Source: Alistipes sp.
GTDB lineage: Bacteria; Bacillota; Clostridia; Oscillospirales; Ruminococcaceae
Reading direction: 5' to 3'
Assembly (NCBI GenBank): GCA_023667265.1
Contig: JAMPAJ010000001.1
Location: 1,293,151 to 1,357,150 of the forward strand
Length of the DNA stretch: 64,000 bases
This document shows positions 1-64,000 of this stretch, piece by piece. The position numbers and the translations under genes are program-made. The notes under the pieces were generated by a model. That model searched no databases and was not told where the DNA came from. It worked only from the letters and a program-made list of their open reading frames with translations. The number at the start of each line of letters is the position of its first letter. The first letter of the stretch is position 1.

Positions 1-1899
1 TGAATCCAGGAAATGACGGTTTGTCTCCTGATTATTGGCACAGAAATGCTTTATCGTTCCCGTTACGCCGGACTTGTGCATACCGCGCAGCTCGGCAGCG
101 GCAAGTGTTCCCGTCAGATATGGATCCTCCGAGAAATACTCGAAATTTCTGCCGTTCAGCGGATGTCTGTGGATATTTATTCCTGGACCGAGGAGAGAAT
201 CCACCTTATTTGCAGCCATTTCAAGCCCCATAAACTCGAACAGCTCTTCCGCAAGCTCCTTATTGAACGTTGATGCGATCATTGTACCGTTTGGCAGGCT
301 GAATGCCTTTGTTCCGCAGTCAAGACGCATTCCGGAAGGACCGTCGGAGCAGCAGGCAGCGGGGATGCCGTATTTCGTCAGGCAGTCTGCAACTCCGCCG
401 AACGCAGATGCAGTTCCTGCGGTAACTCTCGGGCTGCCCATACCCTCGCCGCGGATGATGCAGGAAAGTTCAGTATCGCTCAACTGAGCAATAAACTGCT
501 CCATAGTATTTTTACCGTTCAGAACATCGGCAAGCCTTATTCCACTGTCTCCGGTATACTCTATCTCCTCTGGAAGTCCCTCCAGGCGGCGTGCAGCCTC
601 GTCTACCCGGCTCGTTGGCACAGGCTCATAGGCAAGTCCGCCGCGGTTTACCATTCGCTCAAAGGGCTCGACCGGAGCAAGAGCCTGTCTGCACTGCTGA
701 ACGACCCTTGTCCCGGGAAGCTCAATAACGAGCGAGCCGTTATTTCCGGAATTTTCTACGAAAAATCTGTATGCGCCCTGCTCCAGCACCCAACAGTAGG
801 AATGTCCGGTAACTCCGCTGTCGTCATAGGAGGCTATGTCATTGAGCTGAACCTCCAGCGTCAGACGGCAGCTTTCGCCAGGTTCAAGATTTTTTGTCTT
901 GGCATAGCCGCAAAGCTCCTTTGCAGGCTGTCCGAGAGTGCCCTGGGGCTTGGAAACATAGAGGAAAACGACCTCCTTGCCTGCCATATCTCCGGTGTTT
1001 TTTACGACAACGCTGAAAGCTACTCTATCATCCTCGCGGGCGGAGTTTTCAACAGAGATCTCAAAGCTTGTGTAGGAAAGTCCGAAGCCAAAGGGATAAC
1101 GTACCTTTTCAGGGGCAAAGGTGCTGAAATAGCGATAGCCGACGTAGATATCCTCGGCGTAGCAGTTGCTGTTCCTGTCGCCGAAATATTTATGCGAGGG
1201 ATAATCCTCCAGCTTATATGCGATAGTGTCCGGCAGCTTTCCGGAGGGCGAAACCTCTCCCGTAAGCACCTTAGCCGTACCTGTACCGCCTGTCATTCCG
1301 CCCTGCCATACGAAGAGAATTGCGTCAGGCTTCTGCTCCTCGATGTATTCCAGGTCGATGAGACCGCCTACATTGAGCAGAACGACCATTTTTTCAAAGC
1401 CGCGGCGTACCTTTGCGATCATATCCTTTTCCTTGTCCGTGAGCAGGAAAGAACCCGGTTCATTGCGAACCTCCTGCTCCTCCCCGGCAGTTCTGCCGAT
1501 GACAACGATCGCCGTTCCGCTTACACTGGCTGCGCTGCCGACGATCTCGTCGGTCAGCGGCATTTCCTTCTGAGACCACGGCTCAGCTCCCCAGCCTTTT
1601 CCCAGGTCATAGGGATTTTTCTCGTCCCAGTCCTTATATATGCCCAGCAGCTCCTGATTGAGCTTCACTCCTGCATCCATAAGACCGTCGGTAATACCGG
1701 TTACCTTGGATACATTGACCATTCCGCCAGAGCCTGTGCCGCTTTTATAATAGTGCAGCTGAATACGTCCGAAAACCGAGACGGTCTCCTCTTTTTTCAG
1801 CGGAAGAACGCAGTTCTCGTTTTTCAGCATAACTATGCCCTCGGCGACGGTGTCGGCGGCAATATCGAGATATTTTTTCCAGTCAAGAATTTTTTCCAT
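1..1899 (-). CDS. Glycoside hydrolase family 3 beta-glucosidase, domain-permuted, partial (runs off the left edge)
   Basis: An open frame of 633 codons runs from the ATG at 1899 to base 1 without a stop, so the 3' end is missing. The order is permuted compared with ordinary GH3: the (alpha/beta)6 sandwich domain comes first (MLKNENCVLPL near residue 25, KLPDTIAY and YPFGFGLSYTSFE around 220-280), then a fibronectin-III-like part. The TIM-barrel half begins near residue 460 (GPGINIHRHPLNGRNFEYFSEDP, KHFCANNQE). The nucleophile Asp is expected beyond the edge. This order is known from Ruminococcus albus and Butyrivibrio beta-glucosidases. There is no signal peptide, so it probably hydrolyses cellobiose-type sugars in the cytoplasm. 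An ACGAGG stretch precedes the start. Confidence 0.9.
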   Translation of the reverse strand, partial: MEKILDWKKYLDIAADTVAEGIVMLKNENCVLPLKKEETVSVFGRIQLHYYKSGTGSGGMVNVSKVTGITDGLMDAGVKLNQELLGIYKDWDEKNPYDLGKGWGAEPWSQKEMPLTDEIVGSAASVSGTAIVVIGRTAGEEQEVRNEPGSFLLTDKEKDMIAKVRRGFEKMVVLLNVGGLIDLEYIEEQKPDAILFVWQGGMTGGTGTAKVLTGEVSPSGKLPDTIAYKLEDYPSHKYFGDRNSNCYAEDIYVGYRYFSTFAPEKVRYPFGFGLSYTSFEISVENSAREDDRVAFSVVVKNTGDMAGKEVVFLYVSKPQGTLGQPAKELCGYAKTKNLEPGESCRLTLEVQLNDIASYDDSGVTGHSYCWVLEQGAYRFFVENSGNNGSLVIELPGTRVVQQCRQALAPVEPFERMVNRGGLAYEPVPTSRVDEAARRLEGLPEEIEYTGDSGIRLADVLNGKNTMEQFIAQLSDTELSCIIRGEGMGSPRVTAGTASAFGGVADCLTKYGIPAACCSDGPSGMRLDCGTKAFSLPNGTMIASTFNKELAEELFEFMGLEMAANKVDSLLGPGINIHRHPLNGRNFEYFSEDPYLTGTLAAAELRGMHKSGVTGTIKHFCANNQETNRHFLDS

Positions 1900-1937
1900 A
1901 TGTAAAGCCTCGTTTCTGTTAATATGTGATTATAAAC

Positions 1938-2128
1938 ATCGGGATTCCAAAGGGGCAATGCTCCTTTGGCAGAGTCCAGAGGCGGCGCCTTTGGCGAGGT
2001 ATGGAGCAGCGCTCCATATCGACCGCAGGTCGATGATGCCTTTAGGCGCTCCGCAAAGGGTGAATTTCAAAACAGTCCGGTGGACTGTTTTGAAAGAGGG
2101 AACGCCCTGCAAGAGAGGGCGTTCCCTT
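1938..2128 (+). repeat. Family A structured repeat, copy A1
   Basis: This 191-bp element lies between the 5' end of the GH3 gene and the 3' end of uppP. It matches copies at 13342 and 45670. Read on the plus strand it is a row of hairpins: CCAAAGG/CCTTTGG, CCAGAGGC/GCCTTTGG, ATGGAGC/GCTCCAT, ATCGACC/GGTCGAT, AAAACAGTCC/GGACTGTTTT, and a terminal GGGAACGCCCT/AGGGCGTTCCC. Several stems differ between copies by paired changes. No protein-coding role is evident. Confidence 0.9.
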
Positions 2129-2145
2129 ATAAACTGCAATATTTA

Positions 2146-3024
2146 TTACACTATCGCCTTTATTCCAAAATAAGCAAGCACAGCAATTCCGAGAACTATT
2201 CTGTACCAGCCAAACACCTTGAAATCGTGCTTCTTTATGTAATCCATCAGGAATTTTATGACCACCATTGAAATCGCAAACGCCACGACCATTCCAACTG
2301 CAAGAATACCTATCTGCTCACCGGTAAATCCGCCGTCGTATTTCAGCAACTTCAACAGGCTTGCTCCGAACATTACCGGAACAGCGAGGAAAAACGTAAA
2401 CTCCGCAGCGACCGTTCTGGAAATTCCAATCATAAGCGCGCCGAGAATAGTTGCACCGGAACGCGATGTGCCTGGGAAAATGGCTGCAATAAGCTGAAAT
2501 CCGCCTATTATGAGAGCCGCAGTGTATGTGAGCTCGCCGAGCGTGTTGACCTTTGCAGTAGATTTTTTATTGCGGTTTTCAATTATAATAAACGCCACGC
2601 CAAAGATGATCAACGCAATTGCAATGATCCAGGGCTTGTAGAAAAGACGTTCAAAGGTCTCGTCAAAAAGAAAGCCGATAACAGCCGCCGGAATACAGGC
2701 AACAATGACCTTGAACCACATTGTCATGATATCGGCCTTCACGTATGAGCCGATACCCTCTTTTTTCCAGGGATTCGGGTTATTTTTCCTGCCGAACGGG
2801 AACAGCTTTTTCCAGAAAATGACCACGACCGCCATTATCGCGCCAAGCTGTATCACGACGTTGAACATATTGATGAAACCCTCGTTTACCTCGGCGTCGC
2901 TGCTGACGTTCAGATTCAGGAACTCGTTTACCAGAATGAGATGTCCGGTACTGCTGACAGGCAGCCATTCGGTAATACCCTCCACAATTCCTAAGATAAT
3001 TGATTTAATAAATTCTATTACCAT
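2146..3024 (-). CDS. uppP: Undecaprenyl-diphosphatase (UppP/BacA family)
   Basis: A 292-residue, strongly hydrophobic protein. It dephosphorylates undecaprenyl diphosphate at the membrane to recycle the lipid carrier for peptidoglycan and wall polymers, and gives bacitracin tolerance. The N-terminal signature EGITEWLPVSSTGHLIL (about residues 15-31) and the second conserved motif PGTSRSGATILGALMIG (about 185-201) are both intact. Length is usual for the family, with multiple membrane segments throughout. The start has GAAAGGA upstream and its own promoter at 3056-3085, so it is probably monocistronic. Family A repeat copy A1 follows the stop. Confidence 0.96.
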   Translation of the reverse strand: MVIEFIKSIILGIVEGITEWLPVSSTGHLILVNEFLNLNVSSDAEVNEGFINMFNVVIQLGAIMAVVVIFWKKLFPFGRKNNPNPWKKEGIGSYVKADIMTMWFKVIVACIPAAVIGFLFDETFERLFYKPWIIAIALIIFGVAFIIIENRNKKSTAKVNTLGELTYTAALIIGGFQLIAAIFPGTSRSGATILGALMIGISRTVAAEFTFFLAVPVMFGASLLKLLKYDGGFTGEQIGILAVGMVVAFAISMVVIKFLMDYIKKHDFKVFGWYRIVLGIAVLAYFGIKAIV

Positions 3025-3055
3025 ATTTTTGTCCTTTCAAATAATTTACAACATA

Positions 3056-3085
3056 ATTATAGCACAGTCTGCGTCACTTTGTCAA
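3056..3085 (-). promoter_or_regulatory. Promoter of uppP
   Basis: On the minus strand TTGACA (3080-3085) and TATAAT (3056-3061) are separated by 18 bp, about 30 bp upstream of the uppP start. Confidence 0.75.
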
Positions 3086-3128
3086 GGCAATATCTGCACA
3101 TCAATTATTTACGAAAACATCTGATACA

Positions 3129-3788
3129 TTATTCCTCGGATCTGATATTAAGCCGGAATTTTCTCCTGGAAATCGTCAGGACGCCTTTGCTCTTCAGTCT
3201 GGAGATCTCACGCTGCAATGCGCTTCTGTTGACGCAGAGATAATCCGCAAGAGCTGTTGTGGAAAACGGGATCTGCGGAGTTTTTCCCGCGGCAGTGCCG
3301 TCCTCAACGATTTGCAGATAGGTAATGAGCTTATCCTCAATTGAACGCTGGCTGAGCACCTCTATCCGCTCATTAAGAGTCCGGGATTTCTCCGTCATCA
3401 GCTCCAGAAGATTTCCCACTACAGCCGAATGGCACTGGCAGGCGTTTTCACAGCGTTTCAGAATCTCTGAGCGGCGGAAGAACATGACATCGCAGTCCGT
3501 TTCCGCCTCGATATAAATACTTCCACGGCACGCGGAAAATGTAAAATATTCACCGAATATCCCCTGTTCACCGAGGTTTTCGATTATAGTCCTCACTCCG
3601 TTGACGTCATAGCGGACGATCGACGCGCTGCCTTCAAGAATAATTCCAATTTTTTCGCCGTGGTGCGAATTGTCAAGTATACAGCTTCCTTCCCGGAATT
3701 TCCTTACTTCCGCATTAAAGCAGGAAAGCATTCTGCGGCAGCTTTCCGGGTCGATGCCCTTAAATAATATGTTATTTTCAACTAACAT
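3129..3788 (-). CDS. Crp/Fnr-family transcriptional regulator
   Basis: A 219-residue protein with an N-terminal cyclic-nucleotide-binding-type beta barrel (about 20-125) and a C-terminal helix-turn-helix (about 165-210; TTALADYLCVNRSALQREIS). It lacks the Fnr cysteine cluster, so a direct Fe-S oxygen sensor is unlikely; the effector is unknown. The start is set by AAAGGAG seven bases before the ATG. It is divergent from the NrdD-tail-like gene at 3904, and a 16-bp perfect palindrome lies between them. The neighbours (anaerobic nucleotide metabolism, rubrerythrin) suggest redox or oxygen stress control, which is inference. Confidence 0.9.
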   Translation of the reverse strand: MLVENNILFKGIDPESCRRMLSCFNAEVRKFREGSCILDNSHHGEKIGIILEGSASIVRYDVNGVRTIIENLGEQGIFGEYFTFSACRGSIYIEAETDCDVMFFRRSEILKRCENACQCHSAVVGNLLELMTEKSRTLNERIEVLSQRSIEDKLITYLQIVEDGTAAGKTPQIPFSTTALADYLCVNRSALQREISRLKSKGVLTISRRKFRLNIRSEE

Positions 3789-3801
3789 ATATTAGCTCCT
3801 T

Positions 3802-3817
3802 TGTTGCAATTGCAACA
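3802..3817. promoter_or_regulatory. Candidate operator palindrome between the Crp/Fnr gene and the NrdD-tail-like gene
   Basis: TGTTGCAATTGCAACA is a perfect 16-bp dyad. It overlaps the -35 box of the rightward promoter and lies 14 bp upstream of the start codon of the leftward regulator gene, just before its ribosome site. This is a natural place for a Crp/Fnr dimer to regulate both genes. Binding is not shown. Confidence 0.55.
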
Positions 3818-3839
3818 GATTTTTTTGTCGTTTTATGAT
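3811..3839 (+). promoter_or_regulatory. Promoter of the NrdD-tail-like gene
   Basis: TTGCAA (3811-3816), 17-bp spacer, TATGAT (3834-3839). The -35 box is the right half of the palindrome at 3802-3817. Confidence 0.6.
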
Positions 3840-3903
3840 AAAATGATATTCGTAGTAGGAAATGCAATTTCTCCTGCGCAGGATTTTTTACGGAGGAATT
3901 ATT

Positions 3904-4173
3904 ATGTCTATTAAAGTAAATGTCATAGGCGAGCAGATCTCCCAGCAGGAGGTCGACGCTTACATCGAATACGGAAAAAACAAGTACAGCGACCGCAGGA
4001 TCAACGAAATGACTGTCACCACAGACGGAGATTTCGTAAATCTGAAATTCGGCTTTGCTGACGTTCCATTTGACCGTGTACGCCGTATTACCGGCTATCT
4101 CGTCGGCACTCTCGACCGCTTCAACAACGGCAAGCGTGCAGAGGAGCATGACAGGGTCAAGCATTCTGTATAA
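3904..4173 (+). CDS. Small protein resembling the C-terminal tail of anaerobic ribonucleotide reductase (NrdD)
   Basis: An 89-residue protein. I chose the ATG at 3904 because ACGGAGGA stands just before it; the frame is open further upstream without a ribosome site. The second half (RRITGYLVGTLDRFNNGKRAEEHDR, about 57-81, read with the preceding DRV) resembles the end of NrdD, where RxxGY carries the glycyl radical and the GKR/EE..DRV segment follows. The catalytic barrel and the zinc-site cysteines are absent. Similar short Clostridia proteins are often labelled anaerobic ribonucleoside-triphosphate reductase. Whether it is a detachable radical domain (as GrcA/YfiD is for pyruvate formate-lyase) or something else is open. 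Confidence 0.7.
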   Translation: MSIKVNVIGEQISQQEVDAYIEYGKNKYSDRRINEMTVTTDGDFVNLKFGFADVPFDRVRRITGYLVGTLDRFNNGKRAEEHDRVKHSV

Positions 4174-4174
4174 G

Positions 4175-4407
4175 TTAAGGCAGCACCGCACAAAGCACGT
4201 CTAACGACTTTGCGCGTCATCTGCTTGCGAATTTGACCTCATCTTACACAAAAACTCCTTGACATACGTGATCTCCCCGCTGGGGAGGTGTCACGAAGTG
4301 ACAGAGGGGCTGACCGACAGACCAGTATGCCTGCGTCGTTTTTATGCAACCTGACGAAAAATTCGACTGCGCACCTGCCGCACAATCTTTGTGCGGTGTT
4401 GCCTTAA
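4175..4407. repeat. Family B repeat, copy B1: 233-bp element with terminal inverted repeats (MITE-like)
   Basis: The ends form a 21-bp inverted repeat with one mismatch: TTAAGGCA-n2-ACCGCAC followed by AAAG at the left, and its reverse complement at the right. The inside holds further hairpins (CTCCCC/GGGGAG, TGTCAC/GTGACA) and no gene. It begins two bases after the stop of the 89-residue gene. TTAA at both tips could be part of the element or a target duplication. No transposase is nearby. Confidence 0.8.
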
Positions 4408-4427
4408 TGAGGCTAAACGCCTTTAAT
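4399..4427 (+). promoter_or_regulatory. Possible promoter of rubrerythrin, with its -35 box in the repeat end
   Basis: TTGCCT (4399-4404), inside the right terminal repeat of B1, is 17 bp from TTTAAT (4422-4427). The match is only moderate. Read-through from the gene upstream is the alternative. Confidence 0.35.
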
Positions 4428-4454
4428 AAATTATTACATATGGAGGTAATTACA

Positions 4455-5006
4455 ATGGCTAAATATGTATGTCCCGTTTGCGGATATGTTCACGAAGGAG
4501 ATTCTGCTCCTGAAAAATGCCCTCAGTGCGGAGTTCCCGGCTCTAAGTTCATCGAGAAGGCTGCTGACGAAAAGCTTGTTTTCGCTTGCGAGCACGAAGT
4601 AGGCGTTGCTAAGGCTGTTACAGATCAGGAGATCATCGACGGTCTTAACGCTAACTTCAACGGCGAATGCACAGAGGTCGGTATGTACCTTGCTATGGCA
4701 AGAGTTGCTTTCAGAGAGGGATATCCTGAGATCGGTCTCTACTGGGAAAAGGCTGCTTATGAAGAGGCTGAGCACGCTGCTAAGTTTGCAGAGCTCCTGG
4801 GCGACGTTGTCTCCTCCTCCACGAAGGAGAACCTGGAGAAGAGAGTTGCTGCTGAGCACGGTGCAACCCAGGGCAAGCTTGACCTGGCTAAGAGAGCTAA
4901 GGAGCTCAATCTTGACGCTATTCATGACACGGTTCACGAAATGGCTAAGGACGAGGCTCGTCACGGCAAGGCATTCGAGGGTCTGCTGAAGAGATATTTC
5001 GGTTGA
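4455..5006 (+). CDS. Reverse rubrerythrin (rubredoxin domain first)
   Basis: A 183-residue protein from the ATG at 4455, preceded by ATGGAGGT; the upstream open frame runs into repeat B1 and is not used. An N-terminal rubredoxin-like iron site has C6-x2-C9 and C22-x2-C25. A ferritin-like di-iron domain follows (about 50-183) with Glu/His motifs such as [11 protein letters not shown] and [11 protein letters not shown]. The rubredoxin-first order marks reverse rubrerythrin, which in clostridia reduces hydrogen peroxide and oxygen using NADH-derived electrons. It is a cytoplasmic defence protein of anaerobes. A clear terminator follows. Confidence 0.95.
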
Positions 5007-5020
5007 TTTATAACCTTGAA

Positions 5021-5051
5021 AAGGGACGCATTGAGCGTCCCTTTATTTTTT
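5021..5051 (+). terminator. Intrinsic terminator of rubrerythrin
   Basis: AAGGGACGC/GCGTCCCTT hairpin followed by a T-rich run. Confidence 0.85.
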
Positions 5052-5095
5052 GAGGCTACCTTGATTTGATATTGTAAACGACGTTCTTTTTCAGC

Positions 5096-6310
5096 TTAAT
5101 GATAGTAAGAGTCGATGCCCAGATATTCCTCCAGCGTGAGATACGGATCTCCGGCTGCTGCTGCGGCATCCTTGACCTGCTGCGCTACAGTTTTACCTAC
5201 ATAGCGTATATGCCAGGGCTCGTACTTGTAGCCTGTTATCTGCTGCTTGCCCTTGGGATAGCGGATTATGAAGCCGTACTCCGTGCAGTGCTCCTCAAGC
5301 CATATTGCCTCGGGAGTACCGATAAAGGCGTCGCTTATTTCGTTTACATCAATAGCAAGACCAGTCTGATGCTCGGAATATCCCGGACGAGCGGAGAATG
5401 TATCCGCCGTAGCCTGTCCGCTCTGGGCAACGTAGTTGTTGTAAATGGAATCCTGATCCCAGTATGAACGGAATCCGGAGGAAATGTATATACTAAGACC
5501 GTCATTGGCAGCTCCGGCAGCAAGCTCGGAAAATGCCTGATATGTCTCGGAAGTCAGACCGCCGGGATTATACGTTTCCGGGAGACCGTAGGTCTTATTT
5601 GCGATAAGAATACCATTAACATACGTTATGCCGTCAATTTCCTTAATGCCGCTGCTGCTTGTGACAGTTACCTTTACCTCTGCGCCAAGACTGCTGTTAT
5701 CTGCGGAAACCACGCGGATAACGCAGCTGCCCTCGGAAACTCCGGTTATATTTCCCGAAGAATCAACAGTAGCGATACTGTTGTCGGAGCTTGTCCATAC
5801 CTCGGAAATAGTCTCGGAAACAACAGGATACTGAATAGTCTGACCAGCCATTACTTCTGCGCTGTAATAGCTGAGGGTGATACCTGTGGGAGCGGAGGAC
5901 GTTCCACCTGAACCGCCGTTTCCGCCCTGCGAGCCGGTATTGCCGCCTTGCGAGCCCGTACCTCCATGCGAACCGTTTCCTCCTGTGGAAACAGTGCCTG
6001 TGCCGCCTGACGAGTTATTGTTGAGAATGGAATTAAGCTCCTCCTGAGACCTTGTAACGGCAGAAAAACCGTTGTCTCCGGACGTCGGAGCTGTAACAGC
6101 AGGATCCTCTGTCTGACCCTGAGACGCATCGGAAGCTGTAGTTACGTTATCCCGGGAAGTTCCATCCGCACCGTCTGTGACAGTTCCGCCTGCGATGCTG
6201 AACGAACCGGAGGTCTCGTCATTGGAAACCTCTTTTCCACAGCCAGCCATTGACGCTGACACTGCCAGTACGGCAGTCAGAGCGGTGAGCCTCGACCATT
6301 TATTTTTCAT
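5096..6310 (-). CDS. Lipoprotein D-alanyl-D-alanine carboxypeptidase (VanY-type, peptidase M15B) with a Big_2 domain
   Basis: A 404-residue exported lipoprotein: the signal ends in the lipobox SMAGC (Cys near residue 23). A Gly/Ser-rich low-complexity linker covers about 80-140, a bacterial Ig-like Big_2 domain about 143-217, and the M15B peptidase about 225-400. Zinc ligands are visible as H314 and D321 (SEHQTGLAIDV) and H367 (EPWHIRYVG). The family trims terminal D-Ala from peptidoglycan stem peptides. The enzyme is tethered outside the membrane. It has its own promoter at 6388-6416 and is likely monocistronic. Confidence 0.93.
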   Translation of the reverse strand: MKNKWSRLTALTAVLAVSASMAGCGKEVSNDETSGSFSIAGGTVTDGADGTSRDNVTTASDASQGQTEDPAVTAPTSGDNGFSAVTRSQEELNSILNNNSSGGTGTVSTGGNGSHGGTGSQGGNTGSQGGNGGSGGTSSAPTGITLSYYSAEVMAGQTIQYPVVSETISEVWTSSDNSIATVDSSGNITGVSEGSCVIRVVSADNSSLGAEVKVTVTSSSGIKEIDGITYVNGILIANKTYGLPETYNPGGLTSETYQAFSELAAGAANDGLSIYISSGFRSYWDQDSIYNNYVAQSGQATADTFSARPGYSEHQTGLAIDVNEISDAFIGTPEAIWLEEHCTEYGFIIRYPKGKQQITGYKYEPWHIRYVGKTVAQQVKDAAAAAGDPYLTLEEYLGIDSYYH

Positions 6311-6387
6311 ATTATCATCTCCAGATTTTATCTCTTTTTTCAGTACACAAATCTCGCCTTCAGCAAGACGGTCGTCTGTATACTTTA

Positions 6388-6416
6388 ATTATAGCACCTT
6401 TATTTCCCATTGTAAA
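6388..6416 (-). promoter_or_regulatory. Promoter of the DD-carboxypeptidase gene
   Basis: Minus-strand TTTACA (6411-6416), 17-bp spacer, TATAAT (6388-6393). Confidence 0.75.
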
Positions 6417-6559
6417 GTAGTTTTACAAATTTCACATATCCGACATATTTTTATAACATTTTATGTGAATAATTTTTGTTAATATTATATAATCATTTCC
6501 CGAATTATAATATTTATTGATTATTTTTTTAACTCTCTGTAAACTTTTCCAAAAACCTC

Positions 6560-6588
6560 TTTACATCATGAAAATAATGTGGTAAAAT
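6560..6588 (+). promoter_or_regulatory. Promoter of the sensor GGDEF gene
   Basis: TTTACA (6560-6565), 17-bp spacer, TAAAAT (6583-6588). Confidence 0.65.
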
Positions 6589-6631
6589 AGATATAAGAAA
6601 AGGAATCGTTTGTTTTTATCAGGGAGGTGAA

Positions 6632-8551
6632 GTGTGCGTGATTCCTAAGCTTATAGGTGTGTGTTTATCGACTATCCACGAGGAAGATCGCTTCAATTTT
6701 GTCAAAGAGCTTAACGGGCAGGCTGTAAAAAAAGGCTTCAGGCTTATGATTTTCAACTCATGCTCAGATCTGTATGAGCATGACAATGCAGATAATGACG
6801 GCGCTGCTTCGGTTTTCCGGCTGATCCCCTACGAGAAGCTCGATGCGATTATTATTTTCTCAAACTTTATTTGTACTGAGAGTATAGTCCGGATGATTAT
6901 TGACAACTCTTTAAGGCACAATATACCTACGATTTCTATAGACAAACAATATGAGGGCTGCTTTAATTTTTCCTTCGCCTACGCGGATATTTTTGAGCGT
7001 CTGGTTCATCACGTCATTAACGAACACGGCGCACGCGAGCTGTTTCTGATCACGGGGGCAAAGGACAATCCATTCTCCGACGCGCGTACCAACGCGTTCA
7101 AAAATGTTCTGGAGGAATGTGGTATACCATTTAGCCAGAACAATGTTGGATACGGAAATTTCTGGGACGGCCCTACTCTCGATCTGATGAAGCAATGGTT
7201 TGAGATCGAAAAAAGAAGTCTCCCCGACGCAATTATCTGCGCCAACGATTCCATGGCTATAACCGTAAGCGGATATTTGCAGCAGCAGGGCTACAGTATT
7301 CCAGAGGACTGCATTATCACTGGTTTTGACGGCATAGAACAGGCGCATTATCATCTGCCGCACATTACGACCTGCCGGCAGAATTACAATGAAATGAGCC
7401 GGCTAATTCTCGATACTATTGAAGCTGTGGAGCGCGGAGAAAGCGTTCCTGCGGAGCGTACCGTAGGATTCGAGATGATACTCTCCCAGTCCTGCGGCTG
7501 CAAGTGCGCCAGCAACGCAAGGATCAATCCCATCGTTCAGACTCTCATTGACCGTTTGCGGCTGTCTACGGAGAGACAGGATATGATCTGTACGATACAG
7601 TCGTCTATCTCTAAAATGAATGACATAAATGAGCTGCCGCCTATCCTGATAGACAAATTCAGACTTCACACTAATATTTTCGCAATGAACAGCGACATTT
7701 TCGATTCGCCGGATTACGGAACGTTCCACAAGGGCGAACAATCGTTCGGCGAAAATGTGGACATAATATATAACCGCTATTTCTGGCGTGATTTTGAGCA
7801 AGGCACGCTTCCGGCAGCGGAGCTGATACCGCGTTACGACCTGATAACCGAAAGAGAAGATCCTATCGTGATATGCACGATCCACTTCATTGATATGGTA
7901 ATGGGATACAGCGTTTTTCAGCCCGAAATAAATTTAGACGAGTACCGGAAAATGCACACTCTGATGAGCGCGATATGTGCATCACTCGGCAATTTTCACG
8001 GAAGAATACAGATCCGCCGGATAAACGAACAGCTTCTCCGTGCAAACAATGAGCTGCACCATATGTCCCAGCGCGACTTCATGACCGGGCTTTACAACCG
8101 CCGGGGCTTTTTCGAGATCTTCAGCAGCCGTATGGATAACGCCGGTCAAAAATCCGCCGCCGTTGTAGTGATATCAGCAGATCTCGACGAATTGAAATAC
8201 ATAAACGACACCTTCGGACACCAGGAGGGCGACAGCGCTATAACTACCGTCGGCCGTGCCCTTATGAGCAGTTCGGTACAGGAAGAGATATGTGCGCGCT
8301 TCGGAGGCGACGAATTCTGCGTTGCGGCAATTATTCCAGCTGATGACGCCGGGGAATATTTCGCCGAATTCAAAAGCAGATTTCTGGGCTTTCTCAATAA
8401 CTACAACAAAAAATCGGATAAGCCGTATATTGTTCGAGCAAGTATTGGCTGCTCTGTGAAAATGATAGGTGAATACGACGGTCTTGATGATATGATACGT
8501 ATTGCCGACGAAAATATGTATTGCGATAAATCCGAACATAAAAGGAAATAA
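6632..8551 (+). CDS. Diguanylate cyclase with an N-terminal LacI-type ligand-binding domain
   Basis: A 639-residue protein. Residues about 5-290 look like a periplasmic-binding-protein fold of the LacI/GalR effector type (PKLIGVCLSTIHEEDRF, PDAIICANDSMAI, DCIITGFDG), but there is no DNA-binding helix-turn-helix, signal peptide or membrane span. A Cys-rich SQSCGCKC segment (about 290) and a middle region follow, then a GGDEF domain (about 480-639) with intact G558-G-D-E-F562 and no canonical RxxD inhibitory site. It probably makes c-di-GMP in the cytoplasm in response to a small ligand. The start is GTG at 6632 or 6638 after GGGAGGTGA; the choice is uncertain. Confidence 0.88.
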   Translation: MCVIPKLIGVCLSTIHEEDRFNFVKELNGQAVKKGFRLMIFNSCSDLYEHDNADNDGAASVFRLIPYEKLDAIIIFSNFICTESIVRMIIDNSLRHNIPTISIDKQYEGCFNFSFAYADIFERLVHHVINEHGARELFLITGAKDNPFSDARTNAFKNVLEECGIPFSQNNVGYGNFWDGPTLDLMKQWFEIEKRSLPDAIICANDSMAITVSGYLQQQGYSIPEDCIITGFDGIEQAHYHLPHITTCRQNYNEMSRLILDTIEAVERGESVPAERTVGFEMILSQSCGCKCASNARINPIVQTLIDRLRLSTERQDMICTIQSSISKMNDINELPPILIDKFRLHTNIFAMNSDIFDSPDYGTFHKGEQSFGENVDIIYNRYFWRDFEQGTLPAAELIPRYDLITEREDPIVICTIHFIDMVMGYSVFQPEINLDEYRKMHTLMSAICASLGNFHGRIQIRRINEQLLRANNELHHMSQRDFMTGLYNRRGFFEIFSSRMDNAGQKSAAVVVISADLDELKYINDTFGHQEGDSAITTVGRALMSSSVQEEICARFGGDEFCVAAIIPADDAGEYFAEFKSRFLGFLNNYNKKSDKPYIVRASIGCSVKMIGEYDGLDDMIRIADENMYCDKSEHKRK

Positions 8552-8561
8552 CTAAAACCTT

Positions 8562-8589
8562 GCCGCCTGAATATCCGGGCGGCTTTTTT
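8562..8589 (+). terminator. Intrinsic terminator of the GGDEF gene
   Basis: GCCGCC/GGCGGC hairpin followed by six T. Confidence 0.85.
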
Positions 8590-8620
8590 CTGGAAAATTT
8601 TAAAAAATCCGTTTTTGCTA

Positions 8621-8649
8621 TTGTAATTCTGACGAAAAAATGATATAAT
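8621..8649 (+). promoter_or_regulatory. Promoter of the rlmB operon
   Basis: TTGTAA (8621-8626), 17-bp spacer, TATAAT (8644-8649). Confidence 0.7.
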
Positions 8650-8698
8650 GTAGAGTGAAGCATCATGTTTCTTCTAAGAGCAACTAAGGAGTCATAAA

Positions 8699-9499
8699 AT
8701 GGAAAGAGAAATAAAAAATAACAGAAAAAAAGAGCAGGAAAGGGATTCCGGAGAAAATATAATCTGCGGACGCAACCCAGTCATAGAGGCTCTTAAATCC
8801 GAAGCGAATCTCGATACTATCTACATAGACGGAAACGGCGGAAGTCTCGGCATTATCCGCAGACTTGCCAAGGAAAAAGGCATTCCCGTGAAGGACGTCC
8901 GGGATGAGAAGCTGTCGAAAATGTCCGGCGGAGCTTCTCATCAGGGAGTCGTCGCAGTCGGCGCCTGCGCGGAATATGTGTCCGTTGAGGACATTCTTGC
9001 CGTTTCGGAAAAAAAGGGAACCAAGCCTTTTATCATCATCTGCGACGAGATAGAAGATCCCCACAATCTGGGCGCGATCATCCGTACCGCGGAGACCTCC
9101 GGAGCAGACGGGATAATCGTTCCGAAACGTCACAGCGCCGGACTTAATGCAACTGTTTTCAAAACATCTGCCGGAGCTGCAAGCTATGTGCCCGTCGCAC
9201 GCGTTTCAAACCTTGCATCAGCAATTGATAAGCTGAAAAAAGCCGGCGTATGGATATACGGCACAGACGCCTCCGGAAGCGAATATACAAAAACAGACCT
9301 TACAGGAAGCTGCGGTCTCGTTATCGGCTCGGAGGGCTTCGGTATAAGTCGTCTCATCCGGGAAAAGTGCGATTTTATGATAAAGCTGCCTATGCTTGGA
9401 AAAATTAATTCACTGAACGCCTCTGTTGCAGCAGGAATTTTTATGTATGAGATACTGCGGCAGCGCAATGCGGAAAGCGGGGGTGAGAAAAATGCCTGA
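8699..9499 (+). CDS. rlmB: 23S rRNA (guanosine-2'-O-)-methyltransferase RlmB (SpoU/TrmH family)
   Basis: A 266-residue SPOUT methyltransferase. After a charged N-terminus comes the substrate-binding domain (IICGRNPVIEAL, about 21-32). The SAM-binding trefoil knot follows, with motif 1 DPHNLGAIIRTAETSG, motif 2 LVIGSEGFGISR and motif 3 IKLPMLGKINSLNASVAAGI. The family methylates a guanosine in the 23S rRNA peptidyl-transferase region; the exact site is inferred. It is first in an operon and overlaps the next gene by 8 bp. Confidence 0.9.
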   Translation: MEREIKNNRKKEQERDSGENIICGRNPVIEALKSEANLDTIYIDGNGGSLGIIRRLAKEKGIPVKDVRDEKLSKMSGGASHQGVVAVGACAEYVSVEDILAVSEKKGTKPFIIICDEIEDPHNLGAIIRTAETSGADGIIVPKRHSAGLNATVFKTSAGAASYVPVARVSNLASAIDKLKKAGVWIYGTDASGSEYTKTDLTGSCGLVIGSEGFGISRLIREKCDFMIKLPMLGKINSLNASVAAGIFMYEILRQRNAESGGEKNA

Positions 9500-11993
9500 C
9501 AGCAAGCTCTCACTTGAAGATATACTCAACGAATATAAGCCGAATCCCGATGATACGTCGTCTGCTCATGTCGGAAGAGCTGACGCAAGAAAAATAATCA
9601 TTTCCGCCTCTGCCGATGAAAAAAAGAAGGAAGCTCCGAAGCCGGCTGCTGTTTCCCATGAGAAAAAGGAGCTTTTCGACAGTGGGGAAACGACCTTTGC
9701 CAACAATGAAATAATCCCGTCAGAGCGTTCCGTTAAAAAAGCGGCATTTGCAGATGCAGAGGGAATAAATCTTGTTTACTCCGATACGGCAGAAGCTACG
9801 TCCATGCCGCCGGAGGGTGCGCCGAAGATCCGGAGAATGGCTGACTCCACAAGAGCCAAAGAGATCGAAAAGGAAAAAAAGAAAAAGAAAAAACGAAGTC
9901 ATACCCGGGAAAAAAGAACCTACTCAAAAGAAACTCCCGAGGGCGAATATATGTACACTCCCCCGGAGTTTACCAAAAAGAAAAAGACCAGGATCGAGAT
10001 AATCAACGAGGCTGAAGATCCGGAAAACAGAAAGTTCCTGACGGATATCGTGCCGTCGAGAGAGGCTGCCAACGCCGCAAGACCTGTTTCTCCCACTCCT
10101 CGCAGCGAGACAACTAAACTGGATCTCAGCGGTGCAGAAAAAATCGACGAGAAATCCCTTGACGTCCATGTTCCCAGAAGCGCGGAGGAATACACTCACC
10201 TGCAAACAAAAAGCAAACGCACTAAGCGTATCGTGGATTTCAATTACTACGGCGATGTCCAGGATGTCGGACGTGATATTTACGAACTGAAAAATACTAT
10301 TTCAAACCGCGCAGCTGTGCTGTTTCTGACAGCCTTTCTCAGTCTTTACATGACCATTTGCAGCAGCTTTGACCTGCCAATACTCAGCTTTCTCAGCATC
10401 AACAGCATTACGACCTATCTGCTTGCGCACCTGATTTTAGGCTTGCTCTCTATCGCATATTCTATTCCTGTCATCACCAAAGGCTTCCGGAATCTTGTCA
10501 AGTTCAGAGCTGACGGAGACTCGATGACGGCGATAACCGCAGTAAGCTGCCTGATAGCGCTTCTTACGGCTTTCGGTGCAAAAGATATGGCTCAGGCGGA
10601 AACTATCCATATATATATGCCGGTAGGAATTTTGGCGCTGCTCTTCAATGCGGTGGGAAAGCTGCTGATAATGAAAAGGGCGAAGCGGAATTTCAACTTC
10701 GTCTCCAAAAACTTCGACAGACACGGCGTCGTCTACGTCAAGGATGAGGAACGTGCAGAACGGCTTACCAGGGGCACTCTGGGAGATTTTCCCATTCTCG
10801 CCGCCATGAGACCTACCGATTATCTGACCGATTTTCTCAGATACACCTACTCGTCAGATATTACCGACAGCTTCTGCCGACGCGCAGCGCCGATCTGTCT
10901 TATTTTCTCAGCAGTTACGGCTCTTTCTGTAACCTTTATCCGCATGAGAACTTTCTTTGGCGGAGCTGCCGCAGCCTTCGGGTTCTCGATTTTCAGTATG
11001 CTGATATGCGCAAGCTCATGTATCGCTATTCCATTTGCCGCCAATATTCCGCTTGAAAAGGTCTCAAAGCAGACCTTAAAAAACAAAGGCATCCTGCTGG
11101 GCTATCAGAGTGTTGACGATCTTTATGACACCAACTCAGTTCTCGCAGAGGCAGACAAGCTCTTCCCGGCAGGAAGCATCAAGCTGGGAGGTATAAAAGT
11201 GTTCTCCAACACCAAGCCCGACGAAGCGTTTCTTGACGCCGCAAGCCTCGCCTACCACGGAAAAAGCCTTATGACTCAGCTTTTTGCCGATATCATCGAG
11301 GACAAGGAGGAGCTGCTTTACAAAATCGACAACTTCTCCTGTGAGGAGGATATGGGTATATGCGGCTGGATAAAGAACCGCCGCGTACTCCTGGGCAGCC
11401 GCGAGCTTATGATCGCTCACAACATCGAGGGACTTCCCACAAAATCCCAGGAATCCGACTATGCTCTGGGACGTGATGCAGTATACCTGTCCATTTCCGG
11501 AAACCTTGCGGCAATGTTTGTCGTTGACGTTTCCGGCGCAAGATCGGTAAAGATCTGGGCGGAAAGGCTGACTAAGCGGAAGATCTGCATTATCGTCAAA
11601 ACAGTTGACCCGTTTATAACTCAGAACCGGATAGCCGGCGCGCTGGGAATACCTGCCGGAATGGTAAAGGTCCTCCCGCACAAGCTCCACCAGGATTTTG
11701 ACATCGAAACGCGAAAATCCGAGAGCATGAGTGCTTCAATGGCGTGTACTGGAAAATTCAGCTCCATGGCACAGCTTATTCTGGGAATCAAGAAAATACA
11801 CGCCTCAGCCATAACTGCACTGATTTTCCAGACAGCGTCAATTCTGCTGGGCTTCGGGCTTTCCATGATGCTGATACTGTCAAAGGCCTTTGAATCTGAT
11901 TATATGTATATGTCGGCTGCCGCAATGATAATATATAATCTTATCTGCACGGCACTTACCTGCTTTGCCGCAGGAGCGAAAAAGCTGTCCTGA
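9492..11993 (+). CDS. Membrane protein related to P1B-type ATPases but without the catalytic motifs (pseudoenzyme)
   Basis: An 833-residue protein starting at the ATG at 9492 (GGGGGTGAG upstream, 8-bp overlap with rlmB). The first 280 residues are charged and Lys-rich, with no recognised domain. The rest follows the order of a heavy-metal P-type ATPase: paired membrane spans with a KGFRNLVKF-like link, a cytoplasmic A-like segment, and a span with C506ASSC510 where CPC would be. Next comes IPLEKVSKQTLKNKGILL, like the region before the phosphorylation site. The DKTGT box is reduced to D555-K-L-F-P, an N-domain-like NRRVLLGSRELM remains, and TGES, TGD and GDGxND are gone. It cannot work as an ordinary pump. 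The function is unknown. Confidence 0.75.
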   Translation: MPDSKLSLEDILNEYKPNPDDTSSAHVGRADARKIIISASADEKKKEAPKPAAVSHEKKELFDSGETTFANNEIIPSERSVKKAAFADAEGINLVYSDTAEATSMPPEGAPKIRRMADSTRAKEIEKEKKKKKKRSHTREKRTYSKETPEGEYMYTPPEFTKKKKTRIEIINEAEDPENRKFLTDIVPSREAANAARPVSPTPRSETTKLDLSGAEKIDEKSLDVHVPRSAEEYTHLQTKSKRTKRIVDFNYYGDVQDVGRDIYELKNTISNRAAVLFLTAFLSLYMTICSSFDLPILSFLSINSITTYLLAHLILGLLSIAYSIPVITKGFRNLVKFRADGDSMTAITAVSCLIALLTAFGAKDMAQAETIHIYMPVGILALLFNAVGKLLIMKRAKRNFNFVSKNFDRHGVVYVKDEERAERLTRGTLGDFPILAAMRPTDYLTDFLRYTYSSDITDSFCRRAAPICLIFSAVTALSVTFIRMRTFFGGAAAAFGFSIFSMLICASSCIAIPFAANIPLEKVSKQTLKNKGILLGYQSVDDLYDTNSVLAEADKLFPAGSIKLGGIKVFSNTKPDEAFLDAASLAYHGKSLMTQLFADIIEDKEELLYKIDNFSCEEDMGICGWIKNRRVLLGSRELMIAHNIEGLPTKSQESDYALGRDAVYLSISGNLAAMFVVDVSGARSVKIWAERLTKRKICIIVKTVDPFITQNRIAGALGIPAGMVKVLPHKLHQDFDIETRKSESMSASMACTGKFSSMAQLILGIKKIHASAITALIFQTASILLGFGLSMMLILSKAFESDYMYMSAAAMIIYNLICTALTCFAAGAKKLS

Positions 11994-12016
11994 TGCAGCT
12001 TCAAGGAAGTGAAACA

Positions 12017-13309
12017 ATGTCTAACAGAAATAATTCTGACAACGAAAATACCAACACCATTTACATAGACCCGAGAGAGCGTGCCGAGTATGCCGAAAGA
12101 ATGAACGCCAGACGTCCGGAGAGCCGACCCGTTCAGCCACAGCAGCATACAGCAGCTCCCCGGATGTACGACCGCCCTGTCTCTCAGGAGTACCGGGATG
12201 GTTATGAACAGCCATATTACAGCTCCGGAACAGATTACCGCGACGAATATGGACAGCCACGTCCATACCGCACCGAGTACCGTGAGCCGCCGAGAAGACA
12301 GTCTTCTGTGCCTCCGCCAAAAAAGAAAAAGAAGCGGAAGAAAAAAAAGCCGATTCTATGGCGCGTATTATCACGTCTGATGCTGATTATTCTCATCCTG
12401 TTCCTGATAATTTTCGGCGTTTATTCCTGCGCGTCCCTTAGCCTGATAAAAAAGATCGAGTACGTAGAATCCGGCGGCAGAACCAGAACAAGAGGCGCTA
12501 TATCAAAAAGCTACGTGACAAATGTTCTTCTTATCGGCTCTGACAGCCGCGGAGGCGAGCGAGGCCGATCCGATACAATGATGCTCGTCTCCGTTAACAA
12601 GCGTACAGACGAGATCACGCTGACATCGTTTATGCGCGACTGCTATGTTGAGATACCGGAATACGGCTGGGATAAGCTGAACGCTTCCTACTCCTATGGC
12701 GGCGCAGATCTGGTAATGGACACCATAGAAGCAAATTTCGGAGTTAAGATCGACAACTATGTCTCCGTCAACTTTGTCTCCTTCGCTAACATCGTAGACG
12801 CGGTGGGCGGTATCGAGATCGACGTGAGCCAGGCGGAGATACGTGAGATCAACACCATTTTGCAGGCTGAGGTAAACGAGCTTATGGGCGATAACGTCAA
12901 GGACGATCTGCTTGATGTCAACAGCGACGGAAAGATAAGTCTCAACGGCAAACAGGCGCTTTCATATGCGCGTATACGCTACGTTGGAAACGCTGATTTC
13001 GAGCGTACGGAGCGTCAGCGCGAGGTGATCGAGACTATCTTCAACAAGGTAAGAGGCATCGGTCCGTCTGTTATTTCGCAGATTTCTGACGAGGTATTGC
13101 CGAATGTTGCCACAAATATGACGACCGGTGAGCTGTACTGGCTTTCGCTGCGTCTGCCGTTCCTTTTCGGCTATGACATACAGAAGCTCCAGATACCGGC
13201 AGATAACACCTTCCATGACGGCTATGACTCTTACAGCGGCAGCGTACTTGCTATCGACGATTTCGAGGCAAATTATAATATGCTGAAAGACGAGATTTTT
13301 GACTATTAA
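12017..13309 (+). CDS. LytR-CpsA-Psr (LCP) family wall polymer ligase
   Basis: A 430-residue protein from the ATG at 12017, chosen because AAGGAAGTG precedes it; an ATG at 11993 has no ribosome site. A disordered, Arg/Pro/Tyr-rich cytoplasmic tail (about 1-110) ends in a Lys-rich patch. One membrane span follows (LMLIILILFLIIFGVYSC), then the extracellular LCP domain (about 165-400) with NVLLIGSDSRGGERGRSDTM and FMRDCYVEIP. LCP enzymes move lipid-linked glycopolymers onto peptidoglycan. Third gene of the rlmB operon; repeat A2 follows it. Confidence 0.93.
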   Translation: MSNRNNSDNENTNTIYIDPRERAEYAERMNARRPESRPVQPQQHTAAPRMYDRPVSQEYRDGYEQPYYSSGTDYRDEYGQPRPYRTEYREPPRRQSSVPPPKKKKKRKKKKPILWRVLSRLMLIILILFLIIFGVYSCASLSLIKKIEYVESGGRTRTRGAISKSYVTNVLLIGSDSRGGERGRSDTMMLVSVNKRTDEITLTSFMRDCYVEIPEYGWDKLNASYSYGGADLVMDTIEANFGVKIDNYVSVNFVSFANIVDAVGGIEIDVSQAEIREINTILQAEVNELMGDNVKDDLLDVNSDGKISLNGKQALSYARIRYVGNADFERTERQREVIETIFNKVRGIGPSVISQISDEVLPNVATNMTTGELYWLSLRLPFLFGYDIQKLQIPADNTFHDGYDSYSGSVLAIDDFEANYNMLKDEIFDY

Positions 13310-13341
13310 AAGTAAATTTCATCAGCAATTTTCACACAAAA

Positions 13342-13533
13342 ATCGGGATTCCAAAGGGGCAATGCTCCTTTGGCAGAGTCCAGAGGCAGCGCCTTTGGCA
13401 GGGTTTGGGACAGCGTCCCATCGACGGAACGTCGATTATGCCTTTAGGCGCTCTGCAAGGGGTGAATTTCAAAACAGTCCGGTGGACTGTTTTGAAAGAG
13501 GGGACGCTCTGCAAGAGAGAGCGTCCCCTTTTT
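13342..13533 (+). repeat. Family A structured repeat, copy A2
   Basis: 192 bp between two convergent genes. It has the same hairpin series as A1 but with paired substitutions, for example ATCGACG/CGTCGAT and TGGGAC/GTCCCA. The last hairpin, GGGGACGCTCT/AGAGCGTCCCC with loop GCAAGAG and a following T-run, could act as the terminator of the LCP operon. Confidence 0.9.
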
Positions 13534-13549
13534 ATCAATAGAACAAAAC

Positions 13550-13573
13550 GTCCACTGTCAGAAGACAGTGGAC
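13550..13573 (-). terminator. Intrinsic terminator of the aspartate aminotransferase gene
   Basis: GTCCACTGTC/GACAGTGGAC perfect hairpin, followed on the minus strand by GTTTTGTTC. Confidence 0.8.
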
Positions 13574-13591
13574 AAAATTTATATTCGTTTC

Positions 13592-14872
13592 TTACTTCAT
13601 CTCTCTAAGAAGCTTTTCCGCACTTGCAAGCTTAACACTGATCGTGAACAGCTCCATTGCCTTCTCCAGATCCTCCATAGAAGGATATGTAGGAGCGATA
13701 CGGATGTTTCTGTCATTTTCATCCACACCGTAAGGGAATGTCGCACCTGCTCCGGTAAGAGTAGCTCCAGCCTCGCTGCAAAGCTTTACGATCCGCTTTG
13801 CACAGCCGTTCATGGCATTAAAGCTTACGAAATACCCTCCCTCCGGCTCTGTCCAATCGCCGATGCCGAGTGGCGCGATCTCACGCTTCAGCACATCGCA
13901 GACAAGCTTGAATTTCGGCGCGATTATAGCCATATGCTTCTTCATATGCTCTTTCATATTTTCAAATGTTCCGAAGAACTTTACATGACGCATCTGGTTC
14001 ATCTTATCATAGCTGATAATGCTGATACCCAGGTGCTTTTTCAGCTTTTCAACATTCTCGCGGCTTGCGCCCATAACAGCCACACCTGCGCCCGGGAAGG
14101 TAATTTTCGAGGTTGAGCCGAAAATATAGACCATATCCTCGTTTCCAGCCTTTTTAGCCTCGTCGAGTATATTGAGAATGAGCTTCGGATCTTCCGTCAG
14201 GTGGTGGATGCAGTAGGCATTATCCCAGAAAATGCGGAAATCCTTTGCCTTGGGTTTAAGATTGGCAAAACGCTTTACAGTATCGTCGCTGTAGGAGATA
14301 CCGTCGGGGTTGGAATACTGAGGAACACACCAGATGCCCTTGATCTCATCGTCCTCAGACACCAGCCTTTCCACCATATCCATATCGGGACCAGTGGGAG
14401 TCATGGGAATATTTATCATCTCAACGCCGAAAAATTCCGTAACTTTGAAATGTCTGTCATATCCGGGAACAGGACAAAGGAATTTCACCTTGTCCAGCTT
14501 GCTCCAGGGAGTACAGCCGGAAATACCCTTATTAAAAGCAGTCTGGACTGCCCAGAACATAGCGTTAAGACTTGAGTTGCCGAAAATGATTATCTCGTCC
14601 TCGGAAACGCCGATCATATCGGAAAAAAGCTTCTTTGCCTCGGGAATACCATCAAGCATACCATAATTTCTGACATCTATGCCGTTTTCGCTTGTAAAAT
14701 CGCCGTCATCGAAGGAATGGAGCATATCAACGCTGAGTTCAAGCTGCTCCTTACAGGGATTTCCTCTTGCCATATTGAGAACAAGACCCTTTGCCTTAAA
14801 ATCGCTGTAAAGCTCTTCGACTTCCTTTTTAAAGCCGAGAAGCTGCTCCTTATTCATTTCAGATAACATCAT
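13592..14872 (-). CDS. Aspartate aminotransferase, AspT type (PF12897 family)
   Basis: A 426-residue PLP enzyme. The sequence fits the class I/II aminotransferase subgroup typified by Corynebacterium AspT: LNMARGNPCKEQLELS near the start, VRNYGMLDGIPEAKKLF, a CPVPGYDRHF motif and WCVPQYSNPDGISYSD. The Schiff-base lysine lies in GSTSKITFPGAG (about 255). The usual role is interconversion of aspartate and oxaloacetate using 2-oxoglutarate, in the cytoplasm. Its own promoter (14929-14957) and terminator make it monocistronic. GAAAGGTG lies ahead of the first of two nearby ATGs. Confidence 0.9.
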   Translation of the reverse strand: MMLSEMNKEQLLGFKKEVEELYSDFKAKGLVLNMARGNPCKEQLELSVDMLHSFDDGDFTSENGIDVRNYGMLDGIPEAKKLFSDMIGVSEDEIIIFGNSSLNAMFWAVQTAFNKGISGCTPWSKLDKVKFLCPVPGYDRHFKVTEFFGVEMINIPMTPTGPDMDMVERLVSEDDEIKGIWCVPQYSNPDGISYSDDTVKRFANLKPKAKDFRIFWDNAYCIHHLTEDPKLILNILDEAKKAGNEDMVYIFGSTSKITFPGAGVAVMGASRENVEKLKKHLGISIISYDKMNQMRHVKFFGTFENMKEHMKKHMAIIAPKFKLVCDVLKREIAPLGIGDWTEPEGGYFVSFNAMNGCAKRIVKLCSEAGATLTGAGATFPYGVDENDRNIRIAPTYPSMEDLEKAMELFTISVKLASAEKLLREMK

Positions 14873-14928
14873 ATCGGAACAACACCTTTCAAACTATCAT
14901 CGGCAGATATCGCAATCCACCAATAATA

Positions 14929-14957
14929 AGTATACCACAGTAAAAAAATAATTTCAA
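14929..14957 (-). promoter_or_regulatory. Promoter of the aspartate aminotransferase gene
   Basis: Minus-strand TTGAAA (14952-14957), 17-bp spacer, TATACT (14929-14934). Confidence 0.7.
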
Positions 14958-15178
14958 GTGACAACATTACGAATAATTCCCTATAAAAAGCCTTTTTTTT
15001 GGATATTTCAGCAAAATTTGTCCTTTAGCCAAAATATTCTGTACGCCAGTGGCGGACAAATTAATGATTTTTTGTCATTTCCGAGTTTTTTGTATTCTAT
15101 TCGGGCAACATTTTTGTGCAATTCAAATTAATTCACAAAAAGTTTACCTTTTTAGCAGTCCATATCCGGTAGTATTCG

Positions 15179-15207
15179 TTGACAATCGGCAAAATATGAT
15201 ATATAAT
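15179..15207 (+). promoter_or_regulatory. Promoter of the dockerin transglutaminase gene
   Basis: TTGACA (15179-15184), 17-bp spacer, TATAAT (15202-15207). Confidence 0.8.
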
Positions 15208-15266
15208 ATTTATATAGAGATAAATTTGAATTGGGACAGGACGACAACGAAACGGAGGTAATTATT

Positions 15267-16805
15267 TTGAAAAAGCTATTCAGATCCGCAGCAGCTCTGT
15301 TGACTTCGCTTGCCATGATCGCAGGTGCAGTTCCGCTGTCCTCTGTCGCCGAGGAGCTATCTACAGTGTCCGGTATTCTGGACACGTCAGACATTGCCAT
15401 TTCTTTCGGCGAATACGAGGATCTGCAGCTGACCTTTGACTTTCCTGATATTCAGGCGAGATCAGCCGGAGACTCTCCATACTTTCTGGGCGATTATCTT
15501 GACGCCAATAATAAGGCAGTATATGAAAAACTTGCCGAGCTGGTCACACCATCTGTGGACAGCTTCACCGTCACTCTGCCAAAATCTGTACAATTTACAA
15601 GCTCTTCTCTTGAGGTAAACGAAGATACGGACTTTTATAACGCGGTCTTTTCCTCCTGCGTAAGCGCTATGGAAGCGGCCTCCTTCGATCTTCCGCTGAT
15701 CTTCTGGATGGATAACAACCACACCTCCGTCTCGGCAAACAACATAAGATACAGCTATAGCCCCATATCCAGAAAGTACACCTTCACCGTCAGCGAGCTT
15801 ACGATTACGCCTGCCGCTTATGAGAATTTCAGTTCATTTGACGAGATACTAGAATACAAGGACATTCTGGAGCAGGCGATAGCCGATTTCCCTGTGGAGG
15901 GCGAGACTCGCGAGGAGCAGCTCCGCAGTATCCATGACTATATCTGCGGCTTCACCGTTTATGACCTGGAGGGAAAATTCAGCGGTTCAGCGCTCAGCTC
16001 GCTCGTTGTTCCCGGTTCTGTCTGCGAGGGATATTCCAAGGGCTTCAAGGCTATATGCGATAACATCGGTATCCCCTGCGTCTGCATTTTCGGAAACTAC
16101 AACGCTGACAATTCTACGGCGCATATGTGGAATTATGTCCTTATGGAGGACGGTTACTGGTATGCCGTTGACACGACCTGGGACGACAACGACGGAAAAT
16201 ACGGAATTGCGTTTGATGACCGCTTCTTCCTGAAAGGCTCGGATGAGTTTTTCGCACAGCATAGCGAATGCAGCGAATTTTTGCTGGCAAATCTGACATA
16301 TCCCGATATCGCTTCCTGGAATTACGGCAAAAATGAGGGAACGGTTACGACTGCCGCCACTTCCGCCGATACGACGGTGACGACAACTGCCTCTGAATCA
16401 TCCTCAACGACAAAGACAACATCGGCTTCAAGTCATGCGTCAACTGTAAAAACAACAACTACAAAGACGATATCTACAACAAAAACTACATCGACTAAAA
16501 AAACCACCTCAACTACAAAAACTACATCGACCACTAAAACAACATCCTCAACTGCCGTAACACCGCCAACAACGACAACGACTGCTGTTCCGGAGGAGTT
16601 CCCCTACGGAGACGTTAACAGAGACGGAAAGGTCACTATTGCCGATCTGGTGTACTGTGTAATGCACGTTCTCGGCTCGAAAGAAACACCGAACGACTGC
16701 GACCTTAACGACGACGGCGTATCTGACGCTTACGACGTTGTGCTCATGCGCAGAGCTATCGTGGGAATAATGGCGGATGCCGTAAAGTCCGGAAAGCGGA
16801 CATAA
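15267..16805 (+). CDS. Secreted transglutaminase-like protein with a C-terminal type I dockerin
   Basis: A 512-residue protein. TTG at 15267 is chosen because CGGAGGT lies 7 bp upstream and it gives a clean signal peptide (KKLFRSAAALLTSLAMIAGA). A transglutaminase/protease-like domain (about 205-325) shows a Cys-His-Asp triad: C253 (GSVCEGYSKGF), H286 (AHMWNYV) and D302 (VDTTWDD). A long Thr/Ser/Lys linker (about 358-442) leads to a dockerin (about 446-500) with two calcium loops, DVNRDGKVTIAD and DLNDDGVSDAYD. Dockerins plug into cohesins of cellulosome-like complexes; no cohesin is encoded here. The substrate of the enzyme domain is unknown. Confidence 0.92.
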   Translation: MKKLFRSAAALLTSLAMIAGAVPLSSVAEELSTVSGILDTSDIAISFGEYEDLQLTFDFPDIQARSAGDSPYFLGDYLDANNKAVYEKLAELVTPSVDSFTVTLPKSVQFTSSSLEVNEDTDFYNAVFSSCVSAMEAASFDLPLIFWMDNNHTSVSANNIRYSYSPISRKYTFTVSELTITPAAYENFSSFDEILEYKDILEQAIADFPVEGETREEQLRSIHDYICGFTVYDLEGKFSGSALSSLVVPGSVCEGYSKGFKAICDNIGIPCVCIFGNYNADNSTAHMWNYVLMEDGYWYAVDTTWDDNDGKYGIAFDDRFFLKGSDEFFAQHSECSEFLLANLTYPDIASWNYGKNEGTVTTAATSADTTVTTTASESSSTTKTTSASSHASTVKTTTTKTISTTKTTSTKKTTSTTKTTSTTKTTSSTAVTPPTTTTTAVPEEFPYGDVNRDGKVTIADLVYCVMHVLGSKETPNDCDLNDDGVSDAYDVVLMRRAIVGIMADAVKSGKRT

Positions 16806-16823
16806 AAACCATATAAGCCTTAG

Positions 16824-16856
16824 AAGCTGCCGCAGAATTATTGCGGCAGCTTTTTC
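16824..16856 (+). terminator. Intrinsic terminator of the dockerin gene
   Basis: AAGCTGCCGCA/TGCGGCAGCTT hairpin followed by a T-run. Confidence 0.88.
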
Positions 16857-16873
16857 TTTTGTCAGTATCGGTA

Positions 16874-16902
16874 TTGACAAAATGATGAAAATATAGTATA
16901 AT
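16874..16902 (+). promoter_or_regulatory. Promoter of the greA-lysS-nadE operon
   Basis: TTGACA (16874-16879), 17-bp spacer, TATAAT (16897-16902). Confidence 0.85.
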
Positions 16903-16988
16903 ATTTCTTATGAGTAATTGCCGCTATACTTCGGCTATTGCAGATTTTCCGATGATATTATTTTATTTTTATAAAGGAGTGTTTTGCT

Positions 16989-17456
16989 ATGGGTAAGCAG
17001 ATGTCAAGATCTAACTATGAGAAACTGGTTCTGGAGCTGGACGACCTTAAAATCAACAAACGTCGAGAGGTTGCAGAAAGACTTAAGGTCGCACGTTCAT
17101 ATGGTGACCTTTCGGAGAACGCTGAGTACGACGAGGCTAAAAATGAACAGGCTATCCTTGAAGCCAATATCGCTGAGTTACAGTATACTGTCGACAATGC
17201 TGAGATCATTGAGGAGCACGACATCTCCGTTGACGAGATCGGTATGGGTTCTGTCATAAAGATCAGAAGGGTTGGAAGCGATAAGATCGAAACCTTCACC
17301 ATAGTGGGAACAAACCACGTTGACGTGAAAAATGGCGCTATCTCTGATGAATCTCCTATCGGCAAGGCCGCTATGAAGAAAAAGGTAGGCGACGTTTTCA
17401 TCGTTGAAGCTCCCGTTGGACAACTCAACTTCGAGGTAATGGAGATCTCCAAGTAA
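16989..17456 (+). CDS. greA: Transcription elongation factor GreA
   Basis: A 155-residue protein of normal GreA length. The N-terminal coiled coil (about 1-75) holds the acidic tip motif GDLSENAEYDEAKNEQ, which enters the RNA polymerase channel and stimulates cleavage of backtracked RNA. A C-terminal FKBP-like domain follows (SPIGKAAMKKKVGDVFIVEAP). AAAGGAG precedes the ATG. It heads an operon with lysS 23 bp downstream. Confidence 0.96.
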   Translation: MGKQMSRSNYEKLVLELDDLKINKRREVAERLKVARSYGDLSENAEYDEAKNEQAILEANIAELQYTVDNAEIIEEHDISVDEIGMGSVIKIRRVGSDKIETFTIVGTNHVDVKNGAISDESPIGKAAMKKKVGDVFIVEAPVGQLNFEVMEISK

Positions 17457-17479
17457 TTTGATTGAAAGGATTTTTTGAA

Positions 17480-19099
17480 ATGAGTGACATTCAGAACAGC
17501 GCACCTGCCGCTGAAGAGCAGGATATAAATATTTTGAAGAAGGACAGGCTCGACAAGCTTGCTTCACTGCGGGAGGGCGGCTTCGATCCGTATCAGACGA
17601 CCAAATATGACGTCACGGGCAAGGCTGCTGATCTGAAAGCGGAATACGAATCAAAGGAAGCTGAGATAATCGCCGCTGCCAACGGCGACGAGGAGAAGAT
17701 CAAAGCCGACCTGGAGGCTCTTAACTGCAATATCATCAGAATAGCAGGAAGAATCATGAGCTGGCGCGATATGGGTAAGGCAAATTTCATCGACGTCCGC
17801 GACAGCTCTGACAGAATACAGGTATATGTCCGCTCTAACGACGTAGGCGCAGACCTGTTCAAGGAATTTAAGAAAAAGTGGGATATAGGCGACGTTATCG
17901 GCGTTGAGGGCTTCGTTTTCAGAACAAGAAAGGGCGAAATTTCTATCCACGCAAAGAGCATCCAGCTCCTTTCAAAGTCTCTCCTGCCCCTGCCCGAAAA
18001 GTGGCACGGTCTCAAGGATCAGGATACACGCTACCGTCAGCGTTATGTTGACCTTATTGTAAATCCTGACGTTAAGGACACTTTTGTAAAGAGAAGCCGC
18101 ATTATGAGCGAGATAAGAAATTACCTGGATGATCTGGGCTATATGGAGGTTGACACGCCTGTTCTCCACACTCTGGAGATCGGTGCGTCTGCTCGTCCCT
18201 TTATAACTCATCACAACACTCTCGATATGGATATGTACCTCAGAATCGAGACGGAGCTTTATTTGAAGAGGCTTATCGTCGGAGGATTTGACAAGGTATA
18301 CGAGGTTGGACGTATTTTCCGCAACGAGGGAATGGATCCTTCGCATAATCCGGAGTTTACGACTGTTGAGATGTACCAGGCATACACAGACTATATCGGA
18401 ATGATGAATCTCATTGAGAATATGTACCGCACTATCGCCGAGAATGTATGCGGAACGTCGAAGATCACATATCAGGGAGTTGAGATCGACCTTGGAAAGC
18501 CCTGGGAGCGGCTTACTATGGTCGAGTCCGTCAAGAAGTATGCCGGCGTTGACTACAACGACTGGGCTGACGACGCTGCTGCCCGTGCCTGCGCAAAGGA
18601 AAAGGGCGTTGAGGTCGAAGAAGGCGACACGGCAACAAAGGGTCACGTTCTTATCGCTTTCTTTGACGCCTTTGTTGAGGATAAGCTCATTCAGCCTACT
18701 ATCATCTACGATTATCCCGTTGAGAACTCTCCTCTTGCAAAGAGAAAGCCTTCAGATCCGGCATTTACCGAGAGATTCGAGTATTTCATCTACTGCCGCG
18801 AAATGGGCAACGCTTTCTCGGAGCTGAACGACCCTATCGACCAGAGAGAGCGATTCGTAAAGCAGGTTGAGGCTAAGCGTGCGACCGGAGCCAATGCCGA
18901 GGTCGACGAAGATTTCGTAACTGCGCTGGAATACGGTATGCCTCCTACGGGCGGACTCGGATTCGGCGTTGACCGTCTCGTTATGCTCCTGACAGACAGT
19001 CCGTCTATCAGGGATGTACTGCTCTTCCCGACAATGAAGCCTATTCCTGCTAACAGCGGACGTCCCGGCAAGGATGAGACCTCTGGAGCTGAAGAATAA
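17480..19099 (+). CDS. lysS: Lysyl-tRNA synthetase, class II
   Basis: A 539-residue protein from the ATG at 17480 (AAAGGA upstream; a TTG six codons earlier lacks a ribosome site). It has an OB-fold anticodon-binding domain (about 70-180; AGRIMSWRDMGKANFIDVRD) and a class II catalytic core with motif 1 near RSRIMSEIRNYLDDLGYMEVDTPVL, motif 2 FRNEGMDPSHNPEFTTVE and motif 3 GLGFGVDRLVMLLTDSPSIRDVLLFP. It charges tRNA-Lys in the cytoplasm. The tail beyond motif 3 is short and acidic. The next gene starts 4 bp after the stop. Confidence 0.97.
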   Translation: MSDIQNSAPAAEEQDINILKKDRLDKLASLREGGFDPYQTTKYDVTGKAADLKAEYESKEAEIIAAANGDEEKIKADLEALNCNIIRIAGRIMSWRDMGKANFIDVRDSSDRIQVYVRSNDVGADLFKEFKKKWDIGDVIGVEGFVFRTRKGEISIHAKSIQLLSKSLLPLPEKWHGLKDQDTRYRQRYVDLIVNPDVKDTFVKRSRIMSEIRNYLDDLGYMEVDTPVLHTLEIGASARPFITHHNTLDMDMYLRIETELYLKRLIVGGFDKVYEVGRIFRNEGMDPSHNPEFTTVEMYQAYTDYIGMMNLIENMYRTIAENVCGTSKITYQGVEIDLGKPWERLTMVESVKKYAGVDYNDWADDAAARACAKEKGVEVEEGDTATKGHVLIAFFDAFVEDKLIQPTIIYDYPVENSPLAKRKPSDPAFTERFEYFIYCREMGNAFSELNDPIDQRERFVKQVEAKRATGANAEVDEDFVTALEYGMPPTGGLGFGVDRLVMLLTDSPSIRDVLLFPTMKPIPANSGRPGKDETSGAEE

Positions 19100-19103
19100 A
19101 AAT

Positions 19104-20039
19104 ATGAAAAATAAAGATGCCAAAGAAAAGACTTCTCCCGAAAAGAAAGCCGAAACGACCGAGGATGACGATGATAAGCTCCACATAACAAAAAGTGTTT
19201 TCCAGACCTCCAAAGAGAGGAAGGAAAAGGAGGATGAAGAGGAGCGTAAGCGACAGGAGGCTCTTGAACAGCAGCTTGCCGAAAGGCGGAAAAAGGCTCA
19301 GGAAGCTCACGATAAGCGGCTTGAGCAGGAGCGCCTTGAGCTTCTGAAGCTGAAACACGGCGTTATCGAGGAAAGCGAAGCTATCCATGAGGAAACGGAG
19401 GAGAAGGTCAGGCTTTCTCTGTGGGGAAAAATCAAGAATTTTTTCTACCACAACAAATGGTGGCTTGGAATAGGAACGGTTACAGCTTTTATTGCCGTTT
19501 TTCTCATAGTGAATCTTATAACAAGACCGAATCCGGATATGATAGTGCTGATGATCGGCGAAAACTATACACTTAATGAGGAATCAGACCTGACAGACTA
19601 TATAACCTCGTTCTGCGAGGATTTCAATGAAAACGGAAAAACCGAAGCGGCTGTCTACTATATACCCTATACCGGCGACCAGGGAAAGGATTACGCCAAC
19701 GGTGTCCAGACAAAACTGACGGTCGAGGTGCAGTCCGGCGAGGCGGTTATCGTTATCGGAAATAATATGGCAGACGAGGTATTTTACGACACCGATTCCC
19801 TCGTTGATCTGGAAACGCTGTTTCCCGGAAACGACCACGTGAATGGTTGCAAGCTGATGCTTAGCGGCACGAAATTTGCGGAAAAGGTCGGCGTTCCGCC
19901 AAGCGTTGTGGGCGAAGAATGGTTTCTGGCGATACGAAAGCCTCAGAAGCTTATGAATACGAGTCAGAAGAAAATGCAGAAGGTCTACGACAGGGATGTT
20001 GAGGTTTTCATGGCGCTTGTCGAAGATATCTGCGATTAA
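19104..20039 (+). CDS. Single-pass membrane protein with a charged coiled-coil N-terminus, function unknown
   Basis: A 311-residue protein from the ATG at 19104, 4 bp after lysS, so probably translationally coupled. About 110 Lys/Glu-rich residues likely form a cytoplasmic coiled coil (KERKEKEDEEERKRQEALEQ). One membrane span follows (WWLGIGTVTAFIAVFLIVNL), then an extracellular domain of about 180 residues (PDMIVLMIGENYTL onward) with no catalytic motif I recognise. It sits inside an operon of core genes between lysS and nadE. No function is proposed. Confidence 0.8.
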   Translation: MKNKDAKEKTSPEKKAETTEDDDDKLHITKSVFQTSKERKEKEDEEERKRQEALEQQLAERRKKAQEAHDKRLEQERLELLKLKHGVIEESEAIHEETEEKVRLSLWGKIKNFFYHNKWWLGIGTVTAFIAVFLIVNLITRPNPDMIVLMIGENYTLNEESDLTDYITSFCEDFNENGKTEAAVYYIPYTGDQGKDYANGVQTKLTVEVQSGEAVIVIGNNMADEVFYDTDSLVDLETLFPGNDHVNGCKLMLSGTKFAEKVGVPPSVVGEEWFLAIRKPQKLMNTSQKKMQKVYDRDVEVFMALVEDICD

Positions 20040-20051
20040 GGAGAGTGTGTT

Positions 20052-20801
20052 ATGAGCTATAATTTTGATACTGAAAAGGTTACTGCCGAGCTTATTAACT
20101 GGGTAAAAAATTATTTTGCCGAGACTGCCGCACCGGATACTAAGGCTGTTATCGGAATTTCCGGAGGCAAGGACAGCTCTGTTGCCGCTGCTGTATGCGT
20201 AAAGGCATTGGGCAGGGACAGAGTTATCGGCGTTCTCATGCCAAAGGGCGAGCAGCCAGACATTGATTGCAGCCGGCTTCTCGTGGATACCCTGGGCATC
20301 GAAAATTACACCATAAATATCGGCTCTGCCTATGCCGCTCTGACAGAAGAGCTGGAGAAGCAGATCGCTCTTAATTCGCAAGCCGTTATCAATACGCCGC
20401 CGCGTCTGCGTATGACAACGCTGTATGCTGTTGCAGCTGCGGTAGGAGGACGTGTTATCAATACCTGCAATCTTTCGGAGGACTGGGTCGGCTACTCCAC
20501 AAAATTCGGAGATTCCGCAGGCGATGTTTCGCCGCTCTCTTCACTGACTGTTACGGAAATACTGCAAATCGGCGACTATCTTGGTCTCCCGGCACAGCTC
20601 GTTCACAAAACGCCTATCGACGGTCTCTGCGGAAAGACGGACGAAGAGAATCTCGGATTTACATATGCGGAGCTTGACCGCTATATCCGCGGACTTACAG
20701 ACCTTTCGGATAAACCGGAGCTGAAAGAAAAAATCGACAGGATGCACAGGAATAACCTGCACAAATTGCAGCTTATGCCTATGTTTAAAGTTGAATTTTA
20801 A
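20052..20801 (+). CDS. nadE: NH3-dependent NAD+ synthetase
   Basis: A 249-residue protein, the length of the ammonia-dependent form without a glutaminase domain. The ATP-pyrophosphatase P-loop IGISGGKDSSVAAA is near residue 34, with CNLSEDWVGYSTKFGDSAGDVSPL further on for deamido-NAD and ATP binding. It catalyses the last step of NAD synthesis, adenylating and amidating nicotinic acid adenine dinucleotide. Last gene of the greA operon, followed by a terminator. GGAGAGTG precedes the ATG. Confidence 0.95.
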   Translation: MSYNFDTEKVTAELINWVKNYFAETAAPDTKAVIGISGGKDSSVAAAVCVKALGRDRVIGVLMPKGEQPDIDCSRLLVDTLGIENYTINIGSAYAALTEELEKQIALNSQAVINTPPRLRMTTLYAVAAAVGGRVINTCNLSEDWVGYSTKFGDSAGDVSPLSSLTVTEILQIGDYLGLPAQLVHKTPIDGLCGKTDEENLGFTYAELDRYIRGLTDLSDKPELKEKIDRMHRNNLHKLQLMPMFKVEF

Positions 20802-20809
20802 AAAATAAA

Positions 20810-20848
20810 AATGCTGATGCAGAATTTGTCTTGCATCAGCATTTTTTA
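20810..20848. terminator. Bidirectional terminator between nadE and bioY
   Basis: AATGCTGATGCA/TGCATCAGCATT hairpin with T-runs on both strands, between convergent genes. Confidence 0.88.
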
Positions 20849-20883
20849 GTTCAGGCAACATTACCACGCAATGGTCGATAGCT

Positions 20884-21447
20884 TTATCGTGATTTCAGCA
20901 CAGGAGATAATCGCCGCGCCAGCGTCACAGCCAGTCCAAGTTTAATAAGATCGGGAATAATAAACGGTACTACGCACCAGCCCAGAACAACAGTAAGACC
21001 TACCGCGCCGTTCGCTCTGGAATATACGACCATAAACCAAGCCGTCCCGAAAGCGTAAAGCACGACTAATCCTATAACCATTGCGAGGATCTCGACCCAC
21101 ATCTTTTTCCCTGAGATACCAACGATCAGCCAATAGATCAATCCCATAAAAACAAAACCCACTATATATCCTCCCGTGTTTCCAAGAAGGATACCAAGTC
21201 CGGAGGTAAACTGGGCAAACACCGGGACGCCGACCACTCCAAGCAATAAATGCACAAGGATTGATACCGTACCGCGTTTGCCGCCCAATGCCGACAACAC
21301 GAAAAATACAGCAAAAGTCTGCATTGTAAACGGCACGGTGGTTGGTATGTTTATCCAGGAGCAAATTGCTATAAACACCGCTCCCAGCGCCATATAAACC
21401 AGGTCAATTGTTTTAAGCTTTCTCTTCGCTTCATTTTGATTACTCAT
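20884..21447 (-). CDS. bioY: Biotin transporter substrate-binding subunit BioY
   Basis: A 187-residue membrane protein of BioY length with about six spans. It is the biotin-binding S component of an ECF transporter, or acts alone; no EcfA/EcfT genes are in the window, so a shared energising module is likely. Typical features are IPTTVPFTMQTFAVFFVLSALGGKRGT and GNTGGYIVGF. The start is the ATG at 21447 with GGAGGGT upstream; an open extension upstream overlaps the DUF1284 gene and is not used. The real start overlaps that gene by 8 bp, implying coupled translation. No BirA-type operator was found. Confidence 0.92.
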   Translation of the reverse strand: MSNQNEAKRKLKTIDLVYMALGAVFIAICSWINIPTTVPFTMQTFAVFFVLSALGGKRGTVSILVHLLLGVVGVPVFAQFTSGLGILLGNTGGYIVGFVFMGLIYWLIVGISGKKMWVEILAMVIGLVVLYAFGTAWFMVVYSRANGAVGLTVVLGWCVVPFIIPDLIKLGLAVTLARRLSPVLKSR

Positions 21448-21829
21448 CGTAATAACCCTCCGTACTCCTGCAAAGCTCAAACCACTGGCAGCAGCTGCAA
21501 ATTTTGTTAAATTCGTCCGTTTCAAAAATTTGTTTCCGCGCTTTAGCTGAAAGATATTTCCATGGAAAATCCTCCCCATAGGCGAGCTTACAATTTCTAA
21601 GGACGTCGTCGTCCATTATAGCCACCTTTTCAAGCGAATTGCAGGCATCATTCATATTGTTTGGGCACACTTGGCAAAGATCATCACATCCACGCGTAAG
21701 AGTAATTGGTGTCATAGGCTCGTCTGTTAGTTCTGATACTATTGACTTCATATGTACGGTGAAGGATTCATTATATCCGTGACCTGTAAATTTCTGAATA
21801 CAAAGCAGGTGGTGCGGTCTTAAATTCAT
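21440..21829 (-). CDS. DUF1284 protein (putative iron-sulfur protein)
   Basis: A 129-residue protein starting with the DUF1284 signature LRPHHLLCIQKFTGHGYN. It has many cysteines arranged in pairs (CDDLCQVCPNNMNDAC, CSCCQWFELC), suggesting a metal or Fe-S cluster. It is co-transcribed with, and overlaps, bioY, from the strong promoter at 21896-21924. Members of the family have no settled function. The link to biotin is by context only. Confidence 0.85.
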   Translation of the reverse strand: MNLRPHHLLCIQKFTGHGYNESFTVHMKSIVSELTDEPMTPITLTRGCDDLCQVCPNNMNDACNSLEKVAIMDDDVLRNCKLAYGEDFPWKYLSAKARKQIFETDEFNKICSCCQWFELCRSTEGYYDE

Positions 21830-21895
21830 ATCAGCTCCCCTTTCATTTGATGCAAACCCTTGATTGTCTGATTCTTAGAAACATCCAACATTTAC

Positions 21896-21924
21896 ATTAT
21901 ATCACAAAAAAAAAGAAATGTCAA
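21896..21924 (-). promoter_or_regulatory. Promoter of the DUF1284-bioY operon
   Basis: Minus-strand TTGACA (21919-21924), 17-bp spacer, TATAAT (21896-21901): a consensus match. Confidence 0.85.
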
Positions 21925-21968
21925 CCCTATTTCTAAAATAAGGTGACATTAATTTTTAAAATCTAAAA

Positions 21969-22008
21969 TTAAGGCAGTACCGCACGAAGATTGTGCGGTA
22001 CTGCCTTA
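21969..22008. repeat. Family B repeat, copy B2: minimal hairpin
   Basis: AAGGCAGTACCGCAC (21971-21985) and its exact reverse complement (21993-22007) with a 7-base loop. It is the two ends of the B1-type element joined with nothing between. Its last bases TTA are, on the minus strand, the TAA stop of the methyltransferase gene. It may serve as a terminator. Confidence 0.8.
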
Positions 22009-22815
22009 TCTCAGCTCCCAGAAAGCAACCGCACTGGCGGCGGCAACATTCAGCGAATCAACACCGTCAGCCATAGGAATTTTCACAGTATAGTCGCTCG
22101 CCTCAATAGTTGCCATCTTCAGCCCCTCGCCCTCAGTTCCGAGAATGACCGCAAGTCTATCTATATTTTTCAGCCGTGGGTCGTCTATATTCAATGTCTC
22201 GTCATGAAGCGCCATCGCTGCCGTTACAACCCCCATTTTCCGAAGTTTTTCTATATATTCTGGCGATTCACCGTCAATATATGCCCATGGGATCCTGAAC
22301 ACATTGCCCATGCTGACACGAATTGAACGCCTGTAAAGCGGATCGCTGCTGGGCTTCGTGAGCAGAACTGCGTCGAAGCTCAACGCTGCCGCAGACCTGA
22401 TTACAGCTCCAACATTCGTCTGATTCATGACATCCTCTAAAACGGCTATTCTACGCGCTTTTGCACATATTTCCTCCGCACTTGGAAGCAGCTTCCGATA
22501 CATAGCGCAGAGCATTCCCTGAGTCAGCTTGAACCCGGTAAGCTGAGTAAGTACAGAGCTGTCGGCAGTGTAAATATTAATATCGCCGCATTTTTCAATT
22601 ATATCCGCGCCCTGACCGCTTATGTACTTTCTCTCCGTCAGCATCGACAACGGCTTATATCCTGCGTCAAGAGCAAGACGTATGACCTTGGGACTTTCAG
22701 CGATAAAGATTCCCATATCCGGCTCAAACCAGCGTTTCAATCCGATCTCATTCGTGGAGACATACGGCATAAGCTCCGGCATAGACAAATCGGTTATTTC
22801 AATAATAGTTGGCAT
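22006..22815 (-). CDS. RNA 2'-O-methyltransferase, TrmH/SpoU family
   Basis: A 269-residue protein from the ATG at 22815 (AAGGAGATT upstream). It has an N-terminal RNA-binding domain (about 20-110) and a SPOUT domain with LEDVMNQTNVGAVIRSAAAL, LAVILGTEGEGLKMATI and IPMADGVDSLNVAAASAVAFW. It methylates a ribose in rRNA or tRNA; the exact target cannot be told. It differs from rlmB at 8699. It lies downstream of copA, separated by repeat B3. Its stop codon falls in repeat B2. Confidence 0.88.
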   Translation of the reverse strand: MPTIIEITDLSMPELMPYVSTNEIGLKRWFEPDMGIFIAESPKVIRLALDAGYKPLSMLTERKYISGQGADIIEKCGDINIYTADSSVLTQLTGFKLTQGMLCAMYRKLLPSAEEICAKARRIAVLEDVMNQTNVGAVIRSAAALSFDAVLLTKPSSDPLYRRSIRVSMGNVFRIPWAYIDGESPEYIEKLRKMGVVTAAMALHDETLNIDDPRLKNIDRLAVILGTEGEGLKMATIEASDYTVKIPMADGVDSLNVAAASAVAFWELR

Positions 22816-22872
22816 TATAATCTCCTTATGAAAAGACCGCATACACTCTACAGGGGCATATGCGGCGTATTC

Positions 22873-22962
22873 TTAGGCAATACCGCACAAAGATTGTGCC
22901 GGAAAATCTGCAAGCAGATTCGGTACAAAGACGTCAGTCAGGCTTTGTGAGGTGTTGCCTTA
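22873..22962. repeat. Family B repeat, copy B3
   Basis: 90 bp with ends TTAGGCAATACCGCACAAAG and the imperfect reverse complement of that type at 22942-22962. The inside has further inverted segments (AATCTGC/GCAGATT). Its last three bases supply the TAA stop of copA/copZ. Confidence 0.75.
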
Positions 22963-23166
22963 TGCGATGCTCTTTACCTCATAGCCTGCATCTGTTACAG
23001 CCTTTGTAAGCACCTCGTCTGATACTTCCTTGGACAGCTCAAGATATGCACACTTATTCTCCAGCGAAACCTCAGCGCTTACACCGTCAATTCCGTTAAG
23101 CACTTTGTCAACTGTACCTGTACAATGGCTGCACATCATTCCGTCGATATACATTGTCTTTTTCAT
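22960..23166 (-). CDS. copZ: Copper chaperone CopZ, nested in the 3' end of copA in the same frame
   Basis: From the internal ATG at 23166 the reading frame gives a complete 68-residue HMA protein with MMCSHC, typical of CopZ. AAAGGAGGTGA (23172-23182) lies 8 bases before this ATG, stronger than most ribosome sites in the window. The simplest reading is one frame yielding both the fused ATPase and free chaperone. The alternative is that the ribosome site is left over from a former gene boundary and is now silent. Confidence 0.65.
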   Translation of the reverse strand: MKKTMYIDGMMCSHCTGTVDKVLNGIDGVSAEVSLENKCAYLELSKEVSDEVLTKAVTDAGYEVKSIA

Positions 23167-25479
23167 ACCAGTCACCTCCTTTCGCGGATTTTCTTCGATT
23201 TTTCGGGGATTTTCAGCATTACCGCTCTTAATCGTCTTAAACAGGTTTAGCCGCAGCGCATTAGTCACAACACAAACTGAACTGAGGCTCATCGCCGCTG
23301 CGCCAAACATCGGATTCAACTGCCAATGGAAAATAGGGTAGAACAGTCCTGCCGCAAGTGGAATACCCAGGGTGTTATAGATCAGCGCCCAGAACAGATT
23401 CTGACGGATATTTCGCATTGTCGCCCTGCTCAGCCGTACAGCCTCCGCCGCATCGCGGAGATCGCTTTTCATCAGAACTATATCCGCTGATTCGATTGCA
23501 ATGTCCTGTCCCGCGCCGATCGCGATTCCCACATCCGCTGTTGCAAGACCAGGAGCATCATTTATACCGTCGCCAACCATTGCAACGCGCTGTCCCTGCT
23601 TCTGCAAATCACGTATTACAGCCGTTTTATCCTCTGGCAGCAGCTCAGCTCTCACCTCGTCGATACCAAGCTTTCCGCATATAGCTTTGGCTGTCTTAGC
23701 ATTGTCGCCTGTAAGCATAAGAGTCTTTATGCCCATATTTTTCAGCATTGAAACAGCTTCGGCGGATGTTTTTTTCACTGGGTCAGCAGCTGAAATCAGA
23801 CCGCAGATTTTTCCGTCAATGGCGGCAAATAACGGTATTCCGCCATTTTCTGCGGCTTTATCAGCATCTGCAAAAAATTCAGAAGCGTCGATTCCGTTGT
23901 TTGCCATAAGCCGTCTGTTGCCGATCATCACTCTCTTGCCGCCGACGCTTCCTGATATACCTCCTCCGGGTATTTCGGAATAATCTGTGCATTTTTCAAC
24001 TTCTATATGATTTTCGTCACAGTACTCTGCCACCGATCTTGCCAATGGATGAGAAGAATTGACCTCAAGAGCGCCGCATATTGACATAAGCTCTGTCCCA
24101 CTCATCCCCTTGACTATCACCTTCTGAACAGCAGGCTTGCCTTCTGTACAAGTGCCTGTCTTATCCAGAACTATAGTGTCAATATTGTGAGCATTTTCCA
24201 GTGCCTCGGCGGATTTTATGAGGATTCCGTTCTGCGCGCCTTTTCCCGTGCCCACCATTATTGCCGTAGGCGTCGCAAGTCCCAGAGAGCATGGGCATGA
24301 AATAACGAGAACCGAGATAGCCGCCTTCAGCGCTGCCGCAAAATCATGTGTAACAAGAATCCAGATAATTCCCGATATTATGGCAATTAAGATGACCGCC
24401 GGAACGAAGATACCGCTGATTTTGTCTGCAAGTCTTGCAATCGGAGCTTTCGTCGCCGCAGCGTCCTCCACCAGTGAAATAATGCGTGACAGAGTTGAAT
24501 CCTTTTCTGCACGAATACATCGGCATCTCACAAAACCGCTGGCAGAAACGCTGGCGCTCATGAGCTGATCTCCGGCAGACTTTTCTACCGGAATACTTTC
24601 TCCGGTCAGCGCCGACTGATCGACTGTGCAGCTGCCCTCGACGATCACCCCGTCGCATGGAACGGAAGAACCGGATCTTAGCAGGAAAATGTCCCCGACC
24701 TGAATTTCGGAAGCCGGGATCTCAATTTCCATGCCGTCCCGGACCACTATAGCTGTTTTCGGAGCAAGATCAACCAGCTTGCTGACTGCATCGGAGGTCT
24801 TGCGCTTGCTCTTCGCCTCCAGGTATTTTCCTACGGTTATAAGCGTCAGGATCGTGCCGCAGGACTCATAGTAGAGGTTCATCATATACCCGTGGGAGGT
24901 ATCGAGATGTCCGCGGCCCATATGAAATGCCATCATAAACGTGCCAAAAAGACTATAGATAAATGCCGCCGTTGCGCCCAAGGCGATAAGGCTGTCCATG
25001 TTTGGCGAACAGTGAACAATATTTTTGAAACCGTTGCGGAAGAAATGAAAATTCAGGCAGATTATCGGAACTGTCAGCAGCAGCTGAGTCAGAGCGAAGA
25101 TCATCACATTCTCTTTTCCGTTTAAAATAGTCGGAATCGGAAGTCCTGCCATATGTCCCATGCAAATATAAAACAAAGGTATCAGAAAAATAACAGACCA
25201 GATAAGCCGATTTTTCATGGCTTTCAGCTCATCGGAGGAGTTGTTTTTTGCTTCGGCTTTTTTCTCGCCGCTTACCGAAGCCCCGTAACCGGCTTTTTCC
25301 ACTGCGCCTATTATCTCTTCTGACGTGGTAACATTTTCGTCAAATTCCACCTGCATAAAGCTGCGGAGAAGATTTACATTTGCCGATTTTACGCCGTTTA
25401 CGTTTCTCACAGCCTTTTCCACATGAGCCTGACACGCTGAACAGGTCATACCCGTCACGTCAAATTTCTGTTTTGTCAA
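22960..25479 (-). CDS. copA: Copper-translocating P1B-type ATPase with HMA domains at both ends
   Basis: An 839-residue copper exporter. The N-terminal heavy-metal domain has GMTCSACQAH (about 10-19). The P-type core has C395-P-C397 in the transport span, the phosphorylated D439 in DKTGTC, and MLTGDN and GDGINDAPGL. After the last span and a short charged linker comes a second HMA domain (about 772-839) with GMMCSHC. A C-terminal HMA is unusual and looks like a CopZ chaperone fused in frame; an excellent internal ribosome site suggests CopZ is also made alone. It pumps Cu(I) out of the cell. Directly downstream of csoR. Confidence 0.96.
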   Translation of the reverse strand: MTKQKFDVTGMTCSACQAHVEKAVRNVNGVKSANVNLLRSFMQVEFDENVTTSEEIIGAVEKAGYGASVSGEKKAEAKNNSSDELKAMKNRLIWSVIFLIPLFYICMGHMAGLPIPTILNGKENVMIFALTQLLLTVPIICLNFHFFRNGFKNIVHCSPNMDSLIALGATAAFIYSLFGTFMMAFHMGRGHLDTSHGYMMNLYYESCGTILTLITVGKYLEAKSKRKTSDAVSKLVDLAPKTAIVVRDGMEIEIPASEIQVGDIFLLRSGSSVPCDGVIVEGSCTVDQSALTGESIPVEKSAGDQLMSASVSASGFVRCRCIRAEKDSTLSRIISLVEDAAATKAPIARLADKISGIFVPAVILIAIISGIIWILVTHDFAAALKAAISVLVISCPCSLGLATPTAIMVGTGKGAQNGILIKSAEALENAHNIDTIVLDKTGTCTEGKPAVQKVIVKGMSGTELMSICGALEVNSSHPLARSVAEYCDENHIEVEKCTDYSEIPGGGISGSVGGKRVMIGNRRLMANNGIDASEFFADADKAAENGGIPLFAAIDGKICGLISAADPVKKTSAEAVSMLKNMGIKTLMLTGDNAKTAKAICGKLGIDEVRAELLPEDKTAVIRDLQKQGQRVAMVGDGINDAPGLATADVGIAIGAGQDIAIESADIVLMKSDLRDAAEAVRLSRATMRNIRQNLFWALIYNTLGIPLAAGLFYPIFHWQLNPMFGAAAMSLSSVCVVTNALRLNLFKTIKSGNAENPRKIEENPRKEVTGMKKTMYIDGMMCSHCTGTVDKVLNGIDGVSAEVSLENKCAYLELSKEVSDEVLTKAVTDAGYEVKSIA

Positions 25480-25488
25480 AAAAACACC

Positions 25489-25785
25489 TCATTTCAGCTT
25501 TTTCATCAGCTCAACGGCTTCGGTCACGATCCCGGTATTTCCGTTGGAGATCTCCTCTACAACGCAGGTCTCCATATGTTCCTTCATAACAATGTAGCCC
25601 ACGCTCTGGAGAGCGCTCTGCGCCGCACCTATCTGAGTTAGTATATCCCCGCAATAGCGGTTTTCATCAAGCATTTTCTGGATTCCGTTCAGCTGACCGA
25701 TAATCCTGTTTATACGATTTCTCAATTGCTTCGCCGATTCCTCGCTTCTTGGCGTATTTTTATAATGACAGCAGCATTTTTCCAT
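25489..25785 (-). CDS. csoR: Copper-sensing repressor of the CsoR family
   Basis: A 98-residue all-helical protein from the ATG at 25785 (GGAGGG upstream; a longer frame exists but lacks a ribosome site). The copper-binding pattern Cys...His-x3-Cys is present: NRYCGDILTQ, then KEHMETC. The N-terminus also has CCCHY. CsoR tetramers release DNA when Cu(I) binds. It sits 9 bp before copA, and a GC-centred dyad lies just upstream of its start, so it probably represses its own operon. Confidence 0.93.
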   Translation of the reverse strand: MEKCCCHYKNTPRSEESAKQLRNRINRIIGQLNGIQKMLDENRYCGDILTQIGAAQSALQSVGYIVMKEHMETCVVEEISNGNTGIVTEAVELMKKLK

Positions 25786-25797
25786 ATTGCCCTCCCT

Positions 25798-25813
25798 ATA
25801 CCCTTTGGGGTAT
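25798..25813. promoter_or_regulatory. Candidate CsoR operator
   Basis: ATACCC-TTTG-GGGTAT dyad between promoter and start codon, of the kind CsoR binds. A related ATAC-GG-GTAT dyad lies within the promoter spacer (about 25837-25846). Confidence 0.65.
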
Positions 25814-25825
25814 TTTCTATAATCT

Positions 25826-25854
25826 ATTATATACCCTATACCCGTATTTGTCAA
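25826..25854 (-). promoter_or_regulatory. Promoter of csoR-copA
   Basis: Minus-strand TTGACA (25849-25854), 17-bp spacer, TATAAT (25826-25831): a consensus promoter. Confidence 0.85.
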
Positions 25855-25870
25855 TAGCTTTCTAAAAATT

Positions 25871-25891
25871 TATCCGAAAAAATTTCGGATA
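25871..25891 (-). terminator. Terminator of the deacetylase operon
   Basis: TATCCGAAA/TTTCGGATA hairpin followed on the minus strand by AATTTTT. Confidence 0.7.
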
Positions 25892-25897
25892 GATCTA

Positions 25898-26128
25898 CTA
25901 TTTCTTTCCCATTGTCTTTCCAAGCTCTGAAAACAACTTTACATCATTCTCGTTGACCCGGATATTCGTTTTCATAGTCTTACCCTCCGGGCTTATCGTA
26001 GTGATCTCAATTATGCTGTCAACTGAGATCTCCTGTGCAGCTGCACCAAAAAACATCAGCAACTTCGGGTGATCCTGGCAAAACCTTTCAAACATCGGTT
26101 TCAGCTTCATCATACCAAATGGATTCAT
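25898..26128 (-). CDS. Small protein of unknown function
   Basis: A 76-residue protein from the ATG at 26128 (GAGAGGA upstream). The N-terminus is Met/Phe-rich (NPFGMMKLKPMFERFCQDHP) and the rest is a compact mixed fold (SIIEITTISPEGKTMKTNIRVNENDVKLFSEL). No signal peptide. It is last in a three-gene operon after the NusG-II protein. I do not recognise the family. Confidence 0.65.
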   Translation of the reverse strand: MNPFGMMKLKPMFERFCQDHPKLLMFFGAAAQEISVDSIIEITTISPEGKTMKTNIRVNENDVKLFSELGKTMGKK

Positions 26129-26159
26129 AGTAATTCCTCTCTTTCTATCACGATGATCT

Positions 26160-26513
26160 TCAATCGTCCTCTGCAAACCTTACCACAAGCTTATGTGGCA
26201 GGCAGACTATGGGGAGTCCGGAGTCCAGTTTTCCCATTTTAACACAGGTCTGGTCGGGACAATCCGCCTCGGATATATATACCTCTCCTCCGTATATTTC
26301 TACAACATTATATCCGCCGTTCTCATCGGGGATATTATATTTTCCTGAGTCCTTCTCAACATCCAGTGTGTATATCAGCTTATTGTCCTGCAAGATCTCA
26401 ACCTTTGCAGATTCCGGTTTATTCAGAAGCATAGCTGCTGACGCTGCAACTGAGCCGCCGAATATCAGGATTACAGCCGCTAATGATATTTTTGCTCCTT
26501 TAGTCAAATCCAT
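26160..26513 (-). CDS. NusG domain II-containing membrane-anchored protein
   Basis: A 117-residue protein with one N-terminal span (SLAAVILIFGGSVAASAAML, about 10-29) and an outside domain of the NusG_II type: VEILQDNKLIYTLDV, YNVVEIYGGEVYISEADCPDQTCVKMG and IVCLPHKLVV. The two conserved Cys around CPDQTC may form a disulfide. These proteins are common in clostridia and have no settled role. It overlaps the deacetylase gene by 14 bp. Confidence 0.85.
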   Translation of the reverse strand: MDLTKGAKISLAAVILIFGGSVAASAAMLLNKPESAKVEILQDNKLIYTLDVEKDSGKYNIPDENGGYNVVEIYGGEVYISEADCPDQTCVKMGKLDSGLPIVCLPHKLVVRFAEDD

Positions 26514-27213
26514 TCACCTTCCCCGATAAATTATAACTGTTCAGGAAAACCTGTGAATTTGTACCATAGAAAATATCCTCTCTTCCGGCTACTTTTTCGC
26601 AAATTCTCTCCAGTCTGTCCCAATTTCCGTTTACCTCAAATTCATAGCTGTGACCCCAGATGCAAAAAACTGCCAGTTCTTTGCCGTCATAGCTGATAAA
26701 GCGGTCAAGAAGCTTGTCTATTTCTCTGTAGTCGTGGTGACAGGTCGCACCGAATTTCAGCAGATCATCAGGCATTTTGAAATCGTGCGTATCCGCAACA
26801 GTTCTGGCAAAGGCAAACCCACAATCGTTTATTATGTCGATAATTCTGTCGTCATATGCCCCATAGGGGTATGCCATTCCGTTGACCTCGCAGCCGAAAA
26901 GCCGCTCAAGAGCAGCTTTATCCTCCAGCAGTTCATGCCGGATCTCATCGTCGCCAAGCTCCGTAAGATTGGCATGAGTTTTGCAATGGGCGGCAATTTC
27001 ATGACCTCTGTACAGCTCCGGCAAGCCCTCGGGACTCATTCGCCGTATGTCGGTCAAGCCGCACAGCCAGTGGCTTTTTGGTGTCATAATTCCGCTGTTC
27101 AGATTAAACGTACACTTTAAATTATATCTGTTAATTATTTCAACAAGCTTCCTGTCCTGCTCAACTCCGTCGTCGTAGCTCATGGTGAAAGCCTTGTTTT
27201 TTCCATTCCACAT
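26500..27213 (-). CDS. Polysaccharide deacetylase (NodB/CE4) family protein
   Basis: A 237-residue NodB-fold protein. The metal and catalytic motifs are visible: TMSYDDG (about 10-16), HEIAAHCKTH with the His-x3-His pair (about 71-80), AYPYGAYD, and a late His in CIWGHSYEF. There is no signal peptide or span, unlike wall-acting CE4 enzymes, so it may act on a cytoplasmic substrate; that is inference. First gene of the operon with the NusG-II and 76-residue proteins. Confidence 0.88.
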   Translation of the reverse strand: MWNGKNKAFTMSYDDGVEQDRKLVEIINRYNLKCTFNLNSGIMTPKSHWLCGLTDIRRMSPEGLPELYRGHEIAAHCKTHANLTELGDDEIRHELLEDKAALERLFGCEVNGMAYPYGAYDDRIIDIINDCGFAFARTVADTHDFKMPDDLLKFGATCHHDYREIDKLLDRFISYDGKELAVFCIWGHSYEFEVNGNWDRLERICEKVAGREDIFYGTNSQVFLNSYNLSGKVNGFD

Positions 27214-27240
27214 ATTATCACCGAGTAGCTCTTAATAAAC

Positions 27241-27264
27241 AGAGGCTGACCGAGATCAGCCTCT
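27241..27264 (-). terminator. Terminator of the glycolytic operon
   Basis: AGAGGCTGA/TCAGCCTCT hairpin 12 bp after the gpmI stop, with a short T-rich tail on the minus strand. Confidence 0.65.
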
Positions 27265-27275
27265 TAAATGTTCAA

Positions 27276-28793
27276 TTACTTTTTAATAAGCGATTTTCCG
27301 GTCATTTCCTCTGGCTGAGGAACGCCCATGATATCAAGCATAGTAGGTGCCAGGTCAGCAAGAACTCCGCCGTCAGCAAGTTCACCGTCTATTCCGACCG
27401 CGATCAGTGGAACAGGATTTGTGGTATGTGCTGTGAACGGGCTGCCGTCAGGTTCGTACATCTTATCAGCATTTCCGTGGTCTGCTGTGATAAGAGCCGC
27501 ACCGCCCTTTGCCAGGATAGCCTCGACCATACGTCCAACGCACTCGTCAACAGCCTCGACAGCCTTGACAGCTGCGTCAAAAATACCGGTATGACCAACC
27601 ATGTCGCAGTTTGCGTAGTTGAGAATAATTACGTCGTACTTGTCAGCCTCAATAGCCTCACAAACGGCGTCGCAAACCTCATATGCACTCATCTCCGGCT
27701 TAAGATCGAAGGTAGGAACGTCCGGGGACTTGATGAGGATCCTGTCCTCGCCCTCAAACTGCTTTTCCTCGCCGCCGTTGAAGAAGAATGTAACGTGCGC
27801 ATACTTCTGAGTCTCGGCGATACGGAGCTGAGTTTTGCCCAGCTTAGCCAGATATTCGCCCATTGTCATTGTCAGCTGCTCAGGCGGATATGCAACAGAT
27901 ACGTTCGGCATCGTTGCGTCGTACTGAGCCATACATACGAAGTGAACCGGGAAGAATCCTTTTTTGCGTGTAAAGCCTGTAAACTCCGGATCAACAAAAG
28001 CGCGTGTGATCTGTCTTGCTCTGTCAGGACGGAAGTTGAAGAAAATTACACTGTCGTCAGCCTCGATAGCTGCTCCGCCCTCGATAACTGTAGGAAGCAT
28101 GAACTCGTCGGTAACTTCATTTGCGTAGGAATTTTTGATTGCCTGAACAGGGTCGGTCTCCTGCACGCCCTCGCCGTAAACGAGAGCCGAGTAAGCCTTT
28201 TCAACTCTGTCCCATGCGTTATCTCTGTCCATTGCATAGAAACGTCCGGAAATTGTGGCAACCTTGCCTACGCCGATCTTATTCAGTTCGGCAACAGCCT
28301 CTTCCATAAATTCAGCCGCAGATGAGGGCGGAACGTCACGTCCGTCAAGGAAGGCGTGGATATATACCTTATCCAGACCATTTTTCTTAGCCATTTCAAC
28401 AAGACCGTACATATGCTCCATATGACTGTGAACGCCGCCGGGAGAAAGAAGTCCCATAAGGTGGAGAGCGCTGCCCTTTGCCTTACAGTTGTCCATAGCA
28501 GCCTGCAAAGCCTTGTTATTGAAGAATGTGCCGTCCTTTATATCCTTGGAGATCTTTACCAGCATCTGGTAAACGATACGTCCTGCGCCGATATTTGTGT
28601 GACCGACCTCGGAGTTACCCATCTGTCCGTCGGGAAGTCCTACGTCGAGACCGCTTGCTCCGATAAGGGTATGAGGCCCTTTCATGTATTTGTCGAGATT
28701 CGGCTTCTTTGCGGCAGTTATAGCATTGCCGTAATTATCGGGATTATAGCCGAAACCGTCCATAATTATAAGCGCTACAGGTTTCTTTGACAT
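27276..28793 (-). CDS. gpmI: 2,3-bisphosphoglycerate-independent phosphoglycerate mutase
   Basis: A 505-residue protein of the alkaline-phosphatase superfamily, unrelated to the cofactor-dependent mutase. Metal ligands and the catalytic Ser are in IIMDGFGYNP and MGNSEVGHTNIGAGR (Ser about 61). Others are in FLDGRDVPP, NFRPDRARQI, NCDMVGHTG and TADHGNADKM. It converts 3- to 2-phosphoglycerate in glycolysis. Last gene of the pgk-tpiA-gpmI operon, in pathway-neighbour order. Start supported by AAAGGTTT before the ATG. Confidence 0.97.
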   Translation of the reverse strand: MSKKPVALIIMDGFGYNPDNYGNAITAAKKPNLDKYMKGPHTLIGASGLDVGLPDGQMGNSEVGHTNIGAGRIVYQMLVKISKDIKDGTFFNNKALQAAMDNCKAKGSALHLMGLLSPGGVHSHMEHMYGLVEMAKKNGLDKVYIHAFLDGRDVPPSSAAEFMEEAVAELNKIGVGKVATISGRFYAMDRDNAWDRVEKAYSALVYGEGVQETDPVQAIKNSYANEVTDEFMLPTVIEGGAAIEADDSVIFFNFRPDRARQITRAFVDPEFTGFTRKKGFFPVHFVCMAQYDATMPNVSVAYPPEQLTMTMGEYLAKLGKTQLRIAETQKYAHVTFFFNGGEEKQFEGEDRILIKSPDVPTFDLKPEMSAYEVCDAVCEAIEADKYDVIILNYANCDMVGHTGIFDAAVKAVEAVDECVGRMVEAILAKGGAALITADHGNADKMYEPDGSPFTAHTTNPVPLIAVGIDGELADGGVLADLAPTMLDIMGVPQPEEMTGKSLIKK

Positions 28794-28825
28794 TTTATCA
28801 AAACCTTTCTGTTAATATATTGAGC

Positions 28826-29602
28826 TTAGCCGTTTACAGCAGCCTGAACTATAGTATTGAAATCCTCAGCCTTGAGCGAAGCTCCGCCGATAAGACCACC
28901 GTCGATGTTGGGCTTTGCAAGGAGCTCGGCTGCATTCTTTGCATTCATAGAACCGCCGTACTGGATAGTAACCGACTCAGCTGTCTCTGCACCGTAAAGC
29001 TTAGCAAGCTGCGCACGGATAAATCCGCAAACTTCCTCAGCCTGCTCCGGAGTAGCTGTAAGACCTGTGCCGATAGCCCATACAGGCTCGTAGGCGATAA
29101 CAACATTCTTCACCTGCTCGGCAGTAACGCTCCAGAGATCAAGCTTGATCTGACGTGCGATAACCTCTTCTGTGATGTTGCACTCACGCTCCCACTTCAG
29201 CTCGCCAACGCAAACGATAGGCTTCAGACCAGCGTTAAGAGCAGCGAGAGTTCTCTTATTTACTGTCTCGTCTGTCTCGCCGAAATACTGACGTCTCTCG
29301 GAGTGACCGATAACAACGTATTCAACGCCAAGCTCAACAAGCATATCAGCGGAAATCTCACCTGTAAAAGCGCCGCTCTTCTCGAAGTGAACGTTCTCAG
29401 CTCCGATCTTTACGTTTGATCCTGCTGTTGTGTTGATAGCTGTCTCCAGGTTTGTGAAAGGAACGCAGGCGATAACCTCAACGCTGCCCTCTGCGTTTGC
29501 AACCAGAGGCTTGATGCCCTCTAAAAGCTCCTTAGCCTCGGGTCTTGTCTTGTTCATTTTCCAGTTTCCGGCAATAATAGCCTTTCTTGCTGATTTATTC
29601 AT
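28826..29602 (-). CDS. tpiA: Triosephosphate isomerase
   Basis: A 258-residue TIM barrel of normal length. Catalytic residues: Lys in GNWKMNK (about 14), His in VIGHSERRQYFGE (about 99) and Glu in VIAYEPVWAIGTG (about 171), plus phosphate-binding YGGSM and GLIGGASL. It interconverts glyceraldehyde-3-phosphate and dihydroxyacetone phosphate. AGGAGAGATC lies before the ATG. It is 13 bp after the small acidic membrane protein gene. Confidence 0.98.
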   Translation of the reverse strand: MNKSARKAIIAGNWKMNKTRPEAKELLEGIKPLVANAEGSVEVIACVPFTNLETAINTTAGSNVKIGAENVHFEKSGAFTGEISADMLVELGVEYVVIGHSERRQYFGETDETVNKRTLAALNAGLKPIVCVGELKWERECNITEEVIARQIKLDLWSVTAEQVKNVVIAYEPVWAIGTGLTATPEQAEEVCGFIRAQLAKLYGAETAESVTIQYGGSMNAKNAAELLAKPNIDGGLIGGASLKAEDFNTIVQAAVNG

Positions 29603-29615
29603 TGTAGATCTCTCC

Positions 29616-29837
29616 TTAAAATTTTATATCTTCATCGTCGTCGAAGCCGTATCCGTCAAGCTCTTCGTCCTCGTCGTCATCGTCGCCGCCAATAATTGTA
29701 TTATTGCTTCCGATAGACAGTCCGTTCTTGACAGGCGATGCCAGCACGCCGATAACGATTCCCAGCAGGAAGCACACTGCTGCAAAAAGCATCATTACGC
29801 AGGAATCTTCCTGAGCTTTTTTAATAATTTTCTTCAT
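29616..29837 (-). CDS. Small membrane protein with a highly acidic tail, unknown function
   Basis: A 73-residue protein. A basic start (MKKIIKKAQED) is followed by one hydrophobic span (MMLFAAVCFLLGIVIGVLAS), a short linker and a tail dominated by Asp/Glu (DDDDEDEELDGYGFDDDED). Positive-inside logic places the tail outside the cell. It sits between pgk and tpiA in the glycolytic operon. I know no function for such a protein. AAAGGTGATT precedes the ATG. Confidence 0.75.
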   Translation of the reverse strand: MKKIIKKAQEDSCVMMLFAAVCFLLGIVIGVLASPVKNGLSIGSNNTIIGGDDDDEDEELDGYGFDDDEDIKF

Positions 29838-29863
29838 AAATAATCACCTTTAAAAATCACAAT

Positions 29864-29889
29864 TAGGGCGAATATCGCTATCCGCCCTA
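29864..29889 (-). other. Intercistronic hairpin after pgk
   Basis: TAGGGCG/CGCCCTA stem with a 12-base loop in the 64-bp gap after pgk. There is no proper T-run directly after it, so it is more likely a partial terminator or RNA-processing site that sets pgk apart from the distal genes. Confidence 0.5.
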
Positions 29890-29901
29890 TTGACTCTTTG
29901 A

Positions 29902-31122
29902 TTACTTCTCAGCGATAACGTCAACACCGGGAAGAACCTTGCCCTCCAGGTACTCAAGAGATGCACCGCCGCCTGTGGAGATGTGGCTCATCTTGTCTGC
30001 GAAGCCGAGCTGCATAACTGCTGCTGCGGAGTCGCCGCCGCCGATGATAGTTGTAGCGTCTGTCTCAGCAAGAGCCTTAGCAACTGCAATAGTACCTGCT
30101 GCAAGCGTAGGATTCTCGAATACGCCCATAGGTCCGTTCCATACAACAGTCTTAGCTGTCTTTACAGCCTCAGCAAAGAGCTTCTGTGTCTCAGCACCGA
30201 TATCAAGACCCATCTTATCAGCGGGGATCTCGCTGGACTTTACGTTCTCGATAGCGATCTCAGCGTCGATAGGATTCGGGAACTCAGCAGCTACTGCTGT
30301 ATCAACAGGGAGAAGGATCTTCTTGCCCAGGCTCTCAGCCTTAGCGAGCATCTCCTTGCAGTAGTCAAGCTTCTCGTCGTCAACCAGTGAATTACCGATC
30401 GAGCCGCCCTGTGCCTTGATAAATGTGTAAGCCATACCGCCGCCGATGATGAGTGTATCGCACTTCTCGAGGAGGTTAGAGATAACGTTGAGCTTATCAG
30501 CAACCTTAGCGCCGCCGAGGATAGCAACGAAGGGTCTCTCGGGAACTTCTACTGCATTTCCGAGGTACTTGATCTCCTTCTGCATCAGATAACCGACAGC
30601 AGTCTCCTTAACGAACTTAGTAACGCCAGCTGTAGAAGCGTGTGCACGGTGAGCAGAACCGAAAGCGTCCATAACGAAAACTTCGCCGTCAACCAGATCA
30701 GCCAGTTCCTTTGAAAGGTTCTCGCCGTTCTTTGTCTCGTCAGCGCCGCGGAAACGTGTGTTCTCCAGAACAACGATCTCGCCCTCGTTCATCTCAGCAA
30801 CAGCCTTCTTTGCATTGTCACCTACAACGTTATCGTCAGCTGCGAAAACAACCTTTGTATTAACGAGCTCAGCAAGTCTTGCAGCAGCGGCAGCAAGTGA
30901 GAACTTAGCCTCCGGACCGTTCTTGGGCTTTCCGAGGTGTGAACAGAGAACTACCTTTGCACCATTCTCAACGAGCTTGTTGATAGTGGGAAGAGCAGCC
31001 TGGATACGGTTATCGTTAGTAATAACGCCGTCCTTCATAGGAACGTTGAAGTCAACTCTTACGAGCACCTTCTTGCCCTTAACGTTAATGTCCTCTACAG
31101 TAACTTTGTTTAATCCTGCCAT
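29902..31122 (-). CDS. pgk: Phosphoglycerate kinase
   Basis: A 406-residue protein of standard length. The N-terminal substrate domain has [14 protein letters not shown] and LCSHLGKP. The hinge and nucleotide domain carry [21 protein letters not shown] and GGGDSAAAV. It makes ATP and 3-phosphoglycerate from 1,3-bisphosphoglycerate. First gene of the glycolytic operon, with a long leader (about 100 bases) from the promoter at 31229-31257. GAAAGGATG precedes the start. GAPDH is not in the window. Confidence 0.98.
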
Positions 31123-31228
31123 TGGTATGACATCCTTTCGTTTATAAATTAAGAATCAGAAGCCGGAACATCTGCTCCGCATCCTCTTCTTATCGTCTGT
31201 TGTTAATAAAATAACAACCCTACTTCTA

Positions 31229-31257
31229 TTTTACACCATTTCAAGAAATATTTCAAG
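31229..31257 (-). promoter_or_regulatory. Promoter of the pgk operon
   Basis: Minus-strand TTGAAA (31252-31257), 17-bp spacer, TAAAAT (31229-31234). Confidence 0.65.
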
Positions 31258-31312
31258 TCTTTTTGCAAATTTTTAAAAAATATTTGCAATTTTATTCCCG
31301 GACGCCGGCATA

Positions 31313-32584
31313 TCAGTTATCCGATCCAGCCTTTGCCGCAAGATTTTTCAGATCCTCAAGGAAAACGCCGCCCTGCTCCGCCTTATCTGCCTTGTCGTAA
31401 AGAACCTCGTTGCAGGCGTCCATAAAAGCGTCTATCATGGCGTCATTTTCAAAATACGGGCTTATGACCTCCAGCTTATCCTTGGATTCCGACATCTTCG
31501 TGAAAGCCTTATACTGGATTCCGTTGAGCATATCGTTTTCCTCAAGATACTGCCTTGCCGATGCGCTCAGGGGCGTTCCCTTTTCGATCTGCTGATAGCT
31601 TGCCATTTCGGAGCTGTTCAGGAGATAATCCAGAAGTATCGCAGCCTCCTGTGGATTTTCGACGTCCTTGCGTATGGCGTACATAGTTGCCGGCTTGGCG
31701 TACCATGAGCTTAATTCTCCGTATGCAGTAGTATAATCTGCAACAGCAATATCATACCCATTCGCAGCCGCCTCGCCGCAGTAGCTTTCGGCGTCGCTCA
31801 GCCAGGCAACAACTCCGGCGTAATTGCCGTTGGAGATCTCGAGCTTGTCGAAATACTCCACCTGCGGCATGACCTTTTTATTTACAAGCTCGCAGTATGT
31901 CCCGATCATAAGGGCAGCTTCCTCCTCCCCGAAGGTTATATTGCCCTGGTCGTCCATAAGAGATTTTCCTGTAAGCTGACCGACATAAGCTGCAAGAAAG
32001 AACCACGCAGATTTCTTGGACATGGAAACCGGGTAATGCTCGCCGTTCATGACCTCCGCAGCCGCAAAGAAGTCATCCCATGTTTTAGGAACATCAAGTC
32101 CGTATTCGTCGTATATCGTCTTGTTGATATAAACGGTCATCGTATTCAGCGCGATAGGAATGGCGTTCAGTTTTCCGTCCTGCATTCCGTAAGCAAGATC
32201 CTCCTCGGTAAAATTGGACAGATCTACATAGTCGCTCAATTGACTTATGTCGTAATATCCCTCGCCGTCGCCGGAATACTGGTTGAGCCAGGCGTAATTT
32301 ATCTGCATGACATCAGATTCCGTGTGCGAGACCATGCGCACGTCATTCCGCGTCTGATAGCCCGACCACTCGGAATAGTGGCACCTCACCTTAATATCCG
32401 GGTAAAGCGTCTCGAAAGTATCTATAGCTGCAAGCGTGTAGTCGTGACGTGCATCATTTCCCCACCAGGAAAAGGATATCTCAGTCTGAACCGCCTGATC
32501 TGTCACGACCGTATCTCCGGAGCAGCCGACGCATGAACCAAAAATCATCGCTGAAAAAACAGCAGCCGCGAGCCTCTTCATCAT
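31313..32584 (-). CDS. Sugar-type ABC substrate-binding lipoprotein
   Basis: A 423-residue lipoprotein with the lipobox GSCVGC (Cys about 21). The body is a family 1 (carbohydrate) solute-binding protein: ISFSWWGNDARHDYTLAAIDTFETLYPDIKV, IALNTMTVYINKTIYDEYGLDVPKTWDDFF and PQEAAILLDYLLNSSE. The ligand is probably a mono- or oligosaccharide. No permease or ATPase gene is near. Instead it overlaps by 4 bp a diguanylate cyclase gene with an outside sensor domain, so it may feed ligand binding into c-di-GMP signalling. Confidence 0.9.
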   Translation of the reverse strand: MMKRLAAAVFSAMIFGSCVGCSGDTVVTDQAVQTEISFSWWGNDARHDYTLAAIDTFETLYPDIKVRCHYSEWSGYQTRNDVRMVSHTESDVMQINYAWLNQYSGDGEGYYDISQLSDYVDLSNFTEEDLAYGMQDGKLNAIPIALNTMTVYINKTIYDEYGLDVPKTWDDFFAAAEVMNGEHYPVSMSKKSAWFFLAAYVGQLTGKSLMDDQGNITFGEEEAALMIGTYCELVNKKVMPQVEYFDKLEISNGNYAGVVAWLSDAESYCGEAAANGYDIAVADYTTAYGELSSWYAKPATMYAIRKDVENPQEAAILLDYLLNSSEMASYQQIEKGTPLSASARQYLEENDMLNGIQYKAFTKMSESKDKLEVISPYFENDAMIDAFMDACNEVLYDKADKAEQGGVFLEDLKNLAAKAGSDN

Positions 32585-34086
32585 TCCGCTTCCTCCTTAC
32601 CCGGCAGATCCTCCGCATAGATGGTATACGTGTCCTTGCCCTTGCGCTTAGAGGCGTAGAGAGCCTTATCCGCACACTTGTACAGTTCGCCGAAAGTCTT
32701 TCCGTGATCCGGAAAAACTGCCGCGCCTATGCTTGCCGAGATCTTATAGTTTCTGTTTTCTCCTGTATAATTATCGGCAAAAGCCTGACACAGCTCCGCG
32801 CACTTCTCCTCTATATGCTTTCTGTAGCTGCCCTGACAAAAATCAGAAATATTCAGATATATACAAAATTCATCGCCGCCGAGCCTTCCGAGATAATCGT
32901 CGGCATGGAAAACCCGTTTAAGAATATCTCCGACATTTGCAAGCACCTTATCGCCATAGGCATGACCGAGCGTATCGTTGACGCCCTTGAAATTATCCAG
33001 ATCAAGGAGAATTATCGCCTTACGCTTCGAGTCGTGATCCTTTTTCAGCGTCTCCTCAACCTTTTTTTCAAAGGTCTTTTTATTGAAAATTCCCGTCAGC
33101 AGGTCATTGTGAGCCTCGTCCGCCAGCGAATCCACGATTTCGTGAACAGGACTAATAATTCTCGACACAAGCACGATGCTGAGGACAGAGGCTGCCGCAG
33201 CGGCTATTATCGTAATTATTATGACATAAATCGTCACATCATTTTTCTCCTGAAGTATCATCTGCGTAGGAGCGCTGCAAACCACGCTCCAGTTGTCGCC
33301 ACATTCCTTTAACGTTACGAGATACTCGTCATCCATCATAGTCACTGCGGTATGACCTTTTATCCTCTCCGAGATCTCCGGATCGAGTATCTGACCCTCC
33401 TGTCCGTCGTCGGAGGAATATATTACAATGCCGTTTGCCTCCACAAGCTGGACTGCAATATCGTCTATTCCGCCGGGATGCTCGAATACGTCGTCCAGCT
33501 CATTCGTATAAAACGAAATAACAAGAACAGAATCATTGTTGACCCGTTTTACGTAGTAGATGCGTTTATAATTCTCCTTATATCCGGTAGACCATCCGTC
33601 AGCCGTTTTCTGCCGGTTTATCATAGAGGAAAGATCGCTGTAGAGATCGTCGCCAAAGAGCTTGACTGTGCCGTTGGAGATTTTTCCTACCGGATGATTG
33701 TTGCTGTACACAATGGCAAAATCCACAAAATTCTCCATGATACACAGGTCGTAAAGCTTATCGGCAATAAGCTGCTCGGTCTTTATCGCCTCATATTCAT
33801 CGTTACTGCTGTTGACCGCGCTGTATCTGCTGACCTCCTCCTCGGCAAAAACAAGAGTTCCGATAGTTTCCATACGCTGCAAATAGCTGTCAAGATTCAT
33901 CTGCATCTGAACATTCAGCGCCGCAGTCATAGACGTTACCTTTGTTTTAAGCGCGGTATCAGTCTTTTTTATTGTCAGAGCCGATAAGCTCACTGCTAAC
34001 AGTAATATGATGAAAACGCCCGAAAACAGCATAATATGTTTAAGCCGTCTTATGCGTACATCTGTACTGACGTTATTTTTATTCAC
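32581..34086 (-). CDS. Membrane diguanylate cyclase with an extracytoplasmic Cache-like sensor
   Basis: A 501-residue protein: first span about 15-37 (IMLFSGVFIILLLAVSLSAL), extracellular sensor about 40-275 with dCache-like features, second span about 278-305. A GGDEF domain (about 335-495) follows with intact RLGGDEF (about 400-406). The place of the RxxD inhibitory site reads HADD, so product inhibition there is doubtful. It probably makes c-di-GMP when the outside domain, perhaps with the co-encoded binding lipoprotein, senses a ligand. Overlaps both neighbours by 4 bp (ATGA). Confidence 0.92.
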   Translation of the reverse strand: MNKNNVSTDVRIRRLKHIMLFSGVFIILLLAVSLSALTIKKTDTALKTKVTSMTAALNVQMQMNLDSYLQRMETIGTLVFAEEEVSRYSAVNSSNDEYEAIKTEQLIADKLYDLCIMENFVDFAIVYSNNHPVGKISNGTVKLFGDDLYSDLSSMINRQKTADGWSTGYKENYKRIYYVKRVNNDSVLVISFYTNELDDVFEHPGGIDDIAVQLVEANGIVIYSSDDGQEGQILDPEISERIKGHTAVTMMDDEYLVTLKECGDNWSVVCSAPTQMILQEKNDVTIYVIIITIIAAAAASVLSIVLVSRIISPVHEIVDSLADEAHNDLLTGIFNKKTFEKKVEETLKKDHDSKRKAIILLDLDNFKGVNDTLGHAYGDKVLANVGDILKRVFHADDYLGRLGGDEFCIYLNISDFCQGSYRKHIEEKCAELCQAFADNYTGENRNYKISASIGAAVFPDHGKTFGELYKCADKALYASKRKGKDTYTIYAEDLPGKEEAE

Positions 34087-35774
34087 TTTTCTGTCCTTTC
34101 ACCGTTATTGATCTTATCCATAAGCTGTCTGTCGAACTCTTCAACCGGGATCGGCTTAGAGTAGTAGAAGCCCTGGGCAGTATCACAGCCGCAATTCTTC
34201 AAAAACTGCGCCTGAGCGTCTGTTTCTACGCCCTCCGCAATAATATTAAGTCCGATGTCCCGGGACATGGAGATCGTATGGGCGATTATTTTTCTGCCGC
34301 GTTCCGATTCCATAAACTCCGAAAGAAAACCTCGGTCGATCTTCAGAACATCAAACGGCGTCGTTTTCAGCATATTCAGAGACGAAAAGCCTGAACCGAA
34401 ATCGTCCATAAGCATGGTAAATCCGCAGTTTTTCATTTTACGGACTACATCAGAGGTATTGTCCGCGTCGCAGGACTCAGTTATCTCCGCCTCTAAAAGC
34501 TTGACCGGGATACAGTACTTTTCCACCAGCTCATTGAATTTGCCGACCACATCAAAGCTGTTCAGATACTCCCGGGAGATATTCACGGAGATAGGCACTG
34601 GCTCGATGCCCTCGTCTATCCAGAGTCTGATCTGCCTGCACGCCTTTTCCCACATAAGCTGATCCAGCTTCAGGATAAAGCCGTTCTTCTCGAAGATCGG
34701 AACAAACTGGTCGGGAGGGATAAGCCCCTTATACGGGTGCATCCACCTTGCAAGAGCCTCCGCACCGATAATTTCACCGGAGGAAATGTCGCATTTGGGC
34801 TGTAGATACATGACAAACTCGTTATTCAGCATGGCATTTGTCATATCGTCCTCGATGTAATGCTGGTGATACAGATCGTGTTTCAGCTTGCCGTTATAAA
34901 AACCGATATTATTCAGCGCATTACCCTTTATGGACTGCCTTGCAAGAGTCGCGTTGTCGCCGTGAGTTCTGGTTTGCAGCGTTCTGTCCTCCACAATACA
35001 TACGCCCCAGATAAGGCGAAATTCCATTCCGTCATAGCTCCTACCGATATTATCCTCAAGGTTATGGATAAAATCAATTATCTCGCTTTCCTCGTCAAAA
35101 GGGATAACGACCATAAAAACATCTGCTGTAAGGCGTGCAAACGGCTGCTCGTCGCTGCAGATCACAGTCAGGCTGTCTTTCAGGTATTTCAGCAGTCTGT
35201 CGCCTGCTTTTTCGCCGTATGCGTCGTTGATAAGCTTGAAGCGTTCCACATCAAACTGAATATAAGCAATTTCGCGCTCAGGATTTCTGTCCATCATTCT
35301 CTGTATACGCCGCGCAAAAATCCCTGGATCCTTATCCGAGGTAAAGCTGTCCAGTATGCGTCTTTCCGCCATTTCCCTCTCTCTGTAAAACCGCATGGAA
35401 ACATAAACGGATATGACTCTGCTTTCGCCGTCCTTCAAAAGGATAACGCTCATATGGCACATTCGGTAATCCTCGTTTTCCGTCAGACGGATAGGAAAAT
35501 CCGCAGTAATACGGCTTTCATCCGTACCGGCGTCAATAGAACCCTTTATTTTTCCGCAAAACATTCCAAAGGCTGCCAGAGAGGTTTCCTTTACATATTT
35601 CTTATTGCAGAGATATGCAAAAGGGTCGCCGATACCCTCTGGGACCAGATCTCCGCAGAGCTGAGTGACTCTGCCCTTGCGGCAATTCCAGAAAAAATGA
35701 ACGCTGTCCTTATCGGCAGCAATTGTATCAAGCAGCAAACCACGGTCGTCGCTCGATTTAAAATCATTACTCAA
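34083..35774 (-). CDS. c-di-GMP phosphodiesterase: degenerate GGDEF plus active EAL
   Basis: A 563-residue cytoplasmic protein from TTG at 35774, where AGGTGA sits 6 bp upstream; GTG at 35783 is the alternative. A PAS-like first part is followed by a GGDEF domain whose signature is broken to TADVF, so it is probably regulatory. The EAL domain (about 315-560) keeps its catalytic residues: EALARW, SVNIS, EITE, DDFGSGFSSL, LKIDRGF, AEGVET and QGFYYSKP. It should hydrolyse c-di-GMP, opposing the cyclase encoded next. First gene of the three-gene operon. Confidence 0.9.
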   Translation of the reverse strand: MSNDFKSSDDRGLLLDTIAADKDSVHFFWNCRKGRVTQLCGDLVPEGIGDPFAYLCNKKYVKETSLAAFGMFCGKIKGSIDAGTDESRITADFPIRLTENEDYRMCHMSVILLKDGESRVISVYVSMRFYREREMAERRILDSFTSDKDPGIFARRIQRMMDRNPEREIAYIQFDVERFKLINDAYGEKAGDRLLKYLKDSLTVICSDEQPFARLTADVFMVVIPFDEESEIIDFIHNLEDNIGRSYDGMEFRLIWGVCIVEDRTLQTRTHGDNATLARQSIKGNALNNIGFYNGKLKHDLYHQHYIEDDMTNAMLNNEFVMYLQPKCDISSGEIIGAEALARWMHPYKGLIPPDQFVPIFEKNGFILKLDQLMWEKACRQIRLWIDEGIEPVPISVNISREYLNSFDVVGKFNELVEKYCIPVKLLEAEITESCDADNTSDVVRKMKNCGFTMLMDDFGSGFSSLNMLKTTPFDVLKIDRGFLSEFMESERGRKIIAHTISMSRDIGLNIIAEGVETDAQAQFLKNCGCDTAQGFYYSKPIPVEEFDRQLMDKINNGERTEK

Positions 35775-35808
35775 GAGTATCACCTGCCATACAATATATA
35801 CTTACTAA

Positions 35809-35837
35809 ATTATATCACATTTCTCCTAATTTTTCAA
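35809..35837 (-). promoter_or_regulatory. Promoter of the c-di-GMP operon
   Basis: Minus-strand TTGAAA (35832-35837), 17-bp spacer, TATAAT (35809-35814). Confidence 0.75.
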
Positions 35838-35883
35838 GCTGTTTTATACAAAATATACAAAATTTACATTTGGTTAATATTTG

Positions 35884-35912
35884 AAAAAAGGCTGCCCGGA
35901 AAATAGGCAGCC
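35884..35912 (-). terminator. Terminator of the DUF3737 gene
   Basis: GGCTGCC/GGCAGCC hairpin followed on the minus strand by six T. Confidence 0.85.
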
Positions 35913-35917
35913 ATAAA

Positions 35918-36751
35918 TCATTTTAAGATAATTTCACCGTTAGCATTCACGTCGGTCATAATGACCTCTCCCACAGACGGCACACGAATAGTACCGGAAG
36001 CAGGATTTTTTATGCTGACGACCGGAGTAGTAATATCGGCATCCACCTCAGATTTCTCGAAGCTCAGATCCGCGTCTGTCAGCTCGCAATTCACCAGTTT
36101 AAGATTACGGCAATAACAGAAAGGCTGCGTTCCGCTGATCTTGCAGTTAATAAGGGTGAGACCGTCGGAATACCATGCGAAATACTCGCCCTTTATAACG
36201 CTGTCCCGGACGATTATATTTTTTCCGTGCCAGAAAGCGTCCTTGGTGTCAAAATCACAACAGTCAAACTCGCAGTTTTCCACATACTGGAACGAATACT
36301 TTCCATGCAGCGTTACATTTCTGAATTTTATTTCGCTGCTTCTCATCATAAAATATTCGCCGCTTACGTCCGAATCCTCCATGGTAATATTATTTACCGA
36401 CCACCCGAACTCCGGCGACTTGATATCGCAGTCCTTTATCGTAATCTCCGAGCACTCCCGGAGCGCTTTGATACCGTGCATCCTGGAGTTGCTGATATCT
36501 ATGTATCGCGAATACCATATAGCCGCTCTGCAAAGCTCAGTCATTTCGGTATCAGCGATCGTCAGCCTGTCAACGTGCCAGAAAGGGTATCTCAGATTAC
36601 AGTAACAGCAGTTTACTGTTACATCCTTGCTCTCTTTAAGGGCACTTTCACCGTCGGCAGGTCCGTCAAAGGAACAATTCCTCAGAACAACTCCACGGCT
36701 GCCGTAAAGAGCACGTTCCTGGTCAAAGGTTTTGTTCTCTACTATTTCCAT
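35918..36751 (-). CDS. DUF3737 family protein
   Basis: A 277-residue protein matching DUF3737, a clostridial family predicted as a right-handed beta helix: short repeated strands such as VVLRNCSFDG, DVTVNCCYCNLRYPFWHVD, LTIADTEMTE and CRAAIWYSRYIDISNSRMHG, with recurrent W/F at turns. No signal peptide. No catalytic residue set is known to me. It stands alone with its own terminator. Confidence 0.85.
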   Translation of the reverse strand: MEIVENKTFDQERALYGSRGVVLRNCSFDGPADGESALKESKDVTVNCCYCNLRYPFWHVDRLTIADTEMTELCRAAIWYSRYIDISNSRMHGIKALRECSEITIKDCDIKSPEFGWSVNNITMEDSDVSGEYFMMRSSEIKFRNVTLHGKYSFQYVENCEFDCCDFDTKDAFWHGKNIIVRDSVIKGEYFAWYSDGLTLINCKISGTQPFCYCRNLKLVNCELTDADLSFEKSEVDADITTPVVSIKNPASGTIRVPSVGEVIMTDVNANGEIILK

Positions 36752-36799
36752 GTCAATCCCCCATTATTTTATAATTTTTGCGGACGATTTCATAAAACC

Positions 36800-36827
36800 G
36801 ACCTGCCCGGAAATTTCCGGACAGGTC
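36800..36827 (-). terminator. Probable terminator of the LPQTG-sortase operon
   Basis: GACCTGTCCGG/CCGGGCAGGTC hairpin on the minus strand followed by GGTTTTATG; the T-run is weak. Confidence 0.6.
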
Positions 36828-36866
36828 TATTATATCAGCATTTAAAAAAATTGTCAACAGTTCTGT

Positions 36867-37529
36867 TCACACATCTCCCGTAACCTCAACGGCACGCACA
36901 GTCACGCGGCTCTGTCCGCCAAGAGTACAGGTAAACAGCGTCAGATCCCAGTTTTCACCAGAACCAAAATCCATTGCATCAATATCCTTGCCGTTTATTT
37001 CCTCTGTCCGGACAATCTCATAGGTTCGCACAGTTCCGTTTGCCGCAGTAAAATATATAAATTCACCGCCGCTGTATTCCTTCAATCTGCCGAAATGCGA
37101 GTTATAGTTATGCGCCGCAATAATGAGATCTCCGCCCTCGAGCGTTCCCTTATAGCGGCAGGGAGAAATTTTCAGATTCGGATAGCTCCACTGGCTCATG
37201 ACCGGCAGCTCTATGCCCAGATCAGGCAGCGTAATATACCCGATATAGCCATTTTCGTCCACCATCATCGTTTCGTCCTCCACAGGAACGTCCTGAACAG
37301 TCGTCTCTGTTTCATACTCCGAAAACAGGTCGTTTTCCGGAAAAGTAAATGCCGGTTGAGCCGTAGTGACAGGCTCCGGAATCGAATCCTTCAGCTTTGT
37401 CAGAATCTCCTGCGCAGCCTCTCCGCTCTTTTTATTCTGCTGTGAGTTGTAGAAAACAAGGGACAACGCCGCGATAAGCAGCATTGCCCCGAGAATTATA
37501 CAACACGCTCCGTGTTTTTTATTCATCAT
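36867..37529 (-). CDS. Sortase (dedicated to the adjacent LPQTG protein)
   Basis: A 220-residue protein: an N-terminal span (CCIILGAMLLIAALSLVFY), a Thr/Glu-rich linker, then a sortase barrel (about 90-220). Catalytic residues: His in IIAAHNYNSHFG, Cys in LFTCTLGG and Arg in QSRVTVRA. It cuts the sorting motif and joins the protein to peptidoglycan. The compact form without a C-terminal span resembles class D/B-like sortases rather than the pilin-polymerising enzyme at 49949. It overlaps the LPQTG gene by 4 bp. Confidence 0.9.
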   Translation of the reverse strand: MMNKKHGACCIILGAMLLIAALSLVFYNSQQNKKSGEAAQEILTKLKDSIPEPVTTAQPAFTFPENDLFSEYETETTVQDVPVEDETMMVDENGYIGYITLPDLGIELPVMSQWSYPNLKISPCRYKGTLEGGDLIIAAHNYNSHFGRLKEYSGGEFIYFTAANGTVRTYEIVRTEEINGKDIDAMDFGSGENWDLTLFTCTLGGQSRVTVRAVEVTGDV

Positions 37530-38629
37530 TTATCTTCTTTCTTGCCGCTGATAACTATTCTCGAACCAACTCCCACGAGGATAAGTCCCAGGAGCGCCAT
37601 TACAGGAACAGGCCACCAAAGCTGTCCTGTCTGAGGCAGCTTATTTTCGCTTGTGGTCGTAACTGCCGGCTTCTGAGTCGCTGTTACAGTTACAGACGAA
37701 TCTGGGATCGCAGTAACAACAGAAGACGACGTCGTCTCCTCATCACCGCTTGTCGGAGCTTTCGCAGTCGAAACCGTGGTAACGTCGCTGTCGTTTGCCA
37801 CGCTTACTTCGGTTGTCACAGTAGTCGAAGAAGTGGTCTCCGTAGCCGACGAGGTCGGTCCATTATAGGTATTCACTACTACATACTGTCTGCCGTCGTC
37901 TCTGTAAACAACAGTGCAGCCATCGGGAATTTCCTTCTCTAAAATACGCCAGTCGCTGGAAACATCTGCCTCCCATGAATACTTCCAGCCATTCTCGACA
38001 TTAAGCTCAACAGTATCGTACAGCTCCAGATCAGCATAAATCTCAACAAGTATCCTTGTTGGCTTAACAGGCATTGCCTGTTCGTTTTCCCAAACCTTCA
38101 TAACCTGATAGCGTTCATAGTAGCCGTCCAGAGTACGGATAGAAGTCATTTTAGTATAAACAGTCATCTCGGCCGCCTGAGAACTATCCATTATGACAAT
38201 GGACGGAGACGGCTTGAAGGTTTTATCCCCCGATTTAAATTTCTGGGAAGCTACAAGATAAACGCCGTCACGGACATCAGTGAAAGTTATCTCGCCATTG
38301 GAATCAGTCATTTTCCTGGCATACTCTTCTTTCTTGAGCAAAGCGATCGTCTCAAGAGCGGAAGCGGCATCAGAAAGAGCAGAAGCAGAGTAATCGCCGA
38401 AGGAAACAGGACTGTCCGCAAACTGATCCTCCAGGGTTATCTCCGAACCGTCATAAGAACCAATACGGTATATCCACCACATCATATTCGAGGGAATATT
38501 ATTATTGGCCTTGCATATCAGCTTTAGAGTTCCTGAGCCTTCCTCTGCGGAAACAGTCACAAAGCATCCAAGACAAACAGTCAATATCACACACAGAGCG
38601 CACATGACCGAGCATATTTTCCTGCGCAT
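37526..38629 (-). CDS. LPQTG cell-wall-anchored protein with Cna_B/SpaA-like domains
   Basis: A 367-residue surface protein from the ATG at 38629 (AAGGTGAG upstream). Signal peptide about 1-29; a first SpaA-like domain (about 30-150, with GEITFTDVRDGVYLVASQ); a Cna_B-like domain (about 150-260, with VENGWKYSWEADVSSDW and VVNTYNGP). A Thr/Ser-rich wall-spanning stretch follows, then LPQTG (about 331-335), a span and a basic tail. It is anchored by the adjacent sortase. It may be an adhesin or a simple pilin; no pilin lysine motif stands out. Confidence 0.88.
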   Translation of the reverse strand: MRRKICSVMCALCVILTVCLGCFVTVSAEEGSGTLKLICKANNNIPSNMMWWIYRIGSYDGSEITLEDQFADSPVSFGDYSASALSDAASALETIALLKKEEYARKMTDSNGEITFTDVRDGVYLVASQKFKSGDKTFKPSPSIVIMDSSQAAEMTVYTKMTSIRTLDGYYERYQVMKVWENEQAMPVKPTRILVEIYADLELYDTVELNVENGWKYSWEADVSSDWRILEKEIPDGCTVVYRDDGRQYVVVNTYNGPTSSATETTSSTTVTTEVSVANDSDVTTVSTAKAPTSGDEETTSSSVVTAIPDSSVTVTATQKPAVTTTSENKLPQTGQLWWPVPVMALLGLILVGVGSRIVISGKKEDK

Positions 38630-38664
38630 ACCGCTCACCTTCACCTTCCAAAAACAAATTATGG

Positions 38665-38709
38665 AAAAAAAGTGCGGCAGATACAGAGCAAAACGTTCAA
38701 TCGCCGCAC
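38665..38709 (-). terminator. Leader terminator (attenuator) of the LPQTG-sortase operon
   Basis: GTGCGGC/GCCGCAC with a 24-base loop followed by seven T, on the coding strand between the promoter and the start codon. It begins about 10 bases after the expected transcript start, so most transcripts would stop there unless something interferes. Confidence 0.65.
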
Positions 38710-38726
38710 ATCTATTTCATACGAAT

Positions 38727-38755
38727 ATTATATCACTTTTGACGCAGAATGTCAA
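38727..38755 (-). promoter_or_regulatory. Promoter of the LPQTG-sortase operon
   Basis: Minus-strand TTGACA (38750-38755), 17-bp spacer, TATAAT (38727-38732). Confidence 0.85.
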
Positions 38756-38896
38756 TAGAAAACAATTGATTTTGTAGAAAATATGCAAAGACAGCCAGTC
38801 GTATTGTGTATATCGTATAACAAAGAGAATATATTTTTCATATTGCCTGTATACGCCTGGTATATTGGTTTTTACTTTTAATTTTTATTTCAGCTA

Positions 38897-38925
38897 TTGA
38901 CAAGCTGAAAATAGTGTGGTATAAT
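38897..38925 (+). promoter_or_regulatory. Promoter of the trp operon
   Basis: TTGACA (38897-38902), 17-bp spacer, TATAAT (38920-38925). Confidence 0.88.
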
Positions 38926-38940
38926 AGACTTAGTTAAAAC

Positions 38941-39220
38941 CGTTGAAGCGGAGATAACGTTGATTATGCTTTCACAGAGAGCCCGCGGCGCTGAGAGTCG
39001 GGTAAAACACAGATCTTCAAATGGACCGCTGAGGGCATAGGGAAATGCAGGGTCGTGCGCCTTGCAGAGTATTCTGTGACGTTGAGATGCGCGTTAAGCA
39101 TCAGGGATATGATAGTATCCCGTAAAGTGCGCAGTTTCTGCGAATCAAGGTGGTACCACGGGTAAGTTTATTCGTCCTTGACAGATTTCTGAAGATTTCT
39201 GTCAGGGATTTTTATTTTTT
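38941..39220 (+). ncRNA. T-box leader controlling the trp operon
   Basis: The leader has the Stem I AGAGAG element (about 38977) and a likely UGG (Trp) specifier near 39021. The conserved T-box sequence AAGGTGGTACCACGG is at 39147-39161. An intrinsic terminator follows (TCCTTGACAG/CTGTCAGGGA, about 39174-39208, then T-run). Uncharged tRNA-Trp should pair with specifier and T-box, forming the antiterminator and letting trpE-A be transcribed when tryptophan is short. Stem I folding was judged by eye. Confidence 0.9.
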
Positions 39221-39235
39221 ACGGAGGTGCATTTT

Positions 39236-40702
39236 ATGAAGTTTATGCCCGATCTTAATACAGTAAAAAAGCTTGCAGAAGACGGAAAATACGACATCGT
39301 CCCTGTAAGCTGCGAAATCCTTTCAGACATATGCACGCCTATCGAGGCGATGATGACTCTGAAAAACATCTCAACTCACTGCTATATGCTGGAATCCGTT
39401 GCGGAAAAGGAAAAATGGGGACGATATACTTTCCTGGGATTTGACCCCAAGGCTCAGATCACAGCCGCCGGAAACAAAATAACAATGAGCGGCATCACAA
39501 TGGAGACCGAAGATCCCAGCGTTCAGATACGACAGCTTCTATCTAACTGGAAGAGTCCGAAATTCGACTATCTTCCTTCGTTCACAGGCGGACTTGTGGG
39601 ATATTTTTCCTACGATTTCCTTGCATATACCGAAAAGTCACTGCCTATGGACACGCCTGATACAGAAAATTTCAAGGACGTTGACCTGATGCTTTTTGAT
39701 AAGGTGATTGCTTTCGACAATTTCAGGCAGAAAATAATCCTTATCGCAAATATGCCTCTTGAAGACCCGGAATCCGGCTATAACAAGGCGAAAATGGATC
39801 TTATGCAGCTTGCGGAGCTCCTCCGTCACGGCGAGCGCCGCCACGAGCAGGCAGGACATCTTACAACGGAGGTAACTCCCCTGTTCAATAAGGAAGAATT
39901 CTGCTCCATGGTCAATACAGCGAAGAAGCATATCTACGAGGGCGATATTTTCCAGATCGTACTTTCCAACCGCCTCAGCGCGGGCTTTGAGGGAAGTCTT
40001 TTCAACACCTACCGTGTTCTGCGGACTATCAATCCCTCTCCATATATGTTCTATTTCTCCGGCACAGACGTAGAGATAGCAGGCGCGTCCCCGGAAACTC
40101 TCGTAAAGCTGGAAAACGGAGTCCTCCACACCTTTCCTCTCGCCGGTACTCGCCCCAGAGGCAGGACTGAAGCTGAGGACAAGGCTCTGGAGGAAGGTCT
40201 GCTGAAAGACGAAAAAGAGCTTTCGGAGCACAATATGCTGGTCGACCTTGGCAGAAACGACCTTGGAAAAATAAGCAAATTTGGCAGCGTTCAGGTCGAA
40301 AAGCTCCACAGCATCGAGCGTTACTCCCACGTTATGCACATTGGTTCGACAGTCCGTGGAGAGATACGCGAGGAATTTGACGGACTTGACGCTGTAAGCG
40401 CAGTTCTCCCGGCTGGAACGCTTTCTGGTGCGCCTAAGATACGCGCCTGTCAGATAATCGCCGATCTCGAAAAGAACAAGCGCGGAATATACGGCGGAGC
40501 AATAGGCTACATCGACTTTACGGGCAACCTTGACACCTGTATCGCGATACGTATAGCCTACAAGAAAAACGGCAAGGTTTTCGTCCGCAGCGGTGCAGGA
40601 ATCGTTGCCGACTCAATTCCGGAGAACGAATATCAGGAGTGCATCAACAAGGCTGCGGCAGTCGTAAATGCACTGAAAATGGCAGAGGAGGCGGACATAT
40701 GA
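39236..40702 (+). CDS. trpE: Anthranilate synthase component I
   Basis: A 488-residue chorismate-using enzyme from the ATG at 39236 (ACGGAGGTG upstream). Chorismate-binding motifs: PSPYMFYFSGTDVEIAGASPE, LAGTRPRG, DLGRNDLGKI and AGTLSGAPKIRACQII. The N-terminal MLESVAEKEKWGRYTFLG resembles the tryptophan feedback site. With TrpG it makes anthranilate from chorismate and glutamine. First gene after the T-box; overlaps trpG by 4 bp. Confidence 0.97.
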   Translation: MKFMPDLNTVKKLAEDGKYDIVPVSCEILSDICTPIEAMMTLKNISTHCYMLESVAEKEKWGRYTFLGFDPKAQITAAGNKITMSGITMETEDPSVQIRQLLSNWKSPKFDYLPSFTGGLVGYFSYDFLAYTEKSLPMDTPDTENFKDVDLMLFDKVIAFDNFRQKIILIANMPLEDPESGYNKAKMDLMQLAELLRHGERRHEQAGHLTTEVTPLFNKEEFCSMVNTAKKHIYEGDIFQIVLSNRLSAGFEGSLFNTYRVLRTINPSPYMFYFSGTDVEIAGASPETLVKLENGVLHTFPLAGTRPRGRTEAEDKALEEGLLKDEKELSEHNMLVDLGRNDLGKISKFGSVQVEKLHSIERYSHVMHIGSTVRGEIREEFDGLDAVSAVLPAGTLSGAPKIRACQIIADLEKNKRGIYGGAIGYIDFTGNLDTCIAIRIAYKKNGKVFVRSGAGIVADSIPENEYQECINKAAAVVNALKMAEEADI

Positions 40703-41265
40703 TCCTTCTTATTGACAATTATGACAGCTTTTCATATAACCTGTTTCAGCTCATAGGCGAGCTTGAGCCGGATATAAAAGTTATAAGAAATGACGAGATG
40801 ACTGTGGAGGAGATAAGAAAGCTTGCTCCAGATAAGATAATCATTTCTCCCGGCCCCGGAAGACCAGAGGATGCCGGTATCATCGTTGAAGCCGCGAAAA
40901 CCGTCTGCCAGGAGATACCGACTCTCGGCGTATGCCTCGGACATCAGGCGATTTGTGCGGCATACGGAGCGACTGTTACCTACGCCAAAAAGCTGATGCA
41001 CGGCAAGCAGTCGGTCATCTCATTTACCGGAAACTGCCCGATTTTCAAGGGAATACCCGAAAATGCTCCGGTGGCGCGGTATCACTCTCTTGCCGCAGAT
41101 CCGGAAACTATCCCGGACTGCTTTGAGGTCACCGCGGTGGCAGACGACGGCGAGATAATGGCTGTTCAGCACAGGGAATATAAGATCTACGGCGTTCAGT
41201 TCCACCCGGAATCAATTATGACTCCCGAGGGAAGAACGATGCTTAAAAATTTCATAGATTTGTAA
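40699..41265 (+). CDS. trpG: Anthranilate synthase component II (glutamine amidotransferase)
   Basis: A 188-residue class I glutaminase from the ATG at 40699 (ATGA overlap with trpE). Signature [14 protein letters not shown] at the start, [10 protein letters not shown], nucleophile Cys in [10 protein letters not shown] and catalytic His-x-Glu in [10 protein letters not shown]. It delivers ammonia to TrpE. It is separate, not fused to TrpD. Confidence 0.97.
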
Positions 41266-41281
41266 TCAGGAGGAAACGAAA

Positions 41282-42301
41282 ATGATAAAAGAAGCAATTG
41301 TTAAAATCGTTGACAAGCAGGATCTGAGCTATGACGAGGCTTATAAGGTAATGTCTGAAATAATGTCCGGTGAAACAACGCCTACCCAGAACGCTGCGTT
41401 TCTGGCGGCGCTTTCAACCAAAAGCGCAAAAGCTGAAACGATCGACGAAATAACAGGCTGCGCCGCTGCAATGCGCGACGCCGCTTTGAAATTTGAGAAC
41501 GATATGGACCTGCTGGAGATCGTCGGAACAGGCGGCGACAACGCTCACAGCTTCAATATTTCCACAACCTCCGCTATGGTTATAGCCGCTGCCGGAGTCA
41601 AGGTCGCAAAACACGGCAACAGAGCCGCTTCATCACTCTCAGGCACAGCAGACTGCCTTGAAGCTCTCGGCGTTAATATCAATCTCGACCCTGAAAAGTG
41701 CCGCGAGATGCTGGAAAAGACAGGCTTCTGCTTCTTCTTCGCGCAGAAGTATCACACATCTATGAAATATGTCGGCGGCATCAGAAAAGAGCTGGGCATA
41801 AGAACGGTTTTCAATATCCTCGGACCGCTCACCAACCCTGCGTCTCCCAAGCATCACCTGCTTGGCGTTTATGACGCTTCTCTTATCGGGACAGTTGCAC
41901 AGGTTCTCATGAAGCTCGGTTCGGAAAGCGGCATGGTCGTTTTCGGAACAGATAAGCTTGACGAGATATCCCTTAGCGCGCCCACAATGATCTGCGAATA
42001 CAAGAACGGCTGGCTGAAAAATTACGAAATAACTCCGGAGCAGTTCGGATTCGAACGCTGCACAAAGGACGACCTTCTCGGCGGCACTCCCCAGGAAAAC
42101 GCCGCTATCACTACAGGAATACTCAGCGGAGAGATACAGGGTCACAAGAGAAACACCGTTCTCCTCAATGCCGGCGCTGCTATCTACTGCGGCGGCAAGG
42201 CTGATTCCTTTGAGGCAGGCGTAAAGCTTGCGGCTGAGCTTATCGACAGCGGCAAGGCTCTTGAAACTCTGAAAAACGTCATCGCCGTTTCAAATAGCTG
42301 A
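41282..42301 (+). CDS. trpD: Anthranilate phosphoribosyltransferase
   Basis: A 339-residue protein. The PRPP-binding [17 protein letters not shown] and [21 protein letters not shown] motifs and the [10 protein letters not shown] segment are intact. It attaches the phosphoribosyl group of PRPP to anthranilate. AGGAGG precedes the start; 16 bp after trpG. Confidence 0.97.
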
Positions 42302-42309
42302 GGTGGAGT

Positions 42310-43092
42310 ATGACTATTCTTGATAAACTGGCGGAGCACGCCCGGGAACGCGTGGCAGATGCTAAAACGCGCGTGCCATACGAAGATCTGAAACAGCGTG
42401 CCCTTAATCTTCCGAAAGGCGGCTTCGAGTTTGAAAATGCGCTGAAAAAGCCGGATATCGCCTTTATCTGCGAGTGCAAAAAGGCGTCGCCCTCCAAGGG
42501 CATTATTGCCGAGGAGTTCCCCTATCTTCAAATCGCCAAGGATTACGAAAAAGCCGGAGTGGACTGCATTTCAGTTCTGACCGAGCCGAAATGGTTTCTC
42601 GGACAGGGTAAATTTCTTCGTCAGATCGCAGAAAATGTGAATATTCCCTGTATTCGCAAGGATTTCACCGTGGACGACTACATGATCTACGAAGCGAAGC
42701 TTATGGGCGCAAAGGCGGTTTTGCTCATCTGCTCTATCCTTTCAGCTCAGGATATCGCCTCATATATCAATACCTGCGACGAGCTGGGACTTTCCGCCCT
42801 CGTGGAGGCTCATGATGAGGAGGAAATAAAAATCGCTGTGGACTGCGGCGCACGTCTTATCGGCGTGAACAACCGGAATCTGAAAGATTTTTCAGTCGAT
42901 ACAGCAAACAGCCGCCGTCTCCGGGAGCTTGTTCCGGAGGATGTTATCTTCGTCTCCGAAAGCGGCGTTAAAACCGCCGAGGACATCAGGCTGCTCCGTG
43001 AATCCGGAGTCAACGCTGTTCTCATCGGCGAAACTCTTATGCGCGCGGAGGACAAATCAGCCAAGCTTGCCGAGCTGCGAGGTACGGTATGA
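42310..43092 (+). CDS. trpC: Indole-3-glycerol phosphate synthase
   Basis: A 260-residue TIM barrel. Motifs: FICECKKASPSKGII, ISVLTEPKWFLG, CIRKDFTVDDYMIYEA, LVEAHDEEEI, IGVNNRNLKDF and VSESGVKT. It closes the indole ring. It is a separate protein, not fused to TrpF, and overlaps trpF by 4 bp. Confidence 0.97.
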   Translation: MTILDKLAEHARERVADAKTRVPYEDLKQRALNLPKGGFEFENALKKPDIAFICECKKASPSKGIIAEEFPYLQIAKDYEKAGVDCISVLTEPKWFLGQGKFLRQIAENVNIPCIRKDFTVDDYMIYEAKLMGAKAVLLICSILSAQDIASYINTCDELGLSALVEAHDEEEIKIAVDCGARLIGVNNRNLKDFSVDTANSRRLRELVPEDVIFVSESGVKTAEDIRLLRESGVNAVLIGETLMRAEDKSAKLAELRGTV

Positions 43093-43679
43093 CGAAAATT
43101 AAAATGTGCGGAATCAGGCGGAAAGAGGACGTTGAGTTCGTCAACGCCCTGCTGCCCGATTATATCGGCTACGTTTTTGCAAAAAAGAGCAAACGTTACA
43201 TCCCGCCCCAGGACGCCGCAAAGCTGACGCATCTGCTTGACGGCAGGATAATCCCGGTCGGCGTTTTCGTAAACGAGCCGATCGAAAACGTCATTTCCGC
43301 AGTAAACTCGGGTATAATAAAAATCGCCCAGCTCCACGGCAGCGAGGATGAGGAGTACATCGCTGCTCTGCGCAGCGAGGGCATAACAGTGATAAAAGCG
43401 TTTATCGTTAAGACGGCGGATGATATCCGGGCTGCTGAAAGCTCTTCCGCAGACTTCATTCTCCTCGATGCCGGAATGGGCGACGGAAAAACCTTCGATC
43501 ACGAGCTGCTGAACGGCATTTCCCGGCAGTATTTTCTTGCCGGAGGACTGAACCCAGAAAACGCAGCCGACGCCGCTGCGCTTGAACCGTACTGCCTTGA
43601 CGTAAGCTCCGGTATCGAGACCGACGGCTTCAAGGATCTTGAAAAAATGACCCGGTTTACCGAAGCCATAAAGATATGA
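43089..43679 (+). CDS. trpF: Phosphoribosylanthranilate isomerase
   Basis: A 196-residue TIM barrel. Catalytic Cys in KIKMCGIRRKEDV (about 7) and Asp in LLDAGMGDGKTFD (about 127), with FLAGGLNPEN and LDVSSGIETDGFKD near the end. It performs the Amadori rearrangement in tryptophan synthesis. ATGA overlap with trpC indicates coupled translation. Confidence 0.95.
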   Translation: MTKIKMCGIRRKEDVEFVNALLPDYIGYVFAKKSKRYIPPQDAAKLTHLLDGRIIPVGVFVNEPIENVISAVNSGIIKIAQLHGSEDEEYIAALRSEGITVIKAFIVKTADDIRAAESSSADFILLDAGMGDGKTFDHELLNGISRQYFLAGGLNPENAADAAALEPYCLDVSSGIETDGFKDLEKMTRFTEAIKI

Positions 43680-43693
43680 AAGGATAAAATATT

Positions 43694-44884
43694 ATGTCAG
43701 AATCAAAAGGACGTTTCGGCGTACACGGTGGACAATATATCCCCGAAACGCTTATGAACGCTATAATTGAGCTTGAAGAAGCATACAACAAATATAAGGA
43801 CGACCCAGAATTCAACCGCGAGCTGACTCAGCTTCTGGACGAATATGCAGGCAGACCCTCACATCTCTACTACGCCGAGAAGCTTACAAAGGAGCTTGGC
43901 GGCGCAAAGATCTATCTGAAACGTGAGGATCTGAACCATACTGGTTCTCACAAGATAAACAATGTTCTGGGACAGGCTCTCCTTGCCAAGAAAATGGGCA
44001 AAACACGTCTTATCGCAGAAACAGGCGCAGGTCAGCACGGCGTTGCCACAGCTACCGCAGCCGCTCTGCTGGGTATGGAATGCGTCGTTTTCATGGGCGA
44101 GGAGGACACAAAGCGTCAGGCGCTCAATGTTTATAGAATGAAGCTGCTCGGCTCTGACGTTATCCCGGTAAAGACAGGAACTGCAACTCTGAAAGACGCT
44201 GTTTCGGAGGCGATGCGCGAGTGGACGAACCGCATAAGCGACACTCATTACTGCCTCGGTTCTGTTATGGGCCCTCACCCGTTCCCAACTATTGTCCGCG
44301 ATTTTCAGGCGGTTATTTCCCGTGAGTCACGCGCTCAGATCCTGGAAAAAGAGGGCAGACTTCCCGATGCAGTCATTGCCTGCGTAGGCGGAGGCTCAAA
44401 CGCTATCGGCAGCTTCTACCACTATATTCCCGACGAGGGCGTGCGTCTTATCGGCTGCGAGGCCGCCGGAAGAGGCATTGACACATTTGAAACTGCCGCA
44501 ACAGTAAACACTGGAAAAATCGGCATTTTCCACGGCATGAAATCATATTTCTGCCAGGACGAATACGGTCAGATCGCACCTGTTTATTCTATTTCCGCCG
44601 GACTCGACTATCCCGGAGTTGGTCCGGAACACGCATATCTCTACGACATCGGACGCGCTGAGTATGTTCCGGTAACTGACGACGAAGCTGTAAACGCTTT
44701 CGAGTACCTTTCAAGAGTTGAGGGAATCATACCCGCCATTGAGTCGGCGCACGCTGTGGCATACGCCATGAAGCTTGCTCCTCAGATGGAAAAGGACAAG
44801 ATAATCATTATCACCGTGTCCGGCAGAGGTGACAAGGACTGCGCTGCCATTGCACGTTACAGAGGAGAGGAAATTTATGAGTAA
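43694..44884 (+). CDS. trpB: Tryptophan synthase beta chain
   Basis: A 396-residue PLP enzyme of the TrpB1 type. GQYIPETLM near the start, [16 protein letters not shown] with the Schiff-base lysine (about 86), [13 protein letters not shown], and the phosphate-binding [13 protein letters not shown]. It condenses indole with serine. It overlaps trpA by 8 bp, fitting the need for equal amounts of the two chains. Confidence 0.98.
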
Positions 44885-45647
44885 AATAGCAGATGCCTTT
44901 AAGAACGGAAAGGCGTTTATCCCGTTCATCACCTGCGGCGACCCGGATCTGGAGACCACCGCAAAAATCGTTCGTGCTGCTGTTGAAAACGGTGCAGACC
45001 TCATCGAACTCGGAATCCCATTTTCCGATCCTACAGCTGAAGGGCCTGTTATCCAGGGCGCAAATATCCGCGCTCTTGCCGGCGGCGTTACGACCGACAA
45101 GGTTTTTGAGCTTGTACAGGAGCTTCGCTGTGACGTGAAGATACCGATGGTGTTTATGACATATGCAAATGTGGTTTTCTCCTACGGCGCTGAGCGTTTC
45201 ATGGCAAAATCCAGAGAAACCGGGATAGACGGCATAATTCTCCCGGATATGCCCTTTGAGGAAAAGGGTGAGTTCTCCGAGGAAGCTAAAAAATACGGCA
45301 TAGACCTTATTTCCCTGATCGCGCCCACCTCGGCAGACAGAGTTTCAATGATTGCCAAGGAGGCAGAGGGATTCATATACATCGTTTCAAGCCTTGGCGT
45401 TACAGGCGTGAGAAGCGAGATCAAGACTGATCTGAGCGATATTGTCAAGGTGATACGCGAGAATACCGACGTTCCATGTGCAGTCGGATTCGGCATTTCA
45501 AGACCTGAGCAGGCGAAGAAAATGGCTGATATATCAGACGGTGCTATCGTCGGCTCGGCGATAATCCGCATCATGGAGCAGTATGGCAAGGATGCTGCGC
45601 CTTATGTCGGAGAATATGTTAAGTCTATGAAGGACGCGATAAGATAA
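44877..45647 (+). CDS. trpA: Tryptophan synthase alpha chain
   Basis: A 256-residue TIM barrel from the ATG at 44877 (AGGAGAGG upstream, 8-bp overlap with trpB). Catalytic Glu in [19 protein letters not shown] and Asp in [14 protein letters not shown]. The glycine-rich phosphate site [11 protein letters not shown] follows. It releases indole from indole-3-glycerol phosphate. Last gene of the complete trpEGDCFBA operon; repeat A3 follows. Confidence 0.97.
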
Positions 45648-45669
45648 GTTGGCGGATCGCATCCAAAAC

Positions 45670-45857
45670 ATCGGGATTCCAAAGGGGCAATGCTACTTTG
45701 GCAGAGTCCAGAGGCGGCGCCTCTGGCAGGGTATGGGACAGAGTCCCATATTGACCGCAGGTCAATTATGCCTTCAGGCGCTCTGCAAGGGGTGAATTTT
45801 AAAACAGTCCGGCGGACTGTTTTAAAAGGGGGACGCTCTCTCTTGCAGAGCGTCCCC
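45670..45857 (+). repeat. Family A structured repeat, copy A3 (terminal hairpin inverted)
   Basis: About 188 bp between convergent trpA and aroF. It has the same hairpin series with paired changes (ATTGACC/GGTCAAT; TATGGGAC/GTCCCATA). Its last hairpin has the loop CTCTTGC instead of GCAAGAG: the 29-base hairpin is the exact reverse complement of the one in A2. Confidence 0.9.
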
Positions 45858-45900
45858 CAAAATCTTTGTTTTTGATTTTTCGCGAATGTGATAATTACAA

Positions 45901-45936
45901 AAATAGGCAGGAAAATTTCTTCCTGCCTATTTTTAT
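45901..45936. terminator. Bidirectional terminator between the trp operon and aroF
   Basis: AAATAGGCAGGAA/TTCCTGCCTATTT hairpin with T-runs on both strands. Confidence 0.88.
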
Positions 45937-45954
45937 TCCCTTTTGAAACCCAAT

Positions 45955-46983
45955 TTAGAGCAAATCAGCAATATCAAGCACCAGTCTCTCGGATTTCTCC
46001 CAGCCGAGACACGGATCTGTGATAGATTTTCCGTAAACGTCCTCTCCGATCTTCTGGCTGCCGTCCTCAATATAGCTCTCGATCATCAAGCCCTTGACCA
46101 GCTTATTAATATCCGCGCTGTGACGCATACTGTGGAGTATTTCCTTGGCAATTCTTACCTGCTCAAGATACTGCTTGCCGGAATTTGAGTGGTTAGTGTC
46201 CACAATAAGAGCCGGATTTTCAAGCTTCTTCTCCGCATAAACCTGCGCCAGACGGTAAAGATCCTCATAGTGATAGTTGGGGAATGACTGACCTCTGTCG
46301 TTGACATAGCCTCTGAGAATTGCGTGAGCATAGGGATTTCCGTCGCTTCTCGCCTCGCTTGCTCTGTAGATAAAGGCGTGGGAATGCTGTGCAGCTGTGA
46401 TAGCGTTCATCATAACGGAAATATCGCCGCCAGTAGGGTTCTTCATTCCTACTGGAATGGAAACTCCGCTTGAAACAAGGCGATGCTGCTGATTCTCGAC
46501 CGAACGCGCGCCGACGGCAATGTAAGCAAGAATATCGTCAAGATAGCTGTAATTCTCCGGATAGAGCATTTCATCGGCAGCAGTAAAGCCTGTCTCACGA
46601 AGAGCCTTTATGTGCAGGTTGCGGACAGCCACGATTCCGCTTTTAAGATCAGGCATCTCCGTAGGGTTAGGCTGGTGAAGCATTCCCTTGTAGCCGTCGC
46701 CTGTCGTTCTGGGCTTTCCGGTATATATTCTGGGAATTATGAAGATCTTATCCTTTACCTTCTCCTGGAGCTCGCGGAGACGTGTTATATAGTCAAGAAC
46801 AGGCTCTTCGCTGTCTGCTGAACAAGGTCCGATAATGAGCAGGAATTTATTGGATTCTCCTCTGAAAATAGCCTTTATCTCCTCGCCACGCTGCTTTTTT
46901 ACAGCTTCAAGCTCCGATGAAAGAGCGTACTGCTTTTTGATCTCCTCCGGCTTCGGAAGCTCTCTTATAATATTCATTGGCAT
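45955..46983 (-). CDS. aroF: 3-deoxy-7-phosphoheptulonate (DAHP) synthase, class I
   Basis: A 342-residue AroFGH-type enzyme. Active-site motifs: LLIIGPCSADSEEPVLDY with the metal Cys, RIYTGKPRTTGDGYKGMLHQP, GARSVENQQHR, VGMKNPTGGD and DTNHSNSGKQ. It joins phosphoenolpyruvate and erythrose-4-phosphate, the first step toward chorismate. The symbol is generic because the feedback type cannot be told. It follows aroC by 29 bp in one operon, facing the trp operon. Confidence 0.95.
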   Translation of the reverse strand: MPMNIIRELPKPEEIKKQYALSSELEAVKKQRGEEIKAIFRGESNKFLLIIGPCSADSEEPVLDYITRLRELQEKVKDKIFIIPRIYTGKPRTTGDGYKGMLHQPNPTEMPDLKSGIVAVRNLHIKALRETGFTAADEMLYPENYSYLDDILAYIAVGARSVENQQHRLVSSGVSIPVGMKNPTGGDISVMMNAITAAQHSHAFIYRASEARSDGNPYAHAILRGYVNDRGQSFPNYHYEDLYRLAQVYAEKKLENPALIVDTNHSNSGKQYLEQVRIAKEILHSMRHSADINKLVKGLMIESYIEDGSQKIGEDVYGKSITDPCLGWEKSERLVLDIADLL

Positions 46984-47012
46984 AATTTATCTCTCCCTTT
47001 TTGAACTTGTCA

Positions 47013-48083
47013 TCAACTTAACATATCTAACAGAACCAGCGCGGTTACGCTGTCGATCACGACTCTCGCACGGTGAATTATCGCCGGATCGTGTCTGCCG
47101 TTGATGACCAGAGTTGTATTCTCCCCTGTTCTCATGTCGATGGTCTGCTGCTCCTTATATATGGACGGAGTTGGCTTCACAGCGCACCTGAACAGAATCG
47201 GCATACCGTTTGTAATTCCGCCCAGTATTCCGCCGCAGTTATTAGTCTCGGTAACGACCTTGCCGTTTTCGTTTCTGAACGGATCGTTCGACTGACTTCC
47301 GCGCATATCGGCATAAGCAAAGCCTGCGCCGAATTCCACGCCCTTTACTGCCGGGACGCTGAAAAGCGCATGAGAAAGAAGTCCCTCTACCGTATCGAAC
47401 CACGGCTCACCGACACCTGCCGGCATACCATAAACAGCAGTTTCAAGGCATCCGCCTACGCTGTCGCCCTCGGATTTTGCAGCCATTATAGCCGCCTTCA
47501 TCTCCTCCTCCTTAGAAGCATCGAGCACTGCAAACTCCAGCCCGTCCAGATAGTCAATATCAGACTTTACGTCGCCAAAGCTGCGGTCACGGATCCCGCC
47601 GCAGGAAAGAATGTGTGTGCCCACAGTTATCCCCTTTTCACGCAGAGCAGAAATTGCGACTGCACCTGCCGCAACGAGACCTGCCGTTATTCTGCCGGAA
47701 AAATGTCCGCCGCCCCGGAAATCCTGGAAGCCTCCGTATTTCATTTCAGCAGCGTAATCGGCATGACCAGGACGCGCTTTATAGGCAAGCTCGCCGTAAT
47801 CCCGGCTTCTCTGATCCTGATTTTCGATCATAAAGGTAATGGGAGTTCCCGTAGTCCTGCCATTGAATACGCCGCTCAGTATTCTGACCTCGTCAGCCTC
47901 TTTCCGGGCTGTGGAGATCGCACCTACCGACTTTCTCAGGGACATCTGCCGCGCTATGAAATCCTCGTCAACTGCAACTCCCGACGGCATTCCGTCAAGA
48001 ACTGCGCCTATGGCTTTGCCGTGGCTTTCGCCGAAGAGGGTAATGGCGATTTTTGAACCAAAAGTATTCTTCAATTTTTTCAT
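47013..48083 (-). CDS. aroC: Chorismate synthase
   Basis: A 356-residue FMN-dependent enzyme. Signatures: TLFGESHGKAIGAVLDGMPSG, RPGHADYAAEMKYG, FRGGGHFSGRITAGLVAAGAVA and GILGGITNGMPI. It converts EPSP to chorismate, the substrate of TrpE across the convergent border. First gene of aroC-aroF. Confidence 0.97.
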   Translation of the reverse strand: MKKLKNTFGSKIAITLFGESHGKAIGAVLDGMPSGVAVDEDFIARQMSLRKSVGAISTARKEADEVRILSGVFNGRTTGTPITFMIENQDQRSRDYGELAYKARPGHADYAAEMKYGGFQDFRGGGHFSGRITAGLVAAGAVAISALREKGITVGTHILSCGGIRDRSFGDVKSDIDYLDGLEFAVLDASKEEEMKAAIMAAKSEGDSVGGCLETAVYGMPAGVGEPWFDTVEGLLSHALFSVPAVKGVEFGAGFAYADMRGSQSNDPFRNENGKVVTETNNCGGILGGITNGMPILFRCAVKPTPSIYKEQQTIDMRTGENTTLVINGRHDPAIIHRARVVIDSVTALVLLDMLS

Positions 48084-48182
48084 CTCCGAAATATCACATA
48101 TATTTATATTTTACCACATAACCCGAAAAAAGTCAAGAAAATAGCGGAATTATGAATATAAAAAGGGAAATGATAAAAATAC

Positions 48183-48211
48183 TTGACAATCGTCGTAATA
48201 TATAGTATAAT
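48183..48211 (+). promoter_or_regulatory. Promoter of the symporter gene
   Basis: TTGACA (48183-48188), 17-bp spacer, TATAAT (48206-48211). The roughly 95-base leader to the ATG has short inverted segments but no riboswitch I recognise. Confidence 0.85.
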
Positions 48212-48313
48212 ATAACAAGCAAATACAACACTTTAACAATTTAAAGCTTTATAGCTTTCGAGGCAATCGTGCGGAACAGCCTTGGCTATAAGCTGCGAAA
48301 GGAAGTGATCGTT

Positions 48314-49900
48314 ATGAGTTCAACAACCGCGACCTTTATCATTCTGGCTGTTTACATAGCCGTTATGGTAGGAATCGGAATTTATACCTCAAAACGAACA
48401 AAATCAACCACAGACTTTATGCTCGGCGGACGAAGCGTCGGCTCATGGCTAACCGCCTTCTCCTATGGAACGACCTATTTTTCAGCCGTCGTATTCATCG
48501 GCTATGCCGGTCAGTTCGGCTGGAGCTACGGTGTGTCTGCAACCTGGATTGGAATCGGCAATGCCATAATCGGCAGCCTTATCCCATTCTTCGTCCTGGG
48601 ACGGCGTACGCGGCTCATGACAAATCACCTCGGCTCGAAAACCATGCCGGACTTTTTTGAGAAGCGGTTCGATTCCAGCAAGATCAAAACTGCAGCCGCA
48701 CTTATCGTTTTCATTTTCCTCATCCCCTACACCGCTTCGGTATACAACGGACTGTCCAATCTCTTCGGAATGGTGTTCGACCTCGGGCAGAGCGGCGGCA
48801 AGATAATCATTATCCTTATGGCTGTTCTCTCCGCTATTTACGTTACCCTGGGCGGATATAAGGCTACGGCGCTCAACGACTTTTTCCAGGGAATCATCAT
48901 GCTCATCGGAATCAGTACCGTTGTTTTCCTGACAGTGCAGAAGAAAAACGGTCTTTCGGAGGCAATTGACGCGCTGAATCTTGTTTCGGACGGAAGCGCA
49001 GCCGAGGGAACTCTCGGTTCACTGTTCGGACCTGATCCACTGAATCTCCTTGGAGTTGTTATCCTTACATCTCTCGGAACATGGGGACTTCCGCAGATGG
49101 TGCAGAAATTCTACGCAATCAAGGATCAGCAGGCTATTAAAAAGGGCGCGGTCATCTCCACATTTTTCGCTCTCGTAGTAGCCGGAGGCTCATATTTTAT
49201 GGGCGGATTTGTTCGGCTCTACTGCACGCTTGACCCTGCCGACACGAACGGGCGCGCGCTCATCGAGGTTGCGAACGGCAAGCCGAAATTTGATACAATG
49301 GTTCCTAATCTTATTGAAACTGCGCTGCCGAATATGCTAATCGGACTTATTGTTGTACTGGTTCTGTCGGCTTCGCTGTCAACTCTGTCGTCACTGGTTC
49401 TCACGTCAAGCTCGACCCTGACCAACGACCTTATCAAGCCGAGGATCAAAAACTTCGACGACAAAAAGCAGATGCTCTTCATTCGTATATTTATAGCGGT
49501 TTTCCTGGTGATCTCCGTTATTATCGCCTGCAATCCCAACTCCTCTATCACAACGCTGATGTCCTACTCCTGGGGCGCGCTTTCGGGAGCTTTCCTTGGC
49601 CCGTTCCTTTATGGTCTGTTTATGAAAAAGGCTTCTCGTGCCGCAGTCTGGGCAAGCATGGCGACGGGCGTGGGGATCACGCTGGCTCATATGCTGATTT
49701 TCAGCATGGGCATCGGCGCTTTCGACGGCATTAAGCAAGCGGTAGCAAACCTGAATTGTCCATTGAATCTGCTCTCGCCCATTAACGCCGGGGCATTTGC
49801 AATGATCGTTTCGCTTATCATCGTTCCTGTTGTCAGCAAATTCACTAAAGCTCCCAGCGCGGAAGTAGTCGAAGATGCATTCAGCAGTATTGCAAAATAA
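48314..49900 (+). CDS. Sodium:solute symporter (SSS family)
   Basis: A 528-residue membrane protein from the ATG at 48314 (AAAGGAAGTGA upstream), with about 13 spans. Typical SSS segments: STTDFMLGGRSVGSWLTAFSYGTTYFSAV, IPYTASVYNGLSNL and VLSASLSTLSSLVLTSSSTLTNDL with the sodium-site Ser/Thr. The substrate cannot be read from sequence; proline, pantothenate or a sugar/carboxylate are possible. Monocistronic between its own promoter and terminator. Confidence 0.9.
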   Translation: MSSTTATFIILAVYIAVMVGIGIYTSKRTKSTTDFMLGGRSVGSWLTAFSYGTTYFSAVVFIGYAGQFGWSYGVSATWIGIGNAIIGSLIPFFVLGRRTRLMTNHLGSKTMPDFFEKRFDSSKIKTAAALIVFIFLIPYTASVYNGLSNLFGMVFDLGQSGGKIIIILMAVLSAIYVTLGGYKATALNDFFQGIIMLIGISTVVFLTVQKKNGLSEAIDALNLVSDGSAAEGTLGSLFGPDPLNLLGVVILTSLGTWGLPQMVQKFYAIKDQQAIKKGAVISTFFALVVAGGSYFMGGFVRLYCTLDPADTNGRALIEVANGKPKFDTMVPNLIETALPNMLIGLIVVLVLSASLSTLSSLVLTSSSTLTNDLIKPRIKNFDDKKQMLFIRIFIAVFLVISVIIACNPNSSITTLMSYSWGALSGAFLGPFLYGLFMKKASRAAVWASMATGVGITLAHMLIFSMGIGAFDGIKQAVANLNCPLNLLSPINAGAFAMIVSLIIVPVVSKFTKAPSAEVVEDAFSSIAK

Positions 49901-49913
49901 TTGAACAAACTAA

Positions 49914-49950
49914 AAGCTGCTGCAAGTAAAATTTGCAGCAGCTTATTTTT
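49914..49950. terminator. Bidirectional terminator between the symporter and the pilus operon
   Basis: AAGCTGCTGCAA/TTGCAGCAGCTT hairpin with T-rich flanks, between convergent genes. Confidence 0.85.
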
Positions 49951-50821
49951 ATGTATCGTCTCTTACCGGGATCTTCGTGTAGTCCAGCGTTCTGGTGCGT
50001 TTCAGCCTGCCGCTGATGATCCAGTAAATAATCAGCAGGAGTACAAAAAACGTGAAAATGATCGGAACGACCAGCATCGGGTCAACCTGTGACGCGTCGG
50101 GATTTACCCTGATATTCTTCACATCGTCGTACACCGTCTCTATTCTGTGCGAGCGCAGGAGCAGACGATGAGTATTTACTCCATAGGGCGTGCAGGTCAT
50201 AAGCGTGACATAGTCGCCGCCGGGAATGATCTCGATCTTATCGACCTCCTCCGGCTTGACCGTCAGAATTTTTTCCACCTCGTAGGTGTACACCTGGTCG
50301 AGAATGGTTATTGTAAAGGTGTCGCCCTCTACCATTTTGTCCAGATCGGTGAAAAGCTTTGCGGAGGGCAGTCCCCGGTGTGCCGAAATTACCGCGTGGG
50401 TGTCGCTTCCGCCTACGGGAAAGGACGAGCCCTGCAAGTGTCCGGCGGCAACGTTCAGCACCTCTTCGCTTGTGCCGTGGTAGATTGAAAACTCAGCGTG
50501 AATGACCGGAATAGTGATATAACCCATAATTCCTGTACCAGAGATGTTGAGAATATCCTCATATCCCGGAATCTGATCGTAGTTGACAAATGGCGCGTAC
50601 AGCCCGTTAAGCTGCTGATTGTACTTCTGGGCTTCGGCAATAAGCCGCTCGGTCTCTCCGGTGTCCATTTGGGCTACAGTTTCGTTATATGTGGTAATAA
50701 CTTTACTGGAAACACGTTCGTTCCACCAGTTGCTTATGGTCGGGTACAGCATTACGGAGAGCCCTACGAGGAGTATGATGATTAAAATAATCGTTGATAT
50801 TTTGCCTGATTTTTTTCTCAT
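49949..50821 (-). CDS. Class C sortase (pilin polymerase)
   Basis: A 290-residue protein with two spans: N-terminal (ISTIILIIILLVGLSVMLY) and C-terminal (MLVVPIIFTFFVLLLIIYWI). The sortase core between has His in VISAHRGLP, Cys in TLMTCTPYG and Arg in THRLLLRSHR. The C-terminal span and THRLLLRS pattern mark class C enzymes, which link pilins covalently through a lysine. Last gene of the pilus operon, 59 bp after the major pilin. Confidence 0.95.
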   Translation of the reverse strand: MRKKSGKISTIILIIILLVGLSVMLYPTISNWWNERVSSKVITTYNETVAQMDTGETERLIAEAQKYNQQLNGLYAPFVNYDQIPGYEDILNISGTGIMGYITIPVIHAEFSIYHGTSEEVLNVAAGHLQGSSFPVGGSDTHAVISAHRGLPSAKLFTDLDKMVEGDTFTITILDQVYTYEVEKILTVKPEEVDKIEIIPGGDYVTLMTCTPYGVNTHRLLLRSHRIETVYDDVKNIRVNPDASQVDPMLVVPIIFTFFVLLLIIYWIISGRLKRTRTLDYTKIPVRDDT

Positions 50822-50837
50822 AAAGCCCTCCCTAACG

Positions 50838-50865
50838 CCAACAGGCAGATCACTCTGCCTGTTGG
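50838..50865 (-). other. Hairpin between pilin and sortase genes
   Basis: CCAACAGGCAGA/TCTGCCTGTTGG, 12-bp perfect stem with a 4-base loop. No T-run follows before the sortase start, so it may stabilise the pilin mRNA end or weaken read-through to the sortase. Confidence 0.6.
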
Positions 50866-50880
50866 AATAAGGTATTAAAA

Positions 50881-52401
50881 TTATTCTGCGTCTTTGCTCA
50901 TTCTCTTCTTTGTGATGAGGAAGATTCCTCCTACCGCTACCATAGCGCCGCCGACGATGTAGAACAGTGTTGTACCCATGCCGCCTGTGCTGGGGAGGGT
51001 TGAACCCTTTTCATTAACAATAGTATTGTCTAAATTACTATTTTCCATATCAAGAGTAACATTCGCACTTGCTCCTGCATCTGTTTCCTCATGTTTTGTA
51101 GCAGAAATTACTACGATCTTATCAGCACATTTGTTGTATCCTGCAGGAACTGTCGTCTCTTTCAGTACATACTTACCTGCATCCAAACCAATGATATTGA
51201 ATTTACCTGTGTCACTAGCAGAAAACATCTCCACCGCGGTCTCACCACTCTTAATAGGACGATAATTATCTCCATCCTTAATCAAACCAATTTCAGTTGC
51301 GCCCGTGATGTCATACAGTTTAAATCCTGCACCACCCAATGGAGCATTTTTATCGCTTCCGTCAACCTTAGTGTTATCTACACCATATGTAAACACCCAA
51401 ACGGTATCATCAGGTGTTTTTCCAAGTTCTCCGCCACCAGAGACATTCGGATTATTTGAATACTCCAAATTAACCTTATTCAAGTTTTCAGTTGTTCCGC
51501 TTTTCTTGTTGATATATGCCTTCTCATTCAGATGAGCATTGTAAACAACCTCTATCGTTGCACCGTCGGTAAGATCCTTATCATACTGTAATATGTCATC
51601 AATTGTAAGCGACCACTTACCATCACTCACCTCTGTTTTCGTATATCCTGTTTCAGGAACATCAATTGCACCAACTTTAACTGATTCTATACTCTCGAAT
51701 GTTATGCCTTCTGACATCTCATCATTAAACACTACTTTGTATGTGTCATAATAAGCATAATCTGCGTCAGCAGGAACAGTTGCCGTAAGTTTAAACTGGA
51801 AGGACTCATTAATAGCGTGATCCGCTGTCTCACCCCAACCGTTGTTATCACCTTCCGTAACCGAATCGTCGTTATCATAGACCTCCTTATCAACGGTAGG
51901 CTTAGCGCTCTTTGGAGTCGCAGTTGCATCACCTACAACTCTAAGGATAAAGGATGTGTACGCATCATCTACACCGCTCAATGAATTATCTCTGTCTTTT
52001 ACAAGGTAGTAACCTGGTACAAGACCACTTACTGCATATTTCTTTGTTGTAGTATCGTATTGAAGTGTAGCCGTAGGTTTTGCAGAAAGGCGAAGACCCT
52101 TTGCCCACGTTAACGCATTGTCACCTGTGATATTTTTAGATGCTTCCGTAGCATCATCGCCAACTTTATTAGACTCCTGACCTGAACCCCACTTAATATT
52201 TGACAGAACCTTTGCGCCGTCTTCCTCAGATAAATCACCAATGAAAATCTGATACACATCATATGTATGACCCGTTACCTCATTATCAACTGTAATGGAA
52301 TAAGTTTCCTCCGGTGCAGCAAACGAAGCCATAGGTGCGATAGCGCAAGCTGAGAGTGTGAGGGCAGCAACCATGGCTGCAAGTTTCTTAAAGTTTTTCA
52401 T
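50881..52401 (-). CDS. Major pilin, LPSTG-anchored, isopeptide-forming
   Basis: A 506-residue exported protein (signal about 1-29). It has an N-terminal domain, a pilin motif-like TVDKEVYDND (about 168-177) with the candidate polymerisation lysine, and a middle fimbrial domain with KLTATVPADADYAYYDTY. A C-terminal SpaA-like domain carries the E-box YVLKETTVPAGYN (about 415-428). LPSTG (about 468-472), a span and a basic tail complete the sorting signal. The class C sortase gene follows, and the giant tip protein gene precedes. AAGGAGAG lies before the ATG. Confidence 0.93.
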   Translation of the reverse strand: MKNFKKLAAMVAALTLSACAIAPMASFAAPEETYSITVDNEVTGHTYDVYQIFIGDLSEEDGAKVLSNIKWGSGQESNKVGDDATEASKNITGDNALTWAKGLRLSAKPTATLQYDTTTKKYAVSGLVPGYYLVKDRDNSLSGVDDAYTSFILRVVGDATATPKSAKPTVDKEVYDNDDSVTEGDNNGWGETADHAINESFQFKLTATVPADADYAYYDTYKVVFNDEMSEGITFESIESVKVGAIDVPETGYTKTEVSDGKWSLTIDDILQYDKDLTDGATIEVVYNAHLNEKAYINKKSGTTENLNKVNLEYSNNPNVSGGGELGKTPDDTVWVFTYGVDNTKVDGSDKNAPLGGAGFKLYDITGATEIGLIKDGDNYRPIKSGETAVEMFSASDTGKFNIIGLDAGKYVLKETTVPAGYNKCADKIVVISATKHEETDAGASANVTLDMENSNLDNTIVNEKGSTLPSTGGMGTTLFYIVGGAMVAVGGIFLITKKRMSKDAE

Positions 52402-52439
52402 AATAATCTCTCCTTAAAATTAAATAGGTCTTGGGTTTT

Positions 52440-52472
52440 GCGGAGCTGCACCTTCCGCGATGCAGCCTCCGC
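52440..52472 (-). other. GC-rich hairpin between the giant tip-protein and pilin genes
   Basis: GCGGAGCTGCA pairs with TGCAGCCTCCGC (one bulge). There is no T-run, so it is a candidate RNA-processing or stabilising structure that would let the pilin be made in larger amounts than the tip protein. Confidence 0.55.
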
Positions 52473-52483
52473 GCGTATCGTTC

Positions 52484-55400
52484 TTATTTCGTGGCACGTC
52501 TTCTGCGCCTTCTTATGAGATAGTAACCAGCGGCGCTGCACATGACAGCCATGCCAGCTGCGTAGAAACCTTTCGTTCCCACTCCGCCCGCTGAGGGAAG
52601 CTCTCCCTGGGTTTCGCCTACGTTTTCATTTTTGACTGAAAGCTTGTTATCAGTTTCACCTGGATTTTCCTTCAAAGGCTTACCGTTGACATATTCCCTA
52701 GGAATATAAACAGCGCCATTTCCTGTGAGCTGCTTTACAGGCTCTCCGCTCTCCTTATCTACCTCAATAATATAGTAGTAATAGAGTCTGCCCTCGCCGT
52801 TGGTAAGCGGAAGGTCTTTAATCGTCTTTGACCAATCCTCGCCTTTTGTCACTTCAATAGCTTCGCCAACCCTTTCCCAGCTGTCTTGCTTTTCAACAAT
52901 AACCGGCAGCTTGTGTACATTTACGATAAATTCGGCTTTAGTTTTGTCAGAATCAGTTGCAACTACCGTTATTCTCTCGTTTTCTCCTGATGTCAGAACA
53001 CCTGTATTCGAATCAATCGTGGCTTTCGCATCCTCTTCCTTTATCGACCAAATTACATTTCCGACATTATTATTAACTGTCAATGTCTGCGTCGAATCCG
53101 GGTTCATGTCAGCCATACCAACGATTTCCAACGGCTCAAGAACGCTGATTGCCACTTCCGCTTCGCCGATCTTCACGCCGTTACGAGTCACAGTCAGAAC
53201 CGTTTCGCCAACCGTTTTAGCAGTAATAGTATCACCATTGATCTCAGCAACATTGGTATCTCCAATCGTAAGGCTTATGTCGCTCGGTTCTGTTGTGATT
53301 TCCACTGTCTTACCAACATGAAGCCGTATTGGACTCGGAGCTACAACAATCGGGTTTACGTTGAATGTGTATGCGCCCTGCTTGTCGCCGCTCGTGCCCT
53401 TGATCTTGATTTCACCAGATTTTATGACCGTGAAATACCAATTTCCATCGTCGCCCTTTGAGAATGTGCCGTTTCCGGTGTTCTCCCAGCTGATTTCATT
53501 TTCTGCATCAGTTATATCAAGCTTGATTTTATCACCGGGGTAGATATTTTCGGTCTTGTCAGGGGTGATTGTGAATTTTGGAACATCTACGTAATGGAGA
53601 CGGATTTCTTTAATCTTACCATTAAAGTCCCAGTTCTGGATTCTAAATCTTAAATCTGTGATTGTTATTGGATCAAAATTCTCATTTTTCAGATCATTAA
53701 AATTTTTCGTATCACCTTGACCATTTGTCTGATACCAAGAATCTGACTCATCATTATCTGCGATATCAGGTCTGTTGATAGCAATTCCGCAGCCAAAGTT
53801 TCCGCTGCCCTCGTATATTATTTCAATACTTGTGACATTTTCCCACTCACCATGCAGCCTAAACGTGCTTACATCACGATCTTTCACTACAACATACCAC
53901 TGATTCTTCGGTTTAATATTGATCGTAGCCGCAGCGGTCTGAGAGTTATTTGCTATTCTTGTCGCTGTAATGGTTACGGAAGAATTTGCGCCATTCAAAG
54001 CCTTAACTTCACAGGATTTACCGTCAGCACTTGGCGTAAGCTCAACATTATTACTGTCAGCCGTCCAATTAGCCGGAGCGTTAGCATTAAGCGTTACTGT
54101 TTCGTTAATTGGCAACTCAACTTTGGATTGGTTTAACCTAAAACTGTTGTCATCTTCATAGTAGAAGCGGATATAATTTGGTGTATTCCAAATATAACCA
54201 AAACTCTCTATATTGTTATAGGACACATTGCTATTTCCCCATATTCTTGGATATACAAAATTACCATTGTCATTAATCGGCTCAAAAATTAATTTTCCAT
54301 TTTGATAACTATAACATGGATTCAAATTATCGTTGTCATTCCAATGAAAAATAGCATTATTTAACTTTAAAGCAATATATTCCGAACCATAATCCAGTTC
54401 TATTTTGATTATATTTTTTCCGGAAGTGTATTCGCTTATATCGATACATCCTGCATTTTGACCACCGAGGCTCATTCTTTGAAATACTTCAGTATTACAA
54501 TTATTGCTAAACTCTATATAACTATCCCCCGCATCCCTGATCGCCAGCGTTCTCATCACCATAGCTGCCGGAGTTTTTGCCAGGGTTTGCAAAGTTGCTT
54601 CGGAATGGTTTACAGCAAGTGAAGACTCTGTAGCTTCAGCTGGATAACCCCAGTAATATCCGGGTACAGTCCCTTTTTGAACATACTGCGTATTGACGCC
54701 GGTCTCTTCCGGAATCAAGTATGTCTGACCAGTTCTAAATGCCGCATAAAGTCCGGCTGCTGCACATACGAGTCCAGCATTATAGTCATCGGCAGGTTCA
54801 TTGACCTGATACATAGAACGGATGTCATCGTATCGTATCGAACTTTGCCAGCCTCCGACTAAACCTCCGATAAGCATATACAGATCGTCATAGTCATCAA
54901 TAACACTTTTATCGTCATTGCTTATCATCTGCTCACTCTTTCCAGAAGTAGCTCTGAAATGAGGATTTTTTACTGAATTGCTCGCGAAATTAGAGACAAA
55001 GCACTTATTGTAATCATTGTCGCCAAGAATTACTTTCATCTGAGCCTGCGCCCAATTTTTTAATTTTTCCTTCTGTTCAGGAGTAGCATTAGGAAATGTC
55101 CATGCAATCAAAGCGGTCGTCTGATAAGCAACATTATGTCTCATCTGTCCCCAACCGCCTGATTCGCCTCCGAATACATAGCCATCGGTCTGGATTTTAC
55201 CATTGTTGACTATAGAATTAACCACATTCGCCTGATTTTCAGTTTTAATGTTTTTAGCATTTGCCACTACCGCGGCTGTACCTACATCATTCCATGATAT
55301 GTTGACTGTACTAACTGAATCTCCTATTTCGTTAACTTTATTCTTATAAGCTGAATTACCTTCATTATCTTTGGTAGCAAGGTGCAACCAGACTGCCGCC

Positions 55401-58400
55401 CATTTTCTATCATCATCTGAATCAGACGAGCTATAATAACCTCCTTTACCGCCAACTTCCGACGGTTCAATGGTTTTACCTTTTACTGGGTTAGGATGCG
55501 CCTCAGCAAATGCGTACAATGCTTTTGCCATTTCAAGGTATTTATCGTATTTCGCCTTTGTCTCTTCATCATTTCCAGCAGCAGATCTATAATCGCCATT
55601 ATCTCTGTAATTCAAGTATGCAAGAGCAAGTGCTGCTGCATATTCAGCGGCAATATCGCCTCCGGCATTATTACCGGGATCCAGACAATACTCATTAGCC
55701 TGATTCAGTTTTCTATCCGCGCTGTTCGGATCATCATCCGTCCAGTAAAGCTGATACTTACGATATGCTGCTGAACCATACTCTCTGCCCTCGATCGTAC
55801 TGTCATGCTGTGTCTGCTCCTGTAACTCCGGAACGCCCCAGTAGTTATGGTCGATTTCGCCATTGCCCTTTTGATAGAGGATAGCGGTTATAGTTTTATC
55901 GCTTTCAAATTTATTTGCACTAAAACTACCGTCATCATACTTAGCAGTCTTCATAAAGAAGTCACAGAACTGCTCCAGAATAACCTGCATATGTGCCGTC
56001 TGACCAAGATCATTGAATGCGCCCTGGAACTCATAAGCGCCCCAGCCAAGCATCGACGCTGTGTATCCCTGCGGCAAACCAAACATTACATGGTCGCCTG
56101 CATCATGGAAACCACCGCTCCAAGCACCGTCTCCGGTCGTTCCGTCGTGGCAGTTGCTGCGCCAGCTATATGCACTGTTATCATCAACCTCGTTGCCGCA
56201 CATATTAGCGTCATAGAAGTAAAGTGAATACTGGAGAAGTCTTGCGTAGTCTTCCTGTGTATCTTCTGGAAGCTGATCTACAGGATATGGCAGATATTCA
56301 TCTGGAATTTCCGTTGTCCTGTAAAGCTGAAGATAAACGCTTTCAGGTTTCGTATCTCCTGTCGAATCCTCTGGCTCAGTCCACAGCTTGTTTAAAACAA
56401 GATCTGATACCTTTGGTTCATTTGCAATTGAAAGTGTCTCATCACCATTAGCTCCATTTGATAATTCGTCATCACTTTTATCGGTACTTATCTTCCAGCC
56501 TGCCGGGACATTGCTTTCTACGATCCTGTACTCTCTTCCCTTTAGAAGACCCGGAACGGTTGTTTTCCAGCCTTCTGATGCTGTAACAGTTACCGGTCTT
56601 AACTTTTCCCATGCCTCATCATTATTTTTGACCTGGAGCTGGAAGATCAGTGAATCCGGCTTTGGTATATTTTCGTTTGGATCGCCTATCCAGTCCTTCT
56701 TGACCTTTAAGCTGATCGGGTCAAGGGTATTTGTAACTACAAGTGTTCCGTCTGTATCCGTAGAATACGTAACCTTATAACCGTTTGCAGCAGGTTCTTC
56801 CTTGATGTAATAATAGTACTTCTGCCTATTCGTATCTCCAGGCTCTCCGGTTTTTGTCGGAAGATTTTCCCACTTGCTTCTCCACGAGTTTTCTGCACTG
56901 AGTTCAGCGGTCATCGGATTATCATCCTCATCACAAAAACGATCAGCCTCAGTAAGCTCTGACACATCTTCAATTGGCTCTGTTGTCTGATAGAGATATA
57001 CAGTTACCGGAGTTCTCATAGACGAGAAGTCGTCATCATTACTCCATCTCTTCTCAACCGGAATATCCTCAGTATCGCCTTTAAGCTTGTTTCTTACCTG
57101 TAAATTGCACTCGTCGTCTACCTTGAGATACTCAACAGGAGCAACGGTTGTGGTTGTTTCTTCAGGAGTAACTGCGGTGGTAGTTGTTGTGGCAACTGGT
57201 ATAGTAAACTTACCTTCAGGGTTATACAAATACATTGCGCCATTTGCAGCTCTTATAAAAATGTATTCAAATGTTGGATTGTTACCATTCCAGTCTTGGA
57301 ACTTAAATGTCGTTAAAATTGTTGGAGAATTATATTGATGTGAATATACTGAGGCTTCATTATTGCCATTATCCAGCGCATAATCATCAGCATAAAACTG
57401 CTGGAATTTCTGCTCAGTCTTAAACTCAATATACTCTATATTGGCAAGTTTATTATCCTTATCAATACGTTTTCCATCGAATGTTGCATAGTGAATATTA
57501 TTATCTGATAAATCTACGCCTAAAGGATAAGTTTTACCGGGCTCTCCAACATGAGTATTTTCATCATACGTTTCGGTTGAACCGCCTGACGAATCATCTG
57601 TTCCAGGAGCTAAAACCTTATCCTCTTCCACCACATACCCGGTCTTATCCGCGTTAAGCTTAACCGTAAACCACATTTTACCGGGAGCAATATACTCATC
57701 CGCAGCATCTGTGGGGGTGGGGCGCTTAGTTTCGTCAATGTAATACCTGCCAGGTTTCAGATAACCGTTTTCAATATACTTTGGCGTTGCAGACTCTTTT
57801 ATTATCCAATTGTCAATCGAAGTCTCTTCTCCGATAAAGTTTTTCCACTCAACGATAAGAGTTCCGTCCTGAGCGTGAAGCTCAAGAGTCGCTCCTTTTA
57901 ATTCAGTAGGATTATCCGGATCGGTTATATCCCATTTTGAAATTGTAGGCTTAGCACCGAGTATCCGCGTATCTTCCATTTCTATGGTACGATCGTCAAA
58001 CAAATTTAAAATTGTACACTGTGACTCGTCAGCCAGTTTTTCCATGCTGTCTGCGTACCAAATCTCCGTGTTTGATACTTTCTTGATATAGATATCCTCT
58101 GCCGGGTTATACAACGCCGGAGGAGTGTCTTCACGGATTATATAGATACCATTTTCAAGCTGCGTTACATCAATAGTATATCCAGAATTTCCAGCAGACG
58201 TCCAACTGTCAATAACATTTCCGCCGAGATCAAGCAGGCTTATATCAGCTCCGGAAACATACTGCTTTGAAACAGAATCATCAACCTTCTTGAAAAGCAC
58301 ACCGGGAGCATTTTCAAACTTAAGATTATATTCCGGAAGAGGCATTACCATCATGACATAAGTATCGAAGTAATACTTATTACCTTCCGAATCTATAATA

Positions 58401-60835
58401 CCGCCGTTCGTCTTATCGCTGTAGTCTGAACCAGTTGTGACAGAAACGATTCCAGATATTTTATTATTTGTTACATTCAATTCAAAAGCTTCGATCTCAG
58501 ACTCACTCTCATCCAAGATTCTTATTGTTCTTGTCTCAACTTTGTCTCCAGCATATTGATCGTTTATGTCAAAATTCCATTCAGCGATCTTAACATCAGC
58601 GTTACTGATGACAACAGTTGACTTGATATGCGTCGGATACGTACCTTCGCTGCCATTGCTGACCGTCTTTGATGTATCAACACTTTCAGTTATCACAACG
58701 TTATACGTATTATCAGTTTTAACATATCCCTCCGGAGCGCTGGTTTCTGAAATTGTATAGCTCTTTGTTACTGTTATATACTCTGGATCGCCGGTATCAT
58801 CTGCCTGCACGTCAGATTCAGCATCATCGCTATCATATGTCTGGTCAGCCTCTGCCTGAGAGTCAGGGACTGAGCTTTCCTGATCGTCTGTTTGTTCAGT
58901 TTCCTCATAGGCGACCGCATCCGGCTCTTCGCCAGTATCGGCTTCATCAGCCTGCACTTCCGGATCATCCTGAATATCAGCCTCATCATTTTGTTCATCC
59001 AGAACGTCAGATACAGGATCATCAGAAGTCTCTGCCGCAGTCGTTTCAGCAACTGTAGTAACTTCTGTAGTGACTACGGTTGTAACAGCCGCAGTGGTTA
59101 CTGTATAGGACGTTTTTCCCGAGAAATCAACTGCTGTAGGGAGCTGCGCATATTCCGTATCGCCGCCGCTTATCCACGAATATACTTCTCTTCCTGTGTC
59201 GTCGTCAGTTACTGAAAAAGACGCACCCGCCAGAGGCTGACCAGTTGTATCTCCCTCGACCAGCTTATCGACAGGAACAGAATATCCTGTTGTAAGAGGA
59301 ATGATCTGGCTGTCACCGCGGTAAGGTCTATAACCAAATTCCAGGTAACCCTCAAAGGACTTAGCGATCAGAGCGCCTGAAAGATGTCCGGAGGCTTCAG
59401 CAGTATTATTTGCGTCTTTTTTTCCGGATGTAACATCTGCGAATGGTGCGAAGACCGTTCCGTTAAAGTTCGTCTGGATAGAACCTTGAGTTGCCTCATA
59501 GAAGTTGTATAATATCTTCTCCGATGCAGGATGATTGTTAGTTCTATCATCATTTGAAGAAATGTCTTCGCCATTAATATAGGTAGGTATCTTTCCTCCG
59601 CCGTCTCCGATATTAAACTCGCTTCCGCCGCAATTAACAACAAGATTGCACAGGGGATAAATTTTCTCTTCATCACGTTCATTTTTCCTTGTTGTTACCG
59701 GAACGTTCTCAAAGCGAACACTTCCGTACTTCCATTCAGGAATGTCAAAATATACAGTATCGCCGTCACGAGTTACTTCAGGACACGTTAGAACGAGCTC
59801 AGTACCATTTTCAGTTACAGTACCATTCGATCTGACCTGGCTAAGCTCCTTAGAACGCTTGCGCAGATAATTAAATGCTTCCGTAAAATCAATGAGACCG
59901 CCCTCCGGCTGTCGATAAATCTGAGCTAACTCATTTACCTGACCGAGATACGCATGATTCGGATCATTTCCGTTTCCGTCATTACAATCGCCAGGATAAT
60001 CATGCGCATGAGATGAAGCATACGGAACATTATTGTTCGTACCATCTTCATAATGTGAAGAATTTTCAATGTCTCCTACAACCAGGCGCTTGAACAGATC
60101 ATCTTCCGGCTTATAGAAGAATGTATAACTATATTGACTGCCGCGATTTACAGTATGTAAACCGGAATCTGCATCATAACTGCTCGCACCGCCAAATCTA
60201 ATATTTCCGCTGCCCGTACTGGCAGTGTTGACGTTAACTATTTTTCCGCCTACGATCGCGTGAGCGTAACCGCTGTTGCCATCATAGCTTATTGTGTTAT
60301 TCAGTGATCTCGCTGCACCATAATCACCCGAACCTATCTGGTAATTCCACTCATTACCTGCCTGAACAAAGGTGATGTCTCCGCCTACGGCAACTCGACC
60401 CTCTGCGTCAGCAGCCTTCGGATTAAAATCGTTCTCAATAAATGCACAGAAGTCATGAGCGATTCCCAAGAAATACCGGTTTTTCGCCTCCTCAATAACT
60501 TCTGCTGCATTAAGACCTTCAGCCCACGGAATGCTATTGCCAACAAGAAGAGTCACTTCCGGTAAATATTGAGGACTGTAAACCTTGCCGTCCACTTCAT
60601 TTCCGTCAGCTTTTGCAGCATTTTCAAGACTCGGACCAGTTTCGCTGTACAAACTCATCTGTTCAGTCTGCAGTGCACTATCCGGCTCATTCGTCATACT
60701 GATCGCCGGCATAATAAGGCTCATAGGAACAGCAAAGGTAACAATAATTGACAGCGTCAGAACAACGGCGAGATACTTTTTCCGTTTCTCATGATCTTTC
60801 AAATATTTGCTGATTAAATTCTGTAATCCTCTCAA
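52484..60835 (-). CDS. Giant pilus tip protein with a choice-of-anchor-A domain, SpaA/Cna_B domains and an embedded GH9 cellulase, LPSAG-anchored
   Basis: A 2783-residue protein with TTG start (GGAGGG upstream). Hydrophobic signal about 20-45; choice-of-anchor-A adhesin domain about 120-500 (AHDFCAFIENDFNP). SpaA-like domains follow about 515-1250, two of them interrupted, then Cna_B domains at about 1258 and 1374. A third Cna_B begins at about 1480 (LNKLWTEPEDS...VYLQLYRTTEIPDE), is broken near 1515, and resumes near 2645 (SWERVGEAIEV...YYYYIIE). The insert holds a GH9 domain (about 1525-2035; D1578 and D1581 in HDAGDH, E2013 in VNEPADDYNAG), beta-rich modules about 2050-2420 and Big-type Ig repeats. 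LPSAG (about 2745), a span and an Arg-rich tail close it. Likely a cellulose-active pilus tip or wall protein. Confidence 0.93.
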   Translation of the reverse strand: MRGLQNLISKYLKDHEKRKKYLAVVLTLSIIVTFAVPMSLIMPAISMTNEPDSALQTEQMSLYSETGPSLENAAKADGNEVDGKVYSPQYLPEVTLLVGNSIPWAEGLNAAEVIEEAKNRYFLGIAHDFCAFIENDFNPKAADAEGRVAVGGDITFVQAGNEWNYQIGSGDYGAARSLNNTISYDGNSGYAHAIVGGKIVNVNTASTGSGNIRFGGASSYDADSGLHTVNRGSQYSYTFFYKPEDDLFKRLVVGDIENSSHYEDGTNNNVPYASSHAHDYPGDCNDGNGNDPNHAYLGQVNELAQIYRQPEGGLIDFTEAFNYLRKRSKELSQVRSNGTVTENGTELVLTCPEVTRDGDTVYFDIPEWKYGSVRFENVPVTTRKNERDEEKIYPLCNLVVNCGGSEFNIGDGGGKIPTYINGEDISSNDDRTNNHPASEKILYNFYEATQGSIQTNFNGTVFAPFADVTSGKKDANNTAEASGHLSGALIAKSFEGYLEFGYRPYRGDSQIIPLTTGYSVPVDKLVEGDTTGQPLAGASFSVTDDDTGREVYSWISGGDTEYAQLPTAVDFSGKTSYTVTTAAVTTVVTTEVTTVAETTAAETSDDPVSDVLDEQNDEADIQDDPEVQADEADTGEEPDAVAYEETEQTDDQESSVPDSQAEADQTYDSDDAESDVQADDTGDPEYITVTKSYTISETSAPEGYVKTDNTYNVVITESVDTSKTVSNGSEGTYPTHIKSTVVISNADVKIAEWNFDINDQYAGDKVETRTIRILDESESEIEAFELNVTNNKISGIVSVTTGSDYSDKTNGGIIDSEGNKYYFDTYVMMVMPLPEYNLKFENAPGVLFKKVDDSVSKQYVSGADISLLDLGGNVIDSWTSAGNSGYTIDVTQLENGIYIIREDTPPALYNPAEDIYIKKVSNTEIWYADSMEKLADESQCTILNLFDDRTIEMEDTRILGAKPTISKWDITDPDNPTELKGATLELHAQDGTLIVEWKNFIGEETSIDNWIIKESATPKYIENGYLKPGRYYIDETKRPTPTDAADEYIAPGKMWFTVKLNADKTGYVVEEDKVLAPGTDDSSGGSTETYDENTHVGEPGKTYPLGVDLSDNNIHYATFDGKRIDKDNKLANIEYIEFKTEQKFQQFYADDYALDNGNNEASVYSHQYNSPTILTTFKFQDWNGNNPTFEYIFIRAANGAMYLYNPEGKFTIPVATTTTTAVTPEETTTTVAPVEYLKVDDECNLQVRNKLKGDTEDIPVEKRWSNDDDFSSMRTPVTVYLYQTTEPIEDVSELTEADRFCDEDDNPMTAELSAENSWRSKWENLPTKTGEPGDTNRQKYYYYIKEEPAANGYKVTYSTDTDGTLVVTNTLDPISLKVKKDWIGDPNENIPKPDSLIFQLQVKNNDEAWEKLRPVTVTASEGWKTTVPGLLKGREYRIVESNVPAGWKISTDKSDDELSNGANGDETLSIANEPKVSDLVLNKLWTEPEDSTGDTKPESVYLQLYRTTEIPDEYLPYPVDQLPEDTQEDYARLLQYSLYFYDANMCGNEVDDNSAYSWRSNCHDGTTGDGAWSGGFHDAGDHVMFGLPQGYTASMLGWGAYEFQGAFNDLGQTAHMQVILEQFCDFFMKTAKYDDGSFSANKFESDKTITAILYQKGNGEIDHNYWGVPELQEQTQHDSTIEGREYGSAAYRKYQLYWTDDDPNSADRKLNQANEYCLDPGNNAGGDIAAEYAAALALAYLNYRDNGDYRSAAGNDEETKAKYDKYLEMAKALYAFAEAHPNPVKGKTIEPSEVGGKGGYYSSSDSDDDRKWAAVWLHLATKDNEGNSAYKNKVNEIGDSVSTVNISWNDVGTAAVVANAKNIKTENQANVVNSIVNNGKIQTDGYVFGGESGGWGQMRHNVAYQTTALIAWTFPNATPEQKEKLKNWAQAQMKVILGDNDYNKCFVSNFASNSVKNPHFRATSGKSEQMISNDDKSVIDDYDDLYMLIGGLVGGWQSSIRYDDIRSMYQVNEPADDYNAGLVCAAAGLYAAFRTGQTYLIPEETGVNTQYVQKGTVPGYYWGYPAEATESSLAVNHSEATLQTLAKTPAAMVMRTLAIRDAGDSYIEFSNNCNTEVFQRMSLGGQNAGCIDISEYTSGKNIIKIELDYGSEYIALKLNNAIFHWNDNDNLNPCYSYQNGKLIFEPINDNGNFVYPRIWGNSNVSYNNIESFGYIWNTPNYIRFYYEDDNSFRLNQSKVELPINETVTLNANAPANWTADSNNVELTPSADGKSCEVKALNGANSSVTITATRIANNSQTAAATINIKPKNQWYVVVKDRDVSTFRLHGEWENVTSIEIIYEGSGNFGCGIAINRPDIADNDESDSWYQTNGQGDTKNFNDLKNENFDPITITDLRFRIQNWDFNGKIKEIRLHYVDVPKFTITPDKTENIYPGDKIKLDITDAENEISWENTGNGTFSKGDDGNWYFTVIKSGEIKIKGTSGDKQGAYTFNVNPIVVAPSPIRLHVGKTVEITTEPSDISLTIGDTNVAEINGDTITAKTVGETVLTVTRNGVKIGEAEVAISVLEPLEIVGMADMNPDSTQTLTVNNNVGNVIWSIKEEDAKATIDSNTGVLTSGENERITVVATDSDKTKAEFIVNVHKLPVIVEKQDSWERVGEAIEVTKGEDWSKTIKDLPLTNGEGRLYYYYIIEVDKESGEPVKQLTGNGAVYIPREYVNGKPLKENPGETDNKLSVKNENVGETQGELPSAGGVGTKGFYAAGMAVMCSAAGYYLIRRRRRRATK

Positions 60836-60876
60836 CGAAATCGTCCCTCCTCGTAATTGATCTGATATCCGAACGC

Positions 60877-61470
60877 TCAGACAGCCCCGATGCTTTCAAA
60901 CGGCCATATCCGGAAAATAACCTTTCCGATAACGTACTCGTCAGCAATACATCCGACTGTTGTCGAGCGGCTGTCGACTGAAACTGCGCGGTGGTCTCCC
61001 ATAACAAAAATCCTGTTATCGGGAACCTGGTACGGCAGTTCTATATCGCACTCTCCGAAAGCAAGCTCATTGACATAAGGCTCATCGAGCTTATTTCCGT
61101 TTACATAAACAGTTCCGTCTTCCTTTATGTCTATGTAATCTCCGGCAACGCCTATGACTCTTTTCAGCAGAATCCTGTTATTATAATAAAAAGCCACTAT
61201 ATCTCCCTGCTTGAAATTGCTCCGTTTCGAGCAAATGATAAGCTCATCATTCTGCATCGTAGGAGTCATACTTGTTCCCGTGACTCTTAAAACCGGGAGG
61301 AACAGCATAGAAACCAGAACCGCGATCGCAGCGACTACAAGAAGAGATGAGAGCGTACTTCTCATTATTCTTCCGAAGTTTCTGCGGTACTTTATCTGCT
61401 TCAGCTCCGATTCAAGCTGTTCTGCTGTAGGCAGAGAAGCTATAGGGCTATCCGTATCATTCATTATCAT
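60877..61470 (-). CDS. lepB: Signal peptidase I of the pilus operon
   Basis: A 197-residue type I signal peptidase with one N-terminal span (LLVVAAIAVLVSMLFLPVL). Catalytic Ser in VTGTSMTPTMQNDE (about 73) and Lys in RILLKRVIGVAGD (about 108), with VMGDHRAVSVDSR later. A dedicated signal peptidase is common in pilus operons and may process the pilins. It overlaps the coiled-coil gene by 14 bp and is 41 bp before the giant gene. Confidence 0.94.
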   Translation of the reverse strand: MIMNDTDSPIASLPTAEQLESELKQIKYRRNFGRIMRSTLSSLLVVAAIAVLVSMLFLPVLRVTGTSMTPTMQNDELIICSKRSNFKQGDIVAFYYNNRILLKRVIGVAGDYIDIKEDGTVYVNGNKLDEPYVNELAFGECDIELPYQVPDNRIFVMGDHRAVSVDSRSTTVGCIADEYVIGKVIFRIWPFESIGAV

Positions 61471-61669
61471 CAGAATTTATTCCCTCCTCTTCGTCGGGAC
61501 ATACGGCGTGAAGTATCTTTTTCAGGAGCTCCCTGTTTATTACGGCGTCATCCAGCTTTTTCTCCAGCTTCAATTTTTCCGTCTGGAGCGTATCTATCTC
61601 CTTACGCATGGTAAAAAGGAGTTCAAGAAGCTCGGATCTTTTAAGCTTATGTAATTCCTTGTCCGTCAC
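61457..61669 (-). CDS. Small coiled-coil protein heading the pilus operon
   Basis: A 70-residue, highly charged protein from GTG at 61669. Heptad-like leucines (LHKLKRSELLELLFTMRKEI, LQTEKLKLEKKLDDA) predict a two-strand coiled coil, with an acidic end. No membrane span. Being the first gene of the pilus operon and overlapping lepB suggests a regulatory or assembly role, but no function is known to me. Confidence 0.75.
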   Translation of the reverse strand: MTDKELHKLKRSELLELLFTMRKEIDTLQTEKLKLEKKLDDAVINRELLKKILHAVCPDEEEGINSDDNE

Positions 61670-61695
61670 ACATTTCGCCTGCCTTTACTGAGTGC

Positions 61696-61730
61696 ATAAT
61701 TGTACAAACTGTATATTTCCGTACAATTAT
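61696..61730. promoter_or_regulatory. Inverted repeat in the pilus operon leader
   Basis: ATAATTGTAC-N15-GTACAATTAT, perfect 10-bp arms, located about 25-60 bases after the expected transcript start. It could be a repressor site or a leader hairpin. Confidence 0.55.
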
Positions 61731-61762
61731 CTCGTAGGGTATATCCTGTGTACTACACTCTA

Positions 61763-61791
61763 AGTATAGCACCTTTTAGCAAAAATGTCAA
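61763..61791 (-). promoter_or_regulatory. Promoter of the pilus operon
   Basis: Minus-strand TTGACA (61786-61791), 17-bp spacer, TATACT (61763-61768). Confidence 0.82.
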
Positions 61792-61960
61792 GCATTTTAT
61801 TTTTTTTTTTGTAACATATCACAAAAATATATTTTTTATATATACCGAAATCACGCTTTTACGCGGCGCTTTTTATGCACTTTGTATAAATTGACAATTG
61901 TCTATCAAGATGCAGCCTAAGCTCTGCGGCAAAAAATTCCCGTTAATTTTTGCTATACTG

Positions 61961-61989
61961 TTGCAAAAACATTTAAAATGTAGTATAAT
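61961..61989 (+). promoter_or_regulatory. Promoter of asnB
   Basis: TTGCAA (61961-61966), 17-bp spacer, TATAAT (61984-61989). Confidence 0.75.
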
Positions 61990-62025
61990 AAATCAGGAGA
62001 ATTTATATCAGATGGAGGTTATTCT

Positions 62026-63888
62026 ATGTGTGGTATCGTAGGCTTTACAAATAAGATCGACAACGCAAACAAGGTCATCGGGGACATGATGGATAAAATA
62101 AAGCACCGCGGACCTGATGCTGAAGGCAAATACGTGGACGGAGACGTGGCTCTGGGACATCGCCGGCTGAGCATTATCGACGTAAGCTCCTCCGGAGACC
62201 AACCTATTTTCAACGAGGACGGCTCAATGGTAATCGTCTTTAACGGCGAGATCTACAACTACCGACAGATACGCGAAAAGCTTGTAGAGGCAGGTCATGT
62301 TTTCAAAACCGAGACCGATACGGAGGTGCTCCTCCATGGATATGAAGAATACGGCGAAAAGCTGTTGGATATGCTCCGGGGAATGTTTGCCTTCGTGATA
62401 TGGGACAAAAAGAACCGCGAGCTCTTCGGCGCACGGGACTTTTTCGGCATCAAGCCCATGTACTACGCAATTATGGACAAATGTCTGATGTTCGGCTCGG
62501 AGATCAAGAGCTTTCTCGCTCACCCAGGCTTCAAAAAGGAACTGAATACCGCAGCGCTGGAAAACTATCTTACCTTTCAGTATTCGCCGACACGGGAAAC
62601 CTTCTTTAAAAATGTATATAAGCTCCTCCCGGCTCACTTTTTCAGATATAAGCTCAGCGAGGGCAAAATGGTCATCCGGAGATACTGGGATGTGAAATTC
62701 TCTCCGGACGAGAAACCATCTCTCGACGAGTGGACAAACCGCATTTCCGAGACATTCCACGATTCCGTCAAAGCCCATAAGATCGCAGATGTCGAGGTCG
62801 GCTCATTCCTGTCAAGCGGCGTAGATTCAAGCTATGTTGCGGCTGTTGCAGACGTTGACAAGACATTCACCGTAGGCTTCGGCAGCGATGAAAAATACAA
62901 CGAGATAGGATTCGCAAAGAACTTCTCCAAGGCTATCGGCAAGGAAAATACCGGAAAGGTGATAACTCCGGAGGAGTACTGGAACAGCCTTGAAATGATC
63001 CAGTATCACATGGATGAGCCTCTCGCCGATCCGTCCGCTGTGGCGCTGTATTTCGTGTGCAATATCGCATCTCAGCAGCTTAAAGTCGTACTTTCGGGCG
63101 AAGGCGCTGACGAGATTTTCGGCGGCTATAATGTATACAGCGACCCTGACGGCACATTTTATGACAGGCTGCCTATGGGCTTCCGCAGAACGGTCGGCAA
63201 AATCGCTGGAAAGCTTCCGGCAAAAAGAGGCGTGAATTTCTTTGTCCGCAAGGGCAGAACCGTTGAGGAGAGATTTATCGGCAACGCATATATGTTTACA
63301 CCGGAGGAGAGGAAAAAGCTTCTGAAAATAAACACAAACGCTCCCGACCCGACGGAGATCACGAAACCCTATTTCAACCGCGTAAAGAGCAGCGACGACG
63401 TTACCAAAATGCAGTATCTCGATCTTCATATGTGGATGGCAGGAGATATTCTGCTCAAGGCGGATAAAATGAGTATGGCTAATTCTCTGGAGCTGAGAGT
63501 GCCGTTCCTGGATAAGGAAATAATGGAGCTGGCGCAGCAGATACCCACCAGATACCGCGTGACCCACAAAGAAGGCACTGACGAGACAAAATATATCACG
63601 AAGTATGCCCTGAGACGCGCCGCAAAAAAAGATACGCCGGAGGAAACGGCTAAAACTTCCGCAAAAAAGAAGCTCGGCTTCCCTGTGCCTATCCGGGTGT
63701 GGCTCAAAGAGGACAAATATTACGGTATCGTCCGCGAATATTTTGAGGGCGATAACGCGCAGCTCTTCTTTAATACTGAACCGCTTATAAGGCTTCTTGA
63801 CGACCACAAAAACGGAAAAGCCGACAACAGCCGAAAGATCTGGACAGTATTTATGTTCCTGGTGTGGTATAAGGTTTATTTCGGATAA
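62026..63888 (+). CDS. asnB: Asparagine synthase (glutamine-hydrolysing)
   Basis: A 620-residue protein. The N-terminal class II glutaminase starts with the nucleophile Cys2 (MCGIVGF) and has HRGPDAEG and IVFNGEIYNYRQIRE. The C-terminal synthetase has the ATP P-loop VGSFLSSGVDSSYVAA, LSGEGADEIFGGYNVY and LKADKMSMANSLELRVPFLD. It makes asparagine from aspartate, ATP and glutamine. ATGGAGGTT precedes the ATG. Repeat B4 follows the stop. Confidence 0.96.
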   Translation: MCGIVGFTNKIDNANKVIGDMMDKIKHRGPDAEGKYVDGDVALGHRRLSIIDVSSSGDQPIFNEDGSMVIVFNGEIYNYRQIREKLVEAGHVFKTETDTEVLLHGYEEYGEKLLDMLRGMFAFVIWDKKNRELFGARDFFGIKPMYYAIMDKCLMFGSEIKSFLAHPGFKKELNTAALENYLTFQYSPTRETFFKNVYKLLPAHFFRYKLSEGKMVIRRYWDVKFSPDEKPSLDEWTNRISETFHDSVKAHKIADVEVGSFLSSGVDSSYVAAVADVDKTFTVGFGSDEKYNEIGFAKNFSKAIGKENTGKVITPEEYWNSLEMIQYHMDEPLADPSAVALYFVCNIASQQLKVVLSGEGADEIFGGYNVYSDPDGTFYDRLPMGFRRTVGKIAGKLPAKRGVNFFVRKGRTVEERFIGNAYMFTPEERKKLLKINTNAPDPTEITKPYFNRVKSSDDVTKMQYLDLHMWMAGDILLKADKMSMANSLELRVPFLDKEIMELAQQIPTRYRVTHKEGTDETKYITKYALRRAAKKDTPEETAKTSAKKKLGFPVPIRVWLKEDKYYGIVREYFEGDNAQLFFNTEPLIRLLDDHKNGKADNSRKIWTVFMFLVWYKVYFG

Positions 63889-63892
63889 TTTC

Positions 63893-63946
63893 TATAGCAG
63901 CACTGTACAAAGCCGTCAGACGCTCTTTATGCGGTGTTGCACTATA
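63893..63946. repeat. Family B repeat, copy B4
   Basis: 54 bp with ends TATAGCAGCACTGTACAAAG and, at 63927-63946, the imperfect reverse complement (CTTTATGCGGTGTTGCACTA plus TA). It is a diverged short form of B1, lying after asnB. Confidence 0.65.
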
Positions 63947-63975
63947 CCGGCTGAAATGGAGGTGTTGTCGTAATA

Positions 63976-64000
63976 ATGGCAAGCAATGTGACCTACAAAT
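63976..64000 (+). CDS. Start of an unidentified gene, cut by the right edge
   Basis: ATG at 63976 after ATGGAGGTG gives MASNVTYK before the window ends. This opening resembles clostridial TFIIB-type zinc-ribbon proteins, which continue with a CPxC motif, but eight residues are too few to decide. Confidence 0.45.

What the first reader, a model, noticed from the sequence alone, without database searches (positions are those of the whole stretch)
52484..60835. A GH9 cellulase with intact catalytic residues built into a sortase-anchored pilus protein
Seen: the 2783-residue protein carries HDAGDH (D1578, D1581) and VNEPADDYNAG (E2013), the catalytic base and acid motifs of GH9. It also has an N-terminal choice-of-anchor-A domain, Cna_B/SpaA domains and a C-terminal LPSAG sorting signal. 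Established: the next genes are a major pilin with an LPSTG signal and a class C sortase, the standard set for covalent pili. Inference: the cellulase is displayed at a pilus tip or on the wall, giving fibre attachment and cutting in one object, different from dockerin-cohesin cellulosomes. I know of no described cellulase-tipped sortase pilus.
Basis: partly seen in the sequence, partly recalled or inferred. Interest (0 to 1): 0.92.

Follow-up and report, generated by a model that had tools for sequence, protein, structure and literature searches.

The report
Cellulase nested in a pilus adhesin
A gut Ruminococcus carries a giant surface protein, encoded in a pilus gene cluster, that has a cellulose-cutting enzyme nested inside one of its structural domains, which suggests a hair-like fibre that could hold plant material and cut it; this has not been shown in the laboratory.

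Summary
ORF 52484-60835(-) is one open frame of 2783 aa with a full-length GH9 domain (Pfam E=1.2e-74, residues 1530-2025), catalytic D1578, D1581 and E2013, an N-terminal choice-of-anchor-A domain, SpaA/Cna_B repeats and an LPSAG sorting signal. It lies between signal peptidase I and LPSTG-pilin plus class C sortase genes.

Not in the finding: (1) the GH9 plus about 600 residues of accessory modules appears inserted in a loop of the last Cna_B domain. Joined halves outscored all shuffled controls in 14 of 14 proteins tested, and the Lys-Glu-Asn isopeptide triad survives across the split in 15 of 15 (here K1483, E2691, N2736). (2) It is a Ruminococcus family, including R. flavefaciens FD-1; its 21 GH9 domains in the tree form one clade. 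(3) In 3 of 11 relatives the gene is away from the pilin; one such genome has a pilus operon elsewhere without an adhesin gene.

Best reading: an enzyme-bearing adhesin, probably tip, of a sortase pilus, built like the split-domain tip pilins Spy0125 and RrgA but with a cellulase as insert, beside a conventional cellulosome. Tip location, isopeptide formation, cellulose binding and activity are inferred. Ten literature searches found no description.

The parts
60877..61470 (-). signal peptidase I gene, first gene of the operon; Ser67 and Lys103 at the places of the catalytic dyad (dyad recalled)
   Evidence: (TIGR02227 E=5.7e-37); same gene upstream in 19 of 30 relatives' loci
52484..60835 (-). 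GH9-bearing, sortase-anchored adhesin (2783 aa), putative pilus tip protein
60692..60835 (-). residues 1-48: hydrophobic N-terminal secretion signal of the kind shared by relatives (KGLQ..YLKDHEKRKKYLA..)
   Evidence: by inspection
59315..60469 (-). residues 123-507: choice-of-anchor-A / pAdhesive_15 (ice-binding-like) domain, putative adhesive head
   Evidence: alignment A1
56402..59278 (-). residues 520-1478: stalk of SpaA and Cna_B domains with a Thr/acidic low-complexity linker
   Evidence: linker by inspection
56300..56401 (-). residues 1479-1512: N-terminal half of the split Cna_B domain, with K1483
54761..56248 (-). residues 1530-2025: GH9 catalytic domain, D1578, D1581, E2013
52916..54700 (-). 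residues 2046-2640: accessory beta/Ig-like modules (Big_2 in relatives); carbohydrate binding not established
52601..52915 (-). residues 2641-2745: C-terminal half of the split Cna_B domain, with E2691 and N2736
52487..52600 (-). residues 2746-2783: LPSAGGVGT.. sorting signal, hydrophobic stretch, RRRRRR tail
50881..52401 (-). major (backbone) pilin, 506 aa, LPSTG at 469; K164 in ATPKSAKPT is the candidate inter-pilin lysine
   Evidence: (Lys column identical in 12 of 12 pilins)
49949..50821 (-). class C sortase, 290 aa, TLMTC motif with the active-site Cys210 (motif recalled); the only class C sortase over cut-off found in this genome
37526..38644 (-). candidate basal pilin: Cna_B protein with LPQTGQLWW sorting signal; a homologue directly follows the class C sortase in relatives
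   Evidence: arrangement in L031, L032, L033 and L084, L085
36867..37529 (-). second sortase, beside the candidate basal pilin
   Evidence: 59% identical over 213 aa to the one after the basal pilin in L031

Best explanation
The protein is a cellulase-bearing adhesin of a sortase-assembled pilus in a cellulolytic gut Ruminococcus. Shown by sequence: a GH9 catalytic domain with its catalytic residues sits, with about 600 residues of accessory modules, inside a loop of the last Cna_B domain of a long stalked adhesin, in an operon with signal peptidase I, backbone pilin and class C sortase. Inferred, in order: the class C sortase cleaves the LPSAG signal and joins the adhesin to Lys164 of the first backbone pilin; shaft subunits are added below; a basal LPQTG pilin and a second sortase end the chain on the wall. 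The N-terminal choice-of-anchor-A domain is the distal head, and the cellulase hangs from the side of the stalk near the shaft. If the split Cna_B forms its isopeptide bond (K1483 to N2736, helped by E2691), the bond closes a loop with 1,252 residues between the two around the enzyme, so pulling force would pass through the bond and not through the enzyme. The likely role is contact-dependent holding and cutting of cellulose or related beta-glucan at a distance from the wall, beside the cell's conventional cellulosome.
For: Full-length GH9 match with both catalytic motifs. In 21 GH9 domains of this family D1578 and D1581 are kept in 21 of 21 and E2013 in 19 of the 20 that reach it. One clade, support 99/98, in 97% of 200 bootstrap trees, beside other Ruminococcus GH9s. 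Split Cna_B: Pfam finds nothing in the N-half piece, 18.1 bits in a C-half piece, 26.2 bits (cut-off 22.3) in the joined halves; for relative G018 15.0 in its C-terminal stretch and 22.4 joined, just over the cut-off. With a local model from 16 intact Cna_B stretches the joined halves beat the C-half alone and all 20 shuffled-N-half controls in 14 of 14 complete proteins tested (two further complete ones, L055 and L057, were missed by my pattern and not tested). Lys, Glu and Asn columns identical in 15 of 15. Operon order signal peptidase, adhesin, pilin, class C sortase in 8 of 11 relatives with enough downstream sequence; only one class C sortase over cut-off in this 96.3% complete genome, the one here. 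The adhesin's sorting signal shares the GGxG pattern of the backbone pilin, not the LPQTGQLWW of the candidate basal pilin. Precedents read as passages: CnaA and CnaB folds tolerate domain insertions, with RrgA and Spy0125 as examples (PMC12617251); RrgA and GBS104 have split D1/D2 domains around the inserted head (PMC7893114).
Against: Three of 11 relatives have the adhesin away from pilin genes. One relative, L049 from horse faeces, has Gly for the acid Glu and Phe for the His of HxR, so a non-catalytic version probably exists; L064 has Gln for that His, and L060 and L068 have Gln for H1663. R. flavefaciens FD-1 carries the GH9 in circularly permuted order. The accessory modules matched no carbohydrate-binding family, and what the head binds is unknown. 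The pilin stays below the cut-off of the SpaH/EbpB major-pilin model and lacks a YPK motif (motif recalled).
Confidence: 0.6

Rival explanations
1. Wall-anchored cellulase-adhesin, not part of a pilus. The protein is fixed straight to peptidoglycan by the second or a housekeeping sortase and only shares an operon with the pilus genes.
For: GH9 adhesin genes without neighbouring pilin in L048, L060 and L064; wall-anchored LPXTA cellulases, one of them GH9, are described in Bacillus cellulosilyticus, which appears to have no pilin genes (PMC3617157, passages).
Against: In 8 of 11 relatives the gene lies between signal peptidase and pilin; its sorting signal resembles that of the pilin; the two unlinked genomes searched (G062, G111) still have pilin and a class C sortase on another contig, in G062 without an adhesin gene between signal peptidase and pilin.
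Confidence: 0.26
2. The GH9 domain works mainly as a cellulose- or glucan-binding head (lectin-like use of an enzyme fold), with hydrolysis weak or unimportant.
For: L049 has lost catalytic Glu and the HxR His yet keeps the domain; split domains in other adhesins present ligand-binding domains (PMC12077191, passages).
Against: Catalytic Asp pair kept in 21 of 21 and Glu in 19 of 20, although the rows are only 37-49% identical to the first over the aligned region.
Confidence: 0.2
3. The two Cna_B halves are separate degenerate repeats, and the GH9 lies between them without nesting.
For: Each half alone is below the Pfam cut-off, so each could be a remnant; no structure is available.
Against: Joined halves score above all 20 shuffled controls in 14 of 14 and the Lys/Glu/Asn triad is kept in 15 of 15.
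Confidence: 0.07

Closest known systems
Split-domain tip pilins Spy0125/Cpa (S. pyogenes), RrgA (S. pneumoniae), GBS104 (S. agalactiae)
   Same: Large pilus adhesin with a functional domain inserted in a CnaA/CnaB fold (PMC12617251 and PMC7893114, passages)
   Different: Their inserts are adhesion domains; here the insert is a GH9 cellulase plus accessory modules, and a separate N-terminal head is also present
Group A streptococcal FCT pili with SipA/LepA
   Same: Operon with signal-peptidase-like gene, tip, backbone and pilus sortase (PMC7900414, passages)
   Different: SipA lacks catalytic residues according to that review; here Ser and Lys are present. FCT-2, -3 and -4 use a class B sortase; here it is class C
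Dockerin-bearing GH9 enzymes of Ruminococcus cellulosomes
   Same: Same GH9 family; two from the same genome with dockerin matches (L005, L007) lie among the nearest outside groups in the tree
   Different: No dockerin; joined to a stalk and sorting signal instead of by cohesin-dockerin contact
LPXTA wall-anchored cellulases of Bacillus cellulosilyticus
   Same: Sortase-anchored GH9/GH5 enzymes outside a cellulosome (PMC3617157, passages)
   Different: Class D sortases, no pilin genes reported there; no nesting in a Cna_B domain is mentioned in the passages seen
RTX adhesins with split Ig-like domains (Aeromonas hydrophila AhLap)
   Same: Functional domain projected from a split Ig-like domain (PMC12077191, passages)
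   Different: Ligand-binding, not enzymatic; type I secretion, no sortase (the last recalled)

Membership tests
Glycoside hydrolase family 9 | Full-length match to the family profile | tested here: met
   PF00759 profile 1-443 of 444, E=1.2e-74
Glycoside hydrolase family 9 | Catalytic Asp pair and acid Glu | tested here: met
   D1578, D1581, E2013 align with two solved cellulases and with other Ruminococcus GH9s
Glycoside hydrolase family 9 | Hydrolysis of beta-1,4-glucan | not testable with these tools
   needs purified protein
Sortase-assembled (class C) pilus | Class C sortase beside a backbone pilin | tested here: met
   NF033745 263.6 bits (cut-off 160); RrgB-type domain and LPSTG; the SpaH/EbpB whole-protein model is below its cut-off
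Sortase-assembled (class C) pilus | Backbone lysine for inter-pilin bond | tested here: inconclusive
   A Lys before the RrgB-type domain is identical in 12 of 12 pilins, but the sequence around it is not a YPK motif (motif recalled)
Sortase-assembled (class C) pilus | Covalent ladder / visible pili | not testable with these tools
   needs cells
Tip (ancillary 1) pilin | Large adhesin gene in the operon with sorting signal | tested here: met
   but unlinked in 3 of 11 relatives
Tip (ancillary 1) pilin | Located at the pilus tip | not testable with these tools
   needs immunogold
Split-domain tip pilins (RrgA/Spy0125 type) | Functional domain inserted between isopeptide-forming residues of a CnaA/CnaB fold | tested here: met
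   by sequence only; structure prediction was off
Cellulosomal enzyme | Dockerin module | tested here: not met
   No Pfam dockerin in the protein; none of the dockerin matches of this genome lies in its frame

The most novel reading that the evidence does not exclude
A natural enzyme-armed covalent pilus: a cellulase held as a side loop of 1,252 residues closed by one intramolecular isopeptide bond in the terminal Cna_B domain, so that the stalk can bear the load of a cell tethered to plant fibre while the enzyme stays unstrained and cuts at the contact site. It would be a further way for Ruminococcus to hold and degrade cellulose beside cellulosome and CttA-type binding proteins, ancient and conserved in part of the genus.
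Probability: 0.4. Interest if true: 0.88.

Novelty: new variant of a known kind. Interest (0 to 1): 0.74.

Why it matters
Sortase pili are known as adhesion fibres. A pilus adhesin with a conserved cellulase would make the fibre itself catalytic and would add a component to fibre attachment and breakdown in R. flavefaciens and its relatives, where the passages read here speak of the cellulosome, CttA and type IV pili. The split Cna_B gives a directly testable mechanical idea (enzyme outside the load path) and a natural template for mounting enzymes on covalent scaffolds.

Tried and rejected
Frame error or chimeric assembly: rejected, relatives have complete frames of the same design. Chance motif hits: rejected, full-profile match. 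GH9 as a repeated insertion: not favoured, one clade. Limits of that tree: the 16 outside rows are 10 nearest hits from relatives and 6 GH9s of the own genome; L006, L008 and the tenth own GH9 are not in it as whole domains, four fragment rows were dropped before it, and L048's GH9 was not in it. Carbohydrate-binding module after the GH9: searched with Pfam and against solved structures; only Ig-like matches and weak ones (Big_2 in relatives; intimin 1.1e-6; a glucanase chain 6e-4), so not claimed. Structure prediction to test the split domain: switched off. Is the family wider than Ruminococcus? In 394 genomes drawn from the order, at E 1e-40, the own genome and one of another genus in the same family matched; the latter's protein has no GH9 and no pilus genes were found in the 16 kb read around it. 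Literature: 10 searches listed no paper that by title or start of abstract describes a cellulase-bearing sortase pilus; of 11 papers I read passages only, of the others the listing; most subscription papers and preprints are not in the library. PMC9210967 was searched for the head domain and gave nothing useful. My pattern for N-halves missed L055 and L057, so these two are not among the 14; both are among the 15.

Confidence of the best explanation was lowered from 0.62 to 0.60 for it.

Full report
What is there. On the minus strand the window holds signal peptidase I (60877-61470), the 2783-aa protein (52484-60835), an LPSTG pilin (50881-52401) and a class C sortase (49949-50821) in a row. 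The big protein has a hydrophobic N-terminus, a choice-of-anchor-A / pAdhesive_15 domain (123-507), SpaA and Cna_B stalk domains, a complete GH9 domain (1530-2025, E=1.2e-74), about 600 residues of accessory modules and an LPSAG sorting signal. Two solved GH9 cellulases, whose alignments were printed, cover both catalytic motifs. The finding's facts are confirmed.

The nesting. Just before the GH9 stands the start of a Cna_B domain (LVLNKLW...VYLQLYR), and just before the sorting signal its end (W..TIKDLP...YYYYIIE...LSVKN). Pfam gives no hit for a 61-residue piece with the first half, 18.1 bits for a C-terminal piece, and 26.2 bits (cut-off 22.3) for the joined halves; for relative G018, 15.0 (longer C-terminal stretch) and 22.4, just over the cut-off. 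A local model built from 16 intact Cna_B stretches of the same proteins scored joined halves above the C-half alone and above all 20 controls with a shuffled N-half in 14 of 14 complete proteins tested; two more complete ones were missed by my pattern. In an alignment of 15 proteins over the whole region the Lys and Trp of the first strand, the Glu of the YYYYIxE strand and the Asn of the last strand are identical in all 15. In the window the triad is K1483, E2691, N2736. In a 2025 survey, CnaB isopeptide bonds link first and last strands, Lys-Glu-Asn sets are tabulated, and both Cna folds are said to tolerate domain insertions in loops, with RrgA and Spy0125 named (PMC12617251, passages). If formed, the bond closes a loop with 1,252 residues between K1483 and N2736. 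Bond formation is inferred.

The family. A genome-contig scan with the head domain gave 30 loci, labelled Ruminococcus, Oscillospiraceae, Clostridia or (one) Lachnospira, including R. flavefaciens FD-1. Eighteen carry the GH9 in the same frame, one more (L048) in a second frame after a break. Of the other 11, nine run off a contig end without a GH9, one is a fragment (L071) and one complete frame lacks it (L069, with a different signal sequence and a PKTG-type end). Of 15 complete unbroken frames, 14 have GH9. In 125 genomes of the genus, 57 match the head model at 1e-15, and 25 of these have hits over 330 bits. The 21 GH9 domains of the family in the tree (18 of the loci, the window, G018 and G011) form one clade (99/98; 97% of 200 bootstrap trees) beside 16 other Ruminococcus GH9s. 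D1578 and D1581 are kept in 21 of 21, E2013 in 19 of the 20 that reach it; L049 has Gly there and Phe for the His of HxR, L064 has Gln for that His, L060 and L068 have Gln for H1663.

Linkage to the pilus. Signal peptidase I lies upstream in 19 of 30 loci. Of 11 GH9-bearing loci with at least 1.5 kb read downstream, 8 have pilin and class C sortase there (L042, L043, L046, L049, L050, L052, L055, L057), and 3 do not (L048, L060, L064); L047 and L062 show the start of a pilin at the locus end; L068 has no signal peptidase in 5.5 kb upstream and too little sequence downstream. By contig coordinates L060 lies in genome G062 and L064 in G111. Each of these two has one class C sortase over the cut-off. 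G062 has, on another contig, the row signal peptidase, pilin, class C sortase, LPQTG protein, second sortase, with no adhesin gene between the first two. G111 shows pilin, class C sortase, LPQTG protein and second sortase, but its contig ends about 0.4 kb upstream of the pilin frame, so what stood there cannot be told. So the adhesin can move away from the operon. In the window genome the LPQTG protein and second sortase lie 11 kb away at 36867-38644, 35% (261 aa) and 59% (213 aa) identical to those of relative G031. The window genome has one class C sortase over the cut-off, the one here. Twelve of 12 pilins share a Lys (K164 here) before the RrgB-type domain, the candidate inter-pilin lysine.

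Setting. The own genome (2.57 Mb, 45 contigs, 96.3% complete) has 10 GH9 matches, 82 dockerin matches and 7 cohesin matches, 5 over cut-off. By frame length and position 7 of the 10 GH9 frames have a dockerin match; the window's does not. So this looks like a cellulosome producer with a separate, dockerin-free GH9.

Mechanism and rivals. The most likely reading is a pilus adhesin with a distal head, a long stalk and a cellulase on a side loop near the shaft; whether it sits at the tip is untested. Rivals are direct wall anchoring, a mainly binding role of the GH9, and non-nested Cna_B remnants; see the Rival explanations section.

Novelty. Ten searches of the open library listed no paper on a cellulase-bearing sortase pilus (calls in Tried and rejected). 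Passages from papers on Ruminococcus cellulosomes and adhesion (PMC4081043, PMC2930009, PMC3672088, PMC11557425, PMC12484212) speak of ScaE sortase anchoring, CttA and type IV pili, not of this protein. Split-domain tip pilins are known, and wall-anchored cellulases are known; their combination in one conserved family is the new variant.

Noticed in passing
L057 (R. flavefaciens FD-1), residues about 1450-1908 of the 2470-aa protein: The GH9 domain is circularly permuted: the first helix region (AKLLQYSLYFYDANMCG..) stands after the end of the domain. In a search of 125 genus genomes, of the matches listed (the list was cut) only FD-1 itself spans this order. Real permutation or assembly fault is open.
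   Followed up: partly
L049, residue aligned with window E2013: A relative from horse faeces has Gly for the catalytic Glu and Phe for the His of HxR while the rest of the GH9 domain is kept: probably a non-catalytic version.
   Followed up: partly
window 36867-38644 (-): A second sortase and an LPQTG Cna_B protein, whose relatives directly follow the class C sortase in other genomes, lie 11 kb from the pilus operon here.
   Followed up: yes
L048, 9806-18026: The adhesin frame is broken after 574 aa; a second frame of 2184 aa carries the GH9 and the anchor.
   Followed up: no
L089 (genome G334, another genus of the same family), 3656-11875 (-): A homologue of the head domain in a 2740-aa protein without GH9 or pilus genes nearby; a separate frame with a GH9 match starts about 2 kb away.
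   Followed up: no
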